DNA of 64,000 nucleotides from Bacteroidales bacterium (GTDB lineage: Bacteria > Bacteroidota > Bacteroidia > Bacteroidales > JAADJA01): positions 62,001 to 126,000 of the forward strand of contig JAGVPB010000042.1 in NCBI GenBank assembly GCA_020052415.1. Reading direction: 5' to 3'. The notes under the pieces are model-generated. The model did not search any database. It was not told the origin of the DNA and saw only the letters and a program-made list of their open reading frames with translations. The translations under genes were made by a program, and so were the position numbers. Position 1 is the stretch's first letter. Each line of letters begins with the position of its first letter. This document shows positions 1 to 64,000 of the stretch, piece by piece.

Positions 1-492
1 TACAGGGAAGCAGCAGCAAGTTTCGTAAAGAGTAAAATTGAGCTTAAAAATCATGTTTCTGGATTTTGTCCGATATGCGGACACTGGCCGGGTATTTCTT
101 ATTTAACTGAGAAGGAAGGTAAAAAAATAATGGCTTGCATACATTGTGATACATATTGGTTGTTTCCGCGGCTTAAATGTTCTTTTTGTTCGACTACAGA
201 TAAGAATGCCCTTGGATATTTAAATATTGAGGGTAAGAAAAAAGTATCTGCTTATGTATGTGAAATATGCCGAAAGTATTTAAAAACAGTCAGAATAAAA
301 GATGAAAGTTATTTATATACAGAGAAATTACACGCTATTGTTGATTACCTGAGTTCAGGAGACATTGATATTGCTGCTATACAAAACAATTATATTCAGG
401 AACCAATTCTAAGTACAATAAATCATGATAGTAACAACTCTCATATTAAGTTGTACCTTAATAAATTACAAAATAAAATTGTCACTAATTAA
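1..492 (+). CDS. fdhE: Formate dehydrogenase accessory protein FdhE, C-terminal part
   Basis: The frame is open from base 1, so the gene starts outside the window; 163 residues are visible. Four CxxC pairs are seen in order (CPIC, CIHC, CSFC, CEIC), which is the rubredoxin-like zinc or iron ribbon pattern of FdhE. The spacing and the aromatic residues after the second pair (CDTYWLFPRLKC) also fit that family. FdhE helps mature formate dehydrogenase in the cytoplasm. It is followed after 25 bp by a porin and then by the formate dehydrogenase operon on the same strand, which supports the call. The first ATG in frame (base 130) lies inside the conserved ribbon and is not the real start. Confidence 0.85.
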   Translation, partial: YREAAASFVKSKIELKNHVSGFCPICGHWPGISYLTEKEGKKIMACIHCDTYWLFPRLKCSFCSTTDKNALGYLNIEGKKKVSAYVCEICRKYLKTVRIKDESYLYTEKLHAIVDYLSSGDIDIAAIQNNYIQEPILSTINHDSNNSHIKLYLNKLQNKIVTN

Positions 493-517
493 TATTAATT
501 TAAAAAAACAGAAAATT

Positions 518-1675
518 ATGAAGAAGTTATTATTATTTATGGTTATGGCTTTACCTTTATTTGTGTTGGCTCAAGATAAACCAAAAGAAGAAAAACCAAA
601 ATGGTTCGATGAAGGAAAAATTTATGGCTTCCTTCAGGGTAATATGATATATGTTACCAATAGCGTTTACTCCTGGGGAAACACCGCAAATAATTATTTA
701 TCTTCTCCCCAGTTTGCCACTAATGATACCGCGGGGTATCCGGCTCTTGGTTTCACCGCACAGCATTCGCGTTTTGGCTTTGATATTAGCAAAGGTACCA
801 AGGTTAAGGTCGGCGGCAAGTTAGAAATAGATTTTTATGGCGGTCCGCATGATGCTAATGTAAAACCTCGTATCCGCCTGGGATATGCTTCCCTGGTAGT
901 GAAAGGGTTTGAGGTCCGTATTGGTCAGCAATGGGATTTATTTTCACCAAATAATCCTACTACAAATAATACTAATGGAAATATGTGGTATGCAGGAAAT
1001 TTGGGCTTTAGGCGTGCGCAAATTCAGTTGATTTACAAAATAACAAATGATAAATTTGCTCCTATGATACAACTCTCTGCCGGAGAAGCAACAAAGGAAG
1101 AAGCAAGTTTAGGATCTGATAATAAATCCGGTATTCCTATGTTTCAGGGAAGACTTTCAGCTAAAATTCAAAAAAAATATGAAATGGGAGTTTACTTTGT
1201 TAATGCTTCTTACAGACCTGATGTTGACACGACCAAATACGATTTTACCTCAAGTGGTTTCGGTATAGACATTACCCTTCCATTCCATAAATACCTTGAA
1301 ATAAAAGGTGAGTTTAACTCAGGAACAAATCTTAATAACGCAAATCTTTTCTCTGCTTCTGGTAGCGGTATTCACAGTTTTGGAAAAGATATTGACCAAA
1401 AAAACCTGGGAATATGGTTTAATTTAACTTCTAAAATATCTGACCATTTCCAAATTGTTCTGGGTTATGGAATAGATCAAAACAAGACAAGTAAAGAAAA
1501 ACTTTCGAAAATGGTTTCAGTTGAATCAAATACTGTAATTTATGGTGATTTGATTTTCCCAATTATCAATGGTTTCTCTTTAGCACTTGAAGGTCAAAGT
1601 ATTGCTACAAAGATCTATGGGGGAGAAACAAACTCAGCTTTTGTTATCAATTTCGCAGGAAAAATTACTTTCTAA
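518..1675 (+). CDS. Outer membrane porin, DcaP-like beta-barrel
   Basis: The 385-residue protein starts with a clear signal peptide (MKKLLLFMVMALPLFVLAQ), which decides the ATG at 518 over an earlier in-frame ATG at 425 that overlaps fdhE. The mature part alternates polar and hydrophobic residues and ends in an aromatic (KITF), as outer membrane barrels do. The stretch from about residue 85 (QHSRFGFDISKGTKVKVGG, then a GQQWDLFSP block) resembles the DcaP/long porin group. It is 25 bp downstream of fdhE, so they are probably cotranscribed, and a strong terminator follows. A role in letting formate or related small anions into the periplasm is an inference from position only. Confidence 0.7.
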   Translation: MKKLLLFMVMALPLFVLAQDKPKEEKPKWFDEGKIYGFLQGNMIYVTNSVYSWGNTANNYLSSPQFATNDTAGYPALGFTAQHSRFGFDISKGTKVKVGGKLEIDFYGGPHDANVKPRIRLGYASLVVKGFEVRIGQQWDLFSPNNPTTNNTNGNMWYAGNLGFRRAQIQLIYKITNDKFAPMIQLSAGEATKEEASLGSDNKSGIPMFQGRLSAKIQKKYEMGVYFVNASYRPDVDTTKYDFTSSGFGIDITLPFHKYLEIKGEFNSGTNLNNANLFSASGSGIHSFGKDIDQKNLGIWFNLTSKISDHFQIVLGYGIDQNKTSKEKLSKMVSVESNTVIYGDLIFPIINGFSLALEGQSIATKIYGGETNSAFVINFAGKITF

Positions 1676-1698
1676 ATTAACTTTTATCCATATACATT

Positions 1699-1732
1699 GA
1701 AATTCCTACTCTCCGTAGGAATTTCTTTTTTT
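1699..1732 (+). terminator. Rho-independent terminator after porin
   Basis: A perfect 11-bp stem (GAAATTCCTAC / GTAGGAATTTC) with a 5-base loop is followed by a run of T. It sits 24 bp after the porin stop and closes the fdhE-porin transcript. Confidence 0.9.
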
Positions 1733-1789
1733 GTAAATTGCTAACTTTTATCGATCAACAATAACAATGTCTTTTAAATTTCATACTGC

Positions 1790-2248
1790 ATGAAAAGATT
1801 TGATATCAAAGGAATGATGGTTTTTCCAAATCCCGTCCAAAAATCAGAAATTCTCAAAAAGGAAAATATCCTTGTTGTGAAAGAATGTTTTTGTCATAAA
1901 GGACATAACCTTATAAGTCCAAGGGCTGTTTTTAACGGATTGAATGGAATAATGTTAAAGGTAAAGAAAGGAAGACAATCGGGACTCGTCGCCCTTAACC
2001 CTGCTTATGGCTACAAATCAAGAATATCAATTGACGTGGACATGAAGAAAGGAGAAATATGGCAGTTATGTTGTCCCAATTGTAATGAACAGCTGCCGGT
2101 ATATTCGCATTGTTCATGTAACGGCGATCTTGTTGCATTGTTTCTTGATCAGAAGACTGATTTTTATAACTGTATTCTCATTTGCAACCGGATTGATTGT
2201 TTTAATGCTGAAATAAAATTTAATAATGAGGTAGTATATTACCCTTAA
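1790..2248 (+). CDS. Small zinc-ribbon protein, formate-locus paralogue 1
   Basis: This 152-residue protein is not recognised as a named family. It has a CxC pair near residue 33, a CCPNC knuckle near residue 95, HCSC near 107 and two further Cys near the C-terminus (CNRIDC), a layout typical of zinc ribbons. No signal peptide or membrane segment is seen. It is a divergent paralogue of the protein at 2640-3047: both have the order Cys pair, FNG or LNG motif, central aromatic segment, CPxC knuckle, CxC/CxxC pair and C-terminal CxRxxC. It lies between a terminator and the formate dehydrogenase promoter, so it may be transcribed alone. An accessory role for the enzyme is inferred from position. 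Confidence 0.6.
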   Translation: MKRFDIKGMMVFPNPVQKSEILKKENILVVKECFCHKGHNLISPRAVFNGLNGIMLKVKKGRQSGLVALNPAYGYKSRISIDVDMKKGEIWQLCCPNCNEQLPVYSHCSCNGDLVALFLDQKTDFYNCILICNRIDCFNAEIKFNNEVVYYP

Positions 2249-2418
2249 GAAATTTATCCATATCCAATAAATTATAGACTCCCGGGTAATTCAAATATAA
2301 TTGACAGCTTTTTAAACCAAATTTATAAATTACCCCCTCTCCCTGATCCTTTTTATTTTACTATAGCGTTTAAAATATGCACTTTATGTTTAGGATGATT
2401 CTAAATATTGTAAGTATT

Positions 2419-2448
2419 TTGTTATTTAACATATTCATTTTAGTTTTG
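2419..2448 (+). promoter_or_regulatory. Promoter of formate dehydrogenase operon
   Basis: TTG at 2419-2421, a 19-base spacer, and TAGTTTTG at 2441-2448 match the Bacteroidota housekeeping promoter (TTG, then TAnnTTTG) exactly. Transcription would start near 2455, giving a leader of about 185 bases. Confidence 0.65.
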
Positions 2449-2450
2449 CC

Positions 2451-2468
2451 CTGTTAAATAATTAACAG
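2451..2468. promoter_or_regulatory. Rex-type operator over the formate operon start site
   Basis: CTGTTAA-ATAA-TTAACAG is a perfect 7-bp inverted repeat with a 4-base spacer. It matches the known Rex operator layout (TTGTTAA-N4-TTAACAA type). It begins two bases after the -7 box, so bound Rex would block initiation. A rex gene lies 14 kb away with a similar site at its own promoter. Binding is inferred. Confidence 0.65.
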
Positions 2469-2639
2469 TATTTTTTCGATAAATAATTTTATGATTTATT
2501 TATAATTAATTGGCAGACTAATTATTAAAAATTTATTTGAATACAATCCGGTTATTCGTCAAAAGAGAAATCCTGTGGAATTATTTTAATTTTATTAATG
2601 ATTATATTATACTTTTTACCTTTTAAATAAAACAAAAAA

Positions 2640-3047
2640 ATGCAAAAGCAATTTACACTTTCCGTAAAATGTCCTCATTGTGGCCAATCATTTATGGATG
2701 AGGACCATTATCTGAATGGATTTCCTGCGGTTAAAGTTACGGTTGAAACCGAACAGGAAAAAGGCATACTATACTTATGCCCAATTTATGGCTGTTTTAA
2801 GCATGTTTGTACCATCAAATTAAAGGACCATGAAATAGTCACATTATACTGTCCGCATTGCCAAACATCCCTGATGCGTGAGGTCTTATGCAAAAGCTGT
2901 ACGGCTCCGATGGTCGGTTTTAATATTAATGTTGGCGGAAAGGTAAATATTTGTTCCCGCAAAGGATGTCAAAACCATAATTTAGTGTTTGAAGATTCCA
3001 ATGATCTCATAAATTTATTTTATGACAAGTTCGATGCGAGATATTAA
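2640..3047 (+). CDS. Small zinc-ribbon protein, formate-locus paralogue 2
   Basis: This 135-residue cytoplasmic protein has four Cys clusters: CPHC near residue 11, CPIYGC near 47, CPHC near 78 with CKSC near 90, and CSRKGC near 109. These would make two zinc ribbons. It is the first gene after the formate operon promoter and ends 17 bp before fdhA, so it is cotranscribed with the enzyme. It is homologous to the 1790-2248 protein. The family was not recognised; possible jobs are chaperoning, sulfur or metal delivery to the molybdenum enzyme, or a structural subunit. No such role can be read directly from the sequence. Confidence 0.65.
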   Translation: MQKQFTLSVKCPHCGQSFMDEDHYLNGFPAVKVTVETEQEKGILYLCPIYGCFKHVCTIKLKDHEIVTLYCPHCQTSLMREVLCKSCTAPMVGFNINVGGKVNICSRKGCQNHNLVFEDSNDLINLFYDKFDARY

Positions 3048-3064
3048 TTTTTAAATAACGGAAA

Positions 3065-5791
3065 ATGGAAAATACTGTAAGAATTAAAATTGATGGAAAA
3101 TATTATGAAGCTGTTACCGGTAAAACAGTTTTAGAAGTTGCACGCGAAAACAATATTTATATACCCACCTTATGTTATCATCCGAGAACCGGAAAAGCAG
3201 GTAAATGCAGAGCTTGCCTGATAGAACTTGAAGGAGCTCCAAACCTGAAAGAAAGTTGCTCACTCACTGTCAAGGATGGGATGAATATAAAAACGATGAC
3301 AGATGCGATCATTCAGGTTCGTAAAATGATCGTTGAACTTTACCTTTCGAATGGAGATCACAATTGTATTTCCTGCGAAAGAAACGGGCATTGCGAGTTG
3401 CAGGATATGGCATATCATCTCGGTATCGAACGACCGGGATTTCTTGTTGAATCAAAGAAATTTCCGCTTGATAACTCATCCGAAGGGATTATCAGAGACG
3501 CTAACAAATGTATTCAATGCGGCAGATGTGTAACGGCTTGCAATAACAATGTGATGCATGAAGTACTTGATTTTGGCTGGCGTTCGGGCAATATGAAGGT
3601 AATTTGCGATAATGACCTCCCTATGGGTGATTCCTCGTGCGTGCAATGTGGTGAGTGCGCACAGATATGTCCTGTCGGAGCTTTGATTTTTAAAACGGCC
3701 GTTGGAAAAGCCAGATGGTGGGAAGCTGAAAAGAAAAAAGTTATTTGCCCCTACTGTGGAGTCGGTTGTTCAATTGATATCTATGTAAAGGACAATAAGT
3801 ACCTATGGTCATTGGGCACTGAGGAAGATTGGGAGAAGTTACCGAACAAAGGTATGTTATGCGTTAAAGGTCGCTTTGGACTGGACTATCTCAACCATCC
3901 CGAGCGAATCAAAACCCCTTTAATTAAAAGATATGGAAAGCTTGAAGAAGCTACATGGGATGAAGCATTATCGCTGGTTGTTAAAAAGCTGAGTGAAATA
4001 AAATCAAGATTTGGGTCAGGCGCCCTGGGTTTCTTTGCATCGGCCAAGGTTACGAACGAAGAGAACTATGCGATGATGCGACTTGCCAGAGGCATATTCG
4101 GAACCAATAATGTTGACCATTGTGCCCGCCTTTGCCATGCTTCAACCGTTGCTGGCCTTGCAGCCACCTTTGGTTCAGGAGCTATGACAAACAGCATGCA
4201 GGAAGCAGATAAATCAGATGTCATTTTGGTGACTGGAACAAATACCACCTGGAATCATCCTGTTTTTGGCGGAATGATTAAAAATGCTGTAAAAAGGAAA
4301 GGGGTGAAGCTTATCGTGGTTGATCCGCGTGATATTGATCTTGCAAAATGCGCGGATATTCATATTCGTCAGAGAAATGGTTCGGACGTTGCATGGTTAA
4401 TGGGTATGCAGCATATCATAATAAAAGAAAACCTGCATAAAAAGGAATACATTGATGAAAGATGCGAGGGCTGGGATGAGTATTTAAAAAGTCTTGAATT
4501 TTATACACCCTCAAAAGTTGAAGAATTAAGCGGGATTCCTGCAAAGCAACTTTACGAAGCAGCAAGGTTATTCGCTACAGCAGGGAAAGGAGCAATTTAT
4601 TTCAGCATGGGAATAACACAAAGTTCCCATGGAGTGGATAATGTTAAAGCGGTTTCGAATTTAGCCATGATTACAGGCAACGTTGGCTTCGAAGGAACAG
4701 GTGTAAATCCCCTTCGCGGGCAATCGAACGTGCAGGGCGCCTGTGATATGGGATGCCTGCCTAATGTGTTTTCAGGTTATCAACCGGTTACAAATGAGGA
4801 TATCCGTAAAAAGTTTGCTGATGCGTGGGGTATAAACGCCGAAGCAATGGATGATAAAATCGGCCAAACAGTCACAACTATGGTCAATAACGCCGGCGAT
4901 ACCATCAGAGGACTTTATATAATGGGTGAAAACCCAATGGTTTCCGATCCAAATCTTAATCATGCCGAAGAACAATTCAAAAAGCTTGATTTTATCGTTG
5001 TGCAGGATATTTTCCTGACTGAAACAGCGCAACTTGCCGATGTTGTATTACCTGCAGCAGCCTTTGCTGAAAAAACAGGCTGTTACACAAATACCGAACG
5101 CAGGGTTCAGTTATCAAGAGAGGCACTTAAGCATCCTGAAGGCGCCAGGCATGATTATGAAATTATTGCAGAAATTGCCCGCAGGCTTGGATATGAAGAT
5201 TTCCCTGCCACTCCGCAGGCATTATTTGAAGAAATGAGAATCCTTACACCTTCCTATAAAGGAATGACTTATGAAAGGCTTGAGAAAGAAAATGGCCTCA
5301 GATGGCCGTGCCCAAATGAAGATCATCCGGGCACTCCCATTCTTCATGTAGGTAAGTTCACACGAGGAAAAGGACTTTTGGTTCCACTGGAATACAGAGG
5401 GCCAGCAGAAGTACCGGATAAGGACTACCCGATCTGGCTAACGACCGGTCGTCTTTTGGAACATTATCATACCGGTTCTATGTCCAGAAGATCATTGGTA
5501 TTAGATGGACTTACACCCCATGGCGAAGTAGAAATAAGTCAAAAGGACGCACAAAAACTTAAAATTGTACAGGGTGAAAAGGTCAGGGTTTCAACACGCA
5601 GGGGCACCATAGAAATCAATGCACAAGTTACTACTCGTGTGAAGGAAGGTATGATTTTCATTCCGTTTCATTTTGTTGAATCTGCTGCTAACCGGCTAAC
5701 CATTGATGCGCTTGATCCGATAGCTAAAATTCCTGAATACAAAGTATGCGGTGCTAAAGTGGAAAAGATTATTCATGTTTCAGAAAACTAA
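3065..5791 (+). CDS. fdhA: NAD-dependent formate dehydrogenase, catalytic alpha subunit
   Basis: This 908-residue molybdenum or tungsten bis-MGD enzyme oxidises formate to CO2, or the reverse, and passes electrons to a diaphorase. The N-terminus is NuoG-like: a plant-type [2Fe-2S] domain (C37, C48, C51, C65), a His-Cys3 [4Fe-4S] site (H99, C101, C104, C110) and a two-cluster ferredoxin (C149-C159 and C181/C192-C202 region). The FdhF-like catalytic part begins with a [4Fe-4S] motif (C228, C231, C235, C266). The metal ligand is C357 in CARLCHAS, so this is the cysteine form, not selenocysteine. The molybdopterin dinucleotide-binding domain ends the protein. The diaphorase subunit follows after 12 bp. 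No twin-arginine signal is present, so it works in the cytoplasm. Confidence 0.95.
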   Translation: MENTVRIKIDGKYYEAVTGKTVLEVARENNIYIPTLCYHPRTGKAGKCRACLIELEGAPNLKESCSLTVKDGMNIKTMTDAIIQVRKMIVELYLSNGDHNCISCERNGHCELQDMAYHLGIERPGFLVESKKFPLDNSSEGIIRDANKCIQCGRCVTACNNNVMHEVLDFGWRSGNMKVICDNDLPMGDSSCVQCGECAQICPVGALIFKTAVGKARWWEAEKKKVICPYCGVGCSIDIYVKDNKYLWSLGTEEDWEKLPNKGMLCVKGRFGLDYLNHPERIKTPLIKRYGKLEEATWDEALSLVVKKLSEIKSRFGSGALGFFASAKVTNEENYAMMRLARGIFGTNNVDHCARLCHASTVAGLAATFGSGAMTNSMQEADKSDVILVTGTNTTWNHPVFGGMIKNAVKRKGVKLIVVDPRDIDLAKCADIHIRQRNGSDVAWLMGMQHIIIKENLHKKEYIDERCEGWDEYLKSLEFYTPSKVEELSGIPAKQLYEAARLFATAGKGAIYFSMGITQSSHGVDNVKAVSNLAMITGNVGFEGTGVNPLRGQSNVQGACDMGCLPNVFSGYQPVTNEDIRKKFADAWGINAEAMDDKIGQTVTTMVNNAGDTIRGLYIMGENPMVSDPNLNHAEEQFKKLDFIVVQDIFLTETAQLADVVLPAAAFAEKTGCYTNTERRVQLSREALKHPEGARHDYEIIAEIARRLGYEDFPATPQALFEEMRILTPSYKGMTYERLEKENGLRWPCPNEDHPGTPILHVGKFTRGKGLLVPLEYRGPAEVPDKDYPIWLTTGRLLEHYHTGSMSRRSLVLDGLTPHGEVEISQKDAQKLKIVQGEKVRVSTRRGTIEINAQVTTRVKEGMIFIPFHFVESAANRLTIDALDPIAKIPEYKVCGAKVEKIIHVSEN

Positions 5792-5803
5792 ATTGGTAAA
5801 AGA

Positions 5804-7537
5804 ATGAGTGATAAATTAATTAATGATATCCGGTTACTTTCGGCGAAATATCCAAAAAAGGAATCTGCTTTGATTCCTGCTTTAATGCTTGCGCAAAAAT
5901 CCAACTTTAATAACCTGACACAAGATGCCCTGTTGCAGGTGGCTGACCTGGTCGGTGTTACACCCTCCAGAGCCTTTGGAGTCGCCAGTTATTATAGCAT
6001 GTTCAATATAGGTAAAAAAGTCGGAAAATATCACTTGCAGGTTGATACCAATATTCCTGCGACTTTGATGGGTGCTAAGAAAATTTACAGCTATCTGGAA
6101 GAAAAGTTAGGGATCAGTAAAGGTGAAACAACACGTGATGGGATGTTTACTTTAAGCTCTGTGGAAGATCTTGCATCATGCGGTACCACTCCCGTTATCC
6201 AGGTTAATGATGTATATTATGAAAGCATGACCCATGAAAAAGTTGACATTCTCATTGATTCTCTAAAAGAAGGAATTATGCCACCTAAGGAGGTTACCTA
6301 TAATTGGGGAACCAAGTGTGATGTCCTTTTAAAAAGGAGAGGCATTAAAAACTCTACTTCGATAAAAGTATATAAAAAAAACGGCGGGTATCAGGCTCTG
6401 GCTAAAGCATTAAAAATGAAGCCGGAAGAAATAATCGAGGAAGTAAAAGAGTCAGAAATAGGAGGGCGCGGCGGAGCCGGATTTCCTACCGGGTTAAAAT
6501 GGGGATTTGTACCCAAAACCAGCCCTAAGCCTGTTTACCTGATTTGCAATGCTGATGAAGGAGAGCCAGGTACTTTCAAGGACCGTGAAATCATGGAATA
6601 TGATCCGCATTTGTTGATTGAAGGGATCGCTATTTCTGCTTATGCCATTGGAAGTAAATTCGCTTTTATATATATCCGGGGTGAGTTTGAATGGATTGCA
6701 GGTATCCTCGAAAAGGCAATTTCCGAAGCCAGGGCAGATAAACAACTCAAAGACCTTGAAATTGTGGTTCACCGGGGAGCTGGATCTTATGTTTGCGGTG
6801 AAGAAACTGCATTAATAGAATCTCTTGAAGGCAAAAGAGGTTTTCCAAGAATGAAGCCACCTTTCCCTGCCATCGAAGGATTATATGGTTGTCCGACCGT
6901 CGTTAATAATGTTGAAACACTGTCAGTTATTCCCTTTATCATCGAAAAAGGAGCAGGAGAGTTTAAAAAAATCGGAACAGCCGATGGCTTTGGTATGAAG
7001 CTTTTTGGGATTTCCGGAGCAGTTAACAAGCCAGGCGTTTACGAATGTCCGATGGGTATCCCATTTGCCGAACTGATCGAATTTGCAGGTGGCTTTAAAG
7101 GTAAAATTAAAGGAGTGATCGTTGGCGGTTTGTCAACTCCAATACTTACAGCAGAAGACCTGATGAAGGGTAATGGATTAAAGATGAATGGTAAATCATG
7201 CAGGAATTATGGTACAGCTTTGGGCTCGGGTGGAATAATGGTAATTGGTGAGGAATTCTCAATACCTGAAATTGCCTTAAGGACCATGGAGTTTTATCAT
7301 CACGAATCGTGCGGACAATGTACGCCCTGCAGACTTGGTTCAGGAATGCTCCTGAAAATATTGAAAAAAATAGTTGACGGCCATGGAGAAAAGGGTGATA
7401 TTGATAATGCCTTGTGGTTTTGTAACAACATCAGAGGAAACACATTATGTCCGACAGGTGAAGCTTATGCCTATCCGATTAAAATGATGATATTAAAATT
7501 CAGAAATGAATTCGAACAATTAATCAATATTAATTAA
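5804..7537 (+). CDS. fdhB: Formate dehydrogenase diaphorase subunit, NuoE-NuoF fusion
   Basis: This 577-residue subunit should take electrons from FdhA to NAD+. Residues 1-155 are a NuoE-like thioredoxin fold, but only one of the four usual [2Fe-2S] ligands remains: the positions are D81, A86, D122 and C126. Residues 215-577 are NuoF: GRGGAGFPTG at 221-230 for FMN/NADH binding, NADEGEPGTF near 249, an SLBB segment near 405, and the N3 [4Fe-4S] cluster at C503, C506, C509 and C549. The C-terminal ferredoxin found in some hydrogenase subunits is absent. It lies 12 bp after fdhA and 18 bp before the transporter. Whether it couples to ferredoxin as well as NAD is unknown. Confidence 0.9.
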   Translation: MSDKLINDIRLLSAKYPKKESALIPALMLAQKSNFNNLTQDALLQVADLVGVTPSRAFGVASYYSMFNIGKKVGKYHLQVDTNIPATLMGAKKIYSYLEEKLGISKGETTRDGMFTLSSVEDLASCGTTPVIQVNDVYYESMTHEKVDILIDSLKEGIMPPKEVTYNWGTKCDVLLKRRGIKNSTSIKVYKKNGGYQALAKALKMKPEEIIEEVKESEIGGRGGAGFPTGLKWGFVPKTSPKPVYLICNADEGEPGTFKDREIMEYDPHLLIEGIAISAYAIGSKFAFIYIRGEFEWIAGILEKAISEARADKQLKDLEIVVHRGAGSYVCGEETALIESLEGKRGFPRMKPPFPAIEGLYGCPTVVNNVETLSVIPFIIEKGAGEFKKIGTADGFGMKLFGISGAVNKPGVYECPMGIPFAELIEFAGGFKGKIKGVIVGGLSTPILTAEDLMKGNGLKMNGKSCRNYGTALGSGGIMVIGEEFSIPEIALRTMEFYHHESCGQCTPCRLGSGMLLKILKKIVDGHGEKGDIDNALWFCNNIRGNTLCPTGEAYAYPIKMMILKFRNEFEQLININ

Positions 7538-7555
7538 CAAGTAAATAAAAATTAA

Positions 7556-8908
7556 ATGACAGAAAAAAAACAAAATCGTTGGCTTATTGCGATCAGTGGC
7601 ACTGTTCTGCAGTTGGCATTGGGTACAGTTTATGCCTGGAGTTATTTTCAAAAACCAATAATGGCGGCATTTGGCTGGTCAAATGTTCAGGTGATGTGGA
7701 TTTTTAGTTTGGCAATTTGCTTCCTTGGTATTTCTGCTGCCTGGGGAGGAATGAACCTCGCTAAATATGGTCCCAAGAAATTAGCAATTTCCGGTGCGAT
7801 ATTATTTGCAGTCGGTTATTTTATTGGATCATTCGCCATGTCAATAAACAATGTTGTATTGCTATACATCGGTTATGGTGTTATCGGTGGTTGCGGATTG
7901 GGACTTGGCTATGTTACACCGGTTGCGACTGCTGCAAAATGGTTCCCGGATAAGAAAGGTTTTATTACCGGTATGGTTGTGATGGGATTTGGACTTGGAG
8001 CTTTAATTATGTCTAAATTTATCGCACCCGCTTTAATGACCGGATTTAATGGAATACTAAAATCTATTCCTGCTGAATCTTTTGTTGATGGAAAGCTTAT
8101 TGATGAAACTGTTAAAGCATCTCTTCAGGGTGAATTAGTAATGGTATTTTTATATGCCGGATTAATTTTACTTGCTATTGCTCTACCTGCTGCCATAATA
8201 ATGCGTACTCCACCTGCCGGATATGTACCCAAAGGATATACGCCTCCTGCTCAGAGTGCCTCAAGTCAGGCCAGCGAAGAAAAATTAACCGCAAAAATCT
8301 GTATTCTTTCCAGCAAGTTCTACAGGATGTGGATTATTTTCTTCCTGAATATATCTGCAGGCATCATGTTTATCGGCCTTCAATCCCCGATGCTGCAAGA
8401 CCTTTTAAAAAAGGCCGGCTCAACTATGGATGCAGCCGCACTGGCCGCCACCGGCGGTACATTAATTGCCATCAGTTCATTATTTAACGGAATTGGACGG
8501 TTCTTCTGGGGCGGATTATCTGACAAAATAGGCCGGATTCAAACATTCCGCTTAATCCTGGCTTCTCAGCTTGTTGTATTTATTGCCTTGATTTGGATAG
8601 GAAATCCCTGGATATTTGGAATCATGGTTTGTTATGTACTTCTTTGTTATGGCGGCGGATTCGGAACAATGCCCTCTTTTGTAGGAGACATTTTTACTGC
8701 TAAATTAATGCCTGTGGTTTATGGAACTATATTAACCGCGTGGTCTGTTGCAGGAATTGTCGGACCTCAGATTGCTGCTTTCATAAAAGATAATTACAAA
8801 GCTGAAGCACCCACTTATACCTTTGCAACCGGTGCTATATTTTTAGGCATTGGAGTATTAATAGCCTTCACATTGAATAATAAATCACTTGCATCAGTAA
8901 ATAAATAA
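7556..8908 (+). CDS. OFA-family MFS transporter, probable formate carrier
   Basis: This 450-residue protein has about twelve membrane segments in two halves with a polar central loop near residues 220-245 (PPAGYVPKGYTPP). The N-terminus NRWLIAISGTVLQLALGTVYAWSYF and the loop motif GGLSDKIGR fit the oxalate/formate antiporter family of the major facilitator superfamily. It follows the diaphorase gene by 18 bp, so it probably belongs to the formate operon and moves formate, or exchanges it for another carboxylate, across the inner membrane. The substrate is inferred from family and position; oxalate or another monocarboxylate cannot be ruled out. Confidence 0.85.
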   Translation: MTEKKQNRWLIAISGTVLQLALGTVYAWSYFQKPIMAAFGWSNVQVMWIFSLAICFLGISAAWGGMNLAKYGPKKLAISGAILFAVGYFIGSFAMSINNVVLLYIGYGVIGGCGLGLGYVTPVATAAKWFPDKKGFITGMVVMGFGLGALIMSKFIAPALMTGFNGILKSIPAESFVDGKLIDETVKASLQGELVMVFLYAGLILLAIALPAAIIMRTPPAGYVPKGYTPPAQSASSQASEEKLTAKICILSSKFYRMWIIFFLNISAGIMFIGLQSPMLQDLLKKAGSTMDAAALAATGGTLIAISSLFNGIGRFFWGGLSDKIGRIQTFRLILASQLVVFIALIWIGNPWIFGIMVCYVLLCYGGGFGTMPSFVGDIFTAKLMPVVYGTILTAWSVAGIVGPQIAAFIKDNYKAEAPTYTFATGAIFLGIGVLIAFTLNNKSLASVNK

Positions 8909-8931
8909 TCTGTTCAAGATATTGTGATCCT

Positions 8932-9080
8932 AAAAGAAATGAGGCTATTTCAAATGTCAAAAAAGACGGTCACATTGAGCTTGTCGAAATGTGTGTCATT
9001 CTGTAAATCAATCATGTTTCGACGGGCTCAACATGACCATTGAGGTAAAAAATGACTTTTGAAACTGCCTCATTTCTTTC
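8932..9080. repeat. 149-bp near-palindromic, MITE-like repeat
   Basis: The left end (AAAGAAATGAGGC, TTTCAAA, GTCA) is mirrored at the right end (TGAC, TTTGAAA, GCCTCATTTCTTTC). An inner palindrome has GGTCACATTGAGCTTGTCGA facing a TCGACGGGCTCAACATGACC arm. The inner arm resembles a REP-like repeat found in many Bacteroidota and Chlorobi genomes. It separates the transporter from the mobAB fusion and could also act as a structured 3' end. Confidence 0.65.
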
Positions 9081-9106
9081 ATTAAAATATATTACAAATT
9101 GTAACT

Positions 9107-10249
9107 GTGATAAAGAAATCCAATTTCATAATTATCGGATCAACCGGCAGAAATACGGGAAAAACTGAATTTGCCTGCAGGGTAATAAAACGATTTTCAA
9201 AAGAATATTTTGTGGTTGGAGTTAAGGTTACAGCCATTGATTGCAATGAAGGAGGTTGTCCGCGAGGTGGTAATGGTTGTGGGGTTTGCAGTTCGTTAAC
9301 GGAAAGATTCACCATTTCAGAGGAATTAAAATTAGACACGGCCAAGGATACTTCAAGAATGCTTAAGGCAGGAGCTCATAAGGTTCTGTGGCTAAAAGTT
9401 GATAAAAAATTCCTTCTTGAAGGTGTTAATGCCTTATTAAAACTAATTCCAGATACCGCATTGGTGGTGTGCGAATCAAATACCTTGCGTACTGTTTTAG
9501 AACCCGGTTTATTTCTTGTTATTAAAAATATCAGCGATAATTACATTAAAAAGAGTGCTGCCAATGTAATCGAACTGGCAAATAAAGTAATCGGATTTCA
9601 GGATTTGGTATGGGATTTTCTTCCCGGTCAGTTAATGGTGATAAACAATCAATGGGCAATAAAAGAAAAGGCTACCGCAATTATCCTTGCTGGCGGAAAA
9701 AGTTCGAGGATGGGCGGAACAGATAAAAGCTTGTTGCCTGTCAACGGAAAACCATTGATCCTGAATATTGTAAAGCAATTAGAGCCTTACTTCGATGAAA
9801 TTATTATTGGAGCTAATAATCCTGAAAAATATGAATTTATGAATCTCAAAATTGTGCCTGATATCGAAAAAGAAAAAGGCCCGCTTATGGGTATTTTATC
9901 CTGCCTGAGGTCATCATCCAATGAAGTAAATTTTGTGACAGCCTGCGATATTCCTGTTATGAATATCCACTTGATCCGTGAAATGATAAACTTATCCGGT
10001 GATGTGGATATTGTTATGCCTGTTACGGGTGCTAAAGGGTACGAACCCTTGTTTGCCATCTACAAAAAAAGCGTTATTGATGTTGCAGAAATCATTTTGA
10101 AAAATAATGGGCGAAGGATAATTGACCTGTTAGGTTTTGTTAAAAGTTCATTCATTGATCTGAACGACAGGCGTTGGTATCAGAATTTAAATAAAAAAGA
10201 AGATTATTTACAGTTTATAAGCAAATGGGATTCCGGATTTAATGCCTGA
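9107..10249 (+). CDS. mobA: MobB-like P-loop domain fused to MobA guanylyltransferase
   Basis: This 380-residue fusion starts at a GTG. Residues 5-165 carry a P-loop (GSTGRNTGKT) and a DTSRMLKAGA segment like MobB, plus an unusual Cys-rich loop (CNEGGCPRGGNGCGVC, about residues 46-61). Residues 190-380 are MobA: ILAGGKSSRMGGTDKSLLPV binds GTP, followed by the GPLMGIL and TACDIP motifs. MobA joins GMP to molybdopterin to form the MGD cofactor that FdhA needs, which fits its place just after the formate genes. It is separated from them by the 149-bp palindrome, so cotranscription is uncertain. The Cys loop may bind a metal or Fe-S cluster; this is inference. Confidence 0.8.
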   Translation: MIKKSNFIIIGSTGRNTGKTEFACRVIKRFSKEYFVVGVKVTAIDCNEGGCPRGGNGCGVCSSLTERFTISEELKLDTAKDTSRMLKAGAHKVLWLKVDKKFLLEGVNALLKLIPDTALVVCESNTLRTVLEPGLFLVIKNISDNYIKKSAANVIELANKVIGFQDLVWDFLPGQLMVINNQWAIKEKATAIILAGGKSSRMGGTDKSLLPVNGKPLILNIVKQLEPYFDEIIIGANNPEKYEFMNLKIVPDIEKEKGPLMGILSCLRSSSNEVNFVTACDIPVMNIHLIREMINLSGDVDIVMPVTGAKGYEPLFAIYKKSVIDVAEIILKNNGRRIIDLLGFVKSSFIDLNDRRWYQNLNKKEDYLQFISKWDSGFNA

Positions 10250-10279
10250 TTTATAATCCAGGGTATCTGATAAAATCAT

Positions 10280-10922
10280 TTAAGTAAAAAAGGGGATCAA
10301 CATAACTGAAATGATGGACCAAAATGAATGAAATATCCGGTCATAAAACCTCGCCCCGTAATCCAGCCACTTCCCGGGCATATCCTGTTCTTCCTTGCTG
10401 TTATATAGAAACTTATTGGTATAGCCGTTTGGTGATTCATTCCCTCCCTGTATGGGAAGCGGTTTCGAATAAGACATTCCAAACACATAATAATCGTTAA
10501 CCTGTGTAAACGCCGGAGTATTGTCGCTATTCGGGGTAAGTGTCAGCCTCACATTGCCCAGGTGGTCCTTCAGGTAGTAATAAAACTTAGGCGTCATCTC
10601 TGCGTCTAACTCTATGTACCCGTCCTCGTGTATAATGCGTTTGGGTATGCCGTGGTAAGTGACAAGGTCACCGATATACTCCTCGTCAAGAGTGATCTGG
10701 TTGTATTGATTATAAACCTGCTTTGCGGTTTTCACTCCGTTTCGTCCATAATGATAAACAAGCCTCCCCGTTTCAAACTGTATGCAAGCCGGAAGATCGA
10801 GCCAGTTGTTGTAAGTAACACTGATATTCCGGGCTATATCCATTGTCAGGTTTCCGTTTCTGTCGTATTCATAAGTAAAGTTGTCAAAATTAACAACTTC
10901 TCCCGAAGCACAAAATCTCTAA
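10280..10922 (-). pseudogene. RHS/YD-repeat core fragment
   Basis: On the minus strand the frame reads YEYDRNGNLT, then a degenerate YD repeat, then KDHLGNVRLTL, FGMSYSKPLP and NKFLYNSKEEQD...DYGARFYD, the hallmark of the RHS-associated core. It is a remnant: no start or signal is present, and just after ARFYD the frame departs from the family. A VDPL motif expected there is found in another frame close to 10290. No toxin tip follows. An open frame of 187 codons inside it (10280-10843) is therefore unlikely to make a working protein. The neighbours are ordinary genes, so this is probably debris of an RHS gene or a copy left by recombination. Confidence 0.75.
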
Positions 10923-11058
10923 AAAATATATCAATGTATGCCAACTATCGGATTGCGTTATTTGGTCTTTTAGTGGCTTTATTATTTCACTCCCTATTTT
11001 TACTGGTCTCATTAATGGATTTCGTATTTTTACAAAATAAAAGGTAAAATTGATAGAG

Positions 11059-11946
11059 ATGAAAGTACTCTTTAATAAGAAATTCCTGGATCACAATATT
11101 CATAGTGATGCCGAAGGGGCCTACCGGTTAAAAAACTTTCCGCAATATTTCAGAGATACAGATTTGAACGGTGAAGAATACATCACATTGGTTCATACCA
11201 AAGAATATAAAGAAAGAATAAATAAAGCTTGTCACAAAAGGGAAATTATGGCCGAAATACAACTGAGTCCTTCAAGCTATGAAGCCGCTATTTCAGCTGT
11301 GGGTTTAACGGTTCTTGCTTCATCCCAGGGTGACTTCGCAGTAGTGAGGCCTCCCGGACATCATGCCGGCCGTGAACGGGCTGCAGGTTTTTGCCTTTTT
11401 AATAATATTGCCATTGCTGCACAAAAAATTGTCAATGAGGGAAAAAGGGTTTTCATCTTTGATTTCGATGGCCACCATGGCGACGGAACCCAATCTATAT
11501 TTTACAATTCGGATAAAGTCTTATATGCTTCTATCCACCAGGCTTTTGCTTATCCCTTTACTGGGTTTCCCAATGAAAAAGGTATAGATAAAGGTGAAGG
11601 ATTTACCTTAAACATACCGATGATCGCCGGAAACGGTGATAAAGAATTCCTTGAAGCATTGGATAAAATAATAGTTGAAGCACATAAATTTAAACCTGAT
11701 GTTGTTGGAGTATCTGCCGGCTTTGATGCTTATTACAAAGACAAGTTGCTTGGATTAAAAATCACCTTAAAAGGCTTTTATGAATGTGGCTTCCGCCTGA
11801 GACGTGCCTTTCCAAATGTTTTTGCGGTATTGGAAGGCGGTTATCATAACGAAATCAAAGAGTGTATTGAAACTTTTATTGACGGAGTTAATGTCGGCGC
11901 ACGCCCTCTGAAAAACAGGTTTGATCATGAGATGTCGGTGGGTTAA
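11059..11946 (+). CDS. Histone deacetylase/acetoin-utilisation family amidohydrolase
   Basis: This 295-residue zinc hydrolase of the HDAC superfamily shows the catalytic PPGHHAG pair (H101, H102), the metal motif DFDGHHGDGT (D137, H139), a third ligand in GFDAYY (D223) and the GGYH tyrosine near the C-terminus. Bacterial members remove acetyl or other acyl groups from small amines, polyamines or proteins such as acetyl-CoA synthetase; the substrate cannot be told from sequence. The ATG at 11059 is preferred over an in-frame TTG nine bases earlier because MKVLFNKKF starts the conserved fold. It stands alone, with an RHS remnant upstream and a small membrane protein 36 bp downstream on the same strand. 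Confidence 0.9.
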   Translation: MKVLFNKKFLDHNIHSDAEGAYRLKNFPQYFRDTDLNGEEYITLVHTKEYKERINKACHKREIMAEIQLSPSSYEAAISAVGLTVLASSQGDFAVVRPPGHHAGRERAAGFCLFNNIAIAAQKIVNEGKRVFIFDFDGHHGDGTQSIFYNSDKVLYASIHQAFAYPFTGFPNEKGIDKGEGFTLNIPMIAGNGDKEFLEALDKIIVEAHKFKPDVVGVSAGFDAYYKDKLLGLKITLKGFYECGFRLRRAFPNVFAVLEGGYHNEIKECIETFIDGVNVGARPLKNRFDHEMSVG

Positions 11947-11982
11947 TTATTAATGCACAATTCATCTGTATAAATAAGGTAA

Positions 11983-12282
11983 ATGATTTTAGTTGCCATC
12001 AGCATTCTGATATTTAATATTCCATTCGGGTATTGGAGAGCTAACGTAAAAAAGTTTTCATTCCAATGGATACTTGCTATCCATTTGCCAATTCCTTTCA
12101 TAATAATTGAAAGATTGGCAGGTGGTATCGGATTTGCCTGGATCACATATCCATTAATGATAACTGCTTTTTTTCTGGGTCAGTTTCTTGGAGGAAAGTT
12201 GTATCTATTCCTAAAGAACTACAAGCATTATCCGGTTTCATCCTGTTTTATCATGGACTGTTACAGAAATTGCTGGTCGTGA
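11983..12282 (+). CDS. Small three-helix membrane protein of unknown function
   Basis: This 99-residue protein has three likely membrane helices (about residues 2-16, 27-44 and 52-78) and a short basic tail. The pattern FNIPFGYWR...FSFQWILAIHLPIPF...GIGFAWITYP looks like a conserved small Bacteroidota membrane protein, but no function is known to me. It starts 36 bp after the HDAC-like gene and may be cotranscribed. The last 15 residues look less conserved. It converges with the next gene, whose stop lies 13 bp away. Confidence 0.6.
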   Translation: MILVAISILIFNIPFGYWRANVKKFSFQWILAIHLPIPFIIIERLAGGIGFAWITYPLMITAFFLGQFLGGKLYLFLKNYKHYPVSSCFIMDCYRNCWS

Positions 12283-12295
12283 TCTACACTTCTAT

Positions 12296-13005
12296 TTATA
12301 AATCAAGAAATATAATTCCCAGTCCGCTTAAAAGTATTATTGCCCCAGCAAGGGCATGCGTGTATTTTTCAAACTTTCCAAGGGGTAAAAAATTCATTCC
12401 AAATGTCATCAATAGCACAATCGTGAGCATAGTGCCGATGGTTACTAAAGAGAAAATTGTACTGATGATGATCAATCCAGAGGTGCTATGTTCCGCAGCA
12501 GGATACAGCAATATTGGAATCAGCGGTTCACAGGGTCCCAATACAAAAATGGTAAACAAAATCCAGGGTGTAATGCTTTGCTTGTGTAAATGATCGTGGC
12601 TGTTGGTATGGTCAATGTCATGCATAGTACCGTCATTATGAAAATGAATATGTTTGTGTGGCTTGTTAACCAATACCCTTCGAAGCCCCCAAAGGAAATA
12701 AGTGAGTCCGAAGATAACAAATGCCCTGGCTGCCAGATTGCCCTTTGTCCCTTCAACAGCTTCGAGTTTCCATACTGCAATTCCAAATGCAATTCCAATG
12801 GTACCAACAACTATTGAGCTTCCTACGTGTCCTATCCCACAGGCGACAGTAATCCATGAAGTCTTGAACATTGACCATTTACCTGCTTTTGCCATGAATA
12901 TAAAAGGAACATAATGATCCGGGCTAAAAAAGTATGTAAAAATCCAATTGAAGCTGCCGTCCAGGACAATACTATCAATTCACTGGTTATAATTATTGCA
13001 ATCAT
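12296..13005 (-). pseudogene. NicO/UreH-like membrane transporter, one frameshift
   Basis: The main frame (12296-12895) encodes about six membrane helices, a central His-rich loop with many His and Asp residues (near 12630-12670), and a GPCEPLIPILLYP helix, as in UreH/NicO-type nickel or cobalt transporters. Upstream, the same frame continues SPDHYVPFIF without a start. The proper N-terminus, MIAIIITSELIVLSWTAASI followed by GFLHTF, is in another frame starting at 13005. The two meet at a run of six A (12926-12931; T on the coding strand). One extra T would restore HTFFSPDHYVPF. So the gene is either broken by one base, phase-variable, or carries a sequencing error. Metal export or uptake is a family-based guess. 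Confidence 0.6.
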
Positions 13006-13310
13006 TTAAAATTCGAGGTATAAAACTATTATAAATGAACATACCCTGAGAATTTGTAGCAAAAATAATTTCTTGAATAAGGTCTATTTATAAGAAGTAA
13101 TTCCCATTTTGAAACAATAAAAAAGGATATGTGTTTTCCTATCTATTGATATTAAACTATTTAAGAGGCTTAAATAAAATAGTATAAATTTTGATAAATA
13201 TATTATCTATTTATAGAGAATATTACTAAAAACGGAAAGGGTTATTTTAAAGTTTTTAGTATTTTCAACCAGTTAACAAATTGTTTTACATAATAACAAA
13301 ATTTAGAAAA
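13006..13310. other. AT-rich intergenic region
   Basis: About 305 bp between two diverging genes. No coding frame, RNA gene or exact promoter match was seen. The last 50 bases resemble the leader of the next paralogue at 14600-14652, so the duplication of the two lipoprotein genes included their leaders. Confidence 0.5.
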
Positions 13311-14342
13311 ATGAAAAAACAAATTAAAAATTCAATTTTCCTGCTTATTGCAGTTCCATTTCTATTTATGGGCTGTCAAAAAAGTGAAGTAATGGACGAT
13401 GCGCAAAAGGCAAATCCAAATTCTGAAGGTTCTCAGACCTTAAAAAGTACAATTACATATTGTGGAACTCCGCTCAATGCCAACCTTGTTGATTTTGAAG
13501 AAACTATTATTGCCGGTACTGCTGTTATTGGCAACGATGAAACTAAATTGTACGTGAGCTATGAACTGACAGGTGACTGGTGGATTCAAAATGCCGTATT
13601 ATTTGCAGGTCCTGCAGATTCTGCTGGATTAATTCATCCTGATGGCAGCGGGCAGTTTGCACCATGGTATTGGAATCCTCCTTACAGGCATGATTTTTTC
13701 CCCTGGGATTTTACGCAGACACATACATTTGAGGTTGATTTAAGCACCCTTGATAATTGTTTTACTGTTGTGGCATACATCTATTCAAAAAATTTAGTCA
13801 CAGGCGAACATAAATATATTTGGGGCAAAAGTGTGACCAAAGTAAGCGGATATTATCTGGAATATTGCAAACAAAGTTGCACAACTCCACCGCCCCCTCC
13901 TCTTGGTGGCTGTGAAACCGGTTATGCTTATGGTGAATCCTATGCTAATTGTTTTCTTAATATTCCGGGTGTAAATTCAAATAACTGGGGTTGGTCGAAC
14001 GGTCAAATCGGTGCCGGAAATTATACATGGCCCATTTATGCCGGAGCCGGTCAGTGCAATATTGGCAATGGTACTCTTGTGGGCTATCTCCAGGTAAATT
14101 ATGCTCCACCCACTGCAACAGTTACCTATTCAATGCTGGATGGTTATATTATGAATGTGACCCACCTTTATGTCGGAACCCAGATATTGCCAAAGAAAAA
14201 GAATAAATTTATAACAGCACCGGGGCAATTTCCATACAAACACTGCAATTTAAACGGTGCATCATTCGACACCTTTACAATCAACGGACTTTCAGGTTCA
14301 ATATATGTAGTTGCACATTCAGAAGTATGTGATGATATTTGA
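13311..14342 (+). CDS. Lipoprotein of unknown function, tandem copy 1
   Basis: This 343-residue protein begins with a lipoprotein signal and lipobox (FLFMGC, Cys22), so it should be anchored in the outer membrane. The ATG at 13311 is chosen because it starts that signal. A first domain (residues 50-190) contains TYCGTPL, GDWWIQNAVLFAGP, an acidic GSGQFAPW stretch and WGKSVTK. A proline-rich linker precedes a second domain from about residue 200 (GGCETGYAYGESYANCF, NNWGWSNGQI, YTWPIYAGAGQC) of a kind seen in Bacteroidota surface proteins. It is a close paralogue of the next gene. A strong terminator follows. Function unknown; carbohydrate or surface binding is possible. Confidence 0.7.
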   Translation: MKKQIKNSIFLLIAVPFLFMGCQKSEVMDDAQKANPNSEGSQTLKSTITYCGTPLNANLVDFEETIIAGTAVIGNDETKLYVSYELTGDWWIQNAVLFAGPADSAGLIHPDGSGQFAPWYWNPPYRHDFFPWDFTQTHTFEVDLSTLDNCFTVVAYIYSKNLVTGEHKYIWGKSVTKVSGYYLEYCKQSCTTPPPPPLGGCETGYAYGESYANCFLNIPGVNSNNWGWSNGQIGAGNYTWPIYAGAGQCNIGNGTLVGYLQVNYAPPTATVTYSMLDGYIMNVTHLYVGTQILPKKKNKFITAPGQFPYKHCNLNGASFDTFTINGLSGSIYVVAHSEVCDDI

Positions 14343-14370
14343 TATTTTTAGAGTCATTGTATTCTAATTT

Positions 14371-14402
14371 GGCAGGTCAATGAAAGACCTGCCTTTTTTT
14401 AT
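14371..14402 (+). terminator. Rho-independent terminator
   Basis: The stem GGCAGGTC / GACCTGCC with a 7-base loop is followed by seven T. It lies 28 bp after the first lipoprotein stop. Confidence 0.9.
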
Positions 14403-14652
14403 TTATTGGGTCAAAAGAAAAGATTTTCCTCCCATTTTGAAACTGATTGCAAGCATGCATTCTATTATTAATTCATGATATCCAATGGGTTATAGCAATA
14501 TTTAATTGTTGCATATCTTTTGTTGCTCTTAATGTACGGAATTAATGATAAGAACCTTCATAAAATTAAAGAGGTATAATTTTTTATTGAATTTTACTCA
14601 ACCGGTACAAAATCTTTTTTACAAAATATCATACATAACTAAATCTTTTAAA

Positions 14653-15675
14653 ATGAAAAAACAATTTACAAATTCAATTTACCTGCTTATGGCAATTCCG
14701 TTACTCTTTGTCGGCTGTCAGAAAAACGAAGTTGCGGATGATGTTCAAAAATCAAAACTGGAATCCGAAGGTTCCGGATTACTAAAGAACACGATTACAT
14801 ATTGTGGAACACCCATGGTTGCAAACCTTGTTGATTTTGAACAAACCATTAATCCCGGAACTGTAACTGTCGGGAATGATGAGACCAAACTTTATGTTAC
14901 TTATGAGCTTTCGGGCGACTGGTGGATTCAGAATGCAACCCTGTATGTAGGGCCTGCCGCCAATGTACCTGGAACTATGAATCCGGATGGGTCTGGAAAT
15001 TTTACACCCTGGTATCCCTATTTCCCGTATTACTATTATCCCTGGGATTTTGTTCAAAACCATACTTTTGAAATTGACCTGAGCACCCTTGAGGATTGTT
15101 TTGTAGTAATAGCTTATGCTAACTCAAAAAACCTGGTGACCAATGAAAATAAATTTATCTGGGGAAAGAGTGTTTTAAAATATGAGGGATATTACCTCGA
15201 ATATTGCAAACAAACTTGCGGACCACCTCCGCTCGGAGGGTGTGAATCGTCTTATGCGTATGGAAGCGATTATGCAACTTGCTTTTTAAATATTCAATGG
15301 TTACAAGGTGATAACTGGGGATGGACGAATGGCAGGTTAAATGTCGGAACTTATACCTGGCCAATTTATGCTAAAGCCAATAATTGTGTTACAACTGATG
15401 GGTTGATAGTCGGTAGTGTAACCGTGACCTACAATGCATGTCATAAGGTTTTTGTTACTTATAATGTACTAGACGGGTACGAACTCTCAAAAACGCGTCT
15501 TTTTGTAGGATTCCTTCCGTTCCCTATTCATCACTGGCATTTTACAACGGATCCTGACCACTTTCCCTACAAGCATCTTAATCTGAATGGAGCCACAACA
15601 GATACCTTCACAGTCTGCGGTGTTTGGGGAAAAATATATGTTATTGCTGAAGCTGAAGTCTGCGACGCCGATTAA
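14653..15675 (+). CDS. Lipoprotein of unknown function, tandem copy 2
   Basis: This 340-residue protein is the paralogue of the gene before it, with the same two domains in the same order: lipobox LFVGC (Cys22), ITYCGTPMVANLVDFE, GDWWIQNATLYVGP, then GGCESSYAYGSDYATCF and NWGWTNGRLNVGTYTWPIYA. The ATG at 14653 begins the signal peptide; an earlier in-frame ATG at 14545 would give a nonsense leader. Four or more conserved Cys per protein suggest disulfides outside the cytoplasm. The two copies each have their own terminator, so they are separate transcription units. They differ mostly in surface loops, as expected after duplication and divergence. Confidence 0.7.
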   Translation: MKKQFTNSIYLLMAIPLLFVGCQKNEVADDVQKSKLESEGSGLLKNTITYCGTPMVANLVDFEQTINPGTVTVGNDETKLYVTYELSGDWWIQNATLYVGPAANVPGTMNPDGSGNFTPWYPYFPYYYYPWDFVQNHTFEIDLSTLEDCFVVIAYANSKNLVTNENKFIWGKSVLKYEGYYLEYCKQTCGPPPLGGCESSYAYGSDYATCFLNIQWLQGDNWGWTNGRLNVGTYTWPIYAKANNCVTTDGLIVGSVTVTYNACHKVFVTYNVLDGYELSKTRLFVGFLPFPIHHWHFTTDPDHFPYKHLNLNGATTDTFTVCGVWGKIYVIAEAEVCDAD

Positions 15676-15707
15676 TAAAATATTAAATGCGTTTTAAACG
15701 TATATTA

Positions 15708-15738
15708 AAAGGCAAGGAAATAAACACCTTGCCTTTTT
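15708..15738 (+). terminator. Rho-independent terminator
   Basis: The stem AAAGGCAAGG / CCTTGCCTTT with a 9-base loop is followed by a T-rich run. It ends the second lipoprotein transcript just before truA. Confidence 0.85.
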
Positions 15739-15774
15739 CTTTATTATAATTTTGAAAAAAATATATTTGGCAAA

Positions 15775-16542
15775 ATGGAATTCAAACAGCGATATTTTAT
15801 TCATGTGGCCTATAGCGGAAAAAATTACAATGGCTGGCAAGTACAGAAAAATGGTATTAGTATTCAGGAAACACTAAACCACGCACTTTCCACCCTTTTA
15901 CAAAATAAAATTAATGTTTTGGGCTGCGGCAGGACTGATACGGGAGTTCATGCAGAGAGTTATTATGCGCATTTTGATCTGACAGACCTTAATATAGTCC
16001 ATAACAAAAATTCCTTAATTAAAAAACTCAATGGATTTCTGCCATCCGATATAGTCATATTTGATCTTATCCCGGTTCAAAAAGAATCAAACGCAAGATT
16101 TAGCGCAATTTCCAGAACCTATGAATACCGGATTTCAAGGGTAAAAAATCCGTTTAACAATGATTTTACTTATGGTTATTATGGTAACCTTGACATCCAT
16201 ATATTGAATGAAGCATCAAAGATTTTGTACGATTATTCCGACTTCACTTCTTTTTCAAAATTACACACCAAAACACAAACGAATTTTTGTAAAATATCTG
16301 AGGCAGGTTGGATGCAAACACTCGATGTTCTTACTTTCAGAATAACTGCTGACCGGTTTCTGAGAAATATGGTGAGGGCAATAGTCGGAACAATAATGGA
16401 TGCAGGACGAGGTAAAATGACTTTGCAGGATTTAAGGAATATTATTGAAAGTAAAAATCGTTCAGCAGCAGGAACCTCAGTACCTGCACAAGGGCTTTTT
16501 CTCGTTGATGTTCGTTACCCGGACGATATTTTTTTATCCTGA
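15775..16542 (+). CDS. truA: tRNA pseudouridine synthase A
   Basis: This 255-residue enzyme converts uridines 38-40 of the tRNA anticodon arm to pseudouridine. The catalytic aspartate is in GCGRTDTGVHAE (near residue 60), with YSGKNYNGWQVQ at the N-terminus, the RTYEYRI strand near residue 118 and FLRNMVRAIVGT near 200, all typical of TruA. Length is normal for the family. Two possible -7 boxes, TAATTTTG at 15747 and TATATTTG at 15762, lie just upstream, but neither has a well-spaced -33 box. The gene stands between a terminator and rex. Confidence 0.95.
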   Translation: MEFKQRYFIHVAYSGKNYNGWQVQKNGISIQETLNHALSTLLQNKINVLGCGRTDTGVHAESYYAHFDLTDLNIVHNKNSLIKKLNGFLPSDIVIFDLIPVQKESNARFSAISRTYEYRISRVKNPFNNDFTYGYYGNLDIHILNEASKILYDYSDFTSFSKLHTKTQTNFCKISEAGWMQTLDVLTFRITADRFLRNMVRAIVGTIMDAGRGKMTLQDLRNIIESKNRSAAGTSVPAQGLFLVDVRYPDDIFLS

Positions 16543-16632
16543 AGAAATGCAACCTGCCTGACATCAATTCCAGCGCAAAGTAATTTTATTTGAAATTTAT
16601 CAGTAAATATTTTCATTCAATCATTTAATTTT

Positions 16633-16640
16633 TACTTTTG
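16633..16640 (+). promoter_or_regulatory. -7 box of the rex promoter
   Basis: TACTTTTG matches TAnnTTTG. No good -33 TTG is seen at 18-20 bases upstream. The start of transcription would fall near 16647, with a leader of about 27 bases. This rules out the in-frame TTG at 16638 as the rex start. Confidence 0.5.
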
Positions 16641-16641
16641 C

Positions 16642-16659
16642 CTGTTAATAAAATAACAA
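16642..16659. promoter_or_regulatory. Rex-type operator at the rex promoter
   Basis: CTGTTAATAAAATAACAA matches CTGTTAA-N4-TTAACAG in most positions. It begins one base after the -7 box, nearly the same place as the operator of the formate operon. It suggests that Rex represses its own gene. Two half-site bases deviate from the formate-operon site, so binding may be weaker. Confidence 0.55.
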
Positions 16660-16673
16660 ATGATTTGCTAACT

Positions 16674-17291
16674 ATGAAAAATTTACCGGATAAAACGGTT
16701 GAGAGGCTAAGCCAGTACAGAAGAAGCCTGAATAATCAATTGGTAAAAGGGAAAACCCATATTTTTTCGCATGAAATAGCTAATTTGCTCCATATCACGC
16801 CCGTGCAGGTGCGACGCGATATAATGCTCATCGGGTATTCGGGCACTTTACGTAAAGGGTACGATATAAAAGAGATGGTAGATTTAATTGGTAAGATAAT
16901 AGATACTGAGGAAGGTCAGAAAATTGCTGTAATCGGGATGGGTAATCTTGGTAAAGCTTTTATTCATTACCTTCAGGAAAAAAGATCAAAATTAAATATT
17001 GTTGCCGCTTTTGATATTAATCCTGAGAAAATAAACAAGACCTATGCCGGGGTAAAATGTTATCACTTCGATCAGTTGGTTGAGATTGTCAGATCTGAAA
17101 ATATAAGTATAGGAATCATAACAACTCCACCGGAGGTTGTATCGCAAATTGCCGATAAGTTGAATGAAGCCGGAATAAAAGGCATACTGAACTTTACTCC
17201 CAAACCATTAAGTGCGAGGGAAGGAATTTACCTTGAGGAATATGATATGATTACTTCGCTTGAAAAGGTAGCTTACTTTGTGAAATCTTAA
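16674..17291 (+). CDS. rex: Redox-sensing transcriptional repressor Rex
   Basis: This 205-residue protein has an N-terminal winged helix (residues 1-75; SHEIANLLHITPVQVRRDI is the helix-turn-helix, LIGYSGTLRKGYD the wing) and a Rossmann fold with GMGNLG at 88-93 and a C-terminal swapped helix (ITSLEKVAYF). Rex binds NADH and NAD+ and leaves DNA when the NADH/NAD+ ratio is high. The ATG at 16674 is chosen because the predicted -7 box overlaps the upstream alternative. A Rex-type operator lies over its own start and over the formate operon start in this window. Length and motifs are normal for the family. Confidence 0.93.
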   Translation: MKNLPDKTVERLSQYRRSLNNQLVKGKTHIFSHEIANLLHITPVQVRRDIMLIGYSGTLRKGYDIKEMVDLIGKIIDTEEGQKIAVIGMGNLGKAFIHYLQEKRSKLNIVAAFDINPEKINKTYAGVKCYHFDQLVEIVRSENISIGIITTPPEVVSQIADKLNEAGIKGILNFTPKPLSAREGIYLEEYDMITSLEKVAYFVKS

Positions 17292-17331
17292 GCCTTTAAA
17301 TGAAAGCAAAATCAGAAATCCTGCTCTGACT

Positions 17332-19419
17332 TTAATAAGCCCCTGCACGTTTCCTCATGAACCATTCGGCCATAAGAAAAATTATTATTAATAACAGAAT
17401 GGCCGGAAAATTCAGAATTTCGGAATAGCTTTTACTCGAATATGTTATCGTTTTGATGTAATCGCTCCCAATAATTGTATCATATAACGCAAGAATCTGA
17501 TGCGGATAAATCATTTGACCCCCGCTGTTTATAGCAAGATTGTACAACAAATTATGGTTCGCAACGGTGTTAACCGATTCAATTGTCAAAGGTGTAACTG
17601 TAAATTCACCTCTGTCAGTAAATATCTTTTCTCCCACCTGGACTCTTGCCGAATAACTGTAATGATCAACAGGCAGTTTTCCTGCATTAAGGGAGTATGC
17701 TGAACCGCTATTATTAAAAACAAATGAATAATTCCTGTTTTGACCATCATTAATAGTAATTGAGATTTCAGGAATAAATATCAATTCATAATTGTCATTA
17801 TACACTTCAGCATTAAATTCAATGTTTTCATTCTCAGTAAAGCTGTTTTTACAAAAAATCCTGAAGAAGCTTTTATCTGCTTTTACTGAAAGATACTGAA
17901 TGGATTTGTTAATAATTTCATTAAATGCTTCGTGATTACCGGTTTTAGAGTAATCAAACATTCTCCATTTCCAGATACCGGTCCCACAAAAGATTCCAAA
18001 TTTTGATTCTGCACTTTGATTAAATATCAGCAAAGGTTCACGGGTTGTAACTTCACCAATTCTTTGATAGAACAATATATTCGCCGATGGTTGAATAACG
18101 CTGTTTCCATAAGGACTGATCAAAGGAGGAAAATCAGCAACAGCCTGCAGTGTGGAACGGGAAAGGTTAAATGAAGTAAACTCTTCATTTATTTCAGGAT
18201 TGGCCTCATTAAAAAAGATTTGATCGCCTTTGACCATGATACCGGTATTTTGCCTGTTAAAAAGAGGCAGATTCGTTTGCTGGCTGATCATGAAAAGAAC
18301 CGGAATGTGTTCGATGGCAATTTTTTCCAAAATATTGCTGATGTTGCCGGATACCGAAGGAAGACCATGTAAAATGATCAGGTTATAACCTGAGACTTCT
18401 TTATTAAATTCGTCAACAATATACTCTTCGACAACATAATTCCTGTTCGTAACAATAGCCTGTTTTAACGCCGAAATATCAGGATGAGGCGACTGAGACA
18501 GCACAAGTATTTTTTGTCGGTCTTCAATAACATCAATAAAAAAATCCTGGTAATTGTTTGTTTGGCTAACTTCATTATCCACTCCCGTCAGACGAACAGT
18601 ATATCTTTGCAGACCCGGAACATTGGCTTTCAGATGAAGATTCAGGGTTTCGAAATATGTATCAGAACCTATATTAATCATCCTGCGAAACAAAACTGAG
18701 TCTCTGCTTGAAATTGTTAATTCTGTAGTCGCATCATGACATTTATACGCACTTACAAGCACTTCGACTGGGAAATCATTATTAAGGTACGCGATGCTGT
18801 TAAAGTTGACTTTATATAAAATGATATCTTTCCGTATATTGGTATCGCCCAGGGCTATCGTATAAATTGGAAAATGAAATTTATCAGTCGAATATAACGG
18901 GTTAAGCCCCCGGTTGTAAATGCCGTCAGTAGCCAGAATTAACGCACCCACGTTCTGTCCAGCATATTTACTGTTAATATCCCGGAATAATGCTGAAATA
19001 TCTGTGAGTTTGTCAGAATAATCAATCTGAAAGTCCTTATTCAGGCTTTCACCAAAGGTATATTTATCAACAGCAAAAGATGACGAAATCCTGTCAAGCA
19101 TTGAATTCATCGTTTGTGGATATTCGCTCCTGTAAAAATTGGAATCTGTTCCTGTGATTACAGACAGGGAGTTATCCTGGGCAAAAATAATAATCGGTTT
19201 TTCAGAATGATGGGTTGTGGTCCTGACCATAGGATTTAAGAGTAAAAAGGCAATAACAGCAATTGTTAAACCTCTAAAGACAGCCATTATCCATTTTAAC
19301 GATTTGGAAAATTCACTCTTCGACTCCCTGTAATATAAAATCATTGCATAGGCGATACCAAGCAGGAAGCACAGCATGATAAACCACAAAGGGTATTCGG
19401 TAACGATATTGATCTTCAA
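17332..19419 (-). CDS. VWA-like membrane protein of unknown function
   Basis: This 695-residue protein has two N-terminal membrane helices (residues 10-28 and 42-62), a large external part and one C-terminal helix (near 665-685) ending in a basic tail. The segment KPIIIFAQDNSLSV with ALILATDGIYNRG further on resembles a von Willebrand A fold, although the classical DxSxS is DNSLS. A later segment (about 310-400, ILVLSQSPHPDI and NLIILHGLP) resembles the glutamine-amidotransferase-like fold found in BatA-type and related Bacteroidota proteins. It probably acts at the periplasmic face of the inner membrane. Its start is 130 bp from the fabG stop on the same strand. Substrate and partners are unknown. 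Confidence 0.65.
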   Translation of the reverse strand: MKINIVTEYPLWFIMLCFLLGIAYAMILYYRESKSEFSKSLKWIMAVFRGLTIAVIAFLLLNPMVRTTTHHSEKPIIIFAQDNSLSVITGTDSNFYRSEYPQTMNSMLDRISSSFAVDKYTFGESLNKDFQIDYSDKLTDISALFRDINSKYAGQNVGALILATDGIYNRGLNPLYSTDKFHFPIYTIALGDTNIRKDIILYKVNFNSIAYLNNDFPVEVLVSAYKCHDATTELTISSRDSVLFRRMINIGSDTYFETLNLHLKANVPGLQRYTVRLTGVDNEVSQTNNYQDFFIDVIEDRQKILVLSQSPHPDISALKQAIVTNRNYVVEEYIVDEFNKEVSGYNLIILHGLPSVSGNISNILEKIAIEHIPVLFMISQQTNLPLFNRQNTGIMVKGDQIFFNEANPEINEEFTSFNLSRSTLQAVADFPPLISPYGNSVIQPSANILFYQRIGEVTTREPLLIFNQSAESKFGIFCGTGIWKWRMFDYSKTGNHEAFNEIINKSIQYLSVKADKSFFRIFCKNSFTENENIEFNAEVYNDNYELIFIPEISITINDGQNRNYSFVFNNSGSAYSLNAGKLPVDHYSYSARVQVGEKIFTDRGEFTVTPLTIESVNTVANHNLLYNLAINSGGQMIYPHQILALYDTIIGSDYIKTITYSSKSYSEILNFPAILLLIIIFLMAEWFMRKRAGAY

Positions 19420-19548
19420 CGAGAATTATTTATAAGCCAATTCAGAAACAATTAAACGGTATGGTACTTATGAAATTATGATTGGAAGCAGAAATTATAT
19501 TCAACAGAACCAATGTTAATCCAAAATTAATACCGGTATGGATGATAA

Positions 19549-20295
19549 TTAAGTACTCATACCTCCGCAAACACTTATAACCTGTCCGGAAACATAAGAC
19601 GAGAGATCTGATGCGAGAAACAAAGCGACATTAGCAACATCTTCAGGAGTACCACCTCGTTTTAAGGGAATCTGTTCCTCCCAGTTCTTACGCATTTCTT
19701 CCGAAAGTTTTGCTGTCATTTCGGTAATGATAAAGCCCGGGGCTATAGCATTGCAACGGATGTTCCGGCTTCCCAATTCCTGAGCAATGGACTTGGTAAA
19801 TCCTATCAAGCCTGCCTTTGAGGCAGAATAATTGGACTGACCCGCGTTGCCGTTAACCCCAACGACCGAACTCATATTGATTATCACACCTGAGCGCTGT
19901 TTGATAAAATACCGTTGAACTGCCTTGGTAAGATTAAATGCAGATTTCAGGTTTACTTTCATGATGAGATCCCAATCATCTTCAGACATGCGGAGCAATA
20001 AATTGTCGCGGGTTATTCCGGCATTATTTACCAGGATATCAATTTTCCCAAAATCAACTGCAATATCATTAATAAGTTTTTCACTACCTGTAAAGGAGCT
20101 GGCATCAGAGGCATACCCTTTTCCTTTTACTCCCTGCACAGCAATTTCTGTTTCGAGGAGTTCGCAGTTTTCGTCGTAGCGGATATCGGAAAATGCAATG
20201 TTTGCTCCTTCCGATGCAAACTTTAAGGCTATCGCTTTTCCGATGCCCCTTGCTGCACCGGTAATTACAGCCGTTTTACCATTTAATAGCTTCAT
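19549..20295 (-). CDS. fabG: 3-oxoacyl-[acyl-carrier-protein] reductase
   Basis: This 248-residue short-chain dehydrogenase reduces 3-oxoacyl-ACP with NADPH in fatty acid elongation. It shows the cofactor motif TGAARGIGKA (residues 12-21), NNAGIT near 90, the catalytic Ser-Tyr-Lys set with YSASKAG near 153, and the C-terminal GQVISVCGG. These are the FabG hallmarks. Other SDR enzymes look similar, so a different substrate is possible. A -7 box lies 28 bp upstream. It is not in a fatty acid cluster here. Confidence 0.85.
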   Translation of the reverse strand: MKLLNGKTAVITGAARGIGKAIALKFASEGANIAFSDIRYDENCELLETEIAVQGVKGKGYASDASSFTGSEKLINDIAVDFGKIDILVNNAGITRDNLLLRMSEDDWDLIMKVNLKSAFNLTKAVQRYFIKQRSGVIINMSSVVGVNGNAGQSNYSASKAGLIGFTKSIAQELGSRNIRCNAIAPGFIITEMTAKLSEEMRKNWEEQIPLKRGGTPEDVANVALFLASDLSSYVSGQVISVCGGMST

Positions 20296-20322
20296 AAAAT
20301 TTTATGTTGGTTACCTGGGGGC

Positions 20323-20330
20323 CAAAGATA
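20323..20330 (-). promoter_or_regulatory. Possible -7 box for fabG
   Basis: On the minus strand the sequence is TATCTTTG, matching TAnnTTTG, 28 bp before the fabG start. No -33 box is seen. Confidence 0.35.
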
Positions 20331-20350
20331 ATATTTATTAAGGATTATCC

Positions 20351-21004
20351 TTATTGTTCATTTTCCCGGAACTTTTCTGATAACCTGAAGGAAATCTGGT
20401 TTTCGTCGAAAACTGCCTCAAGTATTTCGAGAGCAAGCAAATTAATCAGTATTTTTTCAGCTGACCAGCTTGAAATGCACGCCATCCTGCTGAATTTGGA
20501 TAATGTGATGAGCTCATTTTTCTCTAAGTATTGAAGAATAAGTTTCTCATTTATCCCATAATTAAGGTAGGTTCCTTCAGGCTGTTTTTTTCTTTTCCAG
20601 GCTCTGACAATCACTTTGCCGGCAAGCATATTCCGGTCACCAATCCTGATGTAGGCCAGCCATTTTCCGTTAATATCCTGGGCATAATAAGGTTTATCGT
20701 TACCAGGTTTAATAGTGATTTCCAATACTTTTTTTCCTTCGACTATCCACTCTTTATTATTAAATTCAATCAGGGGTTTGCAATACAGGTTAACGGCCGT
20801 TTCAGCCATGAATTCTTCCTCTTCTGTTCTGATGCCGGCAATGGTCCCATCATCTTTTACACCTATGAGAAGCTTTCCACCATCCGTATTTGCGAATGCT
20901 GAAAATGTGCGTGCAATCTTCCGTGAATCGGCAATTTCGAATTTAAAATCGAGTTGCTGATGTTCCCCCTGTGCGATGAGTTTATGGATGTAATGGAGTT
21001 TCAT
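20351..21004 (-). CDS. AlbA_2/Schlafen-type domain protein with C-terminal winged helix
   Basis: This 217-residue protein has an AlbA_2 (AAA_4, Schlafen-like) domain in residues 5-125, seen in QLDFKFEI, ARTFSAFANTDGGKLLIGVKDDG and AYIRIGDRN. The remaining part (about 150-217) looks like a winged helix (ILQYLEKNELITLSKFSRMA). Such proteins are putative nucleic-acid-binding regulators; some Schlafen-like members are nucleases or defence proteins. No catalytic site can be assigned. It has its own promoter match inside the end of the upstream gene and ends 55 bp before fabG starts. Function unknown. Confidence 0.75.
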   Translation of the reverse strand: MKLHYIHKLIAQGEHQQLDFKFEIADSRKIARTFSAFANTDGGKLLIGVKDDGTIAGIRTEEEEFMAETAVNLYCKPLIEFNNKEWIVEGKKVLEITIKPGNDKPYYAQDINGKWLAYIRIGDRNMLAGKVIVRAWKRKKQPEGTYLNYGINEKLILQYLEKNELITLSKFSRMACISSWSAEKILINLLALEILEAVFDENQISFRLSEKFRENEQ

Positions 21005-21020
21005 AATATTTTTGAAACCC

Positions 21021-21050
21021 CAAAATTATTAAATACATTTTATTTGGCAA
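21021..21050 (-). promoter_or_regulatory. Promoter of the AlbA-domain gene
   Basis: On the minus strand TTG (21050-21048), a 19-base spacer and TAATTTTG (21028-21021) form a complete Bacteroidota promoter. The -33 box lies inside the last codons of the upstream glycosyltransferase gene. The leader would be about 10 bases. Confidence 0.55.
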
Positions 21051-22419
21051 ATTGTAAAAGCTCTGTAAAATCAGGTTTGGAAATAATAACGTCGGCAAAA
21101 TGGTTTAATAAATCATCATTGGAGCAAAAAGCAATGCCAATACCTGATTCTTTAATTATACAAAGGTCGTTTCGGCTGTCGCCAATAACTATTGAATTTT
21201 CACGCTTTATATTATATTTTTGAAGAACGCTTAGCAGCGCGTTTGTCTTGCAAAGCGAATGCCTGCATAAACTACCCGGACCATTGACCATAAAGGAAGG
21301 AATTTTAACCTCACCGGTACAAATGCTTTTCGAAAACTCAAGTTCATTTGAAAGTGAAAAGTCTATTCCAAGTTTATTTTTAATGTGGCTCGTTATGCAA
21401 TCATAACTATCGGAAACAATTCCAACGATATATCCCCTGTTTTTAAGTTCAGCCACTATTTCTTTAGTTCCCTCTATAATCGGAATACTATCTGCTACCG
21501 CAATCAATTCACTATAGGTCCTGTCTTTTAGCAGGGTTGCGATTTTTTTTGTGAGAAGTATTACATCAGGCTCGGAAGAGCGGATATCCATCAATTCCTT
21601 TTTAAAGCCGAAAGCATTGGCGCAGGCATCAACATATCTCCCCTTAAGCAATGTATTATCCATATCAAATACAACCAGTTTACTTAATGAATTGTGTTGG
21701 CCGTTCAATGCGAGTTCCATTTGTGAGCGAATCTCTTTCAGAGCACCTAACTCTTCAAAATTATAATTCGGATTTTTTGACATTGCGGCTTTCATAATGA
21801 TGGTCTGAGCCACCTCCTTGCTCATTTTGCCTAATGCTTGTAAGGGTTTACTTTTATTTTCGATATACCCGATTTCCACTTCTTTAATTTTCACATTCAT
21901 GAGGTTTACGTCAATCAGAATACCAATGTCAACACCATAATCGTCTCTGAATTCCAATTGTTGAAATATTGATTTTTTTCCTGCAATCATTCCGCTAAGT
22001 GGTTGACTAAACCTTAATAAATCGGGAAAGAAGATGCTCAACAAAGGTTTGGCGACAAGTTCCGTAACTCTGCCGGCATTTCGGCTAAAAGATGATTTGA
22101 CAAACTCAGCTTCTCCCCTCGCTATCGGGTCAGTCAGAAGTTTTATTGTATAGTATGGATAAGGATCTATATCTCCATCCAGGAATACAATAATGTCATT
22201 GGAAGCAAAGAGAACACCTTCTCTCATCGAAACACCTTTTCCAAGCTTGGTGCTGGTTATAATTTTGGCCCCGCTTTGCTGTGCCTTTGAAATAGTATTA
22301 TCAAGCGATTTGTCATCCATCACAATTACTTCGGATACACGAGGCTGGCTCTTTGCAAAATTGACAACTTCCGCTATATGCTCCTCTTCATTTAAAGTTG
22401 GTATTATTACCGTTATCAT
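21040..22419 (-). CDS. GpgS-like glycosyltransferase fused to a HAD phosphatase
   Basis: This 459-residue fusion starts at the ATG at 22419, where the conserved MITVIIPTLNEEEHI begins. Residues 1-225 are a GT-A glycosyltransferase with the metal motif FLDGDID (81-83) and segments GRVTELVAKPLL, FSQPLSGMIAG and YGVDIGILID. These strongly recall glucosyl-3-phosphoglycerate synthase (GT81). Residues 245-459 are a HAD phosphatase of the SerB type (FDMDNTLLKG at 251, GIVSDSYD, VIGDSRND). One protein may thus make a phosphorylated glucosyl- or mannosyl-glycerate and remove the phosphate, giving a compatible solute or a polysaccharide precursor. The sugar and acceptor are inferred from family only. 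Confidence 0.75.
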   Translation of the reverse strand: MITVIIPTLNEEEHIAEVVNFAKSQPRVSEVIVMDDKSLDNTISKAQQSGAKIITSTKLGKGVSMREGVLFASNDIIVFLDGDIDPYPYYTIKLLTDPIARGEAEFVKSSFSRNAGRVTELVAKPLLSIFFPDLLRFSQPLSGMIAGKKSIFQQLEFRDDYGVDIGILIDVNLMNVKIKEVEIGYIENKSKPLQALGKMSKEVAQTIIMKAAMSKNPNYNFEELGALKEIRSQMELALNGQHNSLSKLVVFDMDNTLLKGRYVDACANAFGFKKELMDIRSSEPDVILLTKKIATLLKDRTYSELIAVADSIPIIEGTKEIVAELKNRGYIVGIVSDSYDCITSHIKNKLGIDFSLSNELEFSKSICTGEVKIPSFMVNGPGSLCRHSLCKTNALLSVLQKYNIKRENSIVIGDSRNDLCIIKESGIGIAFCSNDDLLNHFADVIISKPDFTELLQFAK

Positions 22420-22704
22420 TTGAATCTCATTATAAAAATGACTAATAAACTTTATCTCTATAACAGTTTCTATGGGTATAACTATAACGCGTTTCAAAAG
22501 TTCAATTTTGAATTATATTCATTTGATGGTTAATCATAAACATAAAACATTCGAAATATTAGAAATTTAAACTTATCACGGATTCAGGGGCTTCCGAATG
22601 GCAGGATCAGAATATTTTTTGCAAAGTATTGCAGAAAAAATTTATCTCCGGCTTATGCTCCATCCGGAAAAATTACTTAGACAGGGACTGATAATTGATA
22701 AAAT

Positions 22705-24453
22705 TTAGAATGAATAGGTTACCCCCAGCATAATATTAAACCGATAGGAAGGGTAATTGTACCATCTGAAATATCGTTGCCCGAGAATGTTGTTAAAATT
22801 GATGAACCCGGAAAGCAGCTTTGAATAGCGGTATTCTCCGCCAAGACTGATATCCGCATAGCCGTCGAGCCTCACCGGTACAAGGTTGGTGGTGGTAGTT
22901 TCATCAACCGTGATGGATTCAAAGGTGCGTGCATAGATGCTGCTGTGTGTGAGCAATTCCCCTTTTATAAGAATTTTATCCTGCATGTTGTAATTTGCCA
23001 TGAAGGAAATCTCAAGCGCCGGCTTGTGCCATGCTTTATCTTCATTGTCGCAGAAATAGCTGTTGTACTTACCAAGCAATATGGCATTGAATTTATTCTT
23101 GTAATGAAAACCGAATTCGGCAATAACCTTTGAATACTTGACTTTATCATAAACAACAGTAAATTGATTGTTCAATCCTTCACCCAGAGCAGAAACTGTA
23201 TCATTAACATAAAATGCCATACCATCAATGGTCGAGTTCTCAAAACTAAGGTTATAATCGAAATAAGGAGTGATATGGCCCTTGAGTCCTCCGTACTGAC
23301 TGAGTTTATTGTTTTCGAATTTTTTTTCGAAGGTGGAATTGATAAATGGATTTTCATCACTCATCGAATGCAGGCTGTTCTTATTTAGTTCACCATATAT
23401 ACCGGCATAAGTAATAAGAACATCTTCCACTACCTGCACCTCTGCACGAACCACCGGATACACATGAACCTTTGAATCCGAACCTGATGCTGCATCTCCA
23501 TTAAGTCCAACCTTAAAATAATACTGTTCAAATCCCAGGTAGTAATATGGCCTGATCATTATAATGCTGCTGTTAAAATCCCGGATGGAATCCATATTAT
23601 AAAAGTAATTGATACCAAGATCAATCCCCAGTTTTTCACGTTCTGAAAAACCAAAAAAGGAAGTGCTCTTACTCATACCCGCATCGAACCTTACATTGTG
23701 TTCATGCGCATCAAATTTGTCGAAAAGATAATAGTATTTCAAATTTACAGAGTGATGTAATTTATCCCTATCCAAATAATTGCTTTCGATGCCGGTTTTC
23801 AACCCGATCAGGTTATAACTTTGCTTATAGTCATTTTTGTCAAGGTCAATATCCGGGAATTCACCGGGTTTGAACCCGTAAAAATGGACCCCGGTCCTTT
23901 GGTATTGAGCTTCTGCTGATAATGTATGCTGGTTAAAAAACGCCTTACCATATCCATCAACAGTGCTGATGCTGCTCCCTGGAAAGGCATAATCCTCAAT
24001 TCCTCCGAAGGATGACAGATATTTTGCGTGAACACCGAAAGCATTTTTTTTCGAACGCAGCTTGTTTGCATTAAATTCAATGTACGGCGTCCAGTAATTT
24101 CCTATCCCGGCTCTTATATAATTCTTATACAGTTCAGGAACCGATTCACCCTGGATTTTAGCCGGTTTTATTGGCTCAAGGATGACTTCCGGTTCAAGGG
24201 TTTTTGATTTCATCGTATAATTAAAGGCTGGCTTTTCCAATCCTTCCGCGGGGATTTCCGGCGAAATGCTGATCTTCGCCATATCCGCCACCGAAGGCTG
24301 GTAAGGAGCTACAACCGTTACCTCTTCCGTGTCTGTTACATCCTGTGCAGTCGTCTTAAAACCGGTAATGATAAGTAAACTAATCACTGAAATGACAACT
24401 CCGTATCTGATTCGAAATGGTATGAATTTTATCTTAATTGTTCTTTGGTTCAT
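22705..24453 (-). CDS. Outer membrane beta-barrel protein, paired with TPR protein
   Basis: This 582-residue protein has a signal peptide (residues 14-36), a short periplasmic segment with VTVVAPYQPSVADMAKI, and then a barrel with many aromatic-ended strands, ending in LGVTYSF. It looks like the TonB-receptor-like barrels without a plug that follow large TPR genes in Bacteroidota. The start overlaps the stop of the TPR gene by 20 bases, so the two are translationally coupled and probably act together in the outer membrane. The ligand is unknown. There is no typical TonB-dependent plug or SusD partner nearby. Confidence 0.7.
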   Translation of the reverse strand: MNQRTIKIKFIPFRIRYGVVISVISLLIITGFKTTAQDVTDTEEVTVVAPYQPSVADMAKISISPEIPAEGLEKPAFNYTMKSKTLEPEVILEPIKPAKIQGESVPELYKNYIRAGIGNYWTPYIEFNANKLRSKKNAFGVHAKYLSSFGGIEDYAFPGSSISTVDGYGKAFFNQHTLSAEAQYQRTGVHFYGFKPGEFPDIDLDKNDYKQSYNLIGLKTGIESNYLDRDKLHHSVNLKYYYLFDKFDAHEHNVRFDAGMSKSTSFFGFSEREKLGIDLGINYFYNMDSIRDFNSSIIMIRPYYYLGFEQYYFKVGLNGDAASGSDSKVHVYPVVRAEVQVVEDVLITYAGIYGELNKNSLHSMSDENPFINSTFEKKFENNKLSQYGGLKGHITPYFDYNLSFENSTIDGMAFYVNDTVSALGEGLNNQFTVVYDKVKYSKVIAEFGFHYKNKFNAILLGKYNSYFCDNEDKAWHKPALEISFMANYNMQDKILIKGELLTHSSIYARTFESITVDETTTTNLVPVRLDGYADISLGGEYRYSKLLSGFINFNNILGQRYFRWYNYPSYRFNIMLGVTYSF

Positions 24454-27400
24454 CTTCTATCTTTATAACTTCAGTATCTCCAATTGTATCCTGCCTGTCC
24501 GACAGTTCTTTTTTTAGTGTTTCCCTGTCGGTGATCTCTTTCAGCTTGTCAGCCGCCACTATACGCAATTCATTGCCTTCGTAATTATCAATGATGCTTT
24601 GGAGGGTTTGCTTTGCCTGGAATTCATTCCCCTTCTTTACATAAATATCCGCAAGCAGGATAAATCCTTTTGCAACCCAATAATCGTGTGCTGAAAAACG
24701 GTTCGAAAGATCAAACACCTCCTTCTCAGCCTGATCAAGGTCGTTCAGTTTAAATCCTATTTCGGCACATTTATATTTTGCTTCAGCTCCGGCTTCACTA
24801 ATGGATATTTCACTCACTTTCCTGAACTCACTTTTTGCCAGCAATAATTCGTCAACGCTGTAAAAGGAATTCGCCCTGATGGTCATGGTTTCAAGCTTCA
24901 TCCTGTCGTTAAGTTTTTCAACAGATAAGAGCTTTTCAGCCGCAACCAGGGCTCCCTCATAATCCTTGAGCAAATAATGGCATTTCATTTGACCGTAGTA
25001 AGCTTCCGTCTGGTTGAGTTTATTTTCGGCGGTCGCGGCAAGTTCAGTGTAATATCCGAGAGCCGTATCATAGCTGCCCATTCCGTAGCTGATGGTCGCC
25101 GCATTAACCAAAGCAGTTTCGGTAAACTCAGACCGGGGCTGGGCCAAAACGATTTCATAGTTTTTAAGGGCTTCTTCCTTCTTACCTTCACGGTATTGGC
25201 ATTCGGCCAGGTAAAAACCTGCATTAAGTTTAAAAGCGCCTTCCGGAAACCGTTGGGTATATAGTTCGAGTGATGGAAGAGCTGCAGAATAATCTCCTTT
25301 CATATAGATGTTTTCGGCGGCAATGTACAAAATCGAATCCTGCTCAGATGCTCTGACCTGAGCAAATGGCAAATCCTCTGTATAAGCCAGGTAATCGTCA
25401 GCACGGTTCATATCAATGTAAATATTCTTAATGCTGGCAAGCGCTTCCTTCGATTCAGGAGTATTGGGATATCCGGAAACCACTTTTTTGAAGGTGCTCA
25501 ATGCAAGTTCATTCTGATCGCTGTTATAATAAATCAAACCCGACTTCAGTTGAGCCTTCACTGAAAACCTGCTTCCCGGAAAATCAGTAACGATCTTTTT
25601 AAAATTGATCAGCGCATTTTCATTGTCCTTCTGCATAAGATAAGTATTGCCAAGTTCAAAGGTAACCTCGCCCGACGACTGTGAGTCCGGATATTTCCTG
25701 ATGATCGTTTTTAAAGTCTGTATCTTATCATCGTTTCTCGAAAGCACTCCAAGAACAATCGCTTTTTGAAAAAGTGCATAATCCACATCGAAAGCGTCTA
25801 TACCGATGGCCTTGTCGTACCACCCAATGGCATTATCATATCCTTTCGATACGAACCATGAATCACCGAGCCTCAGATATGCATCAGCGATCATATCCGG
25901 GTTTTCGTTTTTTACATTGCTGACAAATGTTTCAAACGAAGCAATAGCATCTCCGTAATCCTCATTTTTGAAATGTACATAGCCCAGGTTATAATTGGTT
26001 ATATTGTAAACCGATAGCTTTGTTGATTCGGGAACAGCCAGAAAATCCGTAAAGTATTTTTTTGCCCCCCAGTAATTCTCTGTCCTGTAAAAAGCGTCAC
26101 CCGCCCAGAACATAGCTTCAGCAGTGATTGCCTTATCTGCATCAATCCCTATGGCTTTTTTAAACATTTTGATCGCCTCTTCATAGTCGAACGCATTGAA
26201 AAATTCAATGCCACGGTAAAATGAAATTTTCTGATAATTGAGATTGTAATCGCTTCCCTTAACTTTTATTCTCTCAAGCGCGTCCGAAGCATCCTTGTAG
26301 TTGCGGGTCGCCATTGAAATCCTGAAAAGGAAATTATATGCATCGTCGTTCCTGCCTGAGTTGGGATAGCTTATAAGGTAATCCTTCAGGGCTTTTATGG
26401 CTTCATTATAGGGATCCGAAGAAAGATCGAAAGCAAGCTGTGCCTGGTTGAATAACGCATCTTCCCTGATATCGGTGTCAAAGGGCAACTTGTAAGCCGA
26501 ACTGAATGCACCGGCAGCAAACTGTTTCTGCCCCGTCTGAACATAGCAGGCTCCAAGATAATAATAGGCAAACTGTGACAATTCATCCTGCGAACCGGTC
26601 ACTTTCTGAAAACAATCTATTGCTTTTTCAAAATTGCCGGTTTTATAAAGAGTGAATCCATAAGAGTAATTATCCTCCCTCGTCACACTTAGCCCTTTGG
26701 CATCGTGATACTGCTTAAGCCATGTCAATGCTTCTTCATAACGTCCGGTCCTGTAATACGACTCCCCGATGACCCTCACGATTTCCGGTCCCCGCTTTTC
26801 TGTTGATTTCTCTAGCAGGCCTGGAGCCATTTCCAATACTTCATCGTACTTCTCCTGCACAAAAAGCATTTGAACGATATAGTAAGGAGCCACCGTACTG
26901 AAATTCTCATCGTTCATCAGTTCCTTAAAAGCTTTTAACGCAGCCTCGTGATCTCCTTCAGTATAAGCAATGTGTGCCAGATAATAATCAGAGGGTGAAG
27001 AGTACTTTGAATCCCGGTTTCGTGACTTTTCAAAGTTCACTTTTGCCATACCCATATCATCCGATTTAAAGGCACAATACGCCATTTTAAAGTAAAACTC
27101 ATCGGTTTGATCTTTGGTAAGCTCCAAAATCTCTACTTTTTTAAAATAATCCTGTGCCGTATTGAATTTTTTATCGCGGTAGGCAAGCTGGCCTAAGTGG
27201 AACTGTATCAGGTTATGGCGACTGTTCGCCGGATGGTTTGCCAAAAAACCGTTGAATTTATATTCCGCATCGCCATTGAAAAGTTCCATGGCGCAGAGTG
27301 CGTCATAGTATTCAGCATTCACCCTTAACTGCGAAACCGGATTTTTCTCATAGTTTATCACATAAATGAATTCTTTTTGAGCCGCACCGTATTTCTCCTT

Positions 27401-27529
27401 TTCAAACAAATCCATTCCCGAATGGTAAACTGCTTCCGGATCGCGGTATGCTGCTGTTTTCTGAGCCATCATACCCGGCGGAATCAATACTAAAAGAAGT
27501 GCAAATATTTTCAGTTCTGTTATCCTCAT
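24434..27529 (-). CDS. Secreted TPR-repeat protein, 1031 residues
   Basis: A signal peptide (MRITELKIFALLLVLIPPGMMAQ) is followed by some twenty-five tetratricopeptide repeats that cover almost the whole protein (for example FYRTGRYEEALTWLKQYHDA and YLGACYVQTGQKQFAAGAF). TPR arrays bind proteins or peptides. It should sit in the periplasm, perhaps bound to the outer membrane. The gene overlaps the downstream barrel gene by 20 bases on the same strand, which indicates a joint function. A -7 box (TAATTTTG on the minus strand, 27591-27584) lies about 55 bp upstream. A role in assembling or regulating an outer membrane machine is inferred. Confidence 0.8.
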   Translation of the reverse strand: MRITELKIFALLLVLIPPGMMAQKTAAYRDPEAVYHSGMDLFEKEKYGAAQKEFIYVINYEKNPVSQLRVNAEYYDALCAMELFNGDAEYKFNGFLANHPANSRHNLIQFHLGQLAYRDKKFNTAQDYFKKVEILELTKDQTDEFYFKMAYCAFKSDDMGMAKVNFEKSRNRDSKYSSPSDYYLAHIAYTEGDHEAALKAFKELMNDENFSTVAPYYIVQMLFVQEKYDEVLEMAPGLLEKSTEKRGPEIVRVIGESYYRTGRYEEALTWLKQYHDAKGLSVTREDNYSYGFTLYKTGNFEKAIDCFQKVTGSQDELSQFAYYYLGACYVQTGQKQFAAGAFSSAYKLPFDTDIREDALFNQAQLAFDLSSDPYNEAIKALKDYLISYPNSGRNDDAYNFLFRISMATRNYKDASDALERIKVKGSDYNLNYQKISFYRGIEFFNAFDYEEAIKMFKKAIGIDADKAITAEAMFWAGDAFYRTENYWGAKKYFTDFLAVPESTKLSVYNITNYNLGYVHFKNEDYGDAIASFETFVSNVKNENPDMIADAYLRLGDSWFVSKGYDNAIGWYDKAIGIDAFDVDYALFQKAIVLGVLSRNDDKIQTLKTIIRKYPDSQSSGEVTFELGNTYLMQKDNENALINFKKIVTDFPGSRFSVKAQLKSGLIYYNSDQNELALSTFKKVVSGYPNTPESKEALASIKNIYIDMNRADDYLAYTEDLPFAQVRASEQDSILYIAAENIYMKGDYSAALPSLELYTQRFPEGAFKLNAGFYLAECQYREGKKEEALKNYEIVLAQPRSEFTETALVNAATISYGMGSYDTALGYYTELAATAENKLNQTEAYYGQMKCHYLLKDYEGALVAAEKLLSVEKLNDRMKLETMTIRANSFYSVDELLLAKSEFRKVSEISISEAGAEAKYKCAEIGFKLNDLDQAEKEVFDLSNRFSAHDYWVAKGFILLADIYVKKGNEFQAKQTLQSIIDNYEGNELRIVAADKLKEITDRETLKKELSDRQDTIGDTEVIKIEDEPKNN

Positions 27530-27583
27530 ACCAAACTTTCAAAAATTTACGAATACCGGACAAATTGATTTATCCGGTTCAGG

Positions 27584-27591
27584 CAAAATTA
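27584..27591 (-). promoter_or_regulatory. Possible -7 box for the TPR-barrel operon
   Basis: TAATTTTG on the minus strand, about 55 bp before the TPR start; no -33 box is seen. Confidence 0.35.
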
Positions 27592-27607
27592 TCAACTATA
27601 AAAGTGT

Positions 27608-27623
27608 AAATATGAGGCTATAA
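27608..27623 (+). repeat. 16-bp direct repeat, left copy
   Basis: AAATATGAGGCTATAA occurs here and again at 28123-28138. The two copies bracket a widespread palindromic repeat and an orphan antitoxin gene. Confidence 0.6.
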
Positions 27624-27708
27624 GTCTAAATTATAACATAATGATGTTAATAAGTCAGATTAGGAACGGGAATTGGAAAATTATATTTTGGATTGCAAAT
27701 TTATTTAT

Positions 27709-27764
27709 CGTCATTGCGAGGGAGGAACGACCGAAGCAATCTGCTCATGATGAGATTGCTTCTC
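27709..27764. repeat. Widespread palindromic intergenic repeat
   Basis: The start CGTCATTGCGAGG...GGAACGACCGAAGCAATCT is a well-known dispersed repeat in many bacterial genomes. GAAGCAATCT is mirrored by AGATTGCTTC after 10 bases, making a hairpin. It sits where a toxin gene would be expected downstream of the antitoxin. Confidence 0.6.
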
Positions 27765-27805
27765 TTTATTTCATTCAAAATAACACTATCGGCTTTGAAG
27801 TCACC

Positions 27806-28030
27806 TTAAATGGCATTTTTATATTTCTTCCGTATTTCATCCCACGATTTGAATTCAGCCTTTCTCTTATAAATTTTTTCCAGCCGCTCATTTAAAATCA
27901 ACTTATGATCCGATGGGAGTACCTCATATTCCTGATCCTTTGCAATATCTTCCCACAGAAGTTGTACTAATTTTATCTTTTCTTTTCTCGGTAGCTTATG
28001 CAATTCAGCTATATGAGTGTTTGTCATCAT
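27806..28030 (-). CDS. Orphan antitoxin of the addiction-module component family
   Basis: This 74-residue protein reads LHKLPRKEKIKLVQLLWEDI, then LPSDHKLILNERLEKIYKRK and FKSWDEIRKKYK, the pattern of the putative addiction module component family. Members bind and block a RelE/ParE-type toxin usually encoded just downstream. Here no toxin follows: the next 180 bp on the minus strand holds only a palindromic repeat. A toxin-like fragment exists far away at 58.7 kb, not linked. The gene could be a solitary antitoxin guarding against another toxin, or a decaying remnant. Confidence 0.65.
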   Translation of the reverse strand: MMTNTHIAELHKLPRKEKIKLVQLLWEDIAKDQEYEVLPSDHKLILNERLEKIYKRKAEFKSWDEIRKKYKNAI

Positions 28031-28122
28031 TAAAAAGTTTTCACAAAGGTAACGAAAAGCAATAAAAATAAATCACACATCTTGCAAGTTTATCGTGTTT
28101 TTAATTTTGGCGTTATTCTCGA

Positions 28123-28138
28123 AAATATGAGGCTATAA
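28123..28138 (+). repeat. 16-bp direct repeat, right copy
   Basis: Second copy of AAATATGAGGCTATAA, 515 bp from the first. Confidence 0.6.
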
Positions 28139-28339
28139 TGGAAATAAGTACCGTAAAAATAGCCATATCGAAAATCATTGGGCAAATACCGGGATTAAAA
28201 CCTACTCTAATTTTATCATATCGGTTCCACTGAAAGTCTGCGGAATAAAATGACAAAAGCTCTGGTTATCAAATAATTTCTCTAAATGTCAATGTCATGA
28301 AAACGCACAAGGCAGTGATTCAATACTGAACCGGTGGAA

Positions 28340-28470
28340 GGGGGGTCAATTAACCGGAATGAGGGGGTCAATTTGGCCGATATGAACAATCGGTAACTTT
28401 GCCCTCAGATCCATCGGTGAGGGGGTAGGTCAATTTGTAGCGAAACAGTTGGGTCAATTTGAGCGAAATA
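28340..28470. mobile_element. IS21-type terminus, remnant
   Basis: The core GGGTCAATT(TG) recurs near 28343, 28365 and 28452, with a variant AGGTCAATTTG at 28427, often followed by a CGAAA or CCGGAAT box. Multiple such repeats at an end are typical of IS21-family elements, where the transposase binds. No istA or istB gene is present, so only the end is left. Confidence 0.5.
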
Positions 28471-28740
28471 TTGATCTTACCCGACTCGTAAATGAATGTA
28501 ATTAGTAAGATATCAGGCAAGAGCCTGACAGGATATGATCGACTTTGGCAGAGCCTAAGCTGAACGGGACTTCAGATAATAATTTCCGATTTACTTGCCA
28601 TTTGATTAAATTTAAAGTTCATTTCATTGACTTGTATATAATTTAATTCATTAGTCCAGGTAGTAAAAATTCACAGGAAAATCAATACACCCAAAGCCCC
28701 TCCCCTCGCATCACTTCAGCTAAACCAATCAAATTTCCAA

Positions 28741-28800
28741 CTTCTAATATCTCATTTCTCATTTCTAATTTCTAATATCTAATTTCTAATATCTCATTTC
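28741..28800. repeat. Low-complexity TCTAAT-type tract
   Basis: About six imperfect repeats of the ATTTCTAAT/ATATCTCAT type cover 60 bp before the flavin reductase gene. No spacers are present, so it is not CRISPR. Confidence 0.7.
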
Positions 28801-28893
28801 ACCCCTCCCTCATTTGAACCTTTACACCAAAAATTTGTACATAAGTATTTCCACAATATTATTAGATTTGAAAAAAATTGAAATTGGATACTT

Positions 28894-29616
28894 ATGAATA
28901 TTGCAGCTTTTTTAAAAATGTCGTACGGGATTTATCTCGTGAGTACAAAAAAAGGCGATAGATTAAGTGGATTCGTCGCCAATACGGTTTTCCAGGTAAC
29001 TTCTGATCCGCCCAAAATAGCCATCAGTTGTCATAAAGAAAATGCCAGCGCACGTGTGATCGAAGAAAGCGGAGTATTTTCAGTTTCCGTTCTTGATAAA
29101 GATACCGATGCAGGATTGATCGGGCTCTTTGGATATCACAGCGGAAATGAAGACGAAAAATTTGAAAGGATAGAATATAGGATAGGAACAACCGGAGCGC
29201 CCATTATAATGAGTCATGCAATAGCCTTTTTTGAATGTGAAGTAGTTGATAAGTTTGACCTCGGCACACACAGCCTTTTTATCGGCAAGGTCATTGACTG
29301 CGATATGCCGCATCCCGAAAAAGATCCGCTTACTTATGATTATTTCCGGAGAGAACTGAAACTCATGGCGCCGGAACGCTCGCCTACCTATATTGATAAA
29401 AACAAATTAAAAAAAGAGCATGAAAAGCCGGTCGAGGTTACCGGTAAAGACCCCGGCCAGGAATATATTTGTTCGGTATGCGGCTATGTATATGATCCTA
29501 TTGTGGGTGATGAAGCTCGTGGAATCCCTCCCGGAACGCCATTTGAAGATTTGCCCGATGACTGGGAATGCCCGGTATGCTCAGCAGCAAAATCACTTTT
29601 TATCAGCGAGAATTAG
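28894..29616 (+). CDS. Flavin reductase-rubredoxin fusion, Hrb-like
   Basis: This 240-residue protein joins an FMN-binding flavin-reductase domain (residues 1-165; [35 protein letters not shown]) to a C-terminal rubredoxin (residues 188-235) with two iron knuckles, [10 protein letters not shown] and CPVCSAAK. The layout is that of high-molecular-weight rubredoxin, Hrb, an NADH:rubredoxin reductase that feeds flavodiiron proteins detoxifying O2 or NO in anaerobes. No flavodiiron protein is nearby. The flanks are repeat-rich, which may mark an insertion. It has no clear promoter match. Confidence 0.88.
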
Positions 29617-29633
29617 GAAATAGCCAGATATGA

Positions 29634-29790
29634 ACCCGGTTACTGGTTACTCGTTACAGGTTACTGGCTGCTCATTGCCGACTGTCTCGCCTGTGGCTAG
29701 ACCGACTGGTTACTGGTTACTTGTTGCTGGTAACAACTCAGAACCCGGAACTCCAAACTGCAAACTTCGAACTCAGAACTTTGAACTGTT
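29634..29790. repeat. Low-complexity GGTTACTG and GAACT tracts
   Basis: Two neighbouring degenerate tracts: GGTTACTG-type up to about 29730, then GAACTC/CAAACT-type to 29790. They fill the gap between two genes and have no coding content. Confidence 0.7.
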
Positions 29791-29794
29791 CTAA

Positions 29795-30253
29795 TCAGAA
29801 CACGTCAAGGATTTTTACTTTTTGTCCTCTGAAGTCGAATACATCACCCTTTTTCAATCCTTTCATAGCATGATAAAAAGGCACTTGTAATGAAATGGCA
29901 TAATAAACATCATTTTCGATGGACAGCTTACCCAAACCGATGGCTATAAACACTTTTTGCATGTCGGTAATTACCACACTTCCGAATTCAACTTTATCGT
30001 GATCAGCATTAAGATCAATTTTACTGATGGTTTCAAGCATATCCATTTCAGCTTGCAGTTGTTTGGCATACATATCACGGTTACCGATCAGTTCCATCTT
30101 GTGCGAATCGCTATCATCATTCTGATGTTCATATTCATTCGCAGTCATTTCAGCTTCCTGCATTGCGGATTCAAGGTGCCTGATCTTTTCAAGATGTATT
30201 TCCATGCACTTATTGAATATATGCTTTTTAAGTACTTTATTATCCATCAGCAA
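29795..30253 (-). CDS. Gre-like factor (GreA/GreB C-terminal domain)
   Basis: This 152-residue protein has a long N-terminal helical part rich in Glu, Met and His (residues 1-75) and a C-terminal FKBP-like domain with VEFGSVVITDMQK, LGKLSIENDVYYAIS and MKGLKKGDVFDFRG. These are seen in GreA/GreB factors that reactivate backtracked RNA polymerase. The usual acidic tip pair of GreA is not clear, so it may act on polymerase differently, as known for Gre-like proteins in several phyla. A -7 box lies about 60 bp upstream. The name is based on domain likeness only. Confidence 0.65.
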   Translation of the reverse strand: MLMDNKVLKKHIFNKCMEIHLEKIRHLESAMQEAEMTANEYEHQNDDSDSHKMELIGNRDMYAKQLQAEMDMLETISKIDLNADHDKVEFGSVVITDMQKVFIAIGLGKLSIENDVYYAISLQVPFYHAMKGLKKGDVFDFRGQKVKILDVF

Positions 30254-30312
30254 CTAATTATCCTGGTTATTAAAAATTACAAATAAACGGGATTATTGAT
30301 CTAATATTTCTG

Positions 30313-30320
30313 CAAAATTA
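30313..30320 (-). promoter_or_regulatory. Possible -7 box for the Gre-like gene
   Basis: TAATTTTG on the minus strand, 60 bp before the start; no -33 box is seen. Confidence 0.35.
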
Positions 30321-30360
30321 GGACATTTGTATTAATTTATACCGACTAATATTTATTTAA

Positions 30361-30903
30361 ATGAACTCTATTACTGAACATCCGGTTTATTCCAAAAATG
30401 TATTTGAATTAATAACAGTTGCCAATGATTTTTGTTTGACAATGGCTGGAATCGAGAGCGCTGATAAATCTCATCTGATTGACTATCTTAGAAAAATATG
30501 TCCGCTGCTTTACCTTAAAGCTTCATTGCTTCCTGATATATTTGTCTCTGATACGGAAGCAAATGAAAGGTTTCTTACCCAGGATGAGTGGGAAATTCTT
30601 TTTAATACACTTAGAAAAAAATTTGCAGCGGATGATGAGTTTTGGTACATTGATCAGTCAGCATCGGGTAATGATCCTGTGAAAGGCAGCCTGGCAGAAT
30701 GTTTTGCCGACATTTACCAGGATATGAAGGATTTCCTTACATTATATCAAAAAAATTCACTTGCTGCAAAGGAAAATGCTGTCCATGAAATTAAAAGGTT
30801 GTTCGAAATTAGGTGGGGTTTTAGCCTGGTTAATGCCCTTATGGTTCTGCATTACCTTGTGATGCCCAAAGGACAGGAAGAAGACTCCTCTTTCATTCTT
30901 TAA
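30361..30903 (+). CDS. DUF5063 family protein
   Basis: This 180-residue soluble protein is mostly helical and acidic. LRKICPLLYLKASLLPDI and AECFADIYQDMKDFL fit DUF5063, a Bacteroidota family of unknown function. It is divergent from the Gre-like gene and converges with the kinase gene, sharing the last bases (30900-30903) with its stop codon. No catalytic motif was seen. Confidence 0.7.
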   Translation: MNSITEHPVYSKNVFELITVANDFCLTMAGIESADKSHLIDYLRKICPLLYLKASLLPDIFVSDTEANERFLTQDEWEILFNTLRKKFAADDEFWYIDQSASGNDPVKGSLAECFADIYQDMKDFLTLYQKNSLAAKENAVHEIKRLFEIRWGFSLVNALMVLHYLVMPKGQEEDSSFIL

Positions 30904-32774
30904 TCGGGCAGCATTAGTAAGGACTCTATTGTTTGAAGTAATTTTCTCCGGTTAATGGGTTTACTGATGTATTCATCACATCCCACCTGCAGGCTTTTCT
31001 GATAGTCATCAGCCATGGCATAGGCGGTTTGAGCTATTACAGGTATCGTTGGCTTGATCTGTTTTATCCGGCGGGTAGCCTCATATCCATCCATTTCCGG
31101 AAGTTTGATGTCCATAAGAATAATATCAATTTTAGGATTGGCTTCCACCATTTCAACTGCCTGTTTTCCGTTTCTGGCATGTATAATATCAATCTGGGTT
31201 TGTTTTAAAACCTCTTTAAGGTAAATCAGGCTCATTTCGTCATCCTCTACGATCAACACACATTTACCTGTCCAGATAAATTTGTTTTTGATCTCCTTTG
31301 ATGTCATTGGTAAATCTTTAACTGCAAATGTGGCAACTGTTGCAGGTAAACTAAAGTAAAACTGTGAACCAATACCCTTTTCAGATTCGAACCAGATTTT
31401 ACCGCCAAGCAATTGAGCAAGATCTTTGGCAATGGACAATCCAAGACCTGTTCCGCCGTACATTTTCGCAAACTCATGTTCGATTTTTACAAAACGGTCA
31501 AAAATATTCTTCTGGAATTCCTTATCAATACCGATACCCGTATCTTTGACAAAAAAAACGATCATCTGTTCAGCTTTCTTTTTCTGATAGGATTCCTGAA
31601 GTTTACAGCCGATCTCAACAAATCCCTCTTCCGTATATTTTATTGCATTTCCTATGATATTAACAAGGATCTGCCATATTCGCCCCCGGTCGGAATTGAT
31701 AAGTGTATTACCATCTATATTTGTATTTAACCGGAGTTCGACATTCTCCTTTTGTCGGAAGAGATCATCAATCTTGAAATGATCGTAAAGATCAGTGATC
31801 AGACCGCCAATGGCAAAGTCTTCGTTTTTAATCTTTATTTGATGGGTTTCGATGTACTCAAGATCAACGATATCTTCAATTATTTTCAGGATTGATCTGC
31901 CGCAGGTTTTAATGATGCTGATGTATTTTTCCTTTTCGCCCGGAGACAGGTCAGCATTTCGTATCATTTCCGAAAATCCAAGGATGCCGTTGAGAGGGGT
32001 TCTTATTTCATGACTGATGTTCATGAGTAAGGATGAAGGAACCGCTTCGGAAATTTTGGTTGGTGTTAGTGGTGTTTCTGTTCTGTTATTTTCATTGATT
32101 TTATAAACTTCGATCTCTTTTCCAAGTTGTTCATTCTTATCTGACAATTCCCTGGTACGTTCGCGAACCATTTTTTCAAATGTGACATTCAGGCTTTTTA
32201 GTTCTTCGAGCAAAGTAAGTTTTTCCATCTTTTCGATGGCCATATTTATTATTTGCTTGATTACAATACTCAGACCTGCCAGTCTTTTTTCCTTCTTTAC
32301 CGTATTGAAAAAGACAAATACACCGAATGGGATATAAATACTTTGAAAGGGAAATAAAAATACGGATTCAGGTTTTACGGAAAAATTATTTGAAATTTGA
32401 AAACCACTTTCAATGAAATTTCTCCGGTCGATAACGCAGGGTCCTGATTTAAGCCTGGAAATCAAACCGGAGGTAAGGCTAAATGGACTTGTTCGGGAGT
32501 ATTCTTCATCAATGGCGGAAAAGTTATTCAGCAAAGAAACCTTTTCATTTGAGATTTTACATACGGCTGCATAAGGAAGTTCCAGGATCATGCAAACACG
32601 TTCGAGCAAATTATACATAAGCTCATCAACATCGCCGGCCTGATATATAGTATCAGAAACAAGCCACAGCAGGAGCTTTTCTTCCATAAGCTCTGCCATC
32701 TGCTCATTCTGTTGTTCAAGTAATCTCATCCTGAGCCTCAGCTCATTGAATATTGAATCCTGATGAATGGCCAT
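30900..32774 (-). CDS. Hybrid sensor histidine kinase with GAF domain and receiver
   Basis: This 624-residue soluble protein has an N-terminal GAF-like sensor (residues 35-190), a coiled coil (195-230), a dimerisation/phosphoacceptor domain with the H-box SHEIRTPLNGILGFSEMI near residue 255, an ATPase domain with GRGR-less N and G boxes (VKDTGIGIDKEF, GGTGLGLSIAKDLA), and a C-terminal receiver with ILMDIKLPEMDGYE carrying the phosphorylated Asp. It has no membrane segment, so it senses an internal signal or needs a partner. No response regulator gene is adjacent. Its stop overlaps the DUF5063 stop by four bases in convergent order. Confidence 0.9.
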   Translation of the reverse strand: MAIHQDSIFNELRLRMRLLEQQNEQMAELMEEKLLLWLVSDTIYQAGDVDELMYNLLERVCMILELPYAAVCKISNEKVSLLNNFSAIDEEYSRTSPFSLTSGLISRLKSGPCVIDRRNFIESGFQISNNFSVKPESVFLFPFQSIYIPFGVFVFFNTVKKEKRLAGLSIVIKQIINMAIEKMEKLTLLEELKSLNVTFEKMVRERTRELSDKNEQLGKEIEVYKINENNRTETPLTPTKISEAVPSSLLMNISHEIRTPLNGILGFSEMIRNADLSPGEKEKYISIIKTCGRSILKIIEDIVDLEYIETHQIKIKNEDFAIGGLITDLYDHFKIDDLFRQKENVELRLNTNIDGNTLINSDRGRIWQILVNIIGNAIKYTEEGFVEIGCKLQESYQKKKAEQMIVFFVKDTGIGIDKEFQKNIFDRFVKIEHEFAKMYGGTGLGLSIAKDLAQLLGGKIWFESEKGIGSQFYFSLPATVATFAVKDLPMTSKEIKNKFIWTGKCVLIVEDDEMSLIYLKEVLKQTQIDIIHARNGKQAVEMVEANPKIDIILMDIKLPEMDGYEATRRIKQIKPTIPVIAQTAYAMADDYQKSLQVGCDEYISKPINRRKLLQTIESLLMLPD

Positions 32775-33396
32775 CCCTTTAATTTACCTGCCTCTGTTAA
32801 TACAATAATCCTTTAACTCAATGTCGAGCTATATATCACCTGATAATCCGGATTAAATTTGTCCTCTGTTTGTAACCAAATTCTGCCCTGTTAGTAAGCA
32901 GAAATCTTTAAGTAAAACGATATTCGATATAGTTGATTTTTTTATCCGGATGCAAAGCGTCAAATTTGGTTCCATAATCAAAGGGTTCAGAGGTTTGCAA
33001 CATGCCCGATTGGATACTGTACCTGCAATAGTGAAGATTCCGGGTAATAATTTCTTAAAGATTCCGGCCGGATAAATGAAAATTGTTTTTCAAAATTGGC
33101 AAATGAATTCCCCAATTTGGAAACCCGGCCGACGCAAATTATTTATTTTATTGCCATTGAAATCTGATAGAATAATCCCGGAATTTTAAAGGCTACTATC
33201 AACACACCCGAATATTTCACGCCTATTTAGTCAGCGTTTTAATAACATGAACCATTTGAAAGATACGTCAACTCTGCAAAATTTGTAAACCACATACTCA
33301 TTGTAACAAATGTATTCTAAATTAGCTGTAACTTACTTATATTATTTTTTTTCAAATAACTTTGCCTCAATTTGTAATGAGTCTAAATTGTCAACA
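32775..33396. other. 620-bp intergenic region before feoAB
   Basis: Divergent region between the kinase and feoAB. It contains an imperfect hairpin near 33090-33122 (TCAAAATTGG facing CCAATTTGGA) and the feoAB -7 box. No coding frame or RNA gene was recognised. Confidence 0.5.
33357..33364 (+). promoter_or_regulatory. -7 box of the feoAB promoter
   Basis: TAACTTTG matches TAnnTTTG, 33 bp before the start. No clear -33 TTG is seen. It sets the start at 33397, because the in-frame ATG at 33310 lies upstream of it. Confidence 0.45.
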
Positions 33397-35925
33397 ATGA
33401 CATTATTCGATCTTGAGCAGGGCGAAAGGGGAATCATTCTGAATGTACAGGGAAAGGGTGCATTCAGAAAACGCATAACTGAAATGGGCTTTGTAAAAGG
33501 TAAAGTTGTGACCGTGGTTAAAAAAGCACCACTCAGGGATCCTATTGAATACAACATTCTGGGTTATGACCTTTCACTCAGGCATACCGAATCTCAGTTG
33601 GTTGAGGTACTTAGAGTAAACGAAGCAATTGATCAAACTATTCATTCGAATGAATTCAGTGAAACAATAAAGGACGATTCTTTCAGTGAGGATGCTTCAG
33701 TAAAAGGTAAAGTTATTGATATTGCACTTGTAGGCAATCCGAATTCAGGTAAAACCACGATTTTTAATTTTGTGTCCGGCTCTGATGAGCATGTTGGGAA
33801 CTATCCGGGAGTTACGGTTGATTTCAAACAGGCGAAATTTAATATTGACGGATATCACATCAATATCATTGATTTGCCCGGTACCTATTCGCTGACAGCT
33901 TACTCGCCCGAAGAACTTTATGTTAGGAAATACATTCTGGGCCACAAACCGGATATCGTGATTAATGTTGTAGATGCTTCCAATCTGGAAAGAAATCTCT
34001 ACCTGACTACTCAGCTCATTGACATGAATATGAAAATAGTGGTAGCTTTAAATATGTTTGATGAACTGAAACACAAAGGAGATAAATTTGATTTTGAGGG
34101 TCTTGGGCAAATGTTGGGAATTCCATTTGTACCTACCGTTGGATCAAAAGGAAAAGGACTGAATGAATTGTTTAAAAAGGCAATTGAAGTTTATGAGGGT
34201 AAAGAAACCTGGATGCGGCATATTCATATTAATTATGGAAATCATGTCGAAAATTCAATTCACAGCATCCAGGAAAAGATTATGAAAATTAAGGGGCTTA
34301 ATGATCAGGTTTCATCCAGGTTTTATGCGATAAAGCTCCTTGAGAAGGACCAGGGTGTTCATACAACCCTGTCGCGTATGAAAAACTATAATGAAATTTT
34401 AAAAAACACAGAAACAGAAATTGAAAAGCTTGAATCTGCGCTCAACGAAGACAGCGAGACTCTTGTTACCGATGCAAGATACGGCTTTATTAACGGAGCA
34501 TTGAAGGAAACTTATCAACCTAATATTTTCAAAAAGAAATTAAAGACGGATACCGAAATAATTGACACTTTTATCACACACAAAATATTCGGATTTCCGA
34601 TATTTATCCTTTTCCTTTGGATCATGTTTCAAACGACATTTACCGCAGGCGGTTACCCGAAATCCTGGATCGAACAGTTGGTGTTCATCACAGGACAGGG
34701 TCTTAACAGCATATTACCCGACACTGTTGTCAAGGATTTACTCGTAAACGGGATAATCAATGGCGTGGGTGGTGTAATCGTTTTTCTCCCGAATATCCTG
34801 ATCCTGTTCTTTTTTATATCATTCATGGAAGACTCAGGATATATGGCTCGTGCTGCATTCATTATGGACAGGCTGATGCATAAGATCGGGTTGCATGGCA
34901 AGTCGTTTATTCCGCTCATCATGGGATTTGGATGTAACGTCCCGGCCATCATGGCAACAAGAACAATTGAGAACAGAAACGACCGCCTGCTGACCATTCT
35001 TATTAATCCGTTTATGTCGTGCAGTGCCCGGCTGCCGGTTTATATTCTCATCATCGGGGCATTTTTCGAGGGAAAAGAAGTTGCAACGTTGTTTACCGTT
35101 TATGGGATCGGGATTTTCTTTGCTATTTTTTTTGCGATCCTTTTTAAAAAAACCATCTTCAAATCCTCGGAAGCACCTTTTGTAATGGAACTCCCACCCT
35201 ACCGGTTACCCACTTTACGGACGACAACAAGACACATGTGGAACAAAGGATCGCAATATCTTAAGAAAATGGGTGGCATAATCCTTCTGGCATCAATAAT
35301 TATTTGGGCTTTAGGTTATTTTCCAACCAACAAAAAGAAAGCCGGGGAGTTTGATAAGAAAATTAAGCAGGTTGAATTTTCGTACAATACTGTCCAGGCA
35401 AATACATTATCCGGCAGCAATATTACGGATGGATTAAATGAAGAAAAAAAATTGATCATTGCCCGTATTGAAAGCGAAAAACAAAATTATCTTCAGGAAA
35501 ATTCTTTCATTGGTAAGATTGGGAAATTTATTGAACCAGCCATGCGGCCACTGGGATTCGATTGGAAAATGAGTGTGAGTTTACTAGCTGGAGTTGCCGC
35601 AAAAGAAGTCGTAGTGAGCACTATGGGTGTTTTATACCAGGATAATCCCAACGCAGATTTAGATACCAAATCGTTGCAGGAAAGATTGCGGACAGCAAAA
35701 TATGATGAAGGAAGCCGTGCCGGTCAACCTGTGTTCACAAATGTAAGCGCCTTTGCTTACCTTATGTTCATTCTTTTATATTTCCCATGCATTGCTGTAG
35801 TTGCGGCGGTAAGAAGAGAATCCGGGAATTGGAAATGGGCGGTATTTATGATGACCTATACCACTGCTGTGGCGTGGGTGGTGGCGTTTTTGGTGAATCA
35901 GTTGGGGAACCTGATCTTATCATAA
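33397..35925 (+). CDS. feoB: Ferrous iron transporter, FeoA-FeoB fusion
   Basis: This 842-residue protein joins FeoA (residues 1-75, an SH3-like domain with ITEMGFVKG and PLRDPIEY) to FeoB. The FeoB G-domain starts at about 105 with G1 GNPNSGKT (113-120), followed by the G3 DLPGTYSL and G4 NMFD motifs. The membrane part begins near residue 395 with about eight helices, including the Cys-rich MGFGCNVPAIMATRTIE and PFMSCSARLPVY segments thought to line the iron path. It imports Fe2+ across the inner membrane, which suits low-oxygen life. Fusion of FeoA and FeoB is known in Bacteroidota. The start at 33397 begins the FeoA domain. Confidence 0.95.
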   Translation: MTLFDLEQGERGIILNVQGKGAFRKRITEMGFVKGKVVTVVKKAPLRDPIEYNILGYDLSLRHTESQLVEVLRVNEAIDQTIHSNEFSETIKDDSFSEDASVKGKVIDIALVGNPNSGKTTIFNFVSGSDEHVGNYPGVTVDFKQAKFNIDGYHINIIDLPGTYSLTAYSPEELYVRKYILGHKPDIVINVVDASNLERNLYLTTQLIDMNMKIVVALNMFDELKHKGDKFDFEGLGQMLGIPFVPTVGSKGKGLNELFKKAIEVYEGKETWMRHIHINYGNHVENSIHSIQEKIMKIKGLNDQVSSRFYAIKLLEKDQGVHTTLSRMKNYNEILKNTETEIEKLESALNEDSETLVTDARYGFINGALKETYQPNIFKKKLKTDTEIIDTFITHKIFGFPIFILFLWIMFQTTFTAGGYPKSWIEQLVFITGQGLNSILPDTVVKDLLVNGIINGVGGVIVFLPNILILFFFISFMEDSGYMARAAFIMDRLMHKIGLHGKSFIPLIMGFGCNVPAIMATRTIENRNDRLLTILINPFMSCSARLPVYILIIGAFFEGKEVATLFTVYGIGIFFAIFFAILFKKTIFKSSEAPFVMELPPYRLPTLRTTTRHMWNKGSQYLKKMGGIILLASIIIWALGYFPTNKKKAGEFDKKIKQVEFSYNTVQANTLSGSNITDGLNEEKKLIIARIESEKQNYLQENSFIGKIGKFIEPAMRPLGFDWKMSVSLLAGVAAKEVVVSTMGVLYQDNPNADLDTKSLQERLRTAKYDEGSRAGQPVFTNVSAFAYLMFILLYFPCIAVVAAVRRESGNWKWAVFMMTYTTAVAWVVAFLVNQLGNLILS

Positions 35926-35947
35926 CAATGACAAGCCGAAAAGAAAT

Positions 35948-36988
35948 CTATTTCCCTTTACCCAAAAACTCATCAATCCTGTTCAGTCCGTCAATCGCCT
36001 TTTCATAATTGGGGCTTAATTCCAATGCCTTCTTATAATCTTTCCTGGAATTCTCAATATCCTTCATCAGTTCATAAGCGAAACCACGGTTGTACCAGGC
36101 ATCGGTGTATTCAGGATTGAGTTCAATGGACCTGGTAAAATAATCCACCGCCTTGCTGAAATCCTTTAAATAGACAAGATTGATATAACCCATATTATAT
36201 AAGGCAAAATAGAATCCGTGATCCAGTTTCAGGAGGGTTTCATAAATGCTCAAAGCTTTTTCATATTCGCCGGTTTCCTGGTAAAACAGTGCAAGATAAT
36301 AATTCACCTCCGTATTGTCCGGGTCAAGGTTCAATGCGTTGTTAAAATACTCCACCGACAGCTTATTTTTTTTATCCGCATAAAGCAAACCCAATTGAAG
36401 ATGTGCATCGAAATAATCCTGATCAACGTCAATGGCTTTTTGAAAATTCCTGATGCTGTGCAGAGTGTCGCCATTTTCGAGCAAAACTACTCCACGGAAA
36501 AAATAAGCTTTCGGCTGAAATTCGTCGAACTTCATTACTTTATCAAGATATTCCACAGCTTTTTTATAATCCCTTATTACAACACAGATTTCCGCCGATT
36601 TTAACAAGGCCTGAACATCATCAGGTTTAAGTAAAATAGCCTTATCTAATGCTTCAATCGAAGGCTGGATTTTACCCATACCAAGACAGATGTCGGCAAG
36701 AGTAACAAAATAATCAGGTTGGGTCGAATCAATTTCAATAGAAGTGGTAATATCTTTCAGAGCTTCGTTGTACTGTTCCTTTTTAAGATAAAACTCAGCA
36801 CGCTCCTTATAAAGGCCTGCATTCATCGAATCATTCCTGATCCGGGAACTCAGTTCATCAGGATTTGTACCGGTAGAATCAGAAGGTTTACTGCTTTTTG
36901 TATCATTACCCTGTCGTGGATTTTGAATACATCCTGCAATCAAGGCTAAAAAAACCAAATAAAATATTACCCTCTTACGGAATATCAT
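35948..36988 (-). CDS. TPR-repeat lipoprotein
   Basis: This 346-residue protein starts at 36988 with MIFRKRVIFYLVFLALIAGC, a lipoprotein signal with lipobox IAGC (Cys20). An acidic/Ser-rich spacer precedes about eight TPR units (for example DYFDAHLQLGLLYADKKN, ALYNMGYINLVYLKDF). It should be anchored in the inner or outer membrane and bind proteins. It converges with feoAB and lies 78 bp after the recA stop. Function unknown. Confidence 0.8.
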   Translation of the reverse strand: MIFRKRVIFYLVFLALIAGCIQNPRQGNDTKSSKPSDSTGTNPDELSSRIRNDSMNAGLYKERAEFYLKKEQYNEALKDITTSIEIDSTQPDYFVTLADICLGMGKIQPSIEALDKAILLKPDDVQALLKSAEICVVIRDYKKAVEYLDKVMKFDEFQPKAYFFRGVVLLENGDTLHSIRNFQKAIDVDQDYFDAHLQLGLLYADKKNKLSVEYFNNALNLDPDNTEVNYYLALFYQETGEYEKALSIYETLLKLDHGFYFALYNMGYINLVYLKDFSKAVDYFTRSIELNPEYTDAWYNRGFAYELMKDIENSRKDYKKALELSPNYEKAIDGLNRIDEFLGKGK

Positions 36989-37066
36989 TTTAAATCTATC
37001 AATTAAAAAGAATTGACATTCGCAAAACAAGGAATACCAATTCTAATTATGAATTTTTTTTATTAA

Positions 37067-38077
37067 CTATTTCGATGCGATTTTCTGACGGATAAGCCCT
37101 TCGATTTCATCGGCAAGTTCCGGGTTATCGGCAAGCAAGCTCTTCACTGCGTCTCTTCCCTGCCCTAACTTGGTTTCACCGTAAGCATACCATGAGCCGC
37201 TTTTTTTCAGGATTTCATGGTCAACCCCAAGATCAACTATTTCACCGGTTTTTGAGATCCCTTGTCCAAAGACAATATCAAATTCGGCCTGGAGGAATGG
37301 AGGAGCAACTTTATTCTTCACCACTTTAACCCTGACACGGTTACCGGTAGTACGGTCTCCGTCTTTTATCTGGCTGATCTTTCTGATATCAAGTCGCACA
37401 GAAGCATAGAATTTCAGTGCATTTCCGCCGGTTGTAGTTTCAGGATTACCAAACATCACCCCTATTTTTTCCCTGAGCTGATTAATAAAAATACAGCAGG
37501 CGCCTGTTTTACTAATGGTCGAGGTGAGTTTTCTCAGCGCCTGCGACATAAGCCTGGCCTGCAAGCCCATTTTCGAATCGCCCATTTCACCCTCAATCTC
37601 ACTCCTGGGTGTGAGGGCAGCTACAGAATCAATAACGATGATATCAATTGCTCCTGACCGGATTAAATTTTCAGTGATCTCCAGAGCCTGCTCTCCATTA
37701 TCAGGCTGCGAAACCAAAAGGTTCTCGATATCCACACCCAGATTTTTAGCATAAAACCTGTCGAATGCATGTTCGGCATCAATGAAGGCAGCTATTCCGC
37801 CCTGCTTTTGTGCTTCTGCGATGGCCTGTATTGCAAGAGTTGTTTTCCCTGAAGATTCAGGGCCATAAATCTCTATTACACGTCCCTTAGGTAAGCCACC
37901 GATTCCTAGGGCAGCATCCAAACCTATTGAACCTGTCGAAATAGCTGGTATGCTTTCTATTGCTGCATCGCCCAGTTTCATGACCGTACCTTTTCCGTAC
38001 GATCTTTCAATTTTATCAAGGGTCAGTTGAAGAGCCTTGAGTTTTTCCTTGTTAACATCCTGTTCTTCTTTAGCCAT
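37067..38077 (-). CDS. recA: Recombinase A
   Basis: This 336-residue protein pairs DNA strands in homologous recombination and triggers the SOS response. Walker [10 protein letters not shown] (72-80), Walker B VIDSVAAL, loop [22 protein letters not shown] (split here), and [29 protein letters not shown] are all conserved. The gene follows bcp by 11 bp on the same strand and is probably read from the bcp promoter. No LexA-type operator was recognised upstream. Confidence 0.98.
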
Positions 38078-38088
38078 ATTTATTTTCT

Positions 38089-38553
38089 TTAAAGATTGTA
38101 TTCGTTTAATATTTGCTCTGTATGGTTGCTGGTATTCACTTTATCAAATATCATTTCTATAATGCCCTCCTCCGAGATTACAAAAGTTGTTCTGATGATA
38201 CCATCGAACGATCTGCCCATAAATTTTTTTGGACCCCAAACGCCGTAATCGAGGATCACCTTTTTATCGGTGTCAGGAATCAACGGGAATGGTAATTTAT
38301 GCTTCGTTATAAAACTCTTCTGTTTCGAAATATTATCGGCACTTACTCCCAATATTTTGAAGCCCTTCTCCATCAGTTCTGAATAATGATCCCTCAGATT
38401 ACAAGCCTCTGCAGTACATCCGGGAGTATTGGCTTTCGGATAAAAAAACAGGATCAGCTTGCTTCCCCTGTAACCTGCAAGTTTAACCATATTCCCATCC
38501 TGATCAACGGAATTAATATCAGGAGCTACATCACCAACTTTCAATGTTTTCAT
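38089..38553 (-). CDS. bcp: Thioredoxin-dependent peroxiredoxin, Bcp/PrxQ type
   Basis: This 154-residue peroxiredoxin reduces peroxides with two cysteines: the peroxidatic and resolving Cys lie in [19 protein letters not shown], five residues apart as in BCP/PrxQ. The N-terminal [14 protein letters not shown] and later [14 protein letters not shown] are also conserved. It is cytoplasmic. It precedes recA by 11 bp, joining oxidative defence and DNA repair in one transcript. A promoter with TATTTTTG and a TTG 16 bases further upstream lies 24 bp before the start. Confidence 0.95.
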
Positions 38554-38576
38554 ACAACATGGTTTTGCGATTCATA

Positions 38577-38603
38577 CAAAAATAGAATTTTAATCCTGAT
38601 CAA
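38577..38603 (-). promoter_or_regulatory. Probable promoter of bcp-recA
   Basis: On the minus strand TTG (38603-38601), a 16-base spacer and TATTTTTG (38584-38577). The spacer is two to three bases shorter than in the best matches. Confidence 0.4.
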
Positions 38604-38648
38604 TAATATATTGATCATGAAAATTATTAACAAAGTATTATTGTAGTG

Positions 38649-39299
38649 TTAATTTCGTTTCGAACCAAGCCTTTCAAAATATTTACACTGTTCATTTAAA
38701 CCGCACTCAGTACATAGCGGATTTCTGGCTTTACATATATACCGGCCATGAAGCAAAAGCCAATGATGGGCAAAACGAATTTTTTCTTCAGGAATATATT
38801 TCACTAATTGCATTTCCGTTTCATAGGGATTCCTGGCATTTGTTGTTAAACCGATTCTTGCCGCAACTCTGAAAATATGGGTATCCACAGCCATAGTTGG
38901 TTGCTGATAAACAACGGATGAAATTACATTCGCCGTCTTCCTTCCAACACCGGGCAACTCCTGCAATTCTTCTATATTGGAAGGCACCATACAATTGAAT
39001 TTTTCAACCAGCATCTTTGCCATGCCAATCAGGTTTTTAGCTTTGTTATTTGGATAGCTGCAACTTTTAATCTTTTCAAACACATCATTTACATTCGCCG
39101 CTGCCAATACTTTTTCATCGGGGAAAGCTTTGAAAAAACCAGGTGTAATCAAATTTACTCTTGTATCGGTGCACTGAGCTGATAAAACGACCGCTACGAT
39201 AAGTTCGTAAGCTGAGGAATATTCCAGTTCCGTTTCCGGTACAGGATTCTGACCTTCGAAAAAGGCTAAAACTCTTGAATATCTTTCTTTCTTTCTCAT
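38649..39299 (-). CDS. nth: Endonuclease III
   Basis: This 216-residue DNA glycosylase/AP lyase removes oxidised pyrimidines. The helix-hairpin-helix LPGVGRKTANV carries the catalytic Lys, AVDTHIFRVAARIG the catalytic Asp, and the C-terminal C-x6-C-x2-C-x5-C set (CKARNPLCTECGLNEQC) binds the [4Fe-4S] cluster. Length is normal. It sits 95 bp upstream of bcp on the same strand and completes a small repair cluster with recA and uvrA. Confidence 0.96.
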   Translation of the reverse strand: MRKKERYSRVLAFFEGQNPVPETELEYSSAYELIVAVVLSAQCTDTRVNLITPGFFKAFPDEKVLAAANVNDVFEKIKSCSYPNNKAKNLIGMAKMLVEKFNCMVPSNIEELQELPGVGRKTANVISSVVYQQPTMAVDTHIFRVAARIGLTTNARNPYETEMQLVKYIPEEKIRFAHHWLLLHGRYICKARNPLCTECGLNEQCKYFERLGSKRN

Positions 39300-39396
39300 C
39301 TGATAATGATTCTACTTTAATAAAAAACTCATTTAAACAAATTAAACAGTAGTATAAAATTAACAGTTAAAACTTAATCGAATGCTTTTGAAATAA

Positions 39397-39433
39397 AAAA
39401 GTCCCGGTAATCATTTTATCACCGGGACTTTCT
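39397..39433 (-). terminator. Rho-independent terminator, bidirectional type
   Basis: The stem AAAGTCCCGGT / ACCGGGACTTT with a 12-base loop is followed by six T on the minus strand. It ends the small gene at 39450-39707 and insulates nth. Confidence 0.85.
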
Positions 39434-39449
39434 TCTTCCTTATTTTTTT

Positions 39450-39707
39450 TTAATTCATCAAAAAGTTAAAGGATCCTGTTTTCTCTGTCTTTAAAACAAT
39501 AAGAGCACGGGAGTAATTCATGATGTTCTTAACGATTTTTTCATCAGGTGAGAACAACCATTTTTTACCTGTTGTGAGGGGGGTATTTAAATAATAATAC
39601 TCGTTTAAAACAGGTAGATTAATAGCTGAAAAACCATGTTCCTTCCCTTCTTCAGTTTCGTTGTAATTAAAAAAAAGTAAATCATTCAAGGTAAACGAAT
39701 TTTTCAT
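39450..39707 (-). CDS. Small protein of unknown function
   Basis: This 85-residue protein starts at an ATG at 39707 and ends just before a strong terminator, which supports it as a real gene. The sequence MKNSFTLNDLLFFNYNETEE... has no Cys motif, signal peptide or membrane helix. It is mildly reminiscent of small conserved Bacteroidales proteins, but I do not recognise the family. It lies between the sigma factor gene and nth on the same strand, with 160 bp of AT-rich DNA to the sigma factor stop. Confidence 0.55.
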   Translation of the reverse strand: MKNSFTLNDLLFFNYNETEEGKEHGFSAINLPVLNEYYYLNTPLTTGKKWLFSPDEKIVKNIMNYSRALIVLKTEKTGSFNFLMN

Positions 39708-39869
39708 AGGCTACTGCATTAGATTGACATTTTCATACAGTAGCAAACGCAATAGAATTTTAATTATTTTGGGGAGGATGAAAAATTGTTTTAGCCAAAT
39801 ACTTTAACCTATTTCAATTTATTTTAAAACAAATCGAAATAGTGATAATTTAAAAATGCAATAAAGTCT

Positions 39870-40460
39870 TTAATGGGTAAGGACTATATTCTTTTCTGAT
39901 ATCAGTTTACGCAGGTTTATCAGTGCATATCGCATTCTTCCCAGAGCAGTATTTATACTCACATCCGTAACCTCGGCAATATCCTTAAAGCTCATTTCGG
40001 CATAATGCCTCATGTAAAGAACTTCACGCTGCTCTGCAGGTAACAGTTCTATCAGTTTTCTGACGTCTTTATGAATTTGCTCTGTAATTATTCGGTCTTC
40101 AATTGACTCCTCCATTATATTGAGGTTATCAAAAATGTCGAAATCTTCATTTTTGCTGTTGTCAATAACAGGTATTCTGTTTGATTTCCTGAAATGATCT
40201 ATGATCAGGTTGTGGGCAATCCGCATTACCCATTGCAGGAACTTACCCTCCTCATTATACGAACCTGCCCGGATCGTATTGATGACTTTTATAAAAGTAT
40301 CCTGGAATAAATCATCTGCCAATTCCTTATTTTTTGTAATCATAAGAATATAGGCGTAAACCCGGTTTTGATGTCGGCTGATAAGGTTTTCAAGGCTTGA
40401 ATGATCACCTTCTAAATACCTACCTATAAGCTCTCTATCGCTGTATTGCTGAGCCTTCAT
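39870..40460 (-). CDS. RNA polymerase ECF-type sigma factor
   Basis: This 196-residue sigma-70 family protein has region 2 (residues 10-95; ADDLFQDTFIKVINTIRAG, GKFLQWVMRIAHNLIIDHFRK) and region 4 (130-190; LPAEQREVLYMRHYAEMSFKDIAEVTDVSINTALGRMRYAL, split here). There is no region 1.1 or 3, as in ECF sigma factors. No anti-sigma gene follows. Its promoter is of the housekeeping type and is interleaved with that of uvrA, with a leader of about 107 bases. The regulon is unknown; envelope stress or growth-phase control is usual for this group. Confidence 0.92.
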   Translation of the reverse strand: MKAQQYSDRELIGRYLEGDHSSLENLISRHQNRVYAYILMITKNKELADDLFQDTFIKVINTIRAGSYNEEGKFLQWVMRIAHNLIIDHFRKSNRIPVIDNSKNEDFDIFDNLNIMEESIEDRIITEQIHKDVRKLIELLPAEQREVLYMRHYAEMSFKDIAEVTDVSINTALGRMRYALINLRKLISEKNIVLTH

Positions 40461-40573
40461 ATGTACCTCCTTTTTTTAGGATTAATAGGTAGAATTTAAA
40501 CTATAGGCAAACCTCCTGAAATTTTAGATATTAGTAAAACAAATAACTATGAGAAATTGTTCCAATAATCTTG

Positions 40574-40604
40574 CAAAACTAACATAATATTAATTGACAT
40601 GCAA
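40574..40604 (-). promoter_or_regulatory. Promoter of the ECF sigma factor gene
   Basis: On the minus strand TTG (40604-40602), a 20-base spacer and TAGTTTTG (40581-40574). The -33 box of uvrA falls inside this spacer. Confidence 0.6.
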
Positions 40605-40622
40605 ATTTAATTAATAATTTTG
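40594..40622 (+). promoter_or_regulatory. Promoter of uvrA
   Basis: TTG at 40594-40596, an 18-base spacer and TAATTTTG at 40615-40622. Transcription would start near 40629, leaving a leader of only about 11 bases. Confidence 0.65.
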
Positions 40623-40639
40623 ACCGGTTATCTTAAAAA

Positions 40640-43468
40640 ATGTTAAAGTACGACCTTTCAAATTACGATCCGCGGGAATATATTATAATAAAAGGAGCAA
40701 GAGTTCATAATTTAAAGAATATTGATCTTGCCATTCCTAAAAATAAACTTATAGTCATAACAGGGCTTTCCGGATCCGGAAAATCTTCTCTCGCTTTCGA
40801 TACTTTATTTGCAGATGGACAGAGGCGCTATGTCGAAAGCCTGAGCTCCTATGCAAGGCAATTCCTCGGACGAATGAGCAAACCGGAAGTGGACTATATA
40901 AAAGGAATTTCACCTGCAATTGCTATAGAACAAAGGGTTAATTCCAGAAATCCAAGGTCAACCGTAGGAACCTCAACCGAAATATATGAATACCTCAAAC
41001 TGCTTTTTGCACGAACAGGCAAAACATTCTCACCTGTATCAGGAAAACCAGTAGAGCGATTTACCGTCACAATGGTTACTGATTTTATTATTTCCCAAAA
41101 TGCAGGTTCAAAAATCCTTATTTATTGCCCAATGGAACTGAGTAAAAACGGCAGAACAGTTAAGGAGCATCTTTCGGTTTTATTGCAACAGGGATTTAAC
41201 AGGTTAAAAATTAATGGAGATATTCTCAGAATAGACGAAGTCATTAGAAAAGACTTGCCTGACTTCGATAAAATTGACATAATTATTGATCGGATTATAA
41301 TTCATGAAAAGGATAATGATCTGAGGTCGAGACTGGCAGATTCTTTACAAATAGCCTTTTACGAAGGGCATGGAACATGTCTTATCGAAGTGGAAAATGG
41401 TGGCGAAATCATAACCTCGGAATTTTCGAACAGGTTTGAGGCTGACGGGATTGAGTTTGAAGAACCGTCAATTAATCTGTTCAGTTTTAATAATCCGTAT
41501 GGGGCCTGCAAGAAATGCGAAGGCTTTGGAACTGTGATTGGAATTGACCCTGATTTGGTGATCCCCAATAAAAATCTTTCGGTTTATGAGGATGCAGTTG
41601 CATGCTGGAAAGGTGATAAAATGAGTGAATGGAAAGAACAGCTTGTGAAAAATGCTTACAAATTTGACTTCCCGATCCACCGTCCGTATTATGAACTTAC
41701 CCATGAACAGCAAAATCTTTTATGGACAGGAAATGAATATTTCAATGGAATCAATGACTTCTTTATTTATGTTGAGGAGCAAACCTATAAAATCCAATAT
41801 CGGGTCATGCTTTCGAGGTACCGGGGAAAAACTGTTTGTCCCGACTGTAAAGGAACCCGGTTGAGAAAGGATGCCGGTTACGTTAAAATAGCTGGTAAAT
41901 CAATCAATGAATTTGTATTATCGCCTGTAAGTGATTTGCTGACATTTTTTAAGACAATTGAACTGAATGATTTTGACATGCAAGTTTCTGATAGGCTTAT
42001 TGTTGAAATTACTAACCGCTTGTCGTACCTTGAGGATGTCGGTTTGGGATACCTGACATTGAACCGGCTTTCGAACAGCCTTTCAGGGGGCGAGGCTCAA
42101 CGCATCAATCTCGCTACTTCGCTCGGAAGCAGCCTTGTAGGATCACTATATATCCTGGATGAGCCAAGCATCGGACTGCATCCACGGGACACAAAAAGAC
42201 TGATTAATATTTTAAAGAAGCTGCGCGACACAGGTAATACGGTTATTGTGGTTGAACATGAAGAAGAAATTATAAAAGAGGCTGATGAAATTATTGATAT
42301 TGGACCATTGGCCGGCACACATGGCGGGGAACTGATCTTTCAGGGGAAGTATGAAGAGCTGATTAACTCAGAAGACAGCCTTACTGCGAAGTATCTCACA
42401 AAAAGATTAAAAATTGATTTACCACCATCGAGGCGACGATGGAAAGAATTTATTGAGATCAGCGGAGCGAGGGAAAATAATTTAAAAGGCATCAATATCA
42501 GGATACCATTAAATGTTTATACAGTCGTAACAGGCGTAAGCGGTTCCGGGAAAACATCCCTGGTTAAAAACATTTTATATCCTGCCCTCCGAAAGATGTA
42601 CGGCGGATATGGTGAAAAGACCGGAAAATTCGACAGAATCGCCGGAGATTACAACAGGATTGCGAATGTGGAGATGGTTGATCAGAATCCAATAGGCAGA
42701 TCTTCGAGGTCAAATCCGGCTACCTATCTGAAAGCTTATGATGAGATCAGGACTTTGTTTTCAAATCAGCCGCTGGCTAAACTGAGAGGTTATAAACCAG
42801 GTTTTTTCTCCTTTAATATCGAAGGTGGCCGCTGTGAGGAATGTGAAGGTGAAGGCGTTGTTAAAATTGAAATGCAGTTTATGGCTGATATTTTTCTTAG
42901 CTGTGAAAGCTGTGGAGGCAAAAGGTTCAGGGAAGAAGTACTTGATATCAAATATCGGGAAAAGGATATCAACGATATATTAAAAATGACAATTAACCAG
43001 GCAATTGATTTTTTTTCCAGTACTCCCGGACAACATTCTGCTGAAAGAAAGATCACGGAAAAACTAAAACCTCTGCAGGATGTAGGTCTCGGATACCTTG
43101 GACTTGGCCAACCATCAAGCACACTTAGCGGTGGCGAGGCTCAAAGGGTAAAACTCGCATATTTCCTTTCAAAGGGAATAAGTGAAGCACCGACACTTTT
43201 TATTTTTGATGAACCTACGACCGGATTACACTTTCATGATATATCAAGGTTACATTCCGCTTTTCATGCATTGATTGAGAAAGGCCACACCATTCTTGTA
43301 ATTGAACACAATATGGAAGTGATCAAATGTGCTGATTGGATCATTGACCTTGGTCCCGAGGGTGGAGAAAAAGGAGGTTATGTAGTTTTTGAAGGGACAC
43401 CTGAAGAATTAATTAAATCGCAGAATTCCTATACGGCTCAATACCTGAAAGAAAAAATCCTTTCGTAA
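40640..43468 (+). CDS. uvrA: Excinuclease ABC subunit A
   Basis: This 942-residue DNA-damage sensor has two ABC ATPase halves. Walker A sites are GLSGSGKSS near residue 41 and GVSGSGKTS near 632; signatures are LSGGEAQRI near 478 and LSGGEAQRV near 830; zinc modules are CKKCEGFG with CPDCKGTR and CEECEGEG with CESCGGKR. UvrA loads UvrB at lesions in nucleotide excision repair. Full length, complete and read from its own promoter. It is divergent from the sigma factor gene. Confidence 0.98.
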   Translation: MLKYDLSNYDPREYIIIKGARVHNLKNIDLAIPKNKLIVITGLSGSGKSSLAFDTLFADGQRRYVESLSSYARQFLGRMSKPEVDYIKGISPAIAIEQRVNSRNPRSTVGTSTEIYEYLKLLFARTGKTFSPVSGKPVERFTVTMVTDFIISQNAGSKILIYCPMELSKNGRTVKEHLSVLLQQGFNRLKINGDILRIDEVIRKDLPDFDKIDIIIDRIIIHEKDNDLRSRLADSLQIAFYEGHGTCLIEVENGGEIITSEFSNRFEADGIEFEEPSINLFSFNNPYGACKKCEGFGTVIGIDPDLVIPNKNLSVYEDAVACWKGDKMSEWKEQLVKNAYKFDFPIHRPYYELTHEQQNLLWTGNEYFNGINDFFIYVEEQTYKIQYRVMLSRYRGKTVCPDCKGTRLRKDAGYVKIAGKSINEFVLSPVSDLLTFFKTIELNDFDMQVSDRLIVEITNRLSYLEDVGLGYLTLNRLSNSLSGGEAQRINLATSLGSSLVGSLYILDEPSIGLHPRDTKRLINILKKLRDTGNTVIVVEHEEEIIKEADEIIDIGPLAGTHGGELIFQGKYEELINSEDSLTAKYLTKRLKIDLPPSRRRWKEFIEISGARENNLKGINIRIPLNVYTVVTGVSGSGKTSLVKNILYPALRKMYGGYGEKTGKFDRIAGDYNRIANVEMVDQNPIGRSSRSNPATYLKAYDEIRTLFSNQPLAKLRGYKPGFFSFNIEGGRCEECEGEGVVKIEMQFMADIFLSCESCGGKRFREEVLDIKYREKDINDILKMTINQAIDFFSSTPGQHSAERKITEKLKPLQDVGLGYLGLGQPSSTLSGGEAQRVKLAYFLSKGISEAPTLFIFDEPTTGLHFHDISRLHSAFHALIEKGHTILVIEHNMEVIKCADWIIDLGPEGGEKGGYVVFEGTPEELIKSQNSYTAQYLKEKILS

Positions 43469-43558
43469 TGAGTCCGGGTTTAATGTGATCTTCAATTATA
43501 AAATTTGCCATGATTTCTATTTTCGTATTTTTACAACATAGTTGCACTAATTTATAAA

Positions 43559-44455
43559 ATGGCAAGGTATAAAAGGGAATCGTTAATCCGGAAGTTTCTT
43601 ATTATTCCGGTTTTATTCATTTTAATTGCATCCTGTAATCCAATCCGGGAGCAAAATGGAAAGCCTGTAATTACAGTAAGCATTATGCCTCAAAAATTCT
43701 TTATCGAAAAAATAGCCGGTGATAAATTTCTAATTAACGTGATGGTTCCGCCCGGAGCAAGTCACGAAAATTACGATCCGACACCCGGGCAGATTGCAGC
43801 TCTTTCTAATACAACCGTATATTTCAGAATTGGAAATATCGAATTTGAAAATATATGGATCAATAAATTCTCGGATATTTATCCCAACCTTAATATCGTT
43901 GACCTTTCGACCCATCTTCAGTTAATCAGAAATCCGAATGCTCACGATAATCATGCTCAGAGTGAACCTCACACCTGGATGTCGCCAGCAAATGTTGAAA
44001 TCATGGCGAAGGATATTTACGAAACCCTCGCGGTAATAGACAGGGAAAATGAAAATTATTACAAGTTGAGGTGCGACTCTTATATTGCTGAAATTGATTC
44101 CATAAACGAAATAATCAAATCAAAATTTCAAAACATCAAATCATCAGGATTCATTATTTACCATCCGGCACTAACATATTATGCAAGGGATTATGGGTTG
44201 AATCAATACCCGCTTGAAATTGAAGGTAAAAGTCCTTCGGCATTTATTATCAGGCAACTCATTGAGATATCCAGAAAAGAAAATATAAGAACCATTGTTG
44301 TTCAAAAACAATTTGATCAATCAAAGGCTCAAATAATTGCGGATGAAACCGGAGGTAAAATCATTTCTATTGATCCTTTGGATTACAACTGGTCGAGCCA
44401 GATACTTGAAATAACTGATAAACTATCATCTTCATTAAAGGCTGAACACCTATGA
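43559..44455 (+). CDS. Zinc/manganese ABC transporter, substrate-binding lipoprotein
   Basis: This 298-residue protein has a lipoprotein signal (lipobox LIASC, Cys25) and a ZnuA/TroA fold. Metal ligands are likely His in PPGASHENYDPTP, His in SEPHTWMSP, His in IIYHPALTYYARDYG and an acidic residue near the end. A short His-rich stretch (HDNHAQSEPH) lies before the second ligand. It feeds the ATPase and permease genes that follow. It overlaps the ATPase gene by four bases (ATGA). A weak promoter (TTG, 17 bases, TATTTTTA) lies at 43505-43532. Zinc or manganese cannot be told apart by sequence. Confidence 0.9.
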   Translation: MARYKRESLIRKFLIIPVLFILIASCNPIREQNGKPVITVSIMPQKFFIEKIAGDKFLINVMVPPGASHENYDPTPGQIAALSNTTVYFRIGNIEFENIWINKFSDIYPNLNIVDLSTHLQLIRNPNAHDNHAQSEPHTWMSPANVEIMAKDIYETLAVIDRENENYYKLRCDSYIAEIDSINEIIKSKFQNIKSSGFIIYHPALTYYARDYGLNQYPLEIEGKSPSAFIIRQLIEISRKENIRTIVVQKQFDQSKAQIIADETGGKIISIDPLDYNWSSQILEITDKLSSSLKAEHL

Positions 44456-45216
44456 GTGACAATTCAATTCTTCTGGAAATAGATAATATAACCGCCGGCT
44501 ATAATGGTGAAGTAATTATCAAAAACGCCCGGTTCAACGTTTTTGAAAAAGATTTCATCGGAGTCATTGGTCCGAACGGAGGGGGTAAAACAACCCTGAT
44601 CAAAACCATACTCGGATTGATTAAGCCATTTAGCGGTCAGATTAAATATTACGGAGAAAATAGCAATGATCAGTTAATTGGTTATTTACCGCAGGTCCAT
44701 TATGTTGATAAGAAATTTCCGATTTCTGTCAGGGATGTGGTACTTTCAGGCTTGATGAGCAAAAACAGGATGATCAAAAGGTTCACCAAAAAGGAAAAGT
44801 TGAAAGCGGATGAAGAAATGGAGAAAATGGGCATATCAGGTATAAGGAAAAAACCTATCGGGGAACTTTCAGGAGGTCAGTTGCAAAGGACTTTTTTATG
44901 CCGATCCTTAATTTCTTCTCCCCAGCTTTTGATCCTTGATGAACCGAATAACAACGTGGACAATAAATTTGAGAGCGATTTATACAAAATCCTTCGGGAA
45001 TTGAACAAAACTATTGCAATCATGATGGTATCTCACGATATCGGGATTATCTCCACCTATATAAAAACTATTGTTTGTGTGAACAGGGATGTTCATTACC
45101 ATCAATCAAACATTATAAATGAAGAACAACTGAGGGCATACAATTGTCCGATACAACTGATCACTCACGGAGAAATACCTCATACGGTTTTAAAAACACA
45201 TGTGCACGACCATTAA
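44452..45216 (+). CDS. Zinc/manganese ABC transporter, ATPase
   Basis: This 254-residue ABC ATPase has Walker A GPNGGGKTT near residue 41, a Q-loop, signature LSGGQLQR near 143, Walker B LLILDEPNNNVD near 163 and the switch His in MVSHD. It powers metal import through the permease that follows. The start overlaps the binding-protein stop, so the genes are translationally coupled. The C-terminus is His-rich (HTVLKTHVHDH), which may sense or hold metal. Confidence 0.93.
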   Translation: MSDNSILLEIDNITAGYNGEVIIKNARFNVFEKDFIGVIGPNGGGKTTLIKTILGLIKPFSGQIKYYGENSNDQLIGYLPQVHYVDKKFPISVRDVVLSGLMSKNRMIKRFTKKEKLKADEEMEKMGISGIRKKPIGELSGGQLQRTFLCRSLISSPQLLILDEPNNNVDNKFESDLYKILRELNKTIAIMMVSHDIGIISTYIKTIVCVNRDVHYHQSNIINEEQLRAYNCPIQLITHGEIPHTVLKTHVHDH

Positions 45217-45230
45217 TAAACTCCTGAAAG

Positions 45231-46058
45231 ATGCTTATTGAATTATTCAGTTACAAGTTTTTTATTAATGCGATAATTGCTTCATTGCTAACAAGTATTT
45301 CCTGCGGAATAATCGGGACTTACATTGTATCAAAAAGGATAGTATTTATCAGTGGAGGAATTACCCATGCGTCTTTCGGAGGAATTGGGCTGGGGTATTT
45401 TTTGGGAATTAATCCGATAATCGGTGCAATTACTTTCAGCATTATGTCGGCTTTGGGAATTGAATTTATGTCGAAGAAAACCGATATCAGGGAAGACTCG
45501 GCAATTGCTATTATGTGGTCGTTCGGGATGGCATTGGGTATCATATTCATTTTTCTTACCCCGGGTTATGCCCCAAACCTGATGAATTATCTTTTCGGAA
45601 ACATACTCACAGTTTCCAGACTCGATATATATCTTTCCTTATGTCTGGCCTTAGGAATATCAATATTCTTTATTTTATTTTATAAACCTATTATTTATAT
45701 TTCCTTCGATGAAGAGTTTTCGAGAACCAGGAAAATAAGGGTAAATATTCTCAATTATATTCTCATAAGTTTTGTAGCCCTCACCATTGTTCTGAGTATT
45801 AAAGTTGCCGGTATCATCCTTGTAATTTCTCTTCTAACCATCCCGCAGGCTTCGGTGAATCTTTTTTTTAAAGACTTTAAAAAAATAATATGGTATTCGA
45901 TACTGGTAGGATTTTCAGGCTCAATGGGAGGACTTTTGGTTTCATATTATCTTGATATTCCTTCGGGTGCAGCTATCATTTTTATGCTGGTAATTATTTT
46001 TATTTTATTTAAAATTTATAGCCAATTTAAAAAGTCATTATCACCATCCGGCGGTTGA
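45231..46058 (+). CDS. Zinc/manganese ABC transporter, permease
   Basis: This 275-residue inner membrane protein has about eight helices and the ABC-3 family marks: GTYIVSKRIVFISGGITHASFGGIGLGY near the N-terminus (split here) and AGIILVISLLTIPQA near residue 190. It is 14 bp after the ATPase gene and completes the metal uptake operon. The C-terminus ends in KKSLSPSGG. Confidence 0.92.
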   Translation: MLIELFSYKFFINAIIASLLTSISCGIIGTYIVSKRIVFISGGITHASFGGIGLGYFLGINPIIGAITFSIMSALGIEFMSKKTDIREDSAIAIMWSFGMALGIIFIFLTPGYAPNLMNYLFGNILTVSRLDIYLSLCLALGISIFFILFYKPIIYISFDEEFSRTRKIRVNILNYILISFVALTIVLSIKVAGIILVISLLTIPQASVNLFFKDFKKIIWYSILVGFSGSMGGLLVSYYLDIPSGAAIIFMLVIIFILFKIYSQFKKSLSPSGG

Positions 46059-46253
46059 GATAATTTTTATCTAATAATGCGCTCAAAACTATTTAGCTAC
46101 AGATTGTATTTATCCAATCATTGCATCAGACTTTTTCCGGTTAAAATTTTACAATTGGTTGTAACATTAGCTTTTTAAACTTGTATAAGACTAAAGTTAA
46201 AGGTGGTGGAACAATATTCCAAGGTATTTTGTAAAACTCGTAGCTATAAAAAA

Positions 46254-47303
46254 ATGAAACGCTTACTCATCCAAATAATTTCGGTTACCCTTCTGGTAAT
46301 TACAACGATCAGCTTTACTTACTCACAGGAACCATACTACAGCCAGTATTATAATATGCCTACCTATTATAATCCTGCCATGACCGGCCTGAATACAGGA
46401 TTATATCTGCGAATGATGTACCGAAACCAATGGCCTCAATATAGTGATGACTTAAAATCCTATGGTTTTTCAGCGGATGTTGCGGAAAGGTTTATGCCCG
46501 GTGCCGGCGGAATCGGTTTGATATTCGACACCAACAAGGAAGGCAAGGGGTTTATAAAGAGGACTATGGTTGGAGTGCAGTCCTCTGTAAGGATCAAAAT
46601 AAGGCGGCATCTTATAAGTCAATTGGGGTTTACCCTTGGTTATGTTCAAAAACAGGTTGATGCCGGTGATTTTATTTGGAGTGATCAATTGGATGATAAA
46701 CACGGGCTTTTATATCCCAATTCGTCCTTTGCCGGATTGACTGAAAAGAAAATTTCATACCCCGACATTGCTCTTGGCCTGGTTCTGAATTATGAAAAGA
46801 AAAATCTGAGATCAAACTACGGATTCGCAGTGCATCATGTAACAAAACCCAACGAGTCGTTCTCCAATCTTGAAATTAAGCTGTCGCGCAAATATATTGT
46901 TCATACCGACTTTGTAATCTCGCAAATCAGTAATCCTAAAAAAGGATTTAAATTTAATCCGGGTGTGTTATATGAATACATGACCGGATTTCATACTTTT
47001 ACTTTAGGAGCTAATGTTTCAAAATCGGTATTATATCTCGGAATCTGGTACAGGAACAAACAGTCCCAGATATACAATTACCAGTCCCTGGTATTATTGA
47101 GCGGTATTAATATTCCAATGGTAAATAAATATTCACGGTTAAAACTGATGTACAGTTACGATATAAGCGTGACTCAAATGGCCGGTAACGGCGGCGCACA
47201 TGAGATTACCCTCCGATTCGAATTTGATGAGATCCATTTGTTCAAAAGCAAGTCCTCCTTTGCCGATGATTATCCTGTGATTTATGATCCATCAATTTTT
47301 TAA
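46254..47303 (+). CDS. PorP/SprF family type IX secretion outer membrane protein
   Basis: This 349-residue protein starts at 46254 with a signal peptide (MKRLLIQIISVTLLVITTIS, then FTYSQ) followed by EPYYSQYYNMPTYYNPAMTGL, the hallmark of PorP/SprF. The rest is a beta-barrel ending in FEFDEIHLF with a short tail. SprF-like proteins help export or attach surface proteins with a type B (gliding-type) C-terminal domain. Such a protein, the 1297-residue PKD protein, lies next door in convergent order. The in-frame GTG at 46203 is rejected because it gives no signal peptide at its start. Confidence 0.9.
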   Translation: MKRLLIQIISVTLLVITTISFTYSQEPYYSQYYNMPTYYNPAMTGLNTGLYLRMMYRNQWPQYSDDLKSYGFSADVAERFMPGAGGIGLIFDTNKEGKGFIKRTMVGVQSSVRIKIRRHLISQLGFTLGYVQKQVDAGDFIWSDQLDDKHGLLYPNSSFAGLTEKKISYPDIALGLVLNYEKKNLRSNYGFAVHHVTKPNESFSNLEIKLSRKYIVHTDFVISQISNPKKGFKFNPGVLYEYMTGFHTFTLGANVSKSVLYLGIWYRNKQSQIYNYQSLVLLSGINIPMVNKYSRLKLMYSYDISVTQMAGNGGAHEITLRFEFDEIHLFKSKSSFADDYPVIYDPSIF

Positions 47304-47949
47304 TGACTCTCGCTTTCATTTTCCATTATTCTAACCTGTATTCCTGATTTTATTTAACCCAAAATCCGCATTAGAAAATACGAATTTTGCCAAAGGGCTG
47401 CTTTCATTTCAGCGGGATTAACCCCAGATGCTAACACACAGGCTTACCCACTAAGCATTAGTGCATTACATTTCTAATACTTAATCGGGGTTTAATGAAA
47501 CTCAGGGTTATAAAATTCAGTAAGTATATTTGACATTCGGAGTAACGCCAAATAAATAGCCTGAATAATCAACAATTAATCAATTCCCTGCTCAGCATAT
47601 TTTTATCGCAGGATAGTCAAAGGGATTGTCTTAAAAGTAAAAAAACTGAAGGCTGCCACCAACCTGCCAGACAAAGTTAAGCCAATGCAAGGCAGACGGG
47701 AATACCAGAGCACTAAAAATCACAATAGAAACCCTGTCTTACACAATAATGTATATTTCATTTGCAAGTGTCAGTGAATATGCAAAATGGCCGATACAAT
47801 AAACTATAAATAAATATGGAATCTATATTTCCCGGGGATTTATCGGGATATCAATAATTGCACAAATTACAAAACTATGCTGGCTGTTTTTATAAAAAGA
47901 GATTGAAGTCCTAAGGATTTTTAAAAGAGTCCATGGCCTGACAAATATG
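47304..47949. other. 645-bp intergenic region
   Basis: Between two convergent genes. It contains an imperfect long hairpin (47417-47499, ATTAACCCC facing GGGGTTTAAT) and a GC-richer patch (47650-47705, with GCCAGACAAAG and AGGCAGACGGG) that looks like a dispersed repeat. No gene was recognised. Confidence 0.5.
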
Positions 47950-50900
47950 TTACCTGATCAGCGTAACAGTTCCGTGTGTTTGAGGAGCGATGCTCTGAAA
48001 TTCCAATCCTGCCCATACAGTCCCATCCCTGAACATACCCTTTGCTTTCCAAACATATACACCTTCGGGCATTAGAATACCATTATAATATCCATCCCAG
48101 CTTTCCACCGGGCTTCCTTCTGTGTCAAGTTCGTCCGATTCCCAAAGCACATTGCCTCTCATATCGAAGATATGAACTTCATAGCTGGAAAGATTTATAC
48201 CTTTTGGCATGAATTTGCTGACCTCCGGGTTTGGATTATTTGGCGAAAATGCTGTCGGGAAATAAAGCCCCCGGAAAAAGACTTCAAGTTCATATCTGCT
48301 GGTATCGGAACATCCGTACTCATTTGTAGATGTTAAGGTGACGAGGTACGTACTGTCTTTCTCATAAACTTCCACAGGATCTTCAACACCGGAAGTGTGC
48401 CCGTTACCAAAATCCCACAAATAATGAGTAGCATAAATAGAATAATTCTCAAATTTTGTTCTTCCCTGTACTCCCTGGTAATCGGAAATATAAGAGAAGT
48501 CGCTGTAAGGTATTGGTTTCACAACAAATGTCTTTGGCAGTGTTTTGGAACAGCCATAAGATGATGCAAACATTGTAACGGTATATTGATCCACACGGGT
48601 GTAAACATGAGTTGGTTCTTCGAGTGTGGAGGTATCGGGTCCCGAACTATATGGGTCATTCAGGTCCCAAAACCATTCAGTAATCTCTATTTCAGAGTCT
48701 GTATGAATAAACACAGCCTCTGAGTTTACGCACGGATTTTTAACTGAAAAGTTTATATCGGGAGCAATAGTGACTTTAGCCCCGACAGTATCTACATCGG
48801 AACATGAATGTAAGGTATTTACGGTAAGCGAAACTAAATAATCCTGAACATTAACATACTGATGACTTGGATTTTTTGATGTACTAAAGCTTCCGTCGCC
48901 GAAATCCCAAAGCCACCCTGTAATTGAATCGCTGTCAATAGTATAGGAAGAATCAACAAAATGGATTTGCTGGCCGAGGCAGGCGATCATATTTACTGAA
49001 TCAATCCTTGCCACCGGCGGGCTGAAAACATAAAGGTCTTTGTTTATCGTATCAAGAGACAATGCCCCGTTTACGTTCCCACTGACGATTAAAGAAACAT
49101 TATAAACACCGGCATAAGGATAAAAGTGTTCGATAATCGGGGCCTGTTCATAATAGGTAGTATCCGTACCATCACCGAAATCCCATGACCAGGAATCGAA
49201 TTCGGCTGTAAGTATGGTATAGGATTGATCAACCAACTCAGAAGTATCTCCCAGGCAAACATCAGAATAGATAAAATCTGCAACAACAGCAGTGCCTACA
49301 TAAATTATTTTTGTAGTATCGTGTATTCCGCTGTGAGAATCAAATATTTTCAAATAAACAGGAAAATAACCTGCATAGGGATAAGTATATGTGGGATTCG
49401 GAATATTTGTAGATGTATCAGTAACTGAAATGGGATCTCCAAAATCCCAATACCAGTCAATTATAGTTGATTCTGTAAATGAGTTATCTAAAAAATTTGT
49501 TACCAGGTTAGTTCCTGTGTTATAAGTAAAGTCTGCATGAGGGGTATCTGTAACCACAATCGTTGAACATGCCGAATCGCTGCAACCTTCGATGTTAGTA
49601 ACGGTCAGACAGATTTCAAATATACCGCCAGAATTATAAGAATGAATAACCGGGTTAGGATCTAAAGCTGTGGTACCATCACCAAAGTCCCAGAATCTTG
49701 ACAATATCGGGATTCCGTGAGAGACAGAGTTATCCGTAATTGTGATTTCCACACCTACAGCTATCGTATCAGGTGCTGTAAAGGCTGCAAAGGGTATTGA
49801 ATCTATGATAATAGTTTTGATAACTGAAGCAGTACAACCGTTAATATTTTCGACAGTTAAATTCACATCGAAAGGGCCCTCAGCAGTAAATATGTGATGA
49901 GGATCGAATAATGCTGACGTATTGTTTCCTCCCGAACCGGGATCGCCAAAATCCCAGAGCCATGATGCTACCGGAATTCCGTTGGTGTCGCTTTGATTAA
50001 TAAAAAATGAAGTGTCATTAAGGCATCCTATTTCCGAAGTAAAATCGGCTACCGGTTCTAAATCGACATTGAGTGTATCCGTATAGGGAGCCGAAACACA
50101 GCCGTCGGAATTCAGAACACTAAGGGTGACTATATACTCTCCGGGTGTTGCATATATATAGCACGGATTTGGCACACCAGACGTAATCCCTGTACCAAAA
50201 TCCCAATACCAGGCTGTTATAGAAGTAGCATTTGGAATTGACTGGTCATAAAAACAGGTCTGATTACCAAAACAAGGCGGATCATGTTCAAACAGAGCAA
50301 CCGGTTCGTAAAAACTTACCAAATGGCTGATACTGCTTTCGCAACCAGACTCGTGGGTGACGATCAATGATACTTCATAATCACCCGGAGCAGAAAAGAG
50401 ATGGTCAGGATTTTCATCAGTTGACGTAAATCCATCATCGAAATCCCATAAATAACTTAATAATCCCGTAACTACAGTTGACTCATTATTAAACTGGAAA
50501 TCGCCGCAAACCTTTGTAAAAGAAAATTCAGCCTGAGGATGATAAAACGAAACGGTATCCGATGTCATATTCCAGCAACCTGATTCATGGAAAACCTTCA
50601 GGAAAACAATATATTCTCCCTCTGTAGTGTAGGAATAAGCAGCATTGAAAGGACTATTAAATAACCGCAGAGTATCTCCTTCTCCAAAAAACCAATGGAC
50701 ACTATCAATTTCACTGACCGGAGTGGAATTATTGATAAAATCAAACGATTCACAATCATTTGTATAAGTAAAATCCGCAATTGGATATTCAAAAGAAACG
50801 GTTTGGGTAATTGAATCAATGCAACCCGATTCATGTGTAACAATAAGCTTTACAGGATAATCACCGGGAGTGGTATAAGTGTAAACAGGATTTTGAAGAG

Positions 50901-51843
50901 TCGAAGCACCGGCACCATCACCAAAATTCCATTGCCAGTCAGTTATCAATCCGGCAGGAGCCGTAGATTGGTCTAAAAATTCAAACAGGCTGCATGAGCT
51001 AATATAGCTGAATTGCGGCTCGGGCTGATAAAAGCTGACATTCTGAATCAACGTATCCTTACAACCTGATTCGTGCAATACGATAAGTGAAACATCATAA
51101 TCACCGGCGCTGCTATAAGTATGTGCCGGATTTTCTTCCGTTGAGGTATTGCTGTCTCCGAAATCCCATTGAAAGGTTAAAATGCCGGTAGTTACCGTTG
51201 ACTGATTTGTAAATTGAAAATCACCGCAGTTATTTGAAAAAATGAAAGCGGCTTGTGGGATATAGAAAGATACTGTATCGGAAATAGTATCAGCGCATCC
51301 CTTAACAAAGACTTTAAGAAAAACTATATGTTCACCTTCAAAAGTATATTGGTAACCAGCATTAAATGGTTGGTTGTAAAGCTTCAGGGTATCTCCTTCA
51401 CCGAAATACCAGAATGCGCTGTCAAGCTCATCGGCAGGTGTAGAAGTGTTTTGAAAATTAAAACTTTCACATATACTGGTAAAAGTAAAACCTGCATCAG
51501 GGTAAAAATATCCTACCATTTCTGAATAGCTGTCAGTAATCGTTGGATCTTCGTGTGTAACTGTAAGTGTAACCAAATAATCGGCCGGGGCTGCATAAAC
51601 ATGGACCGGATCCGTCTGATCGGAAGTAAAGCCGTCGCCGAAATCCCACAAATAGGCCGCTATTCCTCCACCGGTTGATGTGGATTTATCATTAAAATTG
51701 AAAGTCTCACAAATTTGAGTGTAAGAAAAATCGGCTGTGACAGATTGTGCAAAAGTCACAGTACCAGATATTAGCAATGCAAGGATTAAAAAGTAATATT
51801 TAGAAATTCTCCCTGTCTTTATTCGAAGTTCCCTCATTTTCAC
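47950..51843 (-). CDS. Giant PKD-repeat surface protein with type IX secretion domain
   Basis: This 1297-residue protein has a signal peptide (residues 10-33), about thirteen PKD domains (marked by WDFGDG or variants such as WYFGEGDT) and a C-terminal gliding-motility-type domain from about residue 1205 (YFPTAFSPNNPNPEV, SSYEVHIFDMRGNVLWES, WDGYYNGILMPEGVYVWKA). PKD domains form adhesive stalks on the cell surface. Export needs the type IX machinery and probably the nearby PorP/SprF protein. The first part shows an internal duplication with a three-PKD period. Cys pairs recur in nearly every domain, suggesting disulfides. Confidence 0.9.
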   Translation of the reverse strand: MKMRELRIKTGRISKYYFLILALLISGTVTFAQSVTADFSYTQICETFNFNDKSTSTGGGIAAYLWDFGDGFTSDQTDPVHVYAAPADYLVTLTVTHEDPTITDSYSEMVGYFYPDAGFTFTSICESFNFQNTSTPADELDSAFWYFGEGDTLKLYNQPFNAGYQYTFEGEHIVFLKVFVKGCADTISDTVSFYIPQAAFIFSNNCGDFQFTNQSTVTTGILTFQWDFGDSNTSTEENPAHTYSSAGDYDVSLIVLHESGCKDTLIQNVSFYQPEPQFSYISSCSLFEFLDQSTAPAGLITDWQWNFGDGAGASTLQNPVYTYTTPGDYPVKLIVTHESGCIDSITQTVSFEYPIADFTYTNDCESFDFINNSTPVSEIDSVHWFFGEGDTLRLFNSPFNAAYSYTTEGEYIVFLKVFHESGCWNMTSDTVSFYHPQAEFSFTKVCGDFQFNNESTVVTGLLSYLWDFDDGFTSTDENPDHLFSAPGDYEVSLIVTHESGCESSISHLVSFYEPVALFEHDPPCFGNQTCFYDQSIPNATSITAWYWDFGTGITSGVPNPCYIYATPGEYIVTLSVLNSDGCVSAPYTDTLNVDLEPVADFTSEIGCLNDTSFFINQSDTNGIPVASWLWDFGDPGSGGNNTSALFDPHHIFTAEGPFDVNLTVENINGCTASVIKTIIIDSIPFAAFTAPDTIAVGVEITITDNSVSHGIPILSRFWDFGDGTTALDPNPVIHSYNSGGIFEICLTVTNIEGCSDSACSTIVVTDTPHADFTYNTGTNLVTNFLDNSFTESTIIDWYWDFGDPISVTDTSTNIPNPTYTYPYAGYFPVYLKIFDSHSGIHDTTKIIYVGTAVVADFIYSDVCLGDTSELVDQSYTILTAEFDSWSWDFGDGTDTTYYEQAPIIEHFYPYAGVYNVSLIVSGNVNGALSLDTINKDLYVFSPPVARIDSVNMIACLGQQIHFVDSSYTIDSDSITGWLWDFGDGSFSTSKNPSHQYVNVQDYLVSLTVNTLHSCSDVDTVGAKVTIAPDINFSVKNPCVNSEAVFIHTDSEIEITEWFWDLNDPYSSGPDTSTLEEPTHVYTRVDQYTVTMFASSYGCSKTLPKTFVVKPIPYSDFSYISDYQGVQGRTKFENYSIYATHYLWDFGNGHTSGVEDPVEVYEKDSTYLVTLTSTNEYGCSDTSRYELEVFFRGLYFPTAFSPNNPNPEVSKFMPKGINLSSYEVHIFDMRGNVLWESDELDTEGSPVESWDGYYNGILMPEGVYVWKAKGMFRDGTVWAGLEFQSIAPQTHGTVTLIR

Positions 51844-51920
51844 AAATTAAATATCAAATTAACAATTTTTTATCATTGTACGGCTGTATTCCATTAAGGT
51901 TATACCCGATTCTGACAATT

Positions 51921-53384
51921 TTAATATTTAATATGCATCTCAGGATTATTGTTATAGTTCTGAAGGAAAGTTTTAAGTTGTTCAGCTTTGAGCCTTTTTG
52001 CTATGATGTATTTATTTTCGTCAAGTACAAAAAGCGCCGGTGTCATGTTTATATCATACAAATCATGATAATCGCGTGTTATGCTTCTTGTTCCGTTTAC
52101 ATTTACCCAGTTCAGATCAAAATCACGGATAAACTTTTTCCATTTGACCAGCGAGGTATCGGTACAAACCGCGAATACCTCGGCTCCGGTGTCATTGCTT
52201 CCGTACCAATCTTTTAGTTCCTTTATTTCCTTTTTACAATGGCTGCAATCCGATTCATAAAAAAACACAACGGTATAACTTGCCGAAACATGGTAAAGTG
52301 ATTGAAAGGATCCGCTGGTATCGAGTAAAATCAATTCCGGAGCTTGATTCCCGATCAGAATTGGTCGTAAGGCATCCGCATGTTTGACGAGGGCTTTTAA
52401 TGTCGTTGAATCAGTCCAGAATGCTTCACCGGTCGCATAATAAGAATCAATCATGTGGACAAATATTTCATCAAATCCCATAATCTTCGATGTTTCATAT
52501 TTATAGGTCAGATACCAGACAACATATTTGAATACTTCCCTGTTGGCCTTTGTTTTACTGATAAATAAATCTGCTTCCCGGTTTATGGAATCAGGATGCT
52601 GGTAAACCATGTCCCTGAAATATCTTTCCAGGCGTTTGTGAAATATCGGGGTTCGTAACAGGCGATCATCGCTCAGGTTAAAATTATCCCAGTAATGTTC
52701 CTTAAATTGCCTGAAGGCATAGATCGAATCTTCTCTGCCATTCTCAAGTACAGGTATATCTGTGATCTCAGGGTCCATCATAGCCTCAAGTATCACAGCG
52801 ACAAAGCTTTCAGGATGCTGAACCACAATATTTTTCTGATGGATTTCCAGGTCAAGATTAAGTCCTTTGATTTGTTCAGCAATAGCTTTAAGCGAGTCGG
52901 GCAAATCAGCGAACATATCCTCACTTTTTCTGAGCAATTCAATTTCTTTTTTGACTTTCATGTTGTATTCAATAAAACCGAAAAACAAAGTATTATCAGG
53001 AGAATTTTCAAAGTTAATCTTCCCGGAAACATCAGAGATATCCGTTTCGGCTGTAAACTTCTGTTCCCGGTCTATTATCAGTTCGAAGTATTTGTTATTG
53101 CTCTGGCCTGCAACAATATAAATGCCTCCTGGCAAAGCAGTATCTCCCTCGAAAATAAATTTGCCCTTAACATCAACTGTTGCAGTATCGGTAAGATAAG
53201 TTTTATCCCCAAAGTAGTTTGCGAGGTAACAAACGGTATCGGCTATTCCTTTTATTTGGATCCTTATTTTATATCCCCTGTTATTTATGGTGGTTTGGGA
53301 AGTGCAAACACCTGCAAGCAAAACAACACTAACCAATAATAACGCTTTAAAGAAACTAACTGCTTTATTATTTTTATAAGTCAT
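51921..53384 (-). CDS. Periplasmic thioredoxin-fold protein with DUF4369/DUF5106-like region
   Basis: This 487-residue protein has an N-terminal signal or anchor (residues 10-30, LLAGVCTSQ; a weak lipobox), a DUF4369-like beta domain (residues 35-125), a helical middle like DUF5106 (130-340), and a C-terminal thioredoxin fold with the redox motif CSHC in VVFFYESDCSHCKKEIKEL. It should act in the periplasm, reducing disulfides or handling oxidised proteins, as known for Bacteroidota thiol-disulfide proteins of this layout. The CSHC motif differs from the CGPC of thioredoxin. Substrate unknown. Confidence 0.8.
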   Translation of the reverse strand: MTYKNNKAVSFFKALLLVSVVLLAGVCTSQTTINNRGYKIRIQIKGIADTVCYLANYFGDKTYLTDTATVDVKGKFIFEGDTALPGGIYIVAGQSNNKYFELIIDREQKFTAETDISDVSGKINFENSPDNTLFFGFIEYNMKVKKEIELLRKSEDMFADLPDSLKAIAEQIKGLNLDLEIHQKNIVVQHPESFVAVILEAMMDPEITDIPVLENGREDSIYAFRQFKEHYWDNFNLSDDRLLRTPIFHKRLERYFRDMVYQHPDSINREADLFISKTKANREVFKYVVWYLTYKYETSKIMGFDEIFVHMIDSYYATGEAFWTDSTTLKALVKHADALRPILIGNQAPELILLDTSGSFQSLYHVSASYTVVFFYESDCSHCKKEIKELKDWYGSNDTGAEVFAVCTDTSLVKWKKFIRDFDLNWVNVNGTRSITRDYHDLYDINMTPALFVLDENKYIIAKRLKAEQLKTFLQNYNNNPEMHIKY

Positions 53385-53892
53385 TAACAGTTTAATTTTG
53401 GGATAAAAATATATATATTACGGTAATAGAGGATACGCATCTAAACGAAAATGTAAGCTTCAAATTGTTAATAAGTGCTGCCTTATGTCATGATATTTTA
53501 CCTGAAAATTCAATGCCAACCGGAATATTGTGTTTGTTTTTTTTGGAATACAATATTAAAGGACAGGCTCAAAATTATTTCAAATCCTGAATTCACAACG
53601 TTTCTAAAATTAACTCAACTAATAATTATGCACGATCAAAAGTTTTTACGATAGCTTTTTTTTTATCGAATGTACTATTCCTGACCTGAACTTAAAATCA
53701 ATTTGTGATGTTAATTACTCATTAAAATAATTCAGAAGAAGGCTTTTATTTATTGTATTTTTACCTACATTAAGCCTGCATGTGATAGCTATAAATAGTT
53801 GTCATATATTGGATTTTTTGAACAAGTACAAATTCAATAATTAGGAATAATTAATTGTAACTAACCGATTTAATAACTTAAATTTTAAAAAG
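53385..53892. other. 508-bp AT-rich intergenic region
   Basis: Divergent gap between the thioredoxin-fold gene and the barrel gene. No exact promoter match, RNA gene or coding frame was seen; a GTATTTTTAC box occurs near 53755. Confidence 0.5.
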
Positions 53893-54720
53893 ATGAAAAA
53901 AAATTATGTTTTTACATTATTAATTGGGTTTGCTTTTGCACTGATAGCAAACAATGTAACTGCCCAGGGTCCATACGCTTGTTTAAACCTTGGATATGGT
54001 TTAGGAAAGAGCACGATGAATCTGGAGGCCTGGAGTTTTTACAATTCCACAACAACCACAAGCACACAAACAGATGAACAAATTGTTGTATCGCTTGGCA
54101 AGGGATTGAATTTTGGCGGGACAATCGGAAATATGTTCAATGAAAATGTAGGCGCGGAATTAGGTATTAATTATTTATTAGGTGGTAAGGCCAAGGCAAA
54201 AGATGAATATCCGGATGGCACAACAGAATACAAATTTTACGCCCGCATGTTAAGGTTCATTCCTGCTATAGTTATTGCAGCCGGCAGTGACGGAATCAAC
54301 CCTTATGCAAAATTCGGTGTTGTTATTAGCACCGGCTCAGCGAAATATGAATGGGAAGACAATGATAATGGTGATCTGATGATTGCCAAATGGAAGTATA
54401 GTGGTGGTATAGCATTAGGATTTATGGGTGCTGTTGGTGCTTTATACCCGCTCAATGACAACATGAGTCTTTTTGTTGAAATCAACACCATAAACCAATC
54501 GTATGCACCCAAGAAAGGTGAATTAAAAGAAGCTACTGTAAATGGAGTTGACCAATTACCGGATTTAACAACAAGTCAGAAAGAAGTAGAATTTGTTAAA
54601 GAAACTACCTATGATTTTGAAGGAGGCGCTCCACCTTCCTCTGAACCAACCGAACAATTAAAACAAAAATTGCCTCTGGGAAGTGTCGGAATTAATTTTG
54701 GGATCGAATTAAGGTTCTGA
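53893..54720 (+). CDS. Outer membrane beta-barrel protein
   Basis: This 275-residue protein has a signal peptide (MKKNYVFTLLIGFAFALIAN, then NVTAQG) and a small barrel of about eight strands ending in FGIELRF with a C-terminal Phe. It looks like the outer-membrane-protein beta-barrel domain family common in Bacteroidota. Thr-rich (TTTTSTQT) and acidic loops face outwards. Function unknown. A strong terminator follows. Confidence 0.75.
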   Translation: MKKNYVFTLLIGFAFALIANNVTAQGPYACLNLGYGLGKSTMNLEAWSFYNSTTTTSTQTDEQIVVSLGKGLNFGGTIGNMFNENVGAELGINYLLGGKAKAKDEYPDGTTEYKFYARMLRFIPAIVIAAGSDGINPYAKFGVVISTGSAKYEWEDNDNGDLMIAKWKYSGGIALGFMGAVGALYPLNDNMSLFVEINTINQSYAPKKGELKEATVNGVDQLPDLTTSQKEVEFVKETTYDFEGGAPPSSEPTEQLKQKLPLGSVGINFGIELRF

Positions 54721-54759
54721 TTCAGATAGCCAGGTATTGTTTACTTACAATTAACTGTG

Positions 54760-54796
54760 AGCAACTGTTTAAAATTAAAAACAGTTGCTTTTTTTT
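54760..54796 (+). terminator. Rho-independent terminator
   Basis: The stem AGCAACTGTTT / AAACAGTTGCT with an AT loop is followed by eight T, 40 bp after the barrel gene. Confidence 0.9.
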
Positions 54797-54833
54797 ATGA
54801 TTTAATAACTGTTGGAGAAAAATTCACTGTGCT

Positions 54834-56786
54834 TTAATTCAATCTTTTCAGAACAGGTAATTCCTTGGTGTCGAGGATCAGGGGAACTTTTTCCTCTATG
54901 ACACTGCTTGTGTCGAGTCCGTATGCCTTAACTTCACCCACGCCCAGGTATCTTATAAATCTGTAAATATCCATGATAAACTGCCTGAACGGAGTAAAAT
55001 CAAAATCATAGTTCTGAATACGGTCAATGAGAACAAATTTGAAATCACTGGTGATATTATGTTTTCTGAGCGATTTGTAGCGACTTAGTATATCTATTTC
55101 ATTGTTTCGCACCATTTCTTCTATAACCTGCCTGAAATAAAGGTTAATGCGCGGTTGAACTTTAAATCCAAGGTGGAAATTTATTTTAATAAGGGTGTCA
55201 GGAATCAGGGTTTCAACTTTATATTCCATCGTGTTGGGGTCATCCAGAATATCAATATGAAGAAACCAGTAACAATCGGCTCTTTTGGGACTTTTATTAA
55301 TGATCGAATATAGAATTTTCGATTCAATTTCATTCTTATAGTTTGCCCTGGTCAGGTAAACAAGATTGGTTGCAAATTTGGGTATTGTATTATCATTTTT
55401 AAGATCGCTGATGATGGGATAATATTTCTCAAGCCGGACAAACTGGAAAAACTGCTTTTTAATTGTTCTGCCCGAAAACCAAACGTACATGATAATAAAT
55501 ATGATGCCACCAACCAATAATGTAAACCATCCTCCATGAGCAAACTTATAAAGATTAGCTATCAGGAAAGATCCTTCAATTGACAGGTAAATCAGAAGGA
55601 AGATTGCAATATAAATGATTTTAAGCTTGCGATACCGCAGGTAATACACGAGGAGCAATGTAGTCATGAGCATGGTAATGGTAATTGATAAGCCATAAGC
55701 CGCTTCCATATTGGCTGATTTCTGGAAAAAAAGAATAACCAAAACACAGGCGAAATAAAGTGACCAGTTAATGGCTGAAATATACATCTGGCCCTTGATA
55801 TTAGTTGGATGGCTGATCCTCATTTTCGGCCAGAAATTAAGTTGAATAGCCTCACTTATGATCGTATAAGAACCGCTGATCATTGCCTGGCTTGCAATAA
55901 CTGCCGCTGCGGTTGCGATGATAACACCCGGTAATACAAACCAGGCAGGCATCATCCCGTAAAACGGGTTCAATTGCAGTGTCATGATATCCTGATTCGT
56001 CAGTATCCACGCTCCCTGGCCAAGGTAGTTAAGGATAAGTGTGATTTTAACATAAATCCAGGTAATCCTGATGTTTGCAAATCCACAGTGTCCAAGGTCG
56101 GAATATAATGCTTCGGCTCCGGTAGTACATAGAAACACCGCTCCGAGCAGCACAAAACCACCCGGATACTGAGTCAGGAAAAGGTAAGCATAATAGGGAT
56201 TGAAAGCTTTAAATATTTCAGGATACTTCATGATTTGAATGAAGCCCAGAGTTGCCAGCATTAAGAACCAGCAAAACATAGCGGGCCCGAAAAACTTTCC
56301 TATGAAGTTGGTTCCACCCTGTTGAATGACAAACAAAGCAGTGATAATTACCAAAGCTATCGGAACGACGGAAATGCCGGGATAAACTACGTCCAGTCCT
56401 TCAACGGCAGAAACAACGGTAATCGAGGGAGTTATAATTCCATCTGCAAGAAGTGCAGCAGCACCAATAATGGCAGGAATAAAAATCCACCTGCCTCTTT
56501 TCCGGATAATGGCATATAATGAAAAAATTCCACCTTCACCCTTATTGTCAGCCCTCAGAGTAATTAAGACATACTTAATGGTTGTTTGAAGGGTCAGTGT
56601 CCAGATGATACATGACAGAGCACCCAGAATAAATACAGGTGTTATTCCTTCAACTGCTCCAAGTAAGATTGCCCTAATTACATAGAGAGGCGAGGTTCCT
56701 ATGTCTCCGAACACTATTCCCAGCGTAATCAGTGATCCTGCAACAGAAAGTTTACTCGCCTGACTCAAATGATCCGTCTTGCTCAT
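54834..56786 (-). CDS. kup: Low-affinity potassium transporter Kup
   Basis: This 650-residue inner membrane protein imports K+ with H+. It has twelve helices with the family marks LGIVFGDIGTSPLYVIRAIL near residue 25, GEGGIFSLYAIIRKRGRW near 85, GDGI-like ADGIITPSITVVSAVEGL, and a soluble C-terminal tail of about 180 residues. The ATG at 56786 is chosen because the predicted promoter (56801-56829) would lie inside a longer version starting at 56840. It converges with the barrel gene. Confidence 0.94.
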   Translation of the reverse strand: MSKTDHLSQASKLSVAGSLITLGIVFGDIGTSPLYVIRAILLGAVEGITPVFILGALSCIIWTLTLQTTIKYVLITLRADNKGEGGIFSLYAIIRKRGRWIFIPAIIGAAALLADGIITPSITVVSAVEGLDVVYPGISVVPIALVIITALFVIQQGGTNFIGKFFGPAMFCWFLMLATLGFIQIMKYPEIFKAFNPYYAYLFLTQYPGGFVLLGAVFLCTTGAEALYSDLGHCGFANIRITWIYVKITLILNYLGQGAWILTNQDIMTLQLNPFYGMMPAWFVLPGVIIATAAAVIASQAMISGSYTIISEAIQLNFWPKMRISHPTNIKGQMYISAINWSLYFACVLVILFFQKSANMEAAYGLSITITMLMTTLLLVYYLRYRKLKIIYIAIFLLIYLSIEGSFLIANLYKFAHGGWFTLLVGGIIFIIMYVWFSGRTIKKQFFQFVRLEKYYPIISDLKNDNTIPKFATNLVYLTRANYKNEIESKILYSIINKSPKRADCYWFLHIDILDDPNTMEYKVETLIPDTLIKINFHLGFKVQPRINLYFRQVIEEMVRNNEIDILSRYKSLRKHNITSDFKFVLIDRIQNYDFDFTPFRQFIMDIYRFIRYLGVGEVKAYGLDTSSVIEEKVPLILDTKELPVLKRLN

Positions 56787-56800
56787 TTCAAAAAATTGTC

Positions 56801-56829
56801 CAAAAGTATTGAAATTTAATTGACGCCAA
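56801..56829 (-). promoter_or_regulatory. Promoter of kup
   Basis: On the minus strand TTG (56829-56827), an 18-base spacer and TACTTTTG (56808-56801), all matching. The start of transcription would be about 8 bases before the ATG. Confidence 0.65.
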
Positions 56830-56891
56830 AAAAATGGCAATCTGTTTTTTCATTTCCTTTAAAACATCTGGTACTATTTATTAATAAATCA

Positions 56892-56920
56892 TTGAATATC
56901 CATAATTTAATATAATTTTG
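56892..56920 (+). promoter_or_regulatory. Promoter of the DEAD-box helicase gene
   Basis: TTG at 56892-56894, an 18-base spacer and TAATTTTG at 56913-56920. The leader is about 70 bases. Confidence 0.65.
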
Positions 56921-56995
56921 CCAAACAATATTTTGTTCCGGGCAGATTCAAAGCGTATTGCTTTTTGTGACGGATCAACAACAAAAAGACAAACG

Positions 56996-58717
56996 ATGAT
57001 TACATTTGAAGAAACCGGGTTAAAGGCTGAATTGCTGAGTGCAGTTCAGGAACTTGGATTTATAACCCCAACACCCATCCAGGAAAAAATCATTCCGGCA
57101 TTATTAGCTAACGGCCGGGATATTATCGGACTTGCTCAGACCGGAACAGGTAAAACTGCGGCCTTCGGGTTGCCCATCATTCAGCGCAGTGATATCAATT
57201 CAGGAAAACCTCAGGCGCTTGTTTTATGTCCGACAAGGGAATTGTGTATTCAGGTTACAGGTGACCTAACAGCATATTCCCGTTTTATTAAAAATTTCCG
57301 TGTAGTGGCTGTTTATGGTGGCGCCAGTACAGAAATCCAAATCAAAGACCTTAAAAAAGGGAGCCATATTGTTGTCGGAACACCGGGCCGGGTTCTCGAT
57401 CTGTTAAAACGTAAGGTACTCAATATATCTGATATCAAATGGATGGTTCTGGATGAAGCGGATGAAATGCTGAATATGGGTTTCAAAGAAGAACTCGATG
57501 CAATTTTAGACAGAACCCCTGAAGTTAAGCAAACATTGTTATTTTCCGCCACTATGCCTGACGAAATCAGGCGGATAGCTGAAAAATACATGCAAAAGCC
57601 GGAAGAGATCAGTGTTGGGAAAAAAAATATGGGCGCCGAAAATGTAAGGCATGAAGTTTATATTGTTCATGCAAAGGACCGCTATGAAGTGTTGAAACGG
57701 ATCGCCGACATCAACCCTAATATTTATGGTATTGTTTTTTGCAGAACACGCAGCGAAACAAAGGCAGTTGCTGAAAAACTCATATCGGATGGCTACAATG
57801 CCGATGCCCTTCACGGAGACTTGTCGCAGGCTCAGCGCGAATCGGTGATGAACCGGTTCAGAACAAAATTCCTGCAACTGCTTGTTGCAACTGATGTAGC
57901 CGCACGCGGACTCGATGTGAGCGATCTTTCGCATATCATAAACTACAACCTGCCTGATGAACTGGATGTTTATATTCATCGCAGCGGGCGGACCGGAAGG
58001 GCCGGAAAAAAAGGAATCTCGGTTACCATTTTACACTCCCGTGAAGTGAGAAAGATCGGTGACCTTGAAAAGCTGATCGGGAAAAAATTTGAACGTAAAC
58101 CGGTTCCTGGCGGGAAGGAAATTTGCGAAAAGCAATTGTTCAACCTGATTGATAAAGTCGAAAATATAAAGGTTGACGATTCACAGATTGACCAATACCT
58201 GCCTGTGATTTATAAAAAGCTGGAATGGCTGGAGCGCGAAGACCTTATCAAACATTTTGTATCTGTGGAGTTTAATCGTTTTTTATCCTATTATAAAAAT
58301 GCTCCAGATTTAAACACTGTAAAACATGAAAGAACGGAAAGAGAGACCTATAACAGGAGTAGCGCCACCTCCTTTTCAAGATTTTTTATAAGTGTGGGAT
58401 CCAAAAGTAACCTTACCGTTCCCCGTTTGATCGGATTGATAAATGATCATACCCGGACAAGAACCATCCAGATCGGTAAAATCGAGATCATGAAGAAGTT
58501 CTCCTTTTTCGAAATTGACAGCGCTTATGAAAAGGAACTATTGAAAGCTTTAAAAAATGCAAAATACGAGGGCGGATCTGTAACTGTACAATTATCGAGA
58601 CCGGACATAAAACAACCGGATATGAGAGAATACATCAGGCAAAAGCCTGACAGAAAAAGCTTCAGGGGGAAAAGCCGGGAAAGAAAAACATCCGGGAATA
58701 GAAAACGAAGAATATAG
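56996..58717 (+). CDS. DEAD-box RNA helicase, CsdA/DbpA-like
   Basis: This 573-residue helicase unwinds RNA, probably in ribosome assembly or at low temperature. The Q motif (GFITPTPIQEKIIP), AQTGTGKT, VLDEADEML, SAT and HRSGRTGRAG motifs are present in order. A DbpA-type RNA-binding domain covers about residues 465-540 (RFFISVGSKSNLTVPRLIGLI), and the tail is basic (KSFRGKSRERKTSGNRKRR). The ATG at 56996 is chosen because the promoter overlaps the in-frame TTG at 56918. Confidence 0.94.
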   Translation: MITFEETGLKAELLSAVQELGFITPTPIQEKIIPALLANGRDIIGLAQTGTGKTAAFGLPIIQRSDINSGKPQALVLCPTRELCIQVTGDLTAYSRFIKNFRVVAVYGGASTEIQIKDLKKGSHIVVGTPGRVLDLLKRKVLNISDIKWMVLDEADEMLNMGFKEELDAILDRTPEVKQTLLFSATMPDEIRRIAEKYMQKPEEISVGKKNMGAENVRHEVYIVHAKDRYEVLKRIADINPNIYGIVFCRTRSETKAVAEKLISDGYNADALHGDLSQAQRESVMNRFRTKFLQLLVATDVAARGLDVSDLSHIINYNLPDELDVYIHRSGRTGRAGKKGISVTILHSREVRKIGDLEKLIGKKFERKPVPGGKEICEKQLFNLIDKVENIKVDDSQIDQYLPVIYKKLEWLEREDLIKHFVSVEFNRFLSYYKNAPDLNTVKHERTERETYNRSSATSFSRFFISVGSKSNLTVPRLIGLINDHTRTRTIQIGKIEIMKKFSFFEIDSAYEKELLKALKNAKYEGGSVTVQLSRPDIKQPDMREYIRQKPDRKSFRGKSRERKTSGNRKRRI

Positions 58718-58722
58718 ATAAC

Positions 58723-58874
58723 CTTACAGTCCAGAACCGTGGACAGGCAGCGGCAGAGATGATATTCGCGATTTGACCTATAAGGGTTATATTGTTGTTT
58801 ATAAAATAAACGAGAGGGATAATGCCATTGAAGTATTCGGCTTCACTAAGTTCGAAGAAAACCCATTTAAATAA
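58723..58874 (+). pseudogene. RelE/ParE-type toxin, C-terminal fragment
   Basis: Right after the helicase stop a frame reads PYSPEPWTGSGRDDIRDLTY, then KGYIVVYKINERDNAIEVFG and FTKFEENPFK before a stop. This is the C-terminal half of a RelE/ParE-family toxin. A stop codon precedes it directly and there is no start or N-terminal half, so it is a remnant. No antitoxin gene is adjacent. Confidence 0.65.
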
Positions 58875-58968
58875 GGAATATTAGTTACATCTGCCACAGA
58901 TTATTATTGTTACACCTCTCTACAGCAGGCAAGTTCACAGATTAAAGGATTAAGAATAAGTGAATCCA

Positions 58969-61551
58969 TTACCTAACAACCTGCAACCTCTTTGTTGTTG
59001 TACTTTCTGCGTTCCGAACCTTAATAAAATAAAATCCTTCAAGCAATCCTGATATGTCGAGAATATTAAGGTTTGAACCTGTCTTTTTTTCAATCACGGT
59101 TGTGCCAAGAATGTTAACTATGGAAATACCAGTTAAACCGAAACCTGACTGAATATGAACAACCGAAGAAGCCGGGTTAGGATAGAGTTTAATGTCGGTT
59201 GAAATTAAGTCCTGAATTCCGGTAAGATGATCCACAGTGATATAATCATGCTTGATTTCTGTATTCGTTCCTGCTTCGTTGGTTACTGTGAGCATCACAT
59301 CATAAACACCCTCCAAATTATAAGTGATCACCGGATTTACTTCTCCGGAGACGGAAGGGGAACCACCTTCAAAATTCCATTCCCAGGTATTGGGATTGTT
59401 TGCTGATAAATCTGTAAAATGAACAGATTCACCTTCAATAATTGAGGTTGAATCGGCTGTAAAATCTGCGACCGGAGGAAGTACAGTTTCAACGCAGCTG
59501 ATGTTAGCGCGCCAGCCGGATTCAGTTACAGAATAATCGGAATGAAATAAGAAAGTAAGTGCTCCTTCATTATTTGTGGCAGTTATTGTCCCGGGGGAAT
59601 TGGTTCCGCAGAAAGTACCCAGGAGTGTTGCACCGGTTGATGAACCGTCGTAAATCTTAAGCCAGTCATAATCACAGTCAGGCTCTTCTTCCACATTAAA
59701 AACGAGGAACTGACATTTAATTTTCCCGTTGGATATACCGGGAATAAATATCAGGGTAAAGTCTTCATTATCGCCATAATCGGATCCTGCTCCGCCGGAA
59801 TCATAGAACATACCCGAACAGGTGGTGATGGTGATGTTCTGCATTAAAAATTCTGTGCTGACTGTAATATAATCTTCCTTGGTTATGGTCTGTGAATTGG
59901 AACCGTCGGACACAGTCAGAGTTACATCAAAGGAGCCTTCATCCGGATAAACAATATTCACCGGATTTTGGAGGGTGGAAGTGGAAGGTGTTGCTCCTTC
60001 AAAAGTCCACTGCCAGCTAACCGGATTTCCGTAGGTAAGATCTGTAAAACTTACCGGTGTTCCAACAGGTATTGAAGTAGCACTTGCTGTAAAATCCGCG
60101 ATGAGTTCGCCAGAAACAAGCTGAACATCAAGTGTGGTCAGCTGCCGGTTCACAACTACAACATCTTCGATAGTCTGTGGATAATAACCCGGGGCAGTAA
60201 AAGTTACATCGTACGTTCCGGCATAAACATGCCTGATGTATTTACCAGTGCTTTGCCCGGAATACACCCATGAACTATCGGCTTCGTGGTTCTCAATATA
60301 AATTTCTGTAATCAGAGGAACACCGGTATTGGCATCAGTTACCGTTCCGCTGATACCGAACATAGCCTGTTCCATATAATTTAATAGTGATCTGTAATTA
60401 TATTCCCAGAAATTGGGCAGCTGATTTGCCGGCGGCATTTTATTATCGGTAAGTTCAAGGGTAAATTCACGGCCCTGGTGGAAATAGGTCATATAATCCT
60501 GGCGGCCACCAGCTATTTCGTACCATGCATAGCCATTAGTGATACCGTTATCGAAACCTGTCATATAACCGTTAGGTGCATATTCATGTACGGTATCGGC
60601 ATACTCGTGACAAACGTATTGCCACCATGCATCATCGGCATGAAGAGGCGCCCAGGTGTCCCAGGGATAGTTGCAAACTTCCGCACCACCATGAGTATTG
60701 CATGAAACTGAAATTCGATTGTTTTCGGCAAATGCCATAAAAGCAAGGGTTTCAACCTGCCATTCAAAACCGTCGGGGTGAGGACCATCCTGAGGATCGG
60801 GATAATTTCTGTTCAAATCCACTCCATTCGCATTGTACCGGGTAGCGCCATATACCGTATTGTTCCCTCCGTGGTAAGTGCCATCAGGGTTGGATGCAGG
60901 ATTGATACGAATATCAAGGTTCTGGACAAGGTTGCTGACTTCAGGATCAGTTCCATAATTGGTGAGCAAATAATCAATAAGCCTTAATAACAAAACATAA
61001 CCTGTGACCTCATCGCCATGTATGGTTCCTGTATAAAGAAAACAGGGTTCGCCTTCTTCCTGACCCACATTGTCCGAAATCCTTGCGATGAGTAATTGCC
61101 TGCCTTCCACAGTTTGTCCGATGCTTGAAACCTCGCACAGTCCGGGATAATCGGTTTGAAACTGGTACATCATATTTACATAAGCATCGTAGGTAGGGTA
61201 AAAATCCCAGTCGTTCACACCTTTTAAATCCACTATATCCTTCATTACGACTTTATTTACCATCGAAGGCGGCGTCAGAATGCTGTATTCATAACCCTCT
61301 TCAATAAATTTTGTAAATTCAGTTCGGTTTGCATAAGCCCAAACTGTTGATTCGTCGAAGTTGTCAATGGAAATAAGGTGGCTCAAATGGTTAATTTCCT
61401 TTTTGCCCGGGAATTCAAATTTAAAATAAGCCTCCGCCCTTTCTTTAAAAATAGATGAAATAATTTCCTCTTTAGTTTGACCCGTAACGTGCAAAACCGA
61501 ACCTGTAAATAGAAATGCTAAAACGAAGGTAAATAATCTCTTTCCAGTCAT
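58969..61551 (-). CDS. Secreted M14 zinc carboxypeptidase with CUB, PKD and T9SS domains
   Basis: This 860-residue protein starts at 61551 with a signal peptide (MTGKRLFTFVLAFLFTGSVL). The M14 domain (residues 115-395) shows the zinc pair H178 and E181 in HGDE, RYNANGVDLNRNYPD, the third ligand in NTHGGAEVCNYPWD and the catalytic Glu in FTLELTDNKMP. A carboxypeptidase regulatory domain follows (about 405-485), then PKD, CUB (about 580-695, with CDYDWLKIYDG) and a second PKD. The C-terminus is a type A sorting domain (LYPNPASSVVHIQ...FYFIKVR). It should be exported by the type IX system and digest peptides at the surface. Confidence 0.93.
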   Translation of the reverse strand: MTGKRLFTFVLAFLFTGSVLHVTGQTKEEIISSIFKERAEAYFKFEFPGKKEINHLSHLISIDNFDESTVWAYANRTEFTKFIEEGYEYSILTPPSMVNKVVMKDIVDLKGVNDWDFYPTYDAYVNMMYQFQTDYPGLCEVSSIGQTVEGRQLLIARISDNVGQEEGEPCFLYTGTIHGDEVTGYVLLLRLIDYLLTNYGTDPEVSNLVQNLDIRINPASNPDGTYHGGNNTVYGATRYNANGVDLNRNYPDPQDGPHPDGFEWQVETLAFMAFAENNRISVSCNTHGGAEVCNYPWDTWAPLHADDAWWQYVCHEYADTVHEYAPNGYMTGFDNGITNGYAWYEIAGGRQDYMTYFHQGREFTLELTDNKMPPANQLPNFWEYNYRSLLNYMEQAMFGISGTVTDANTGVPLITEIYIENHEADSSWVYSGQSTGKYIRHVYAGTYDVTFTAPGYYPQTIEDVVVVNRQLTTLDVQLVSGELIADFTASATSIPVGTPVSFTDLTYGNPVSWQWTFEGATPSTSTLQNPVNIVYPDEGSFDVTLTVSDGSNSQTITKEDYITVSTEFLMQNITITTCSGMFYDSGGAGSDYGDNEDFTLIFIPGISNGKIKCQFLVFNVEEEPDCDYDWLKIYDGSSTGATLLGTFCGTNSPGTITATNNEGALTFLFHSDYSVTESGWRANISCVETVLPPVADFTADSTSIIEGESVHFTDLSANNPNTWEWNFEGGSPSVSGEVNPVITYNLEGVYDVMLTVTNEAGTNTEIKHDYITVDHLTGIQDLISTDIKLYPNPASSVVHIQSGFGLTGISIVNILGTTVIEKKTGSNLNILDISGLLEGFYFIKVRNAESTTTKRLQVVR

Positions 61552-61712
61552 GGATTGATTTTTTGAATTTTTATCAATTATTAAAACAAATACAAATGTC
61601 TGCACACTTGACAGAGCAACAAAATAAATGGTTGCTTATTTCTCAACATTTAACCCCATAAATATTATAAAGTTCTATTTAGAATTGAAATACGTTTAGT
61701 TGTTCAGCTTTT

Positions 61713-62276
61713 TCAGATATTGACAGCGGCAGATGGCTTTATGATTACAAGATAATGGATTAACTGTTCAATGAGGGCTTCGACAGAAGCGCCTGCATCC
61801 ATTTTTATCATCATATCAAAACAATCAGGTCCCTGTTCATTTTGCCGTCCGACCTTGAATTTAGACCTCGACAAACTTGTTACATACTCCAGTACAAAAT
61901 GTTTTTCAAGACTCAGGTCAATCAGGATATCGAATTCGGTATTGATAAATTCAGTAATATAGGCATTTCTTGGTGCGCCGTACCAGTTCAGGTCGCTGAG
62001 GCTGAAATAATATCCCGAATTTGCTGCTACACAGTAATTCGGAATGGTTTTCCTGTTAACAAAACCAAGAGCCATTACCTGCCTCTGGCGTGAAGTTAAT
62101 TCCTTTACAAGACCTTTGACCTTATCGAATACTATTTGGTTACTGACATGATAAACTATCCCGATTGTTTTAGCGCTGTGCAGATTCACGAGTTTTCTCT
62201 CCCTCCTGAGATGCATTAATTTTTTATCCAGGATAAATTTACCTGCCGAACGCTTAATATTACTAATAAAGCCCAT
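61713..62276 (-). CDS. DUF6913 family protein
   Basis: This 187-residue soluble protein reads KTIGIVYHVSNQIVFDKVKG, VMALGFVNRKTIPN, DLNWYGAPRNAYI, FDILIDLSLEKHF and SRSKFKVGRQNEQGPDCFDMMI, a pattern I associate with DUF6913 of Bacteroidota. The N-terminal 35 residues are basic and helical. No catalytic motif is known. It is 62 bp downstream of the flavin reductase gene on the same strand. Confidence 0.65.
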   Translation of the reverse strand: MGFISNIKRSAGKFILDKKLMHLRRERKLVNLHSAKTIGIVYHVSNQIVFDKVKGLVKELTSRQRQVMALGFVNRKTIPNYCVAANSGYYFSLSDLNWYGAPRNAYITEFINTEFDILIDLSLEKHFVLEYVTSLSRSKFKVGRQNEQGPDCFDMMIKMDAGASVEALIEQLIHYLVIIKPSAAVNI

Positions 62277-62337
62277 AAAAACTCAAAGATTGACCAGGTT
62301 GTAAATTATTCTCATCATCAACTATAAAGTACATGTT

Positions 62338-62841
62338 TTATTCTTTTACAAGGCATTTTACCACCTTACCGATATACATTCGATGGTAATCATTTTTCGG
62401 ATAGTTCCTGCCGATCAGCTTATCCAGGAAATTTTCAGGCCGGATATCATCAAAATAGAGTTTTGAACATTCTAAAACCAGCTTCGATTGCTCGAAATAG
62501 ATATTTCCGTTTCCGGTCTCCAGAGGGATTAATCCGCTTTCCTTTATCTTATCAACATTCTTACCCGAATGAGTACCGCAATAGGTCAGAATATTTTTAT
62601 CCTTCTTTTCAAGAAAATTAAGGGTGTAATATTGATTTTCTTCAGTAAACTTAAAGGTGTGGCGGTGAGGCCGGATGAAGATACAGGTAACCGGTACATT
62701 CCACAGAAAACCAAAAGCACCCCATGCTGCAGTCATCGTATTAAATTGTTCTTTTTTGCCTGCAGTTATAAGCATCCATTGTTTTCCGATCAGATCAAAC
62801 GGATTTTCCTGTATTTTATAACTTGTTATTTCTCTGAACAC
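62338..62841 (-). CDS. Flavin reductase-like FMN-binding protein
   Basis: This 167-residue protein has the split-barrel flavin reductase fold: PFDLIGKQWMLITAGKKEQFNTMTAAWGAFG (split here; TMTAAW is the FMN-binding turn), PVTCIFIRPHRHTF and the YTLNFLEK strand. It binds FMN and reduces it or another acceptor with NAD(P)H. It differs from the 28.9 kb protein in lacking a rubredoxin domain. A -7 box (TAATTTTG on the minus strand, 62880-62873) lies 32 bp upstream. Confidence 0.85.
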   Translation of the reverse strand: MFREITSYKIQENPFDLIGKQWMLITAGKKEQFNTMTAAWGAFGFLWNVPVTCIFIRPHRHTFKFTEENQYYTLNFLEKKDKNILTYCGTHSGKNVDKIKESGLIPLETGNGNIYFEQSKLVLECSKLYFDDIRPENFLDKLIGRNYPKNDYHRMYIGKVVKCLVKE

Positions 62842-62872
62842 TTTATTATATTGATGGTTATACTATCACTTG

Positions 62873-62880
62873 CAAAATTA
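62873..62880 (-). promoter_or_regulatory. Possible -7 box for the flavin reductase gene
   Basis: TAATTTTG on the minus strand, 32 bp before the start; no -33 box is seen. Confidence 0.35.
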
Positions 62881-62957
62881 ACAATTATATAATAAGAAAG
62901 GTTAGTAGCACCAATCCTATTAAAAAATTTACTTTCTTTGAATAAATTTTCGATCAA

Positions 62958-64000
62958 GTGAGTGGCAGATTCCAAAAAAAAGTACCCGGATTTTTCGGAT
63001 TAAGGATTTATCTTTCTTCCATTGTACTTTATTACTGGCTGGTGCTGCCTTTTATCCTGATCCTTTACATTAAGTACGCACCCGAGCTTAAAGAAAGAGG
63101 AATGATAGGTTCTGCAGGCAAAAGTGGTTCGGGTGATAGTGTTATGCTTTCTGAAGATTCCATTATCAAAACCCTGAGCAACCTGCCCGGTGGTAGCATA
63201 TTTGGCGATACGATATCAGAGATGTTTTCGCATGGTGATGCAGACAGTACTTCCGGTTCAAATATAACGCTTTCGTTTAATCCCACAGAAAGCCTTACTA
63301 TTGACAACAAAGATAAACCTGCCGAATCGAATGAAAGTACACAGATCAGTAAATCTTTTAATCTTTTATTCAACCTGCTTTTGATCAGCTTTTTACTGGG
63401 ATTTATTTTTAATCTCCCCTTTAAACGGTATTTTAAAAGGAAGCGCAAAGGCAAACTGGTTTCGGACAAGCTTTTCAAATTCGTTAAAAAGTACCTTTTG
63501 AAATCACCATTGATCAATGCGGGATTGATCGGATTTGCTTTTGTGGTAGCACATTTCTTTATGTTTTATACTTTGTATTTCAGTAATGCTTTTGCTATTG
63601 AAACCGAAAAAACCCGCTTTATTAATTTCTTCTATATTTCGCTGATCGCTTCCGTGCTTTCTCTCCTGTTCGTTTATTACTGGGAAAAACACAGGGTTCA
63701 TATCAAATATATTGATCATGTTTTCAGTATGGAGGAATTGCGGAAAAGAATATTTAACCTTAAAGTCGGCAAAATCAGAAACAGGATGATCACATCAGCT
63801 GTGGTGACCACACTGCTACCGCTTACCATTGTTTTTCTTTACTTATTCCTAAGTGTAACCAACCTTTCCGAACTAAAAATAACCACTTATACCGAAGACC
63901 AGAAACGAATATTATTTGGTGATTATATGATGTTCACCGATATTTTTACCGATGAACAGGGCAATTTTACGACACCAGGCTCCATGTTTTATATCAATGC
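62958..64000 (+). CDS. Multi-pass membrane protein, N-terminal part
   Basis: The frame is open from a GTG at 62958 (VSGRFQKKVPGFFGLRIYLS) to the window end, so the C-terminus is missing; 347 residues are visible. There is one helix at 18-38, an external Ser/Asp-rich stretch (about 45-125), a helix near 135-152, a basic loop (FKRYFKRKRKGK), two helices near 180-245 and another near 280-300 followed by an external domain. No known family was recognised. The layout (paired helices and a large C-terminal region to come) would fit a membrane sensor or cyclase; that is a guess. No ATG is available near the start. Confidence 0.6.
   Translation, partial: MSGRFQKKVPGFFGLRIYLSSIVLYYWLVLPFILILYIKYAPELKERGMIGSAGKSGSGDSVMLSEDSIIKTLSNLPGGSIFGDTISEMFSHGDADSTSGSNITLSFNPTESLTIDNKDKPAESNESTQISKSFNLLFNLLLISFLLGFIFNLPFKRYFKRKRKGKLVSDKLFKFVKKYLLKSPLINAGLIGFAFVVAHFFMFYTLYFSNAFAIETEKTRFINFFYISLIASVLSLLFVYYWEKHRVHIKYIDHVFSMEELRKRIFNLKVGKIRNRMITSAVVTTLLPLTIVFLYLFLSVTNLSELKITTYTEDQKRILFGDYMMFTDIFTDEQGNFTTPGSMFYIN

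Follow-up and report, generated by a model that had tools for sequence, protein, structure and literature searches.

Which regulator, if any, reads the perfect palindrome that directly follows the promoter of a formate dehydrogenase (fdh) operon in this Bacteroidales genome, and what would its control imply for the direction in which the enzyme runs? The window, i.e., the whole stretch of 64,000 nucleotides that was analyzed (contig C55, 62001-126000), begins inside an FdhE-like gene (sub-cut-off match) and carries both the operon and a rex gene (Table 1).

Table 1. Positions of promoter elements, candidate operators and genes in the window.
Feature	Position	Strand	Basis
TTTG, -33-like element of Bacteroidota promoter	2418..2421	+	read in sequence; consensus in available text of PMC7366714
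TAGTTTTG, -7 element (TAnnTTTG), 19 bases past TTG	2441..2448	+	read in sequence
CTGTTAA-ATAA-TTAACAG, candidate Rex operator; predicted start near left end	2451..2468	+	matrix, conservation
Cys-rich small protein (Zn-ribbon-like), 135 aa, first gene of operon	2640..3047	+	sub-cut-off matches only
fdhA, formate dehydrogenase alpha, NuoG-like Fe-S N-terminus, 908 aa	3065..5791	+	TIGR01591 824 bits (cut-off 666); Pfam
NuoE+NuoF fusion, NAD/FMN subunit, 577 aa	5804..7537	+	NF010120 over cut-off; Pfam domains
MFS transporter, oxalate/formate antiporter group	7556..8908	+	NF049980 336.5 bits (cut-off 320)
CTGTTAATAAAATAACAA, putative operator at rex promoter, one base after TACTTTTG	16642..16659	+	sequence, matrix
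rex, redox-sensing repressor, 205 aa from ATG at 16674	16674..17291	+	PF06971 52.2 bits (cut-off 27)

The fdh promoter, its palindrome and the operon

The preliminary description had claimed a TTG-N19 promoter followed two bases later by CTGTTAA-ATAA-TTAACAG, and the bases read exactly so. The span TTTG-N19-TAGTTTTG-CC-CTGTTAA-ATAA-TTAACAG occupies 2418-2468, with the TTG (2419-2421) extending to TTTG, the N19 spacer at 2422-2440 and the CC at 2449-2450, placing the putative operator two bases after TAGTTTTG, next to a start site that is itself predicted. Both promoter elements fit the Bacteroidota consensus of TTTG at -33 and TAnnTTTG at -7, as given in the available text of PMC7366714. Together with a SusC/RagA gene and nearest FdhA relatives labelled Bacteroidetes, this promoter type suggests that the genome belongs to Bacteroidota. 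The combination TTG-N19-TAnnTTTG occurs four times in the window (one on the plus strand, three on the minus strand), and the gap bearing the fdh promoter measures 391 bases. A second small palindrome, TGTTA-TT-TAACA, lies across the -33 element at 2420-2431; its spacing is too short for a second Rex site, which rules it out as such.

FdhA matches the equivalog model of formate dehydrogenase alpha subunits (TIGR01591) and is accompanied by a NuoE/NuoF-type subunit (NF010120). Because FdhA has a NuoG-like N-terminus and NuoE and NuoF are present as a fusion, the operon is predicted to encode an NAD-linked formate dehydrogenase. Bifurcating formate dehydrogenases and hydrogenases are marked by a C-terminal 2[4Fe-4S] domain on the NuoF-type subunit. 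Pfam finds no C-terminal ferredoxin domain on the NuoF-type part here (the last domain ends at residue 572 of 577), so electron bifurcation is unlikely. The first gene has a similar counterpart ahead of fdhA at two loci of other genomes, L047 and L099 (recognised by eye). The transporter is presumed to belong to the operon on account of its 18-base gap; its substrate is uncertain, the NCBIfam name being L-lactate MFS transporter and TIGR00890 staying below cut-off. The active-site position of FdhA is a Cys (DHCARLC), against an in-frame TGA (DHCARL-TGA-HS) in all eight relatives read for it (L047-L051, L094, L095 and L099). The TGA therefore probably encodes selenocysteine in these relatives, and the FdhA of the window would be a Cys variant. 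To the left of the window, at 56582-60832 of the same contig, a second formate dehydrogenase, of the FdnG type (TIGR01553, 1191 bits), has an FNR-like regulator 400 bases upstream and an Fe-S subunit directly after it.

The palindrome as such is unremarkable. Perfect 7+4+7 palindromes occur three times in the window while 6.5 are expected (range 3-12 in 50 Markov-1 simulations), and the 7-4-7 pattern with up to three mismatches occurs seven times versus 4.5 expected. Palindrome statistics were thus discarded as proof of function, and it is the sequence, place and company of the fdh site that carry the case. Its exact core, TGTTAANNNNTTAACA, is present once in the window and once in the 4.67-Mb genome (94 contigs), with no occurrence of the reversed control; base composition would give about one in the genome by chance, as estimated by hand. 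A more discriminating measure is a matrix of 18 bases derived from the 170 bases before 13 rex orthologues of other genus members (L077-L089). It was trained on 26 of 28 sites (two with three mismatches were omitted) from genomes that are related to each other, and it presumes that Rex regulates rex. In the window, this matrix ranks the fdh site first (23.9 bits) and the site at the rex promoter second (21.7), followed by a next hit of 11.9; none of 60 simulated 64-kb windows reaches 23.9, their maximum being 17.6.

Rex and the sites at rex and formate operons

Knowledge of Rex comes mostly from Gram-positive bacteria and Thermotogae. The rex gene of the window, 14 kb from the fdh site, is the sole PF06971 match of the genome. 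Among Rex chains in the PDB, its product is most similar to B. subtilis Rex (E 5e-36, residues 3-204 aligned), and its Rossmann NAD domain contains the dinucleotide motif GMGNLG. When the twelve DNA-contacting positions of T. maritima Rex are located by eye in the alignment, six residues are identical here, including Arg48, the reader of G5 in T. maritima Rex, one Lys is replaced by Arg (Lys49) and five differ. The latter include K43->T and G61->R, both at positions termed conserved in the available text of PMC8836258, which also describes the DNA contacts of T. maritima Rex and its release by NADH.

The rex promoter has the layout TACTTTTG-C-CTGTTAATAAAATAACAA, like the fdh promoter. Each of the 13 close orthologues of rex in the genus carries a similar site, set 0-1 base behind TAnnTTTG. 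These 13 were counted out of 17 Rex-like genes in other genus genomes; the four distant ones (L090-L093), kept apart, comprise two with TTGTTAATCAATTAACAA and two without it. All 13 sister promoters (L077-L089) also hold a second, distal site, at a distance of 53-56 bases upstream, that is absent from the rex promoter of the window; such paired operators suggest looping or cooperative binding. Of 30 rex genes tested beyond the genus, only seven carry a site no more than 160 bases away (score of at least 14), so autoregulation is not general, and universal rex autoregulation was rejected.

In the remaining genomes of the genus (16, with completeness of 65-95%), a close FdhA is lacking, and conservation of the fdh site was therefore examined in other families. 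In a class-wide draw of 395 genomes, only the window's own FdhA appeared at E <= 1e-290. The 295 genomes of the order, together with named genomes, yielded seven non-genus matches at 71-75% identity; the nearest relatives are labelled Bacteroidetes. The operons compared were L047-L050, L094, L095 and L099, with the gap before each set by hand. Five of these lie in genomes with Rex, and the comparison of orthologous operons that the preliminary description had proposed shows operator-like sites ahead of all five. The best matrix score in the gap is 21.3 for L099 (reached in 1 of 4000 simulations), 19.9 for L095 (0 of 4000), 16.2 for L047 (11 of 4000), 15.6 for L049 (3 of 4000) and 15.0 for L094 (36 of 4000). 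No convincing site precedes the operons L050 and L048, in whose genomes Rex was not found: L050 scores a borderline 13.5, beside a divergent gene (69 of 4000), and L048 scores 4.6 (1835 of 4000). The ranking by score thus separates genomes with and without Rex perfectly, which for seven cases amounts to a p of about 0.05 (1/21, by hand). A layout like that of the window is seen at L047, where the site starts two bases after TACTTTTA, and at L049, where it directly follows TATTTTTG (0 bases). Upstream of fdhA at L094, L095 and L099, Rex-like sites come in tandem, at a spacing of exactly 17 bases.

Among more distant relatives, no site within two mismatches is present at L096-L098 (FdhA 70, 64 and 62% identical). 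The corresponding MAGs are labelled Planctomycetota, Gammaproteobacteria and Comamonadaceae, and the presence of such an FdhA in them points to either horizontal transfer or a binning error. The scan of distant FdhA loci with the two-mismatch pattern covered L051-L075 and L096-L098 and gave few matches, mostly within genes. One locus, L073 (G205:C146), has an exact TGTTAATAAATTAACA at 4717-4732, and the FdhA of this locus, 49% identical, follows about 1.2 kb downstream; Rex was not found in this genome (88% complete), and its family-mate G104 has Rex. On another contig, G062:C153, rex (6169-6783) and fdhA (12488-15196) are about 6 kb apart.

The wider set of sites and alternative readings

The own genome contains 29 one-mismatch sites, those at fdh and rex included. 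Since they are not in excess over the reversed control (29 vs 40), it is placement and not number that distinguishes them. Of the 29 sites, 21 are intergenic, and eight of these intergenic sites have TAnnTTTG no more than 25 bases upstream. For the control, of which 36 of the 40 sites were compared by place, the corresponding counts are 10 and 0. Genes near the sites encode phosphotransbutyrylase, malic enzyme, fructose-bisphosphate aldolase, glutamate dehydrogenase, acetate kinase (divergent, 171 bases off), an Rnf-like Fe-S protein, a BioF-type transferase, an Fe-S pyridine nucleotide oxidoreductase and an NAD-dependent epimerase-like protein. Genes for a SusC protein and HU are also near sites; not every neighbour suits Rex, and some are surely due to chance.

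Across 17 genomes of the genus, exact cores number 112 versus 25 for the control (hand sum). Of these 112, the 22 sites examined in sister genomes comprise all 14 from G006 and a choice of eight from five other genomes; 21 of the 22 are intergenic. Genes for phosphotransbutyrylase, for glutamate dehydrogenase and for the epimerase-like and Fe-S oxidoreductase proteins are again found beside them (orthology by family match only), and methylmalonyl-CoA mutase and NuoE/NuoF-type genes are added; seven scanned genes beside the 22 sites gave no family match at the limits used. At one locus (L182, G000:C87:63257-66610), two mirror-image Rex-like sites stand 338 bases apart between two outward-pointing frames, each 443 aa or longer, of which the right one, the only one scanned, is a glutamate dehydrogenase; the arrangement could be an inverted duplication or an assembly artefact.

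On the level of the order, the outcome of a Rex search was paired with exact motif and reversed-control counts over 295 genomes. A close Rex is encoded by 113 of the 295. In the 109 genomes with a close Rex outside the own genus, the motif occurs 278 times against 106 for the control, compared to 31 against 46 in the 66 genomes with only a distant Rex and 113 against 148 in the 116 genomes without a found Rex. Taken as group totals, these counts show an excess of the motif over the control only with a close Rex. Note that the cut between close and distant Rex (E <= 1e-58) was chosen after the list was seen and that the genomes are related, so order-wide p-values are too small. Seven genomes without a found Rex nonetheless have at least three motif sites in excess. 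Three of them (G171, G264 and G205; 76-88% complete) each share a family with a Rex-bearing genome. The other four (G137, G185, G218 and G301; 91-98% complete) have no such family explanation, save G137, which is in family f4 together with the Rex-bearing G234.

Another dimeric regulator, e.g., of the CRP/FNR family, might instead read the site as TGTTA-N6-TAACA, with rex as merely one of its targets. The dyad does have the 5-6-5 geometry of CRP-type sites, and the genome encodes five proteins with a cNMP-binding domain, of which only the FNR-like one was examined, whose gene precedes the fdnG-type gene some 5 kb to the left of the window. The FNR box, TTGATNNNNATCAA, is however not matched at the fdh site even with one mismatch (the window has eight matches versus 8.4 expected, none of them there), which rejects an FNR box at this position. 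Moreover, the motif excess and the fdh sites both track the presence of Rex, and several target genes suit Rex. We consider control by such a regulator improbable. Even less is to be said for a role of the palindrome as RNA, in which the beginning of the transcript would fold into a terminator or a leader hairpin; we judge this very unlikely. Its stem reaches -5.2 kcal/mol (z -3.8; equalled by none of 200 shuffles) and is followed by TATTTTTT, but a search for an intrinsic terminator (G+C stem and T run) gave none in 2240-2650 and this candidate was rejected, the site at the rex promoter lacks a T run, and the other sites keep the sequence rather than pairing alone. A functionless chance palindrome, as the expectation of 6.5 per window would allow, is hardly credible given the matrix score, which none of the 60 simulated windows and none of 4000 simulations of the fdh upstream gap attained, the TAnnTTTG directly beside the site and its conservation.

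Probable control by NADH and comparison with known systems

Five lines of evidence argue for Rex as the reader of the palindrome: the layout of the rex promoter, the matrix derived from sister genomes, conservation at fdh operons, targets in redox and carbon metabolism, and the order-wide excess. On these sequence-based grounds, it is highly likely that 2451-2468 is an operator at which Rex would repress the operon until NADH rises. With NAD+ in excess, a Rex dimer would occupy bases from about +1 to +18, and the position of the operator suggests that bound Rex keeps RNA polymerase from initiating the operon (Cys-rich protein, FdhA, NuoEF fusion and transporter). A rise in NADH would close the dimer and release it, allowing expression. 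The enzyme, made at high NADH, could then serve as an electron outlet by reducing CO2 to formate at the expense of NADH.

The preliminary description had tied formate oxidation to the NADH/NAD+ ratio. Rex as the binder stands up to the five sequence tests, while oxidation as the direction does not follow, as formate production fits at least as well. Because the enzyme would be made when NADH is already high, we regard NADH-consuming CO2 reduction as likelier than formate oxidation. Rex regulons elsewhere also include NADH-producing genes, however, so oxidation may still be the direction. More speculatively, the formate operon may move among Bacteroidota families together with its own Rex operator and make use of the resident Rex, the enzyme acting as an NADH-fed CO2 reductase for formate excretion. 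We see this as a possible but rather doubtful extension; in lineages without a found Rex, the operon has no convincing site. If true, control of the operon at high NADH would mark its enzyme as an NADH-fed CO2 reductase, part of a Bacteroidota Rex regulon built on the Clostridiaceae motif. The data suggest that many members of this Bacteroidota order possess a Rex regulon, and provide a testable motif and promoter geometry for it. This may help to explain how these anaerobes settle on formate or on particular fermentation products as NADH accumulates.

In the literature, no paper on Rex sites in Bacteroidota was found; most subscription journals fell outside the search, and we make no claim of a first report. 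The available text on RegPrecise 3.0 contains a Bacteroidaceae collection and a cited Rex study, which are not linked to each other. In the B. thetaiotaomicron reconstruction, Rex is mentioned a single time, among the references, and the available part of the HcpR paper shows no binding motif. A Clostridium hydrogenase gene is proposed to be Rex-regulated in a paper that names both Rex and formate dehydrogenase, with no formate dehydrogenase operator in the part of its text available.

The enzyme of the window is presumably comparable to the FdsABG-type NAD-dependent formate dehydrogenase. Both combine an FdhA with a NuoG-like N-terminus and a NuoE/NuoF-type subunit, but NuoE and NuoF are fused here. 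With the Rex proteins of B. subtilis, T. maritima and Thermus, the Rex of the window shares a near-full-length alignment, the GMGNLG motif and the recognition-helix Arg. It differs from T. maritima Rex in its wing (GTLRKGY instead of GKRGVGY) and at three further contact positions, where it has H, T and M. According to the available text of PMC8836258, T. maritima Rex recognises a G and, three bases further, an A; both halves of 2451-2468 contain this pair. As for the operator itself, the available texts give the Clostridiaceae Rex motif (ROP) as TTGTTAANNNNTTAACAA (PMC9600882, PMC5367854) and a general Rex consensus as TTGTGAANNNNTTCACAA (PMC6391272). The asserted likeness to the known Rex layout is borne out by 12 of the 14 fixed bases of the Clostridiaceae form: the fdh site fits the 18-bp form TTGTGAA/TTGTTAA-N4-TTCACAA/TTAACAA with two mismatches, both outermost. 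It is very probably a Rex operator, which would extend the Clostridiaceae motif to Bacteroidota. Length, spacing and both TGTTAA arms are shared with the ROP, whereas the outermost C and G replace T and A, and the fdh site, unlike the ROP, adjoins a Bacteroidota-type TAnnTTTG promoter.
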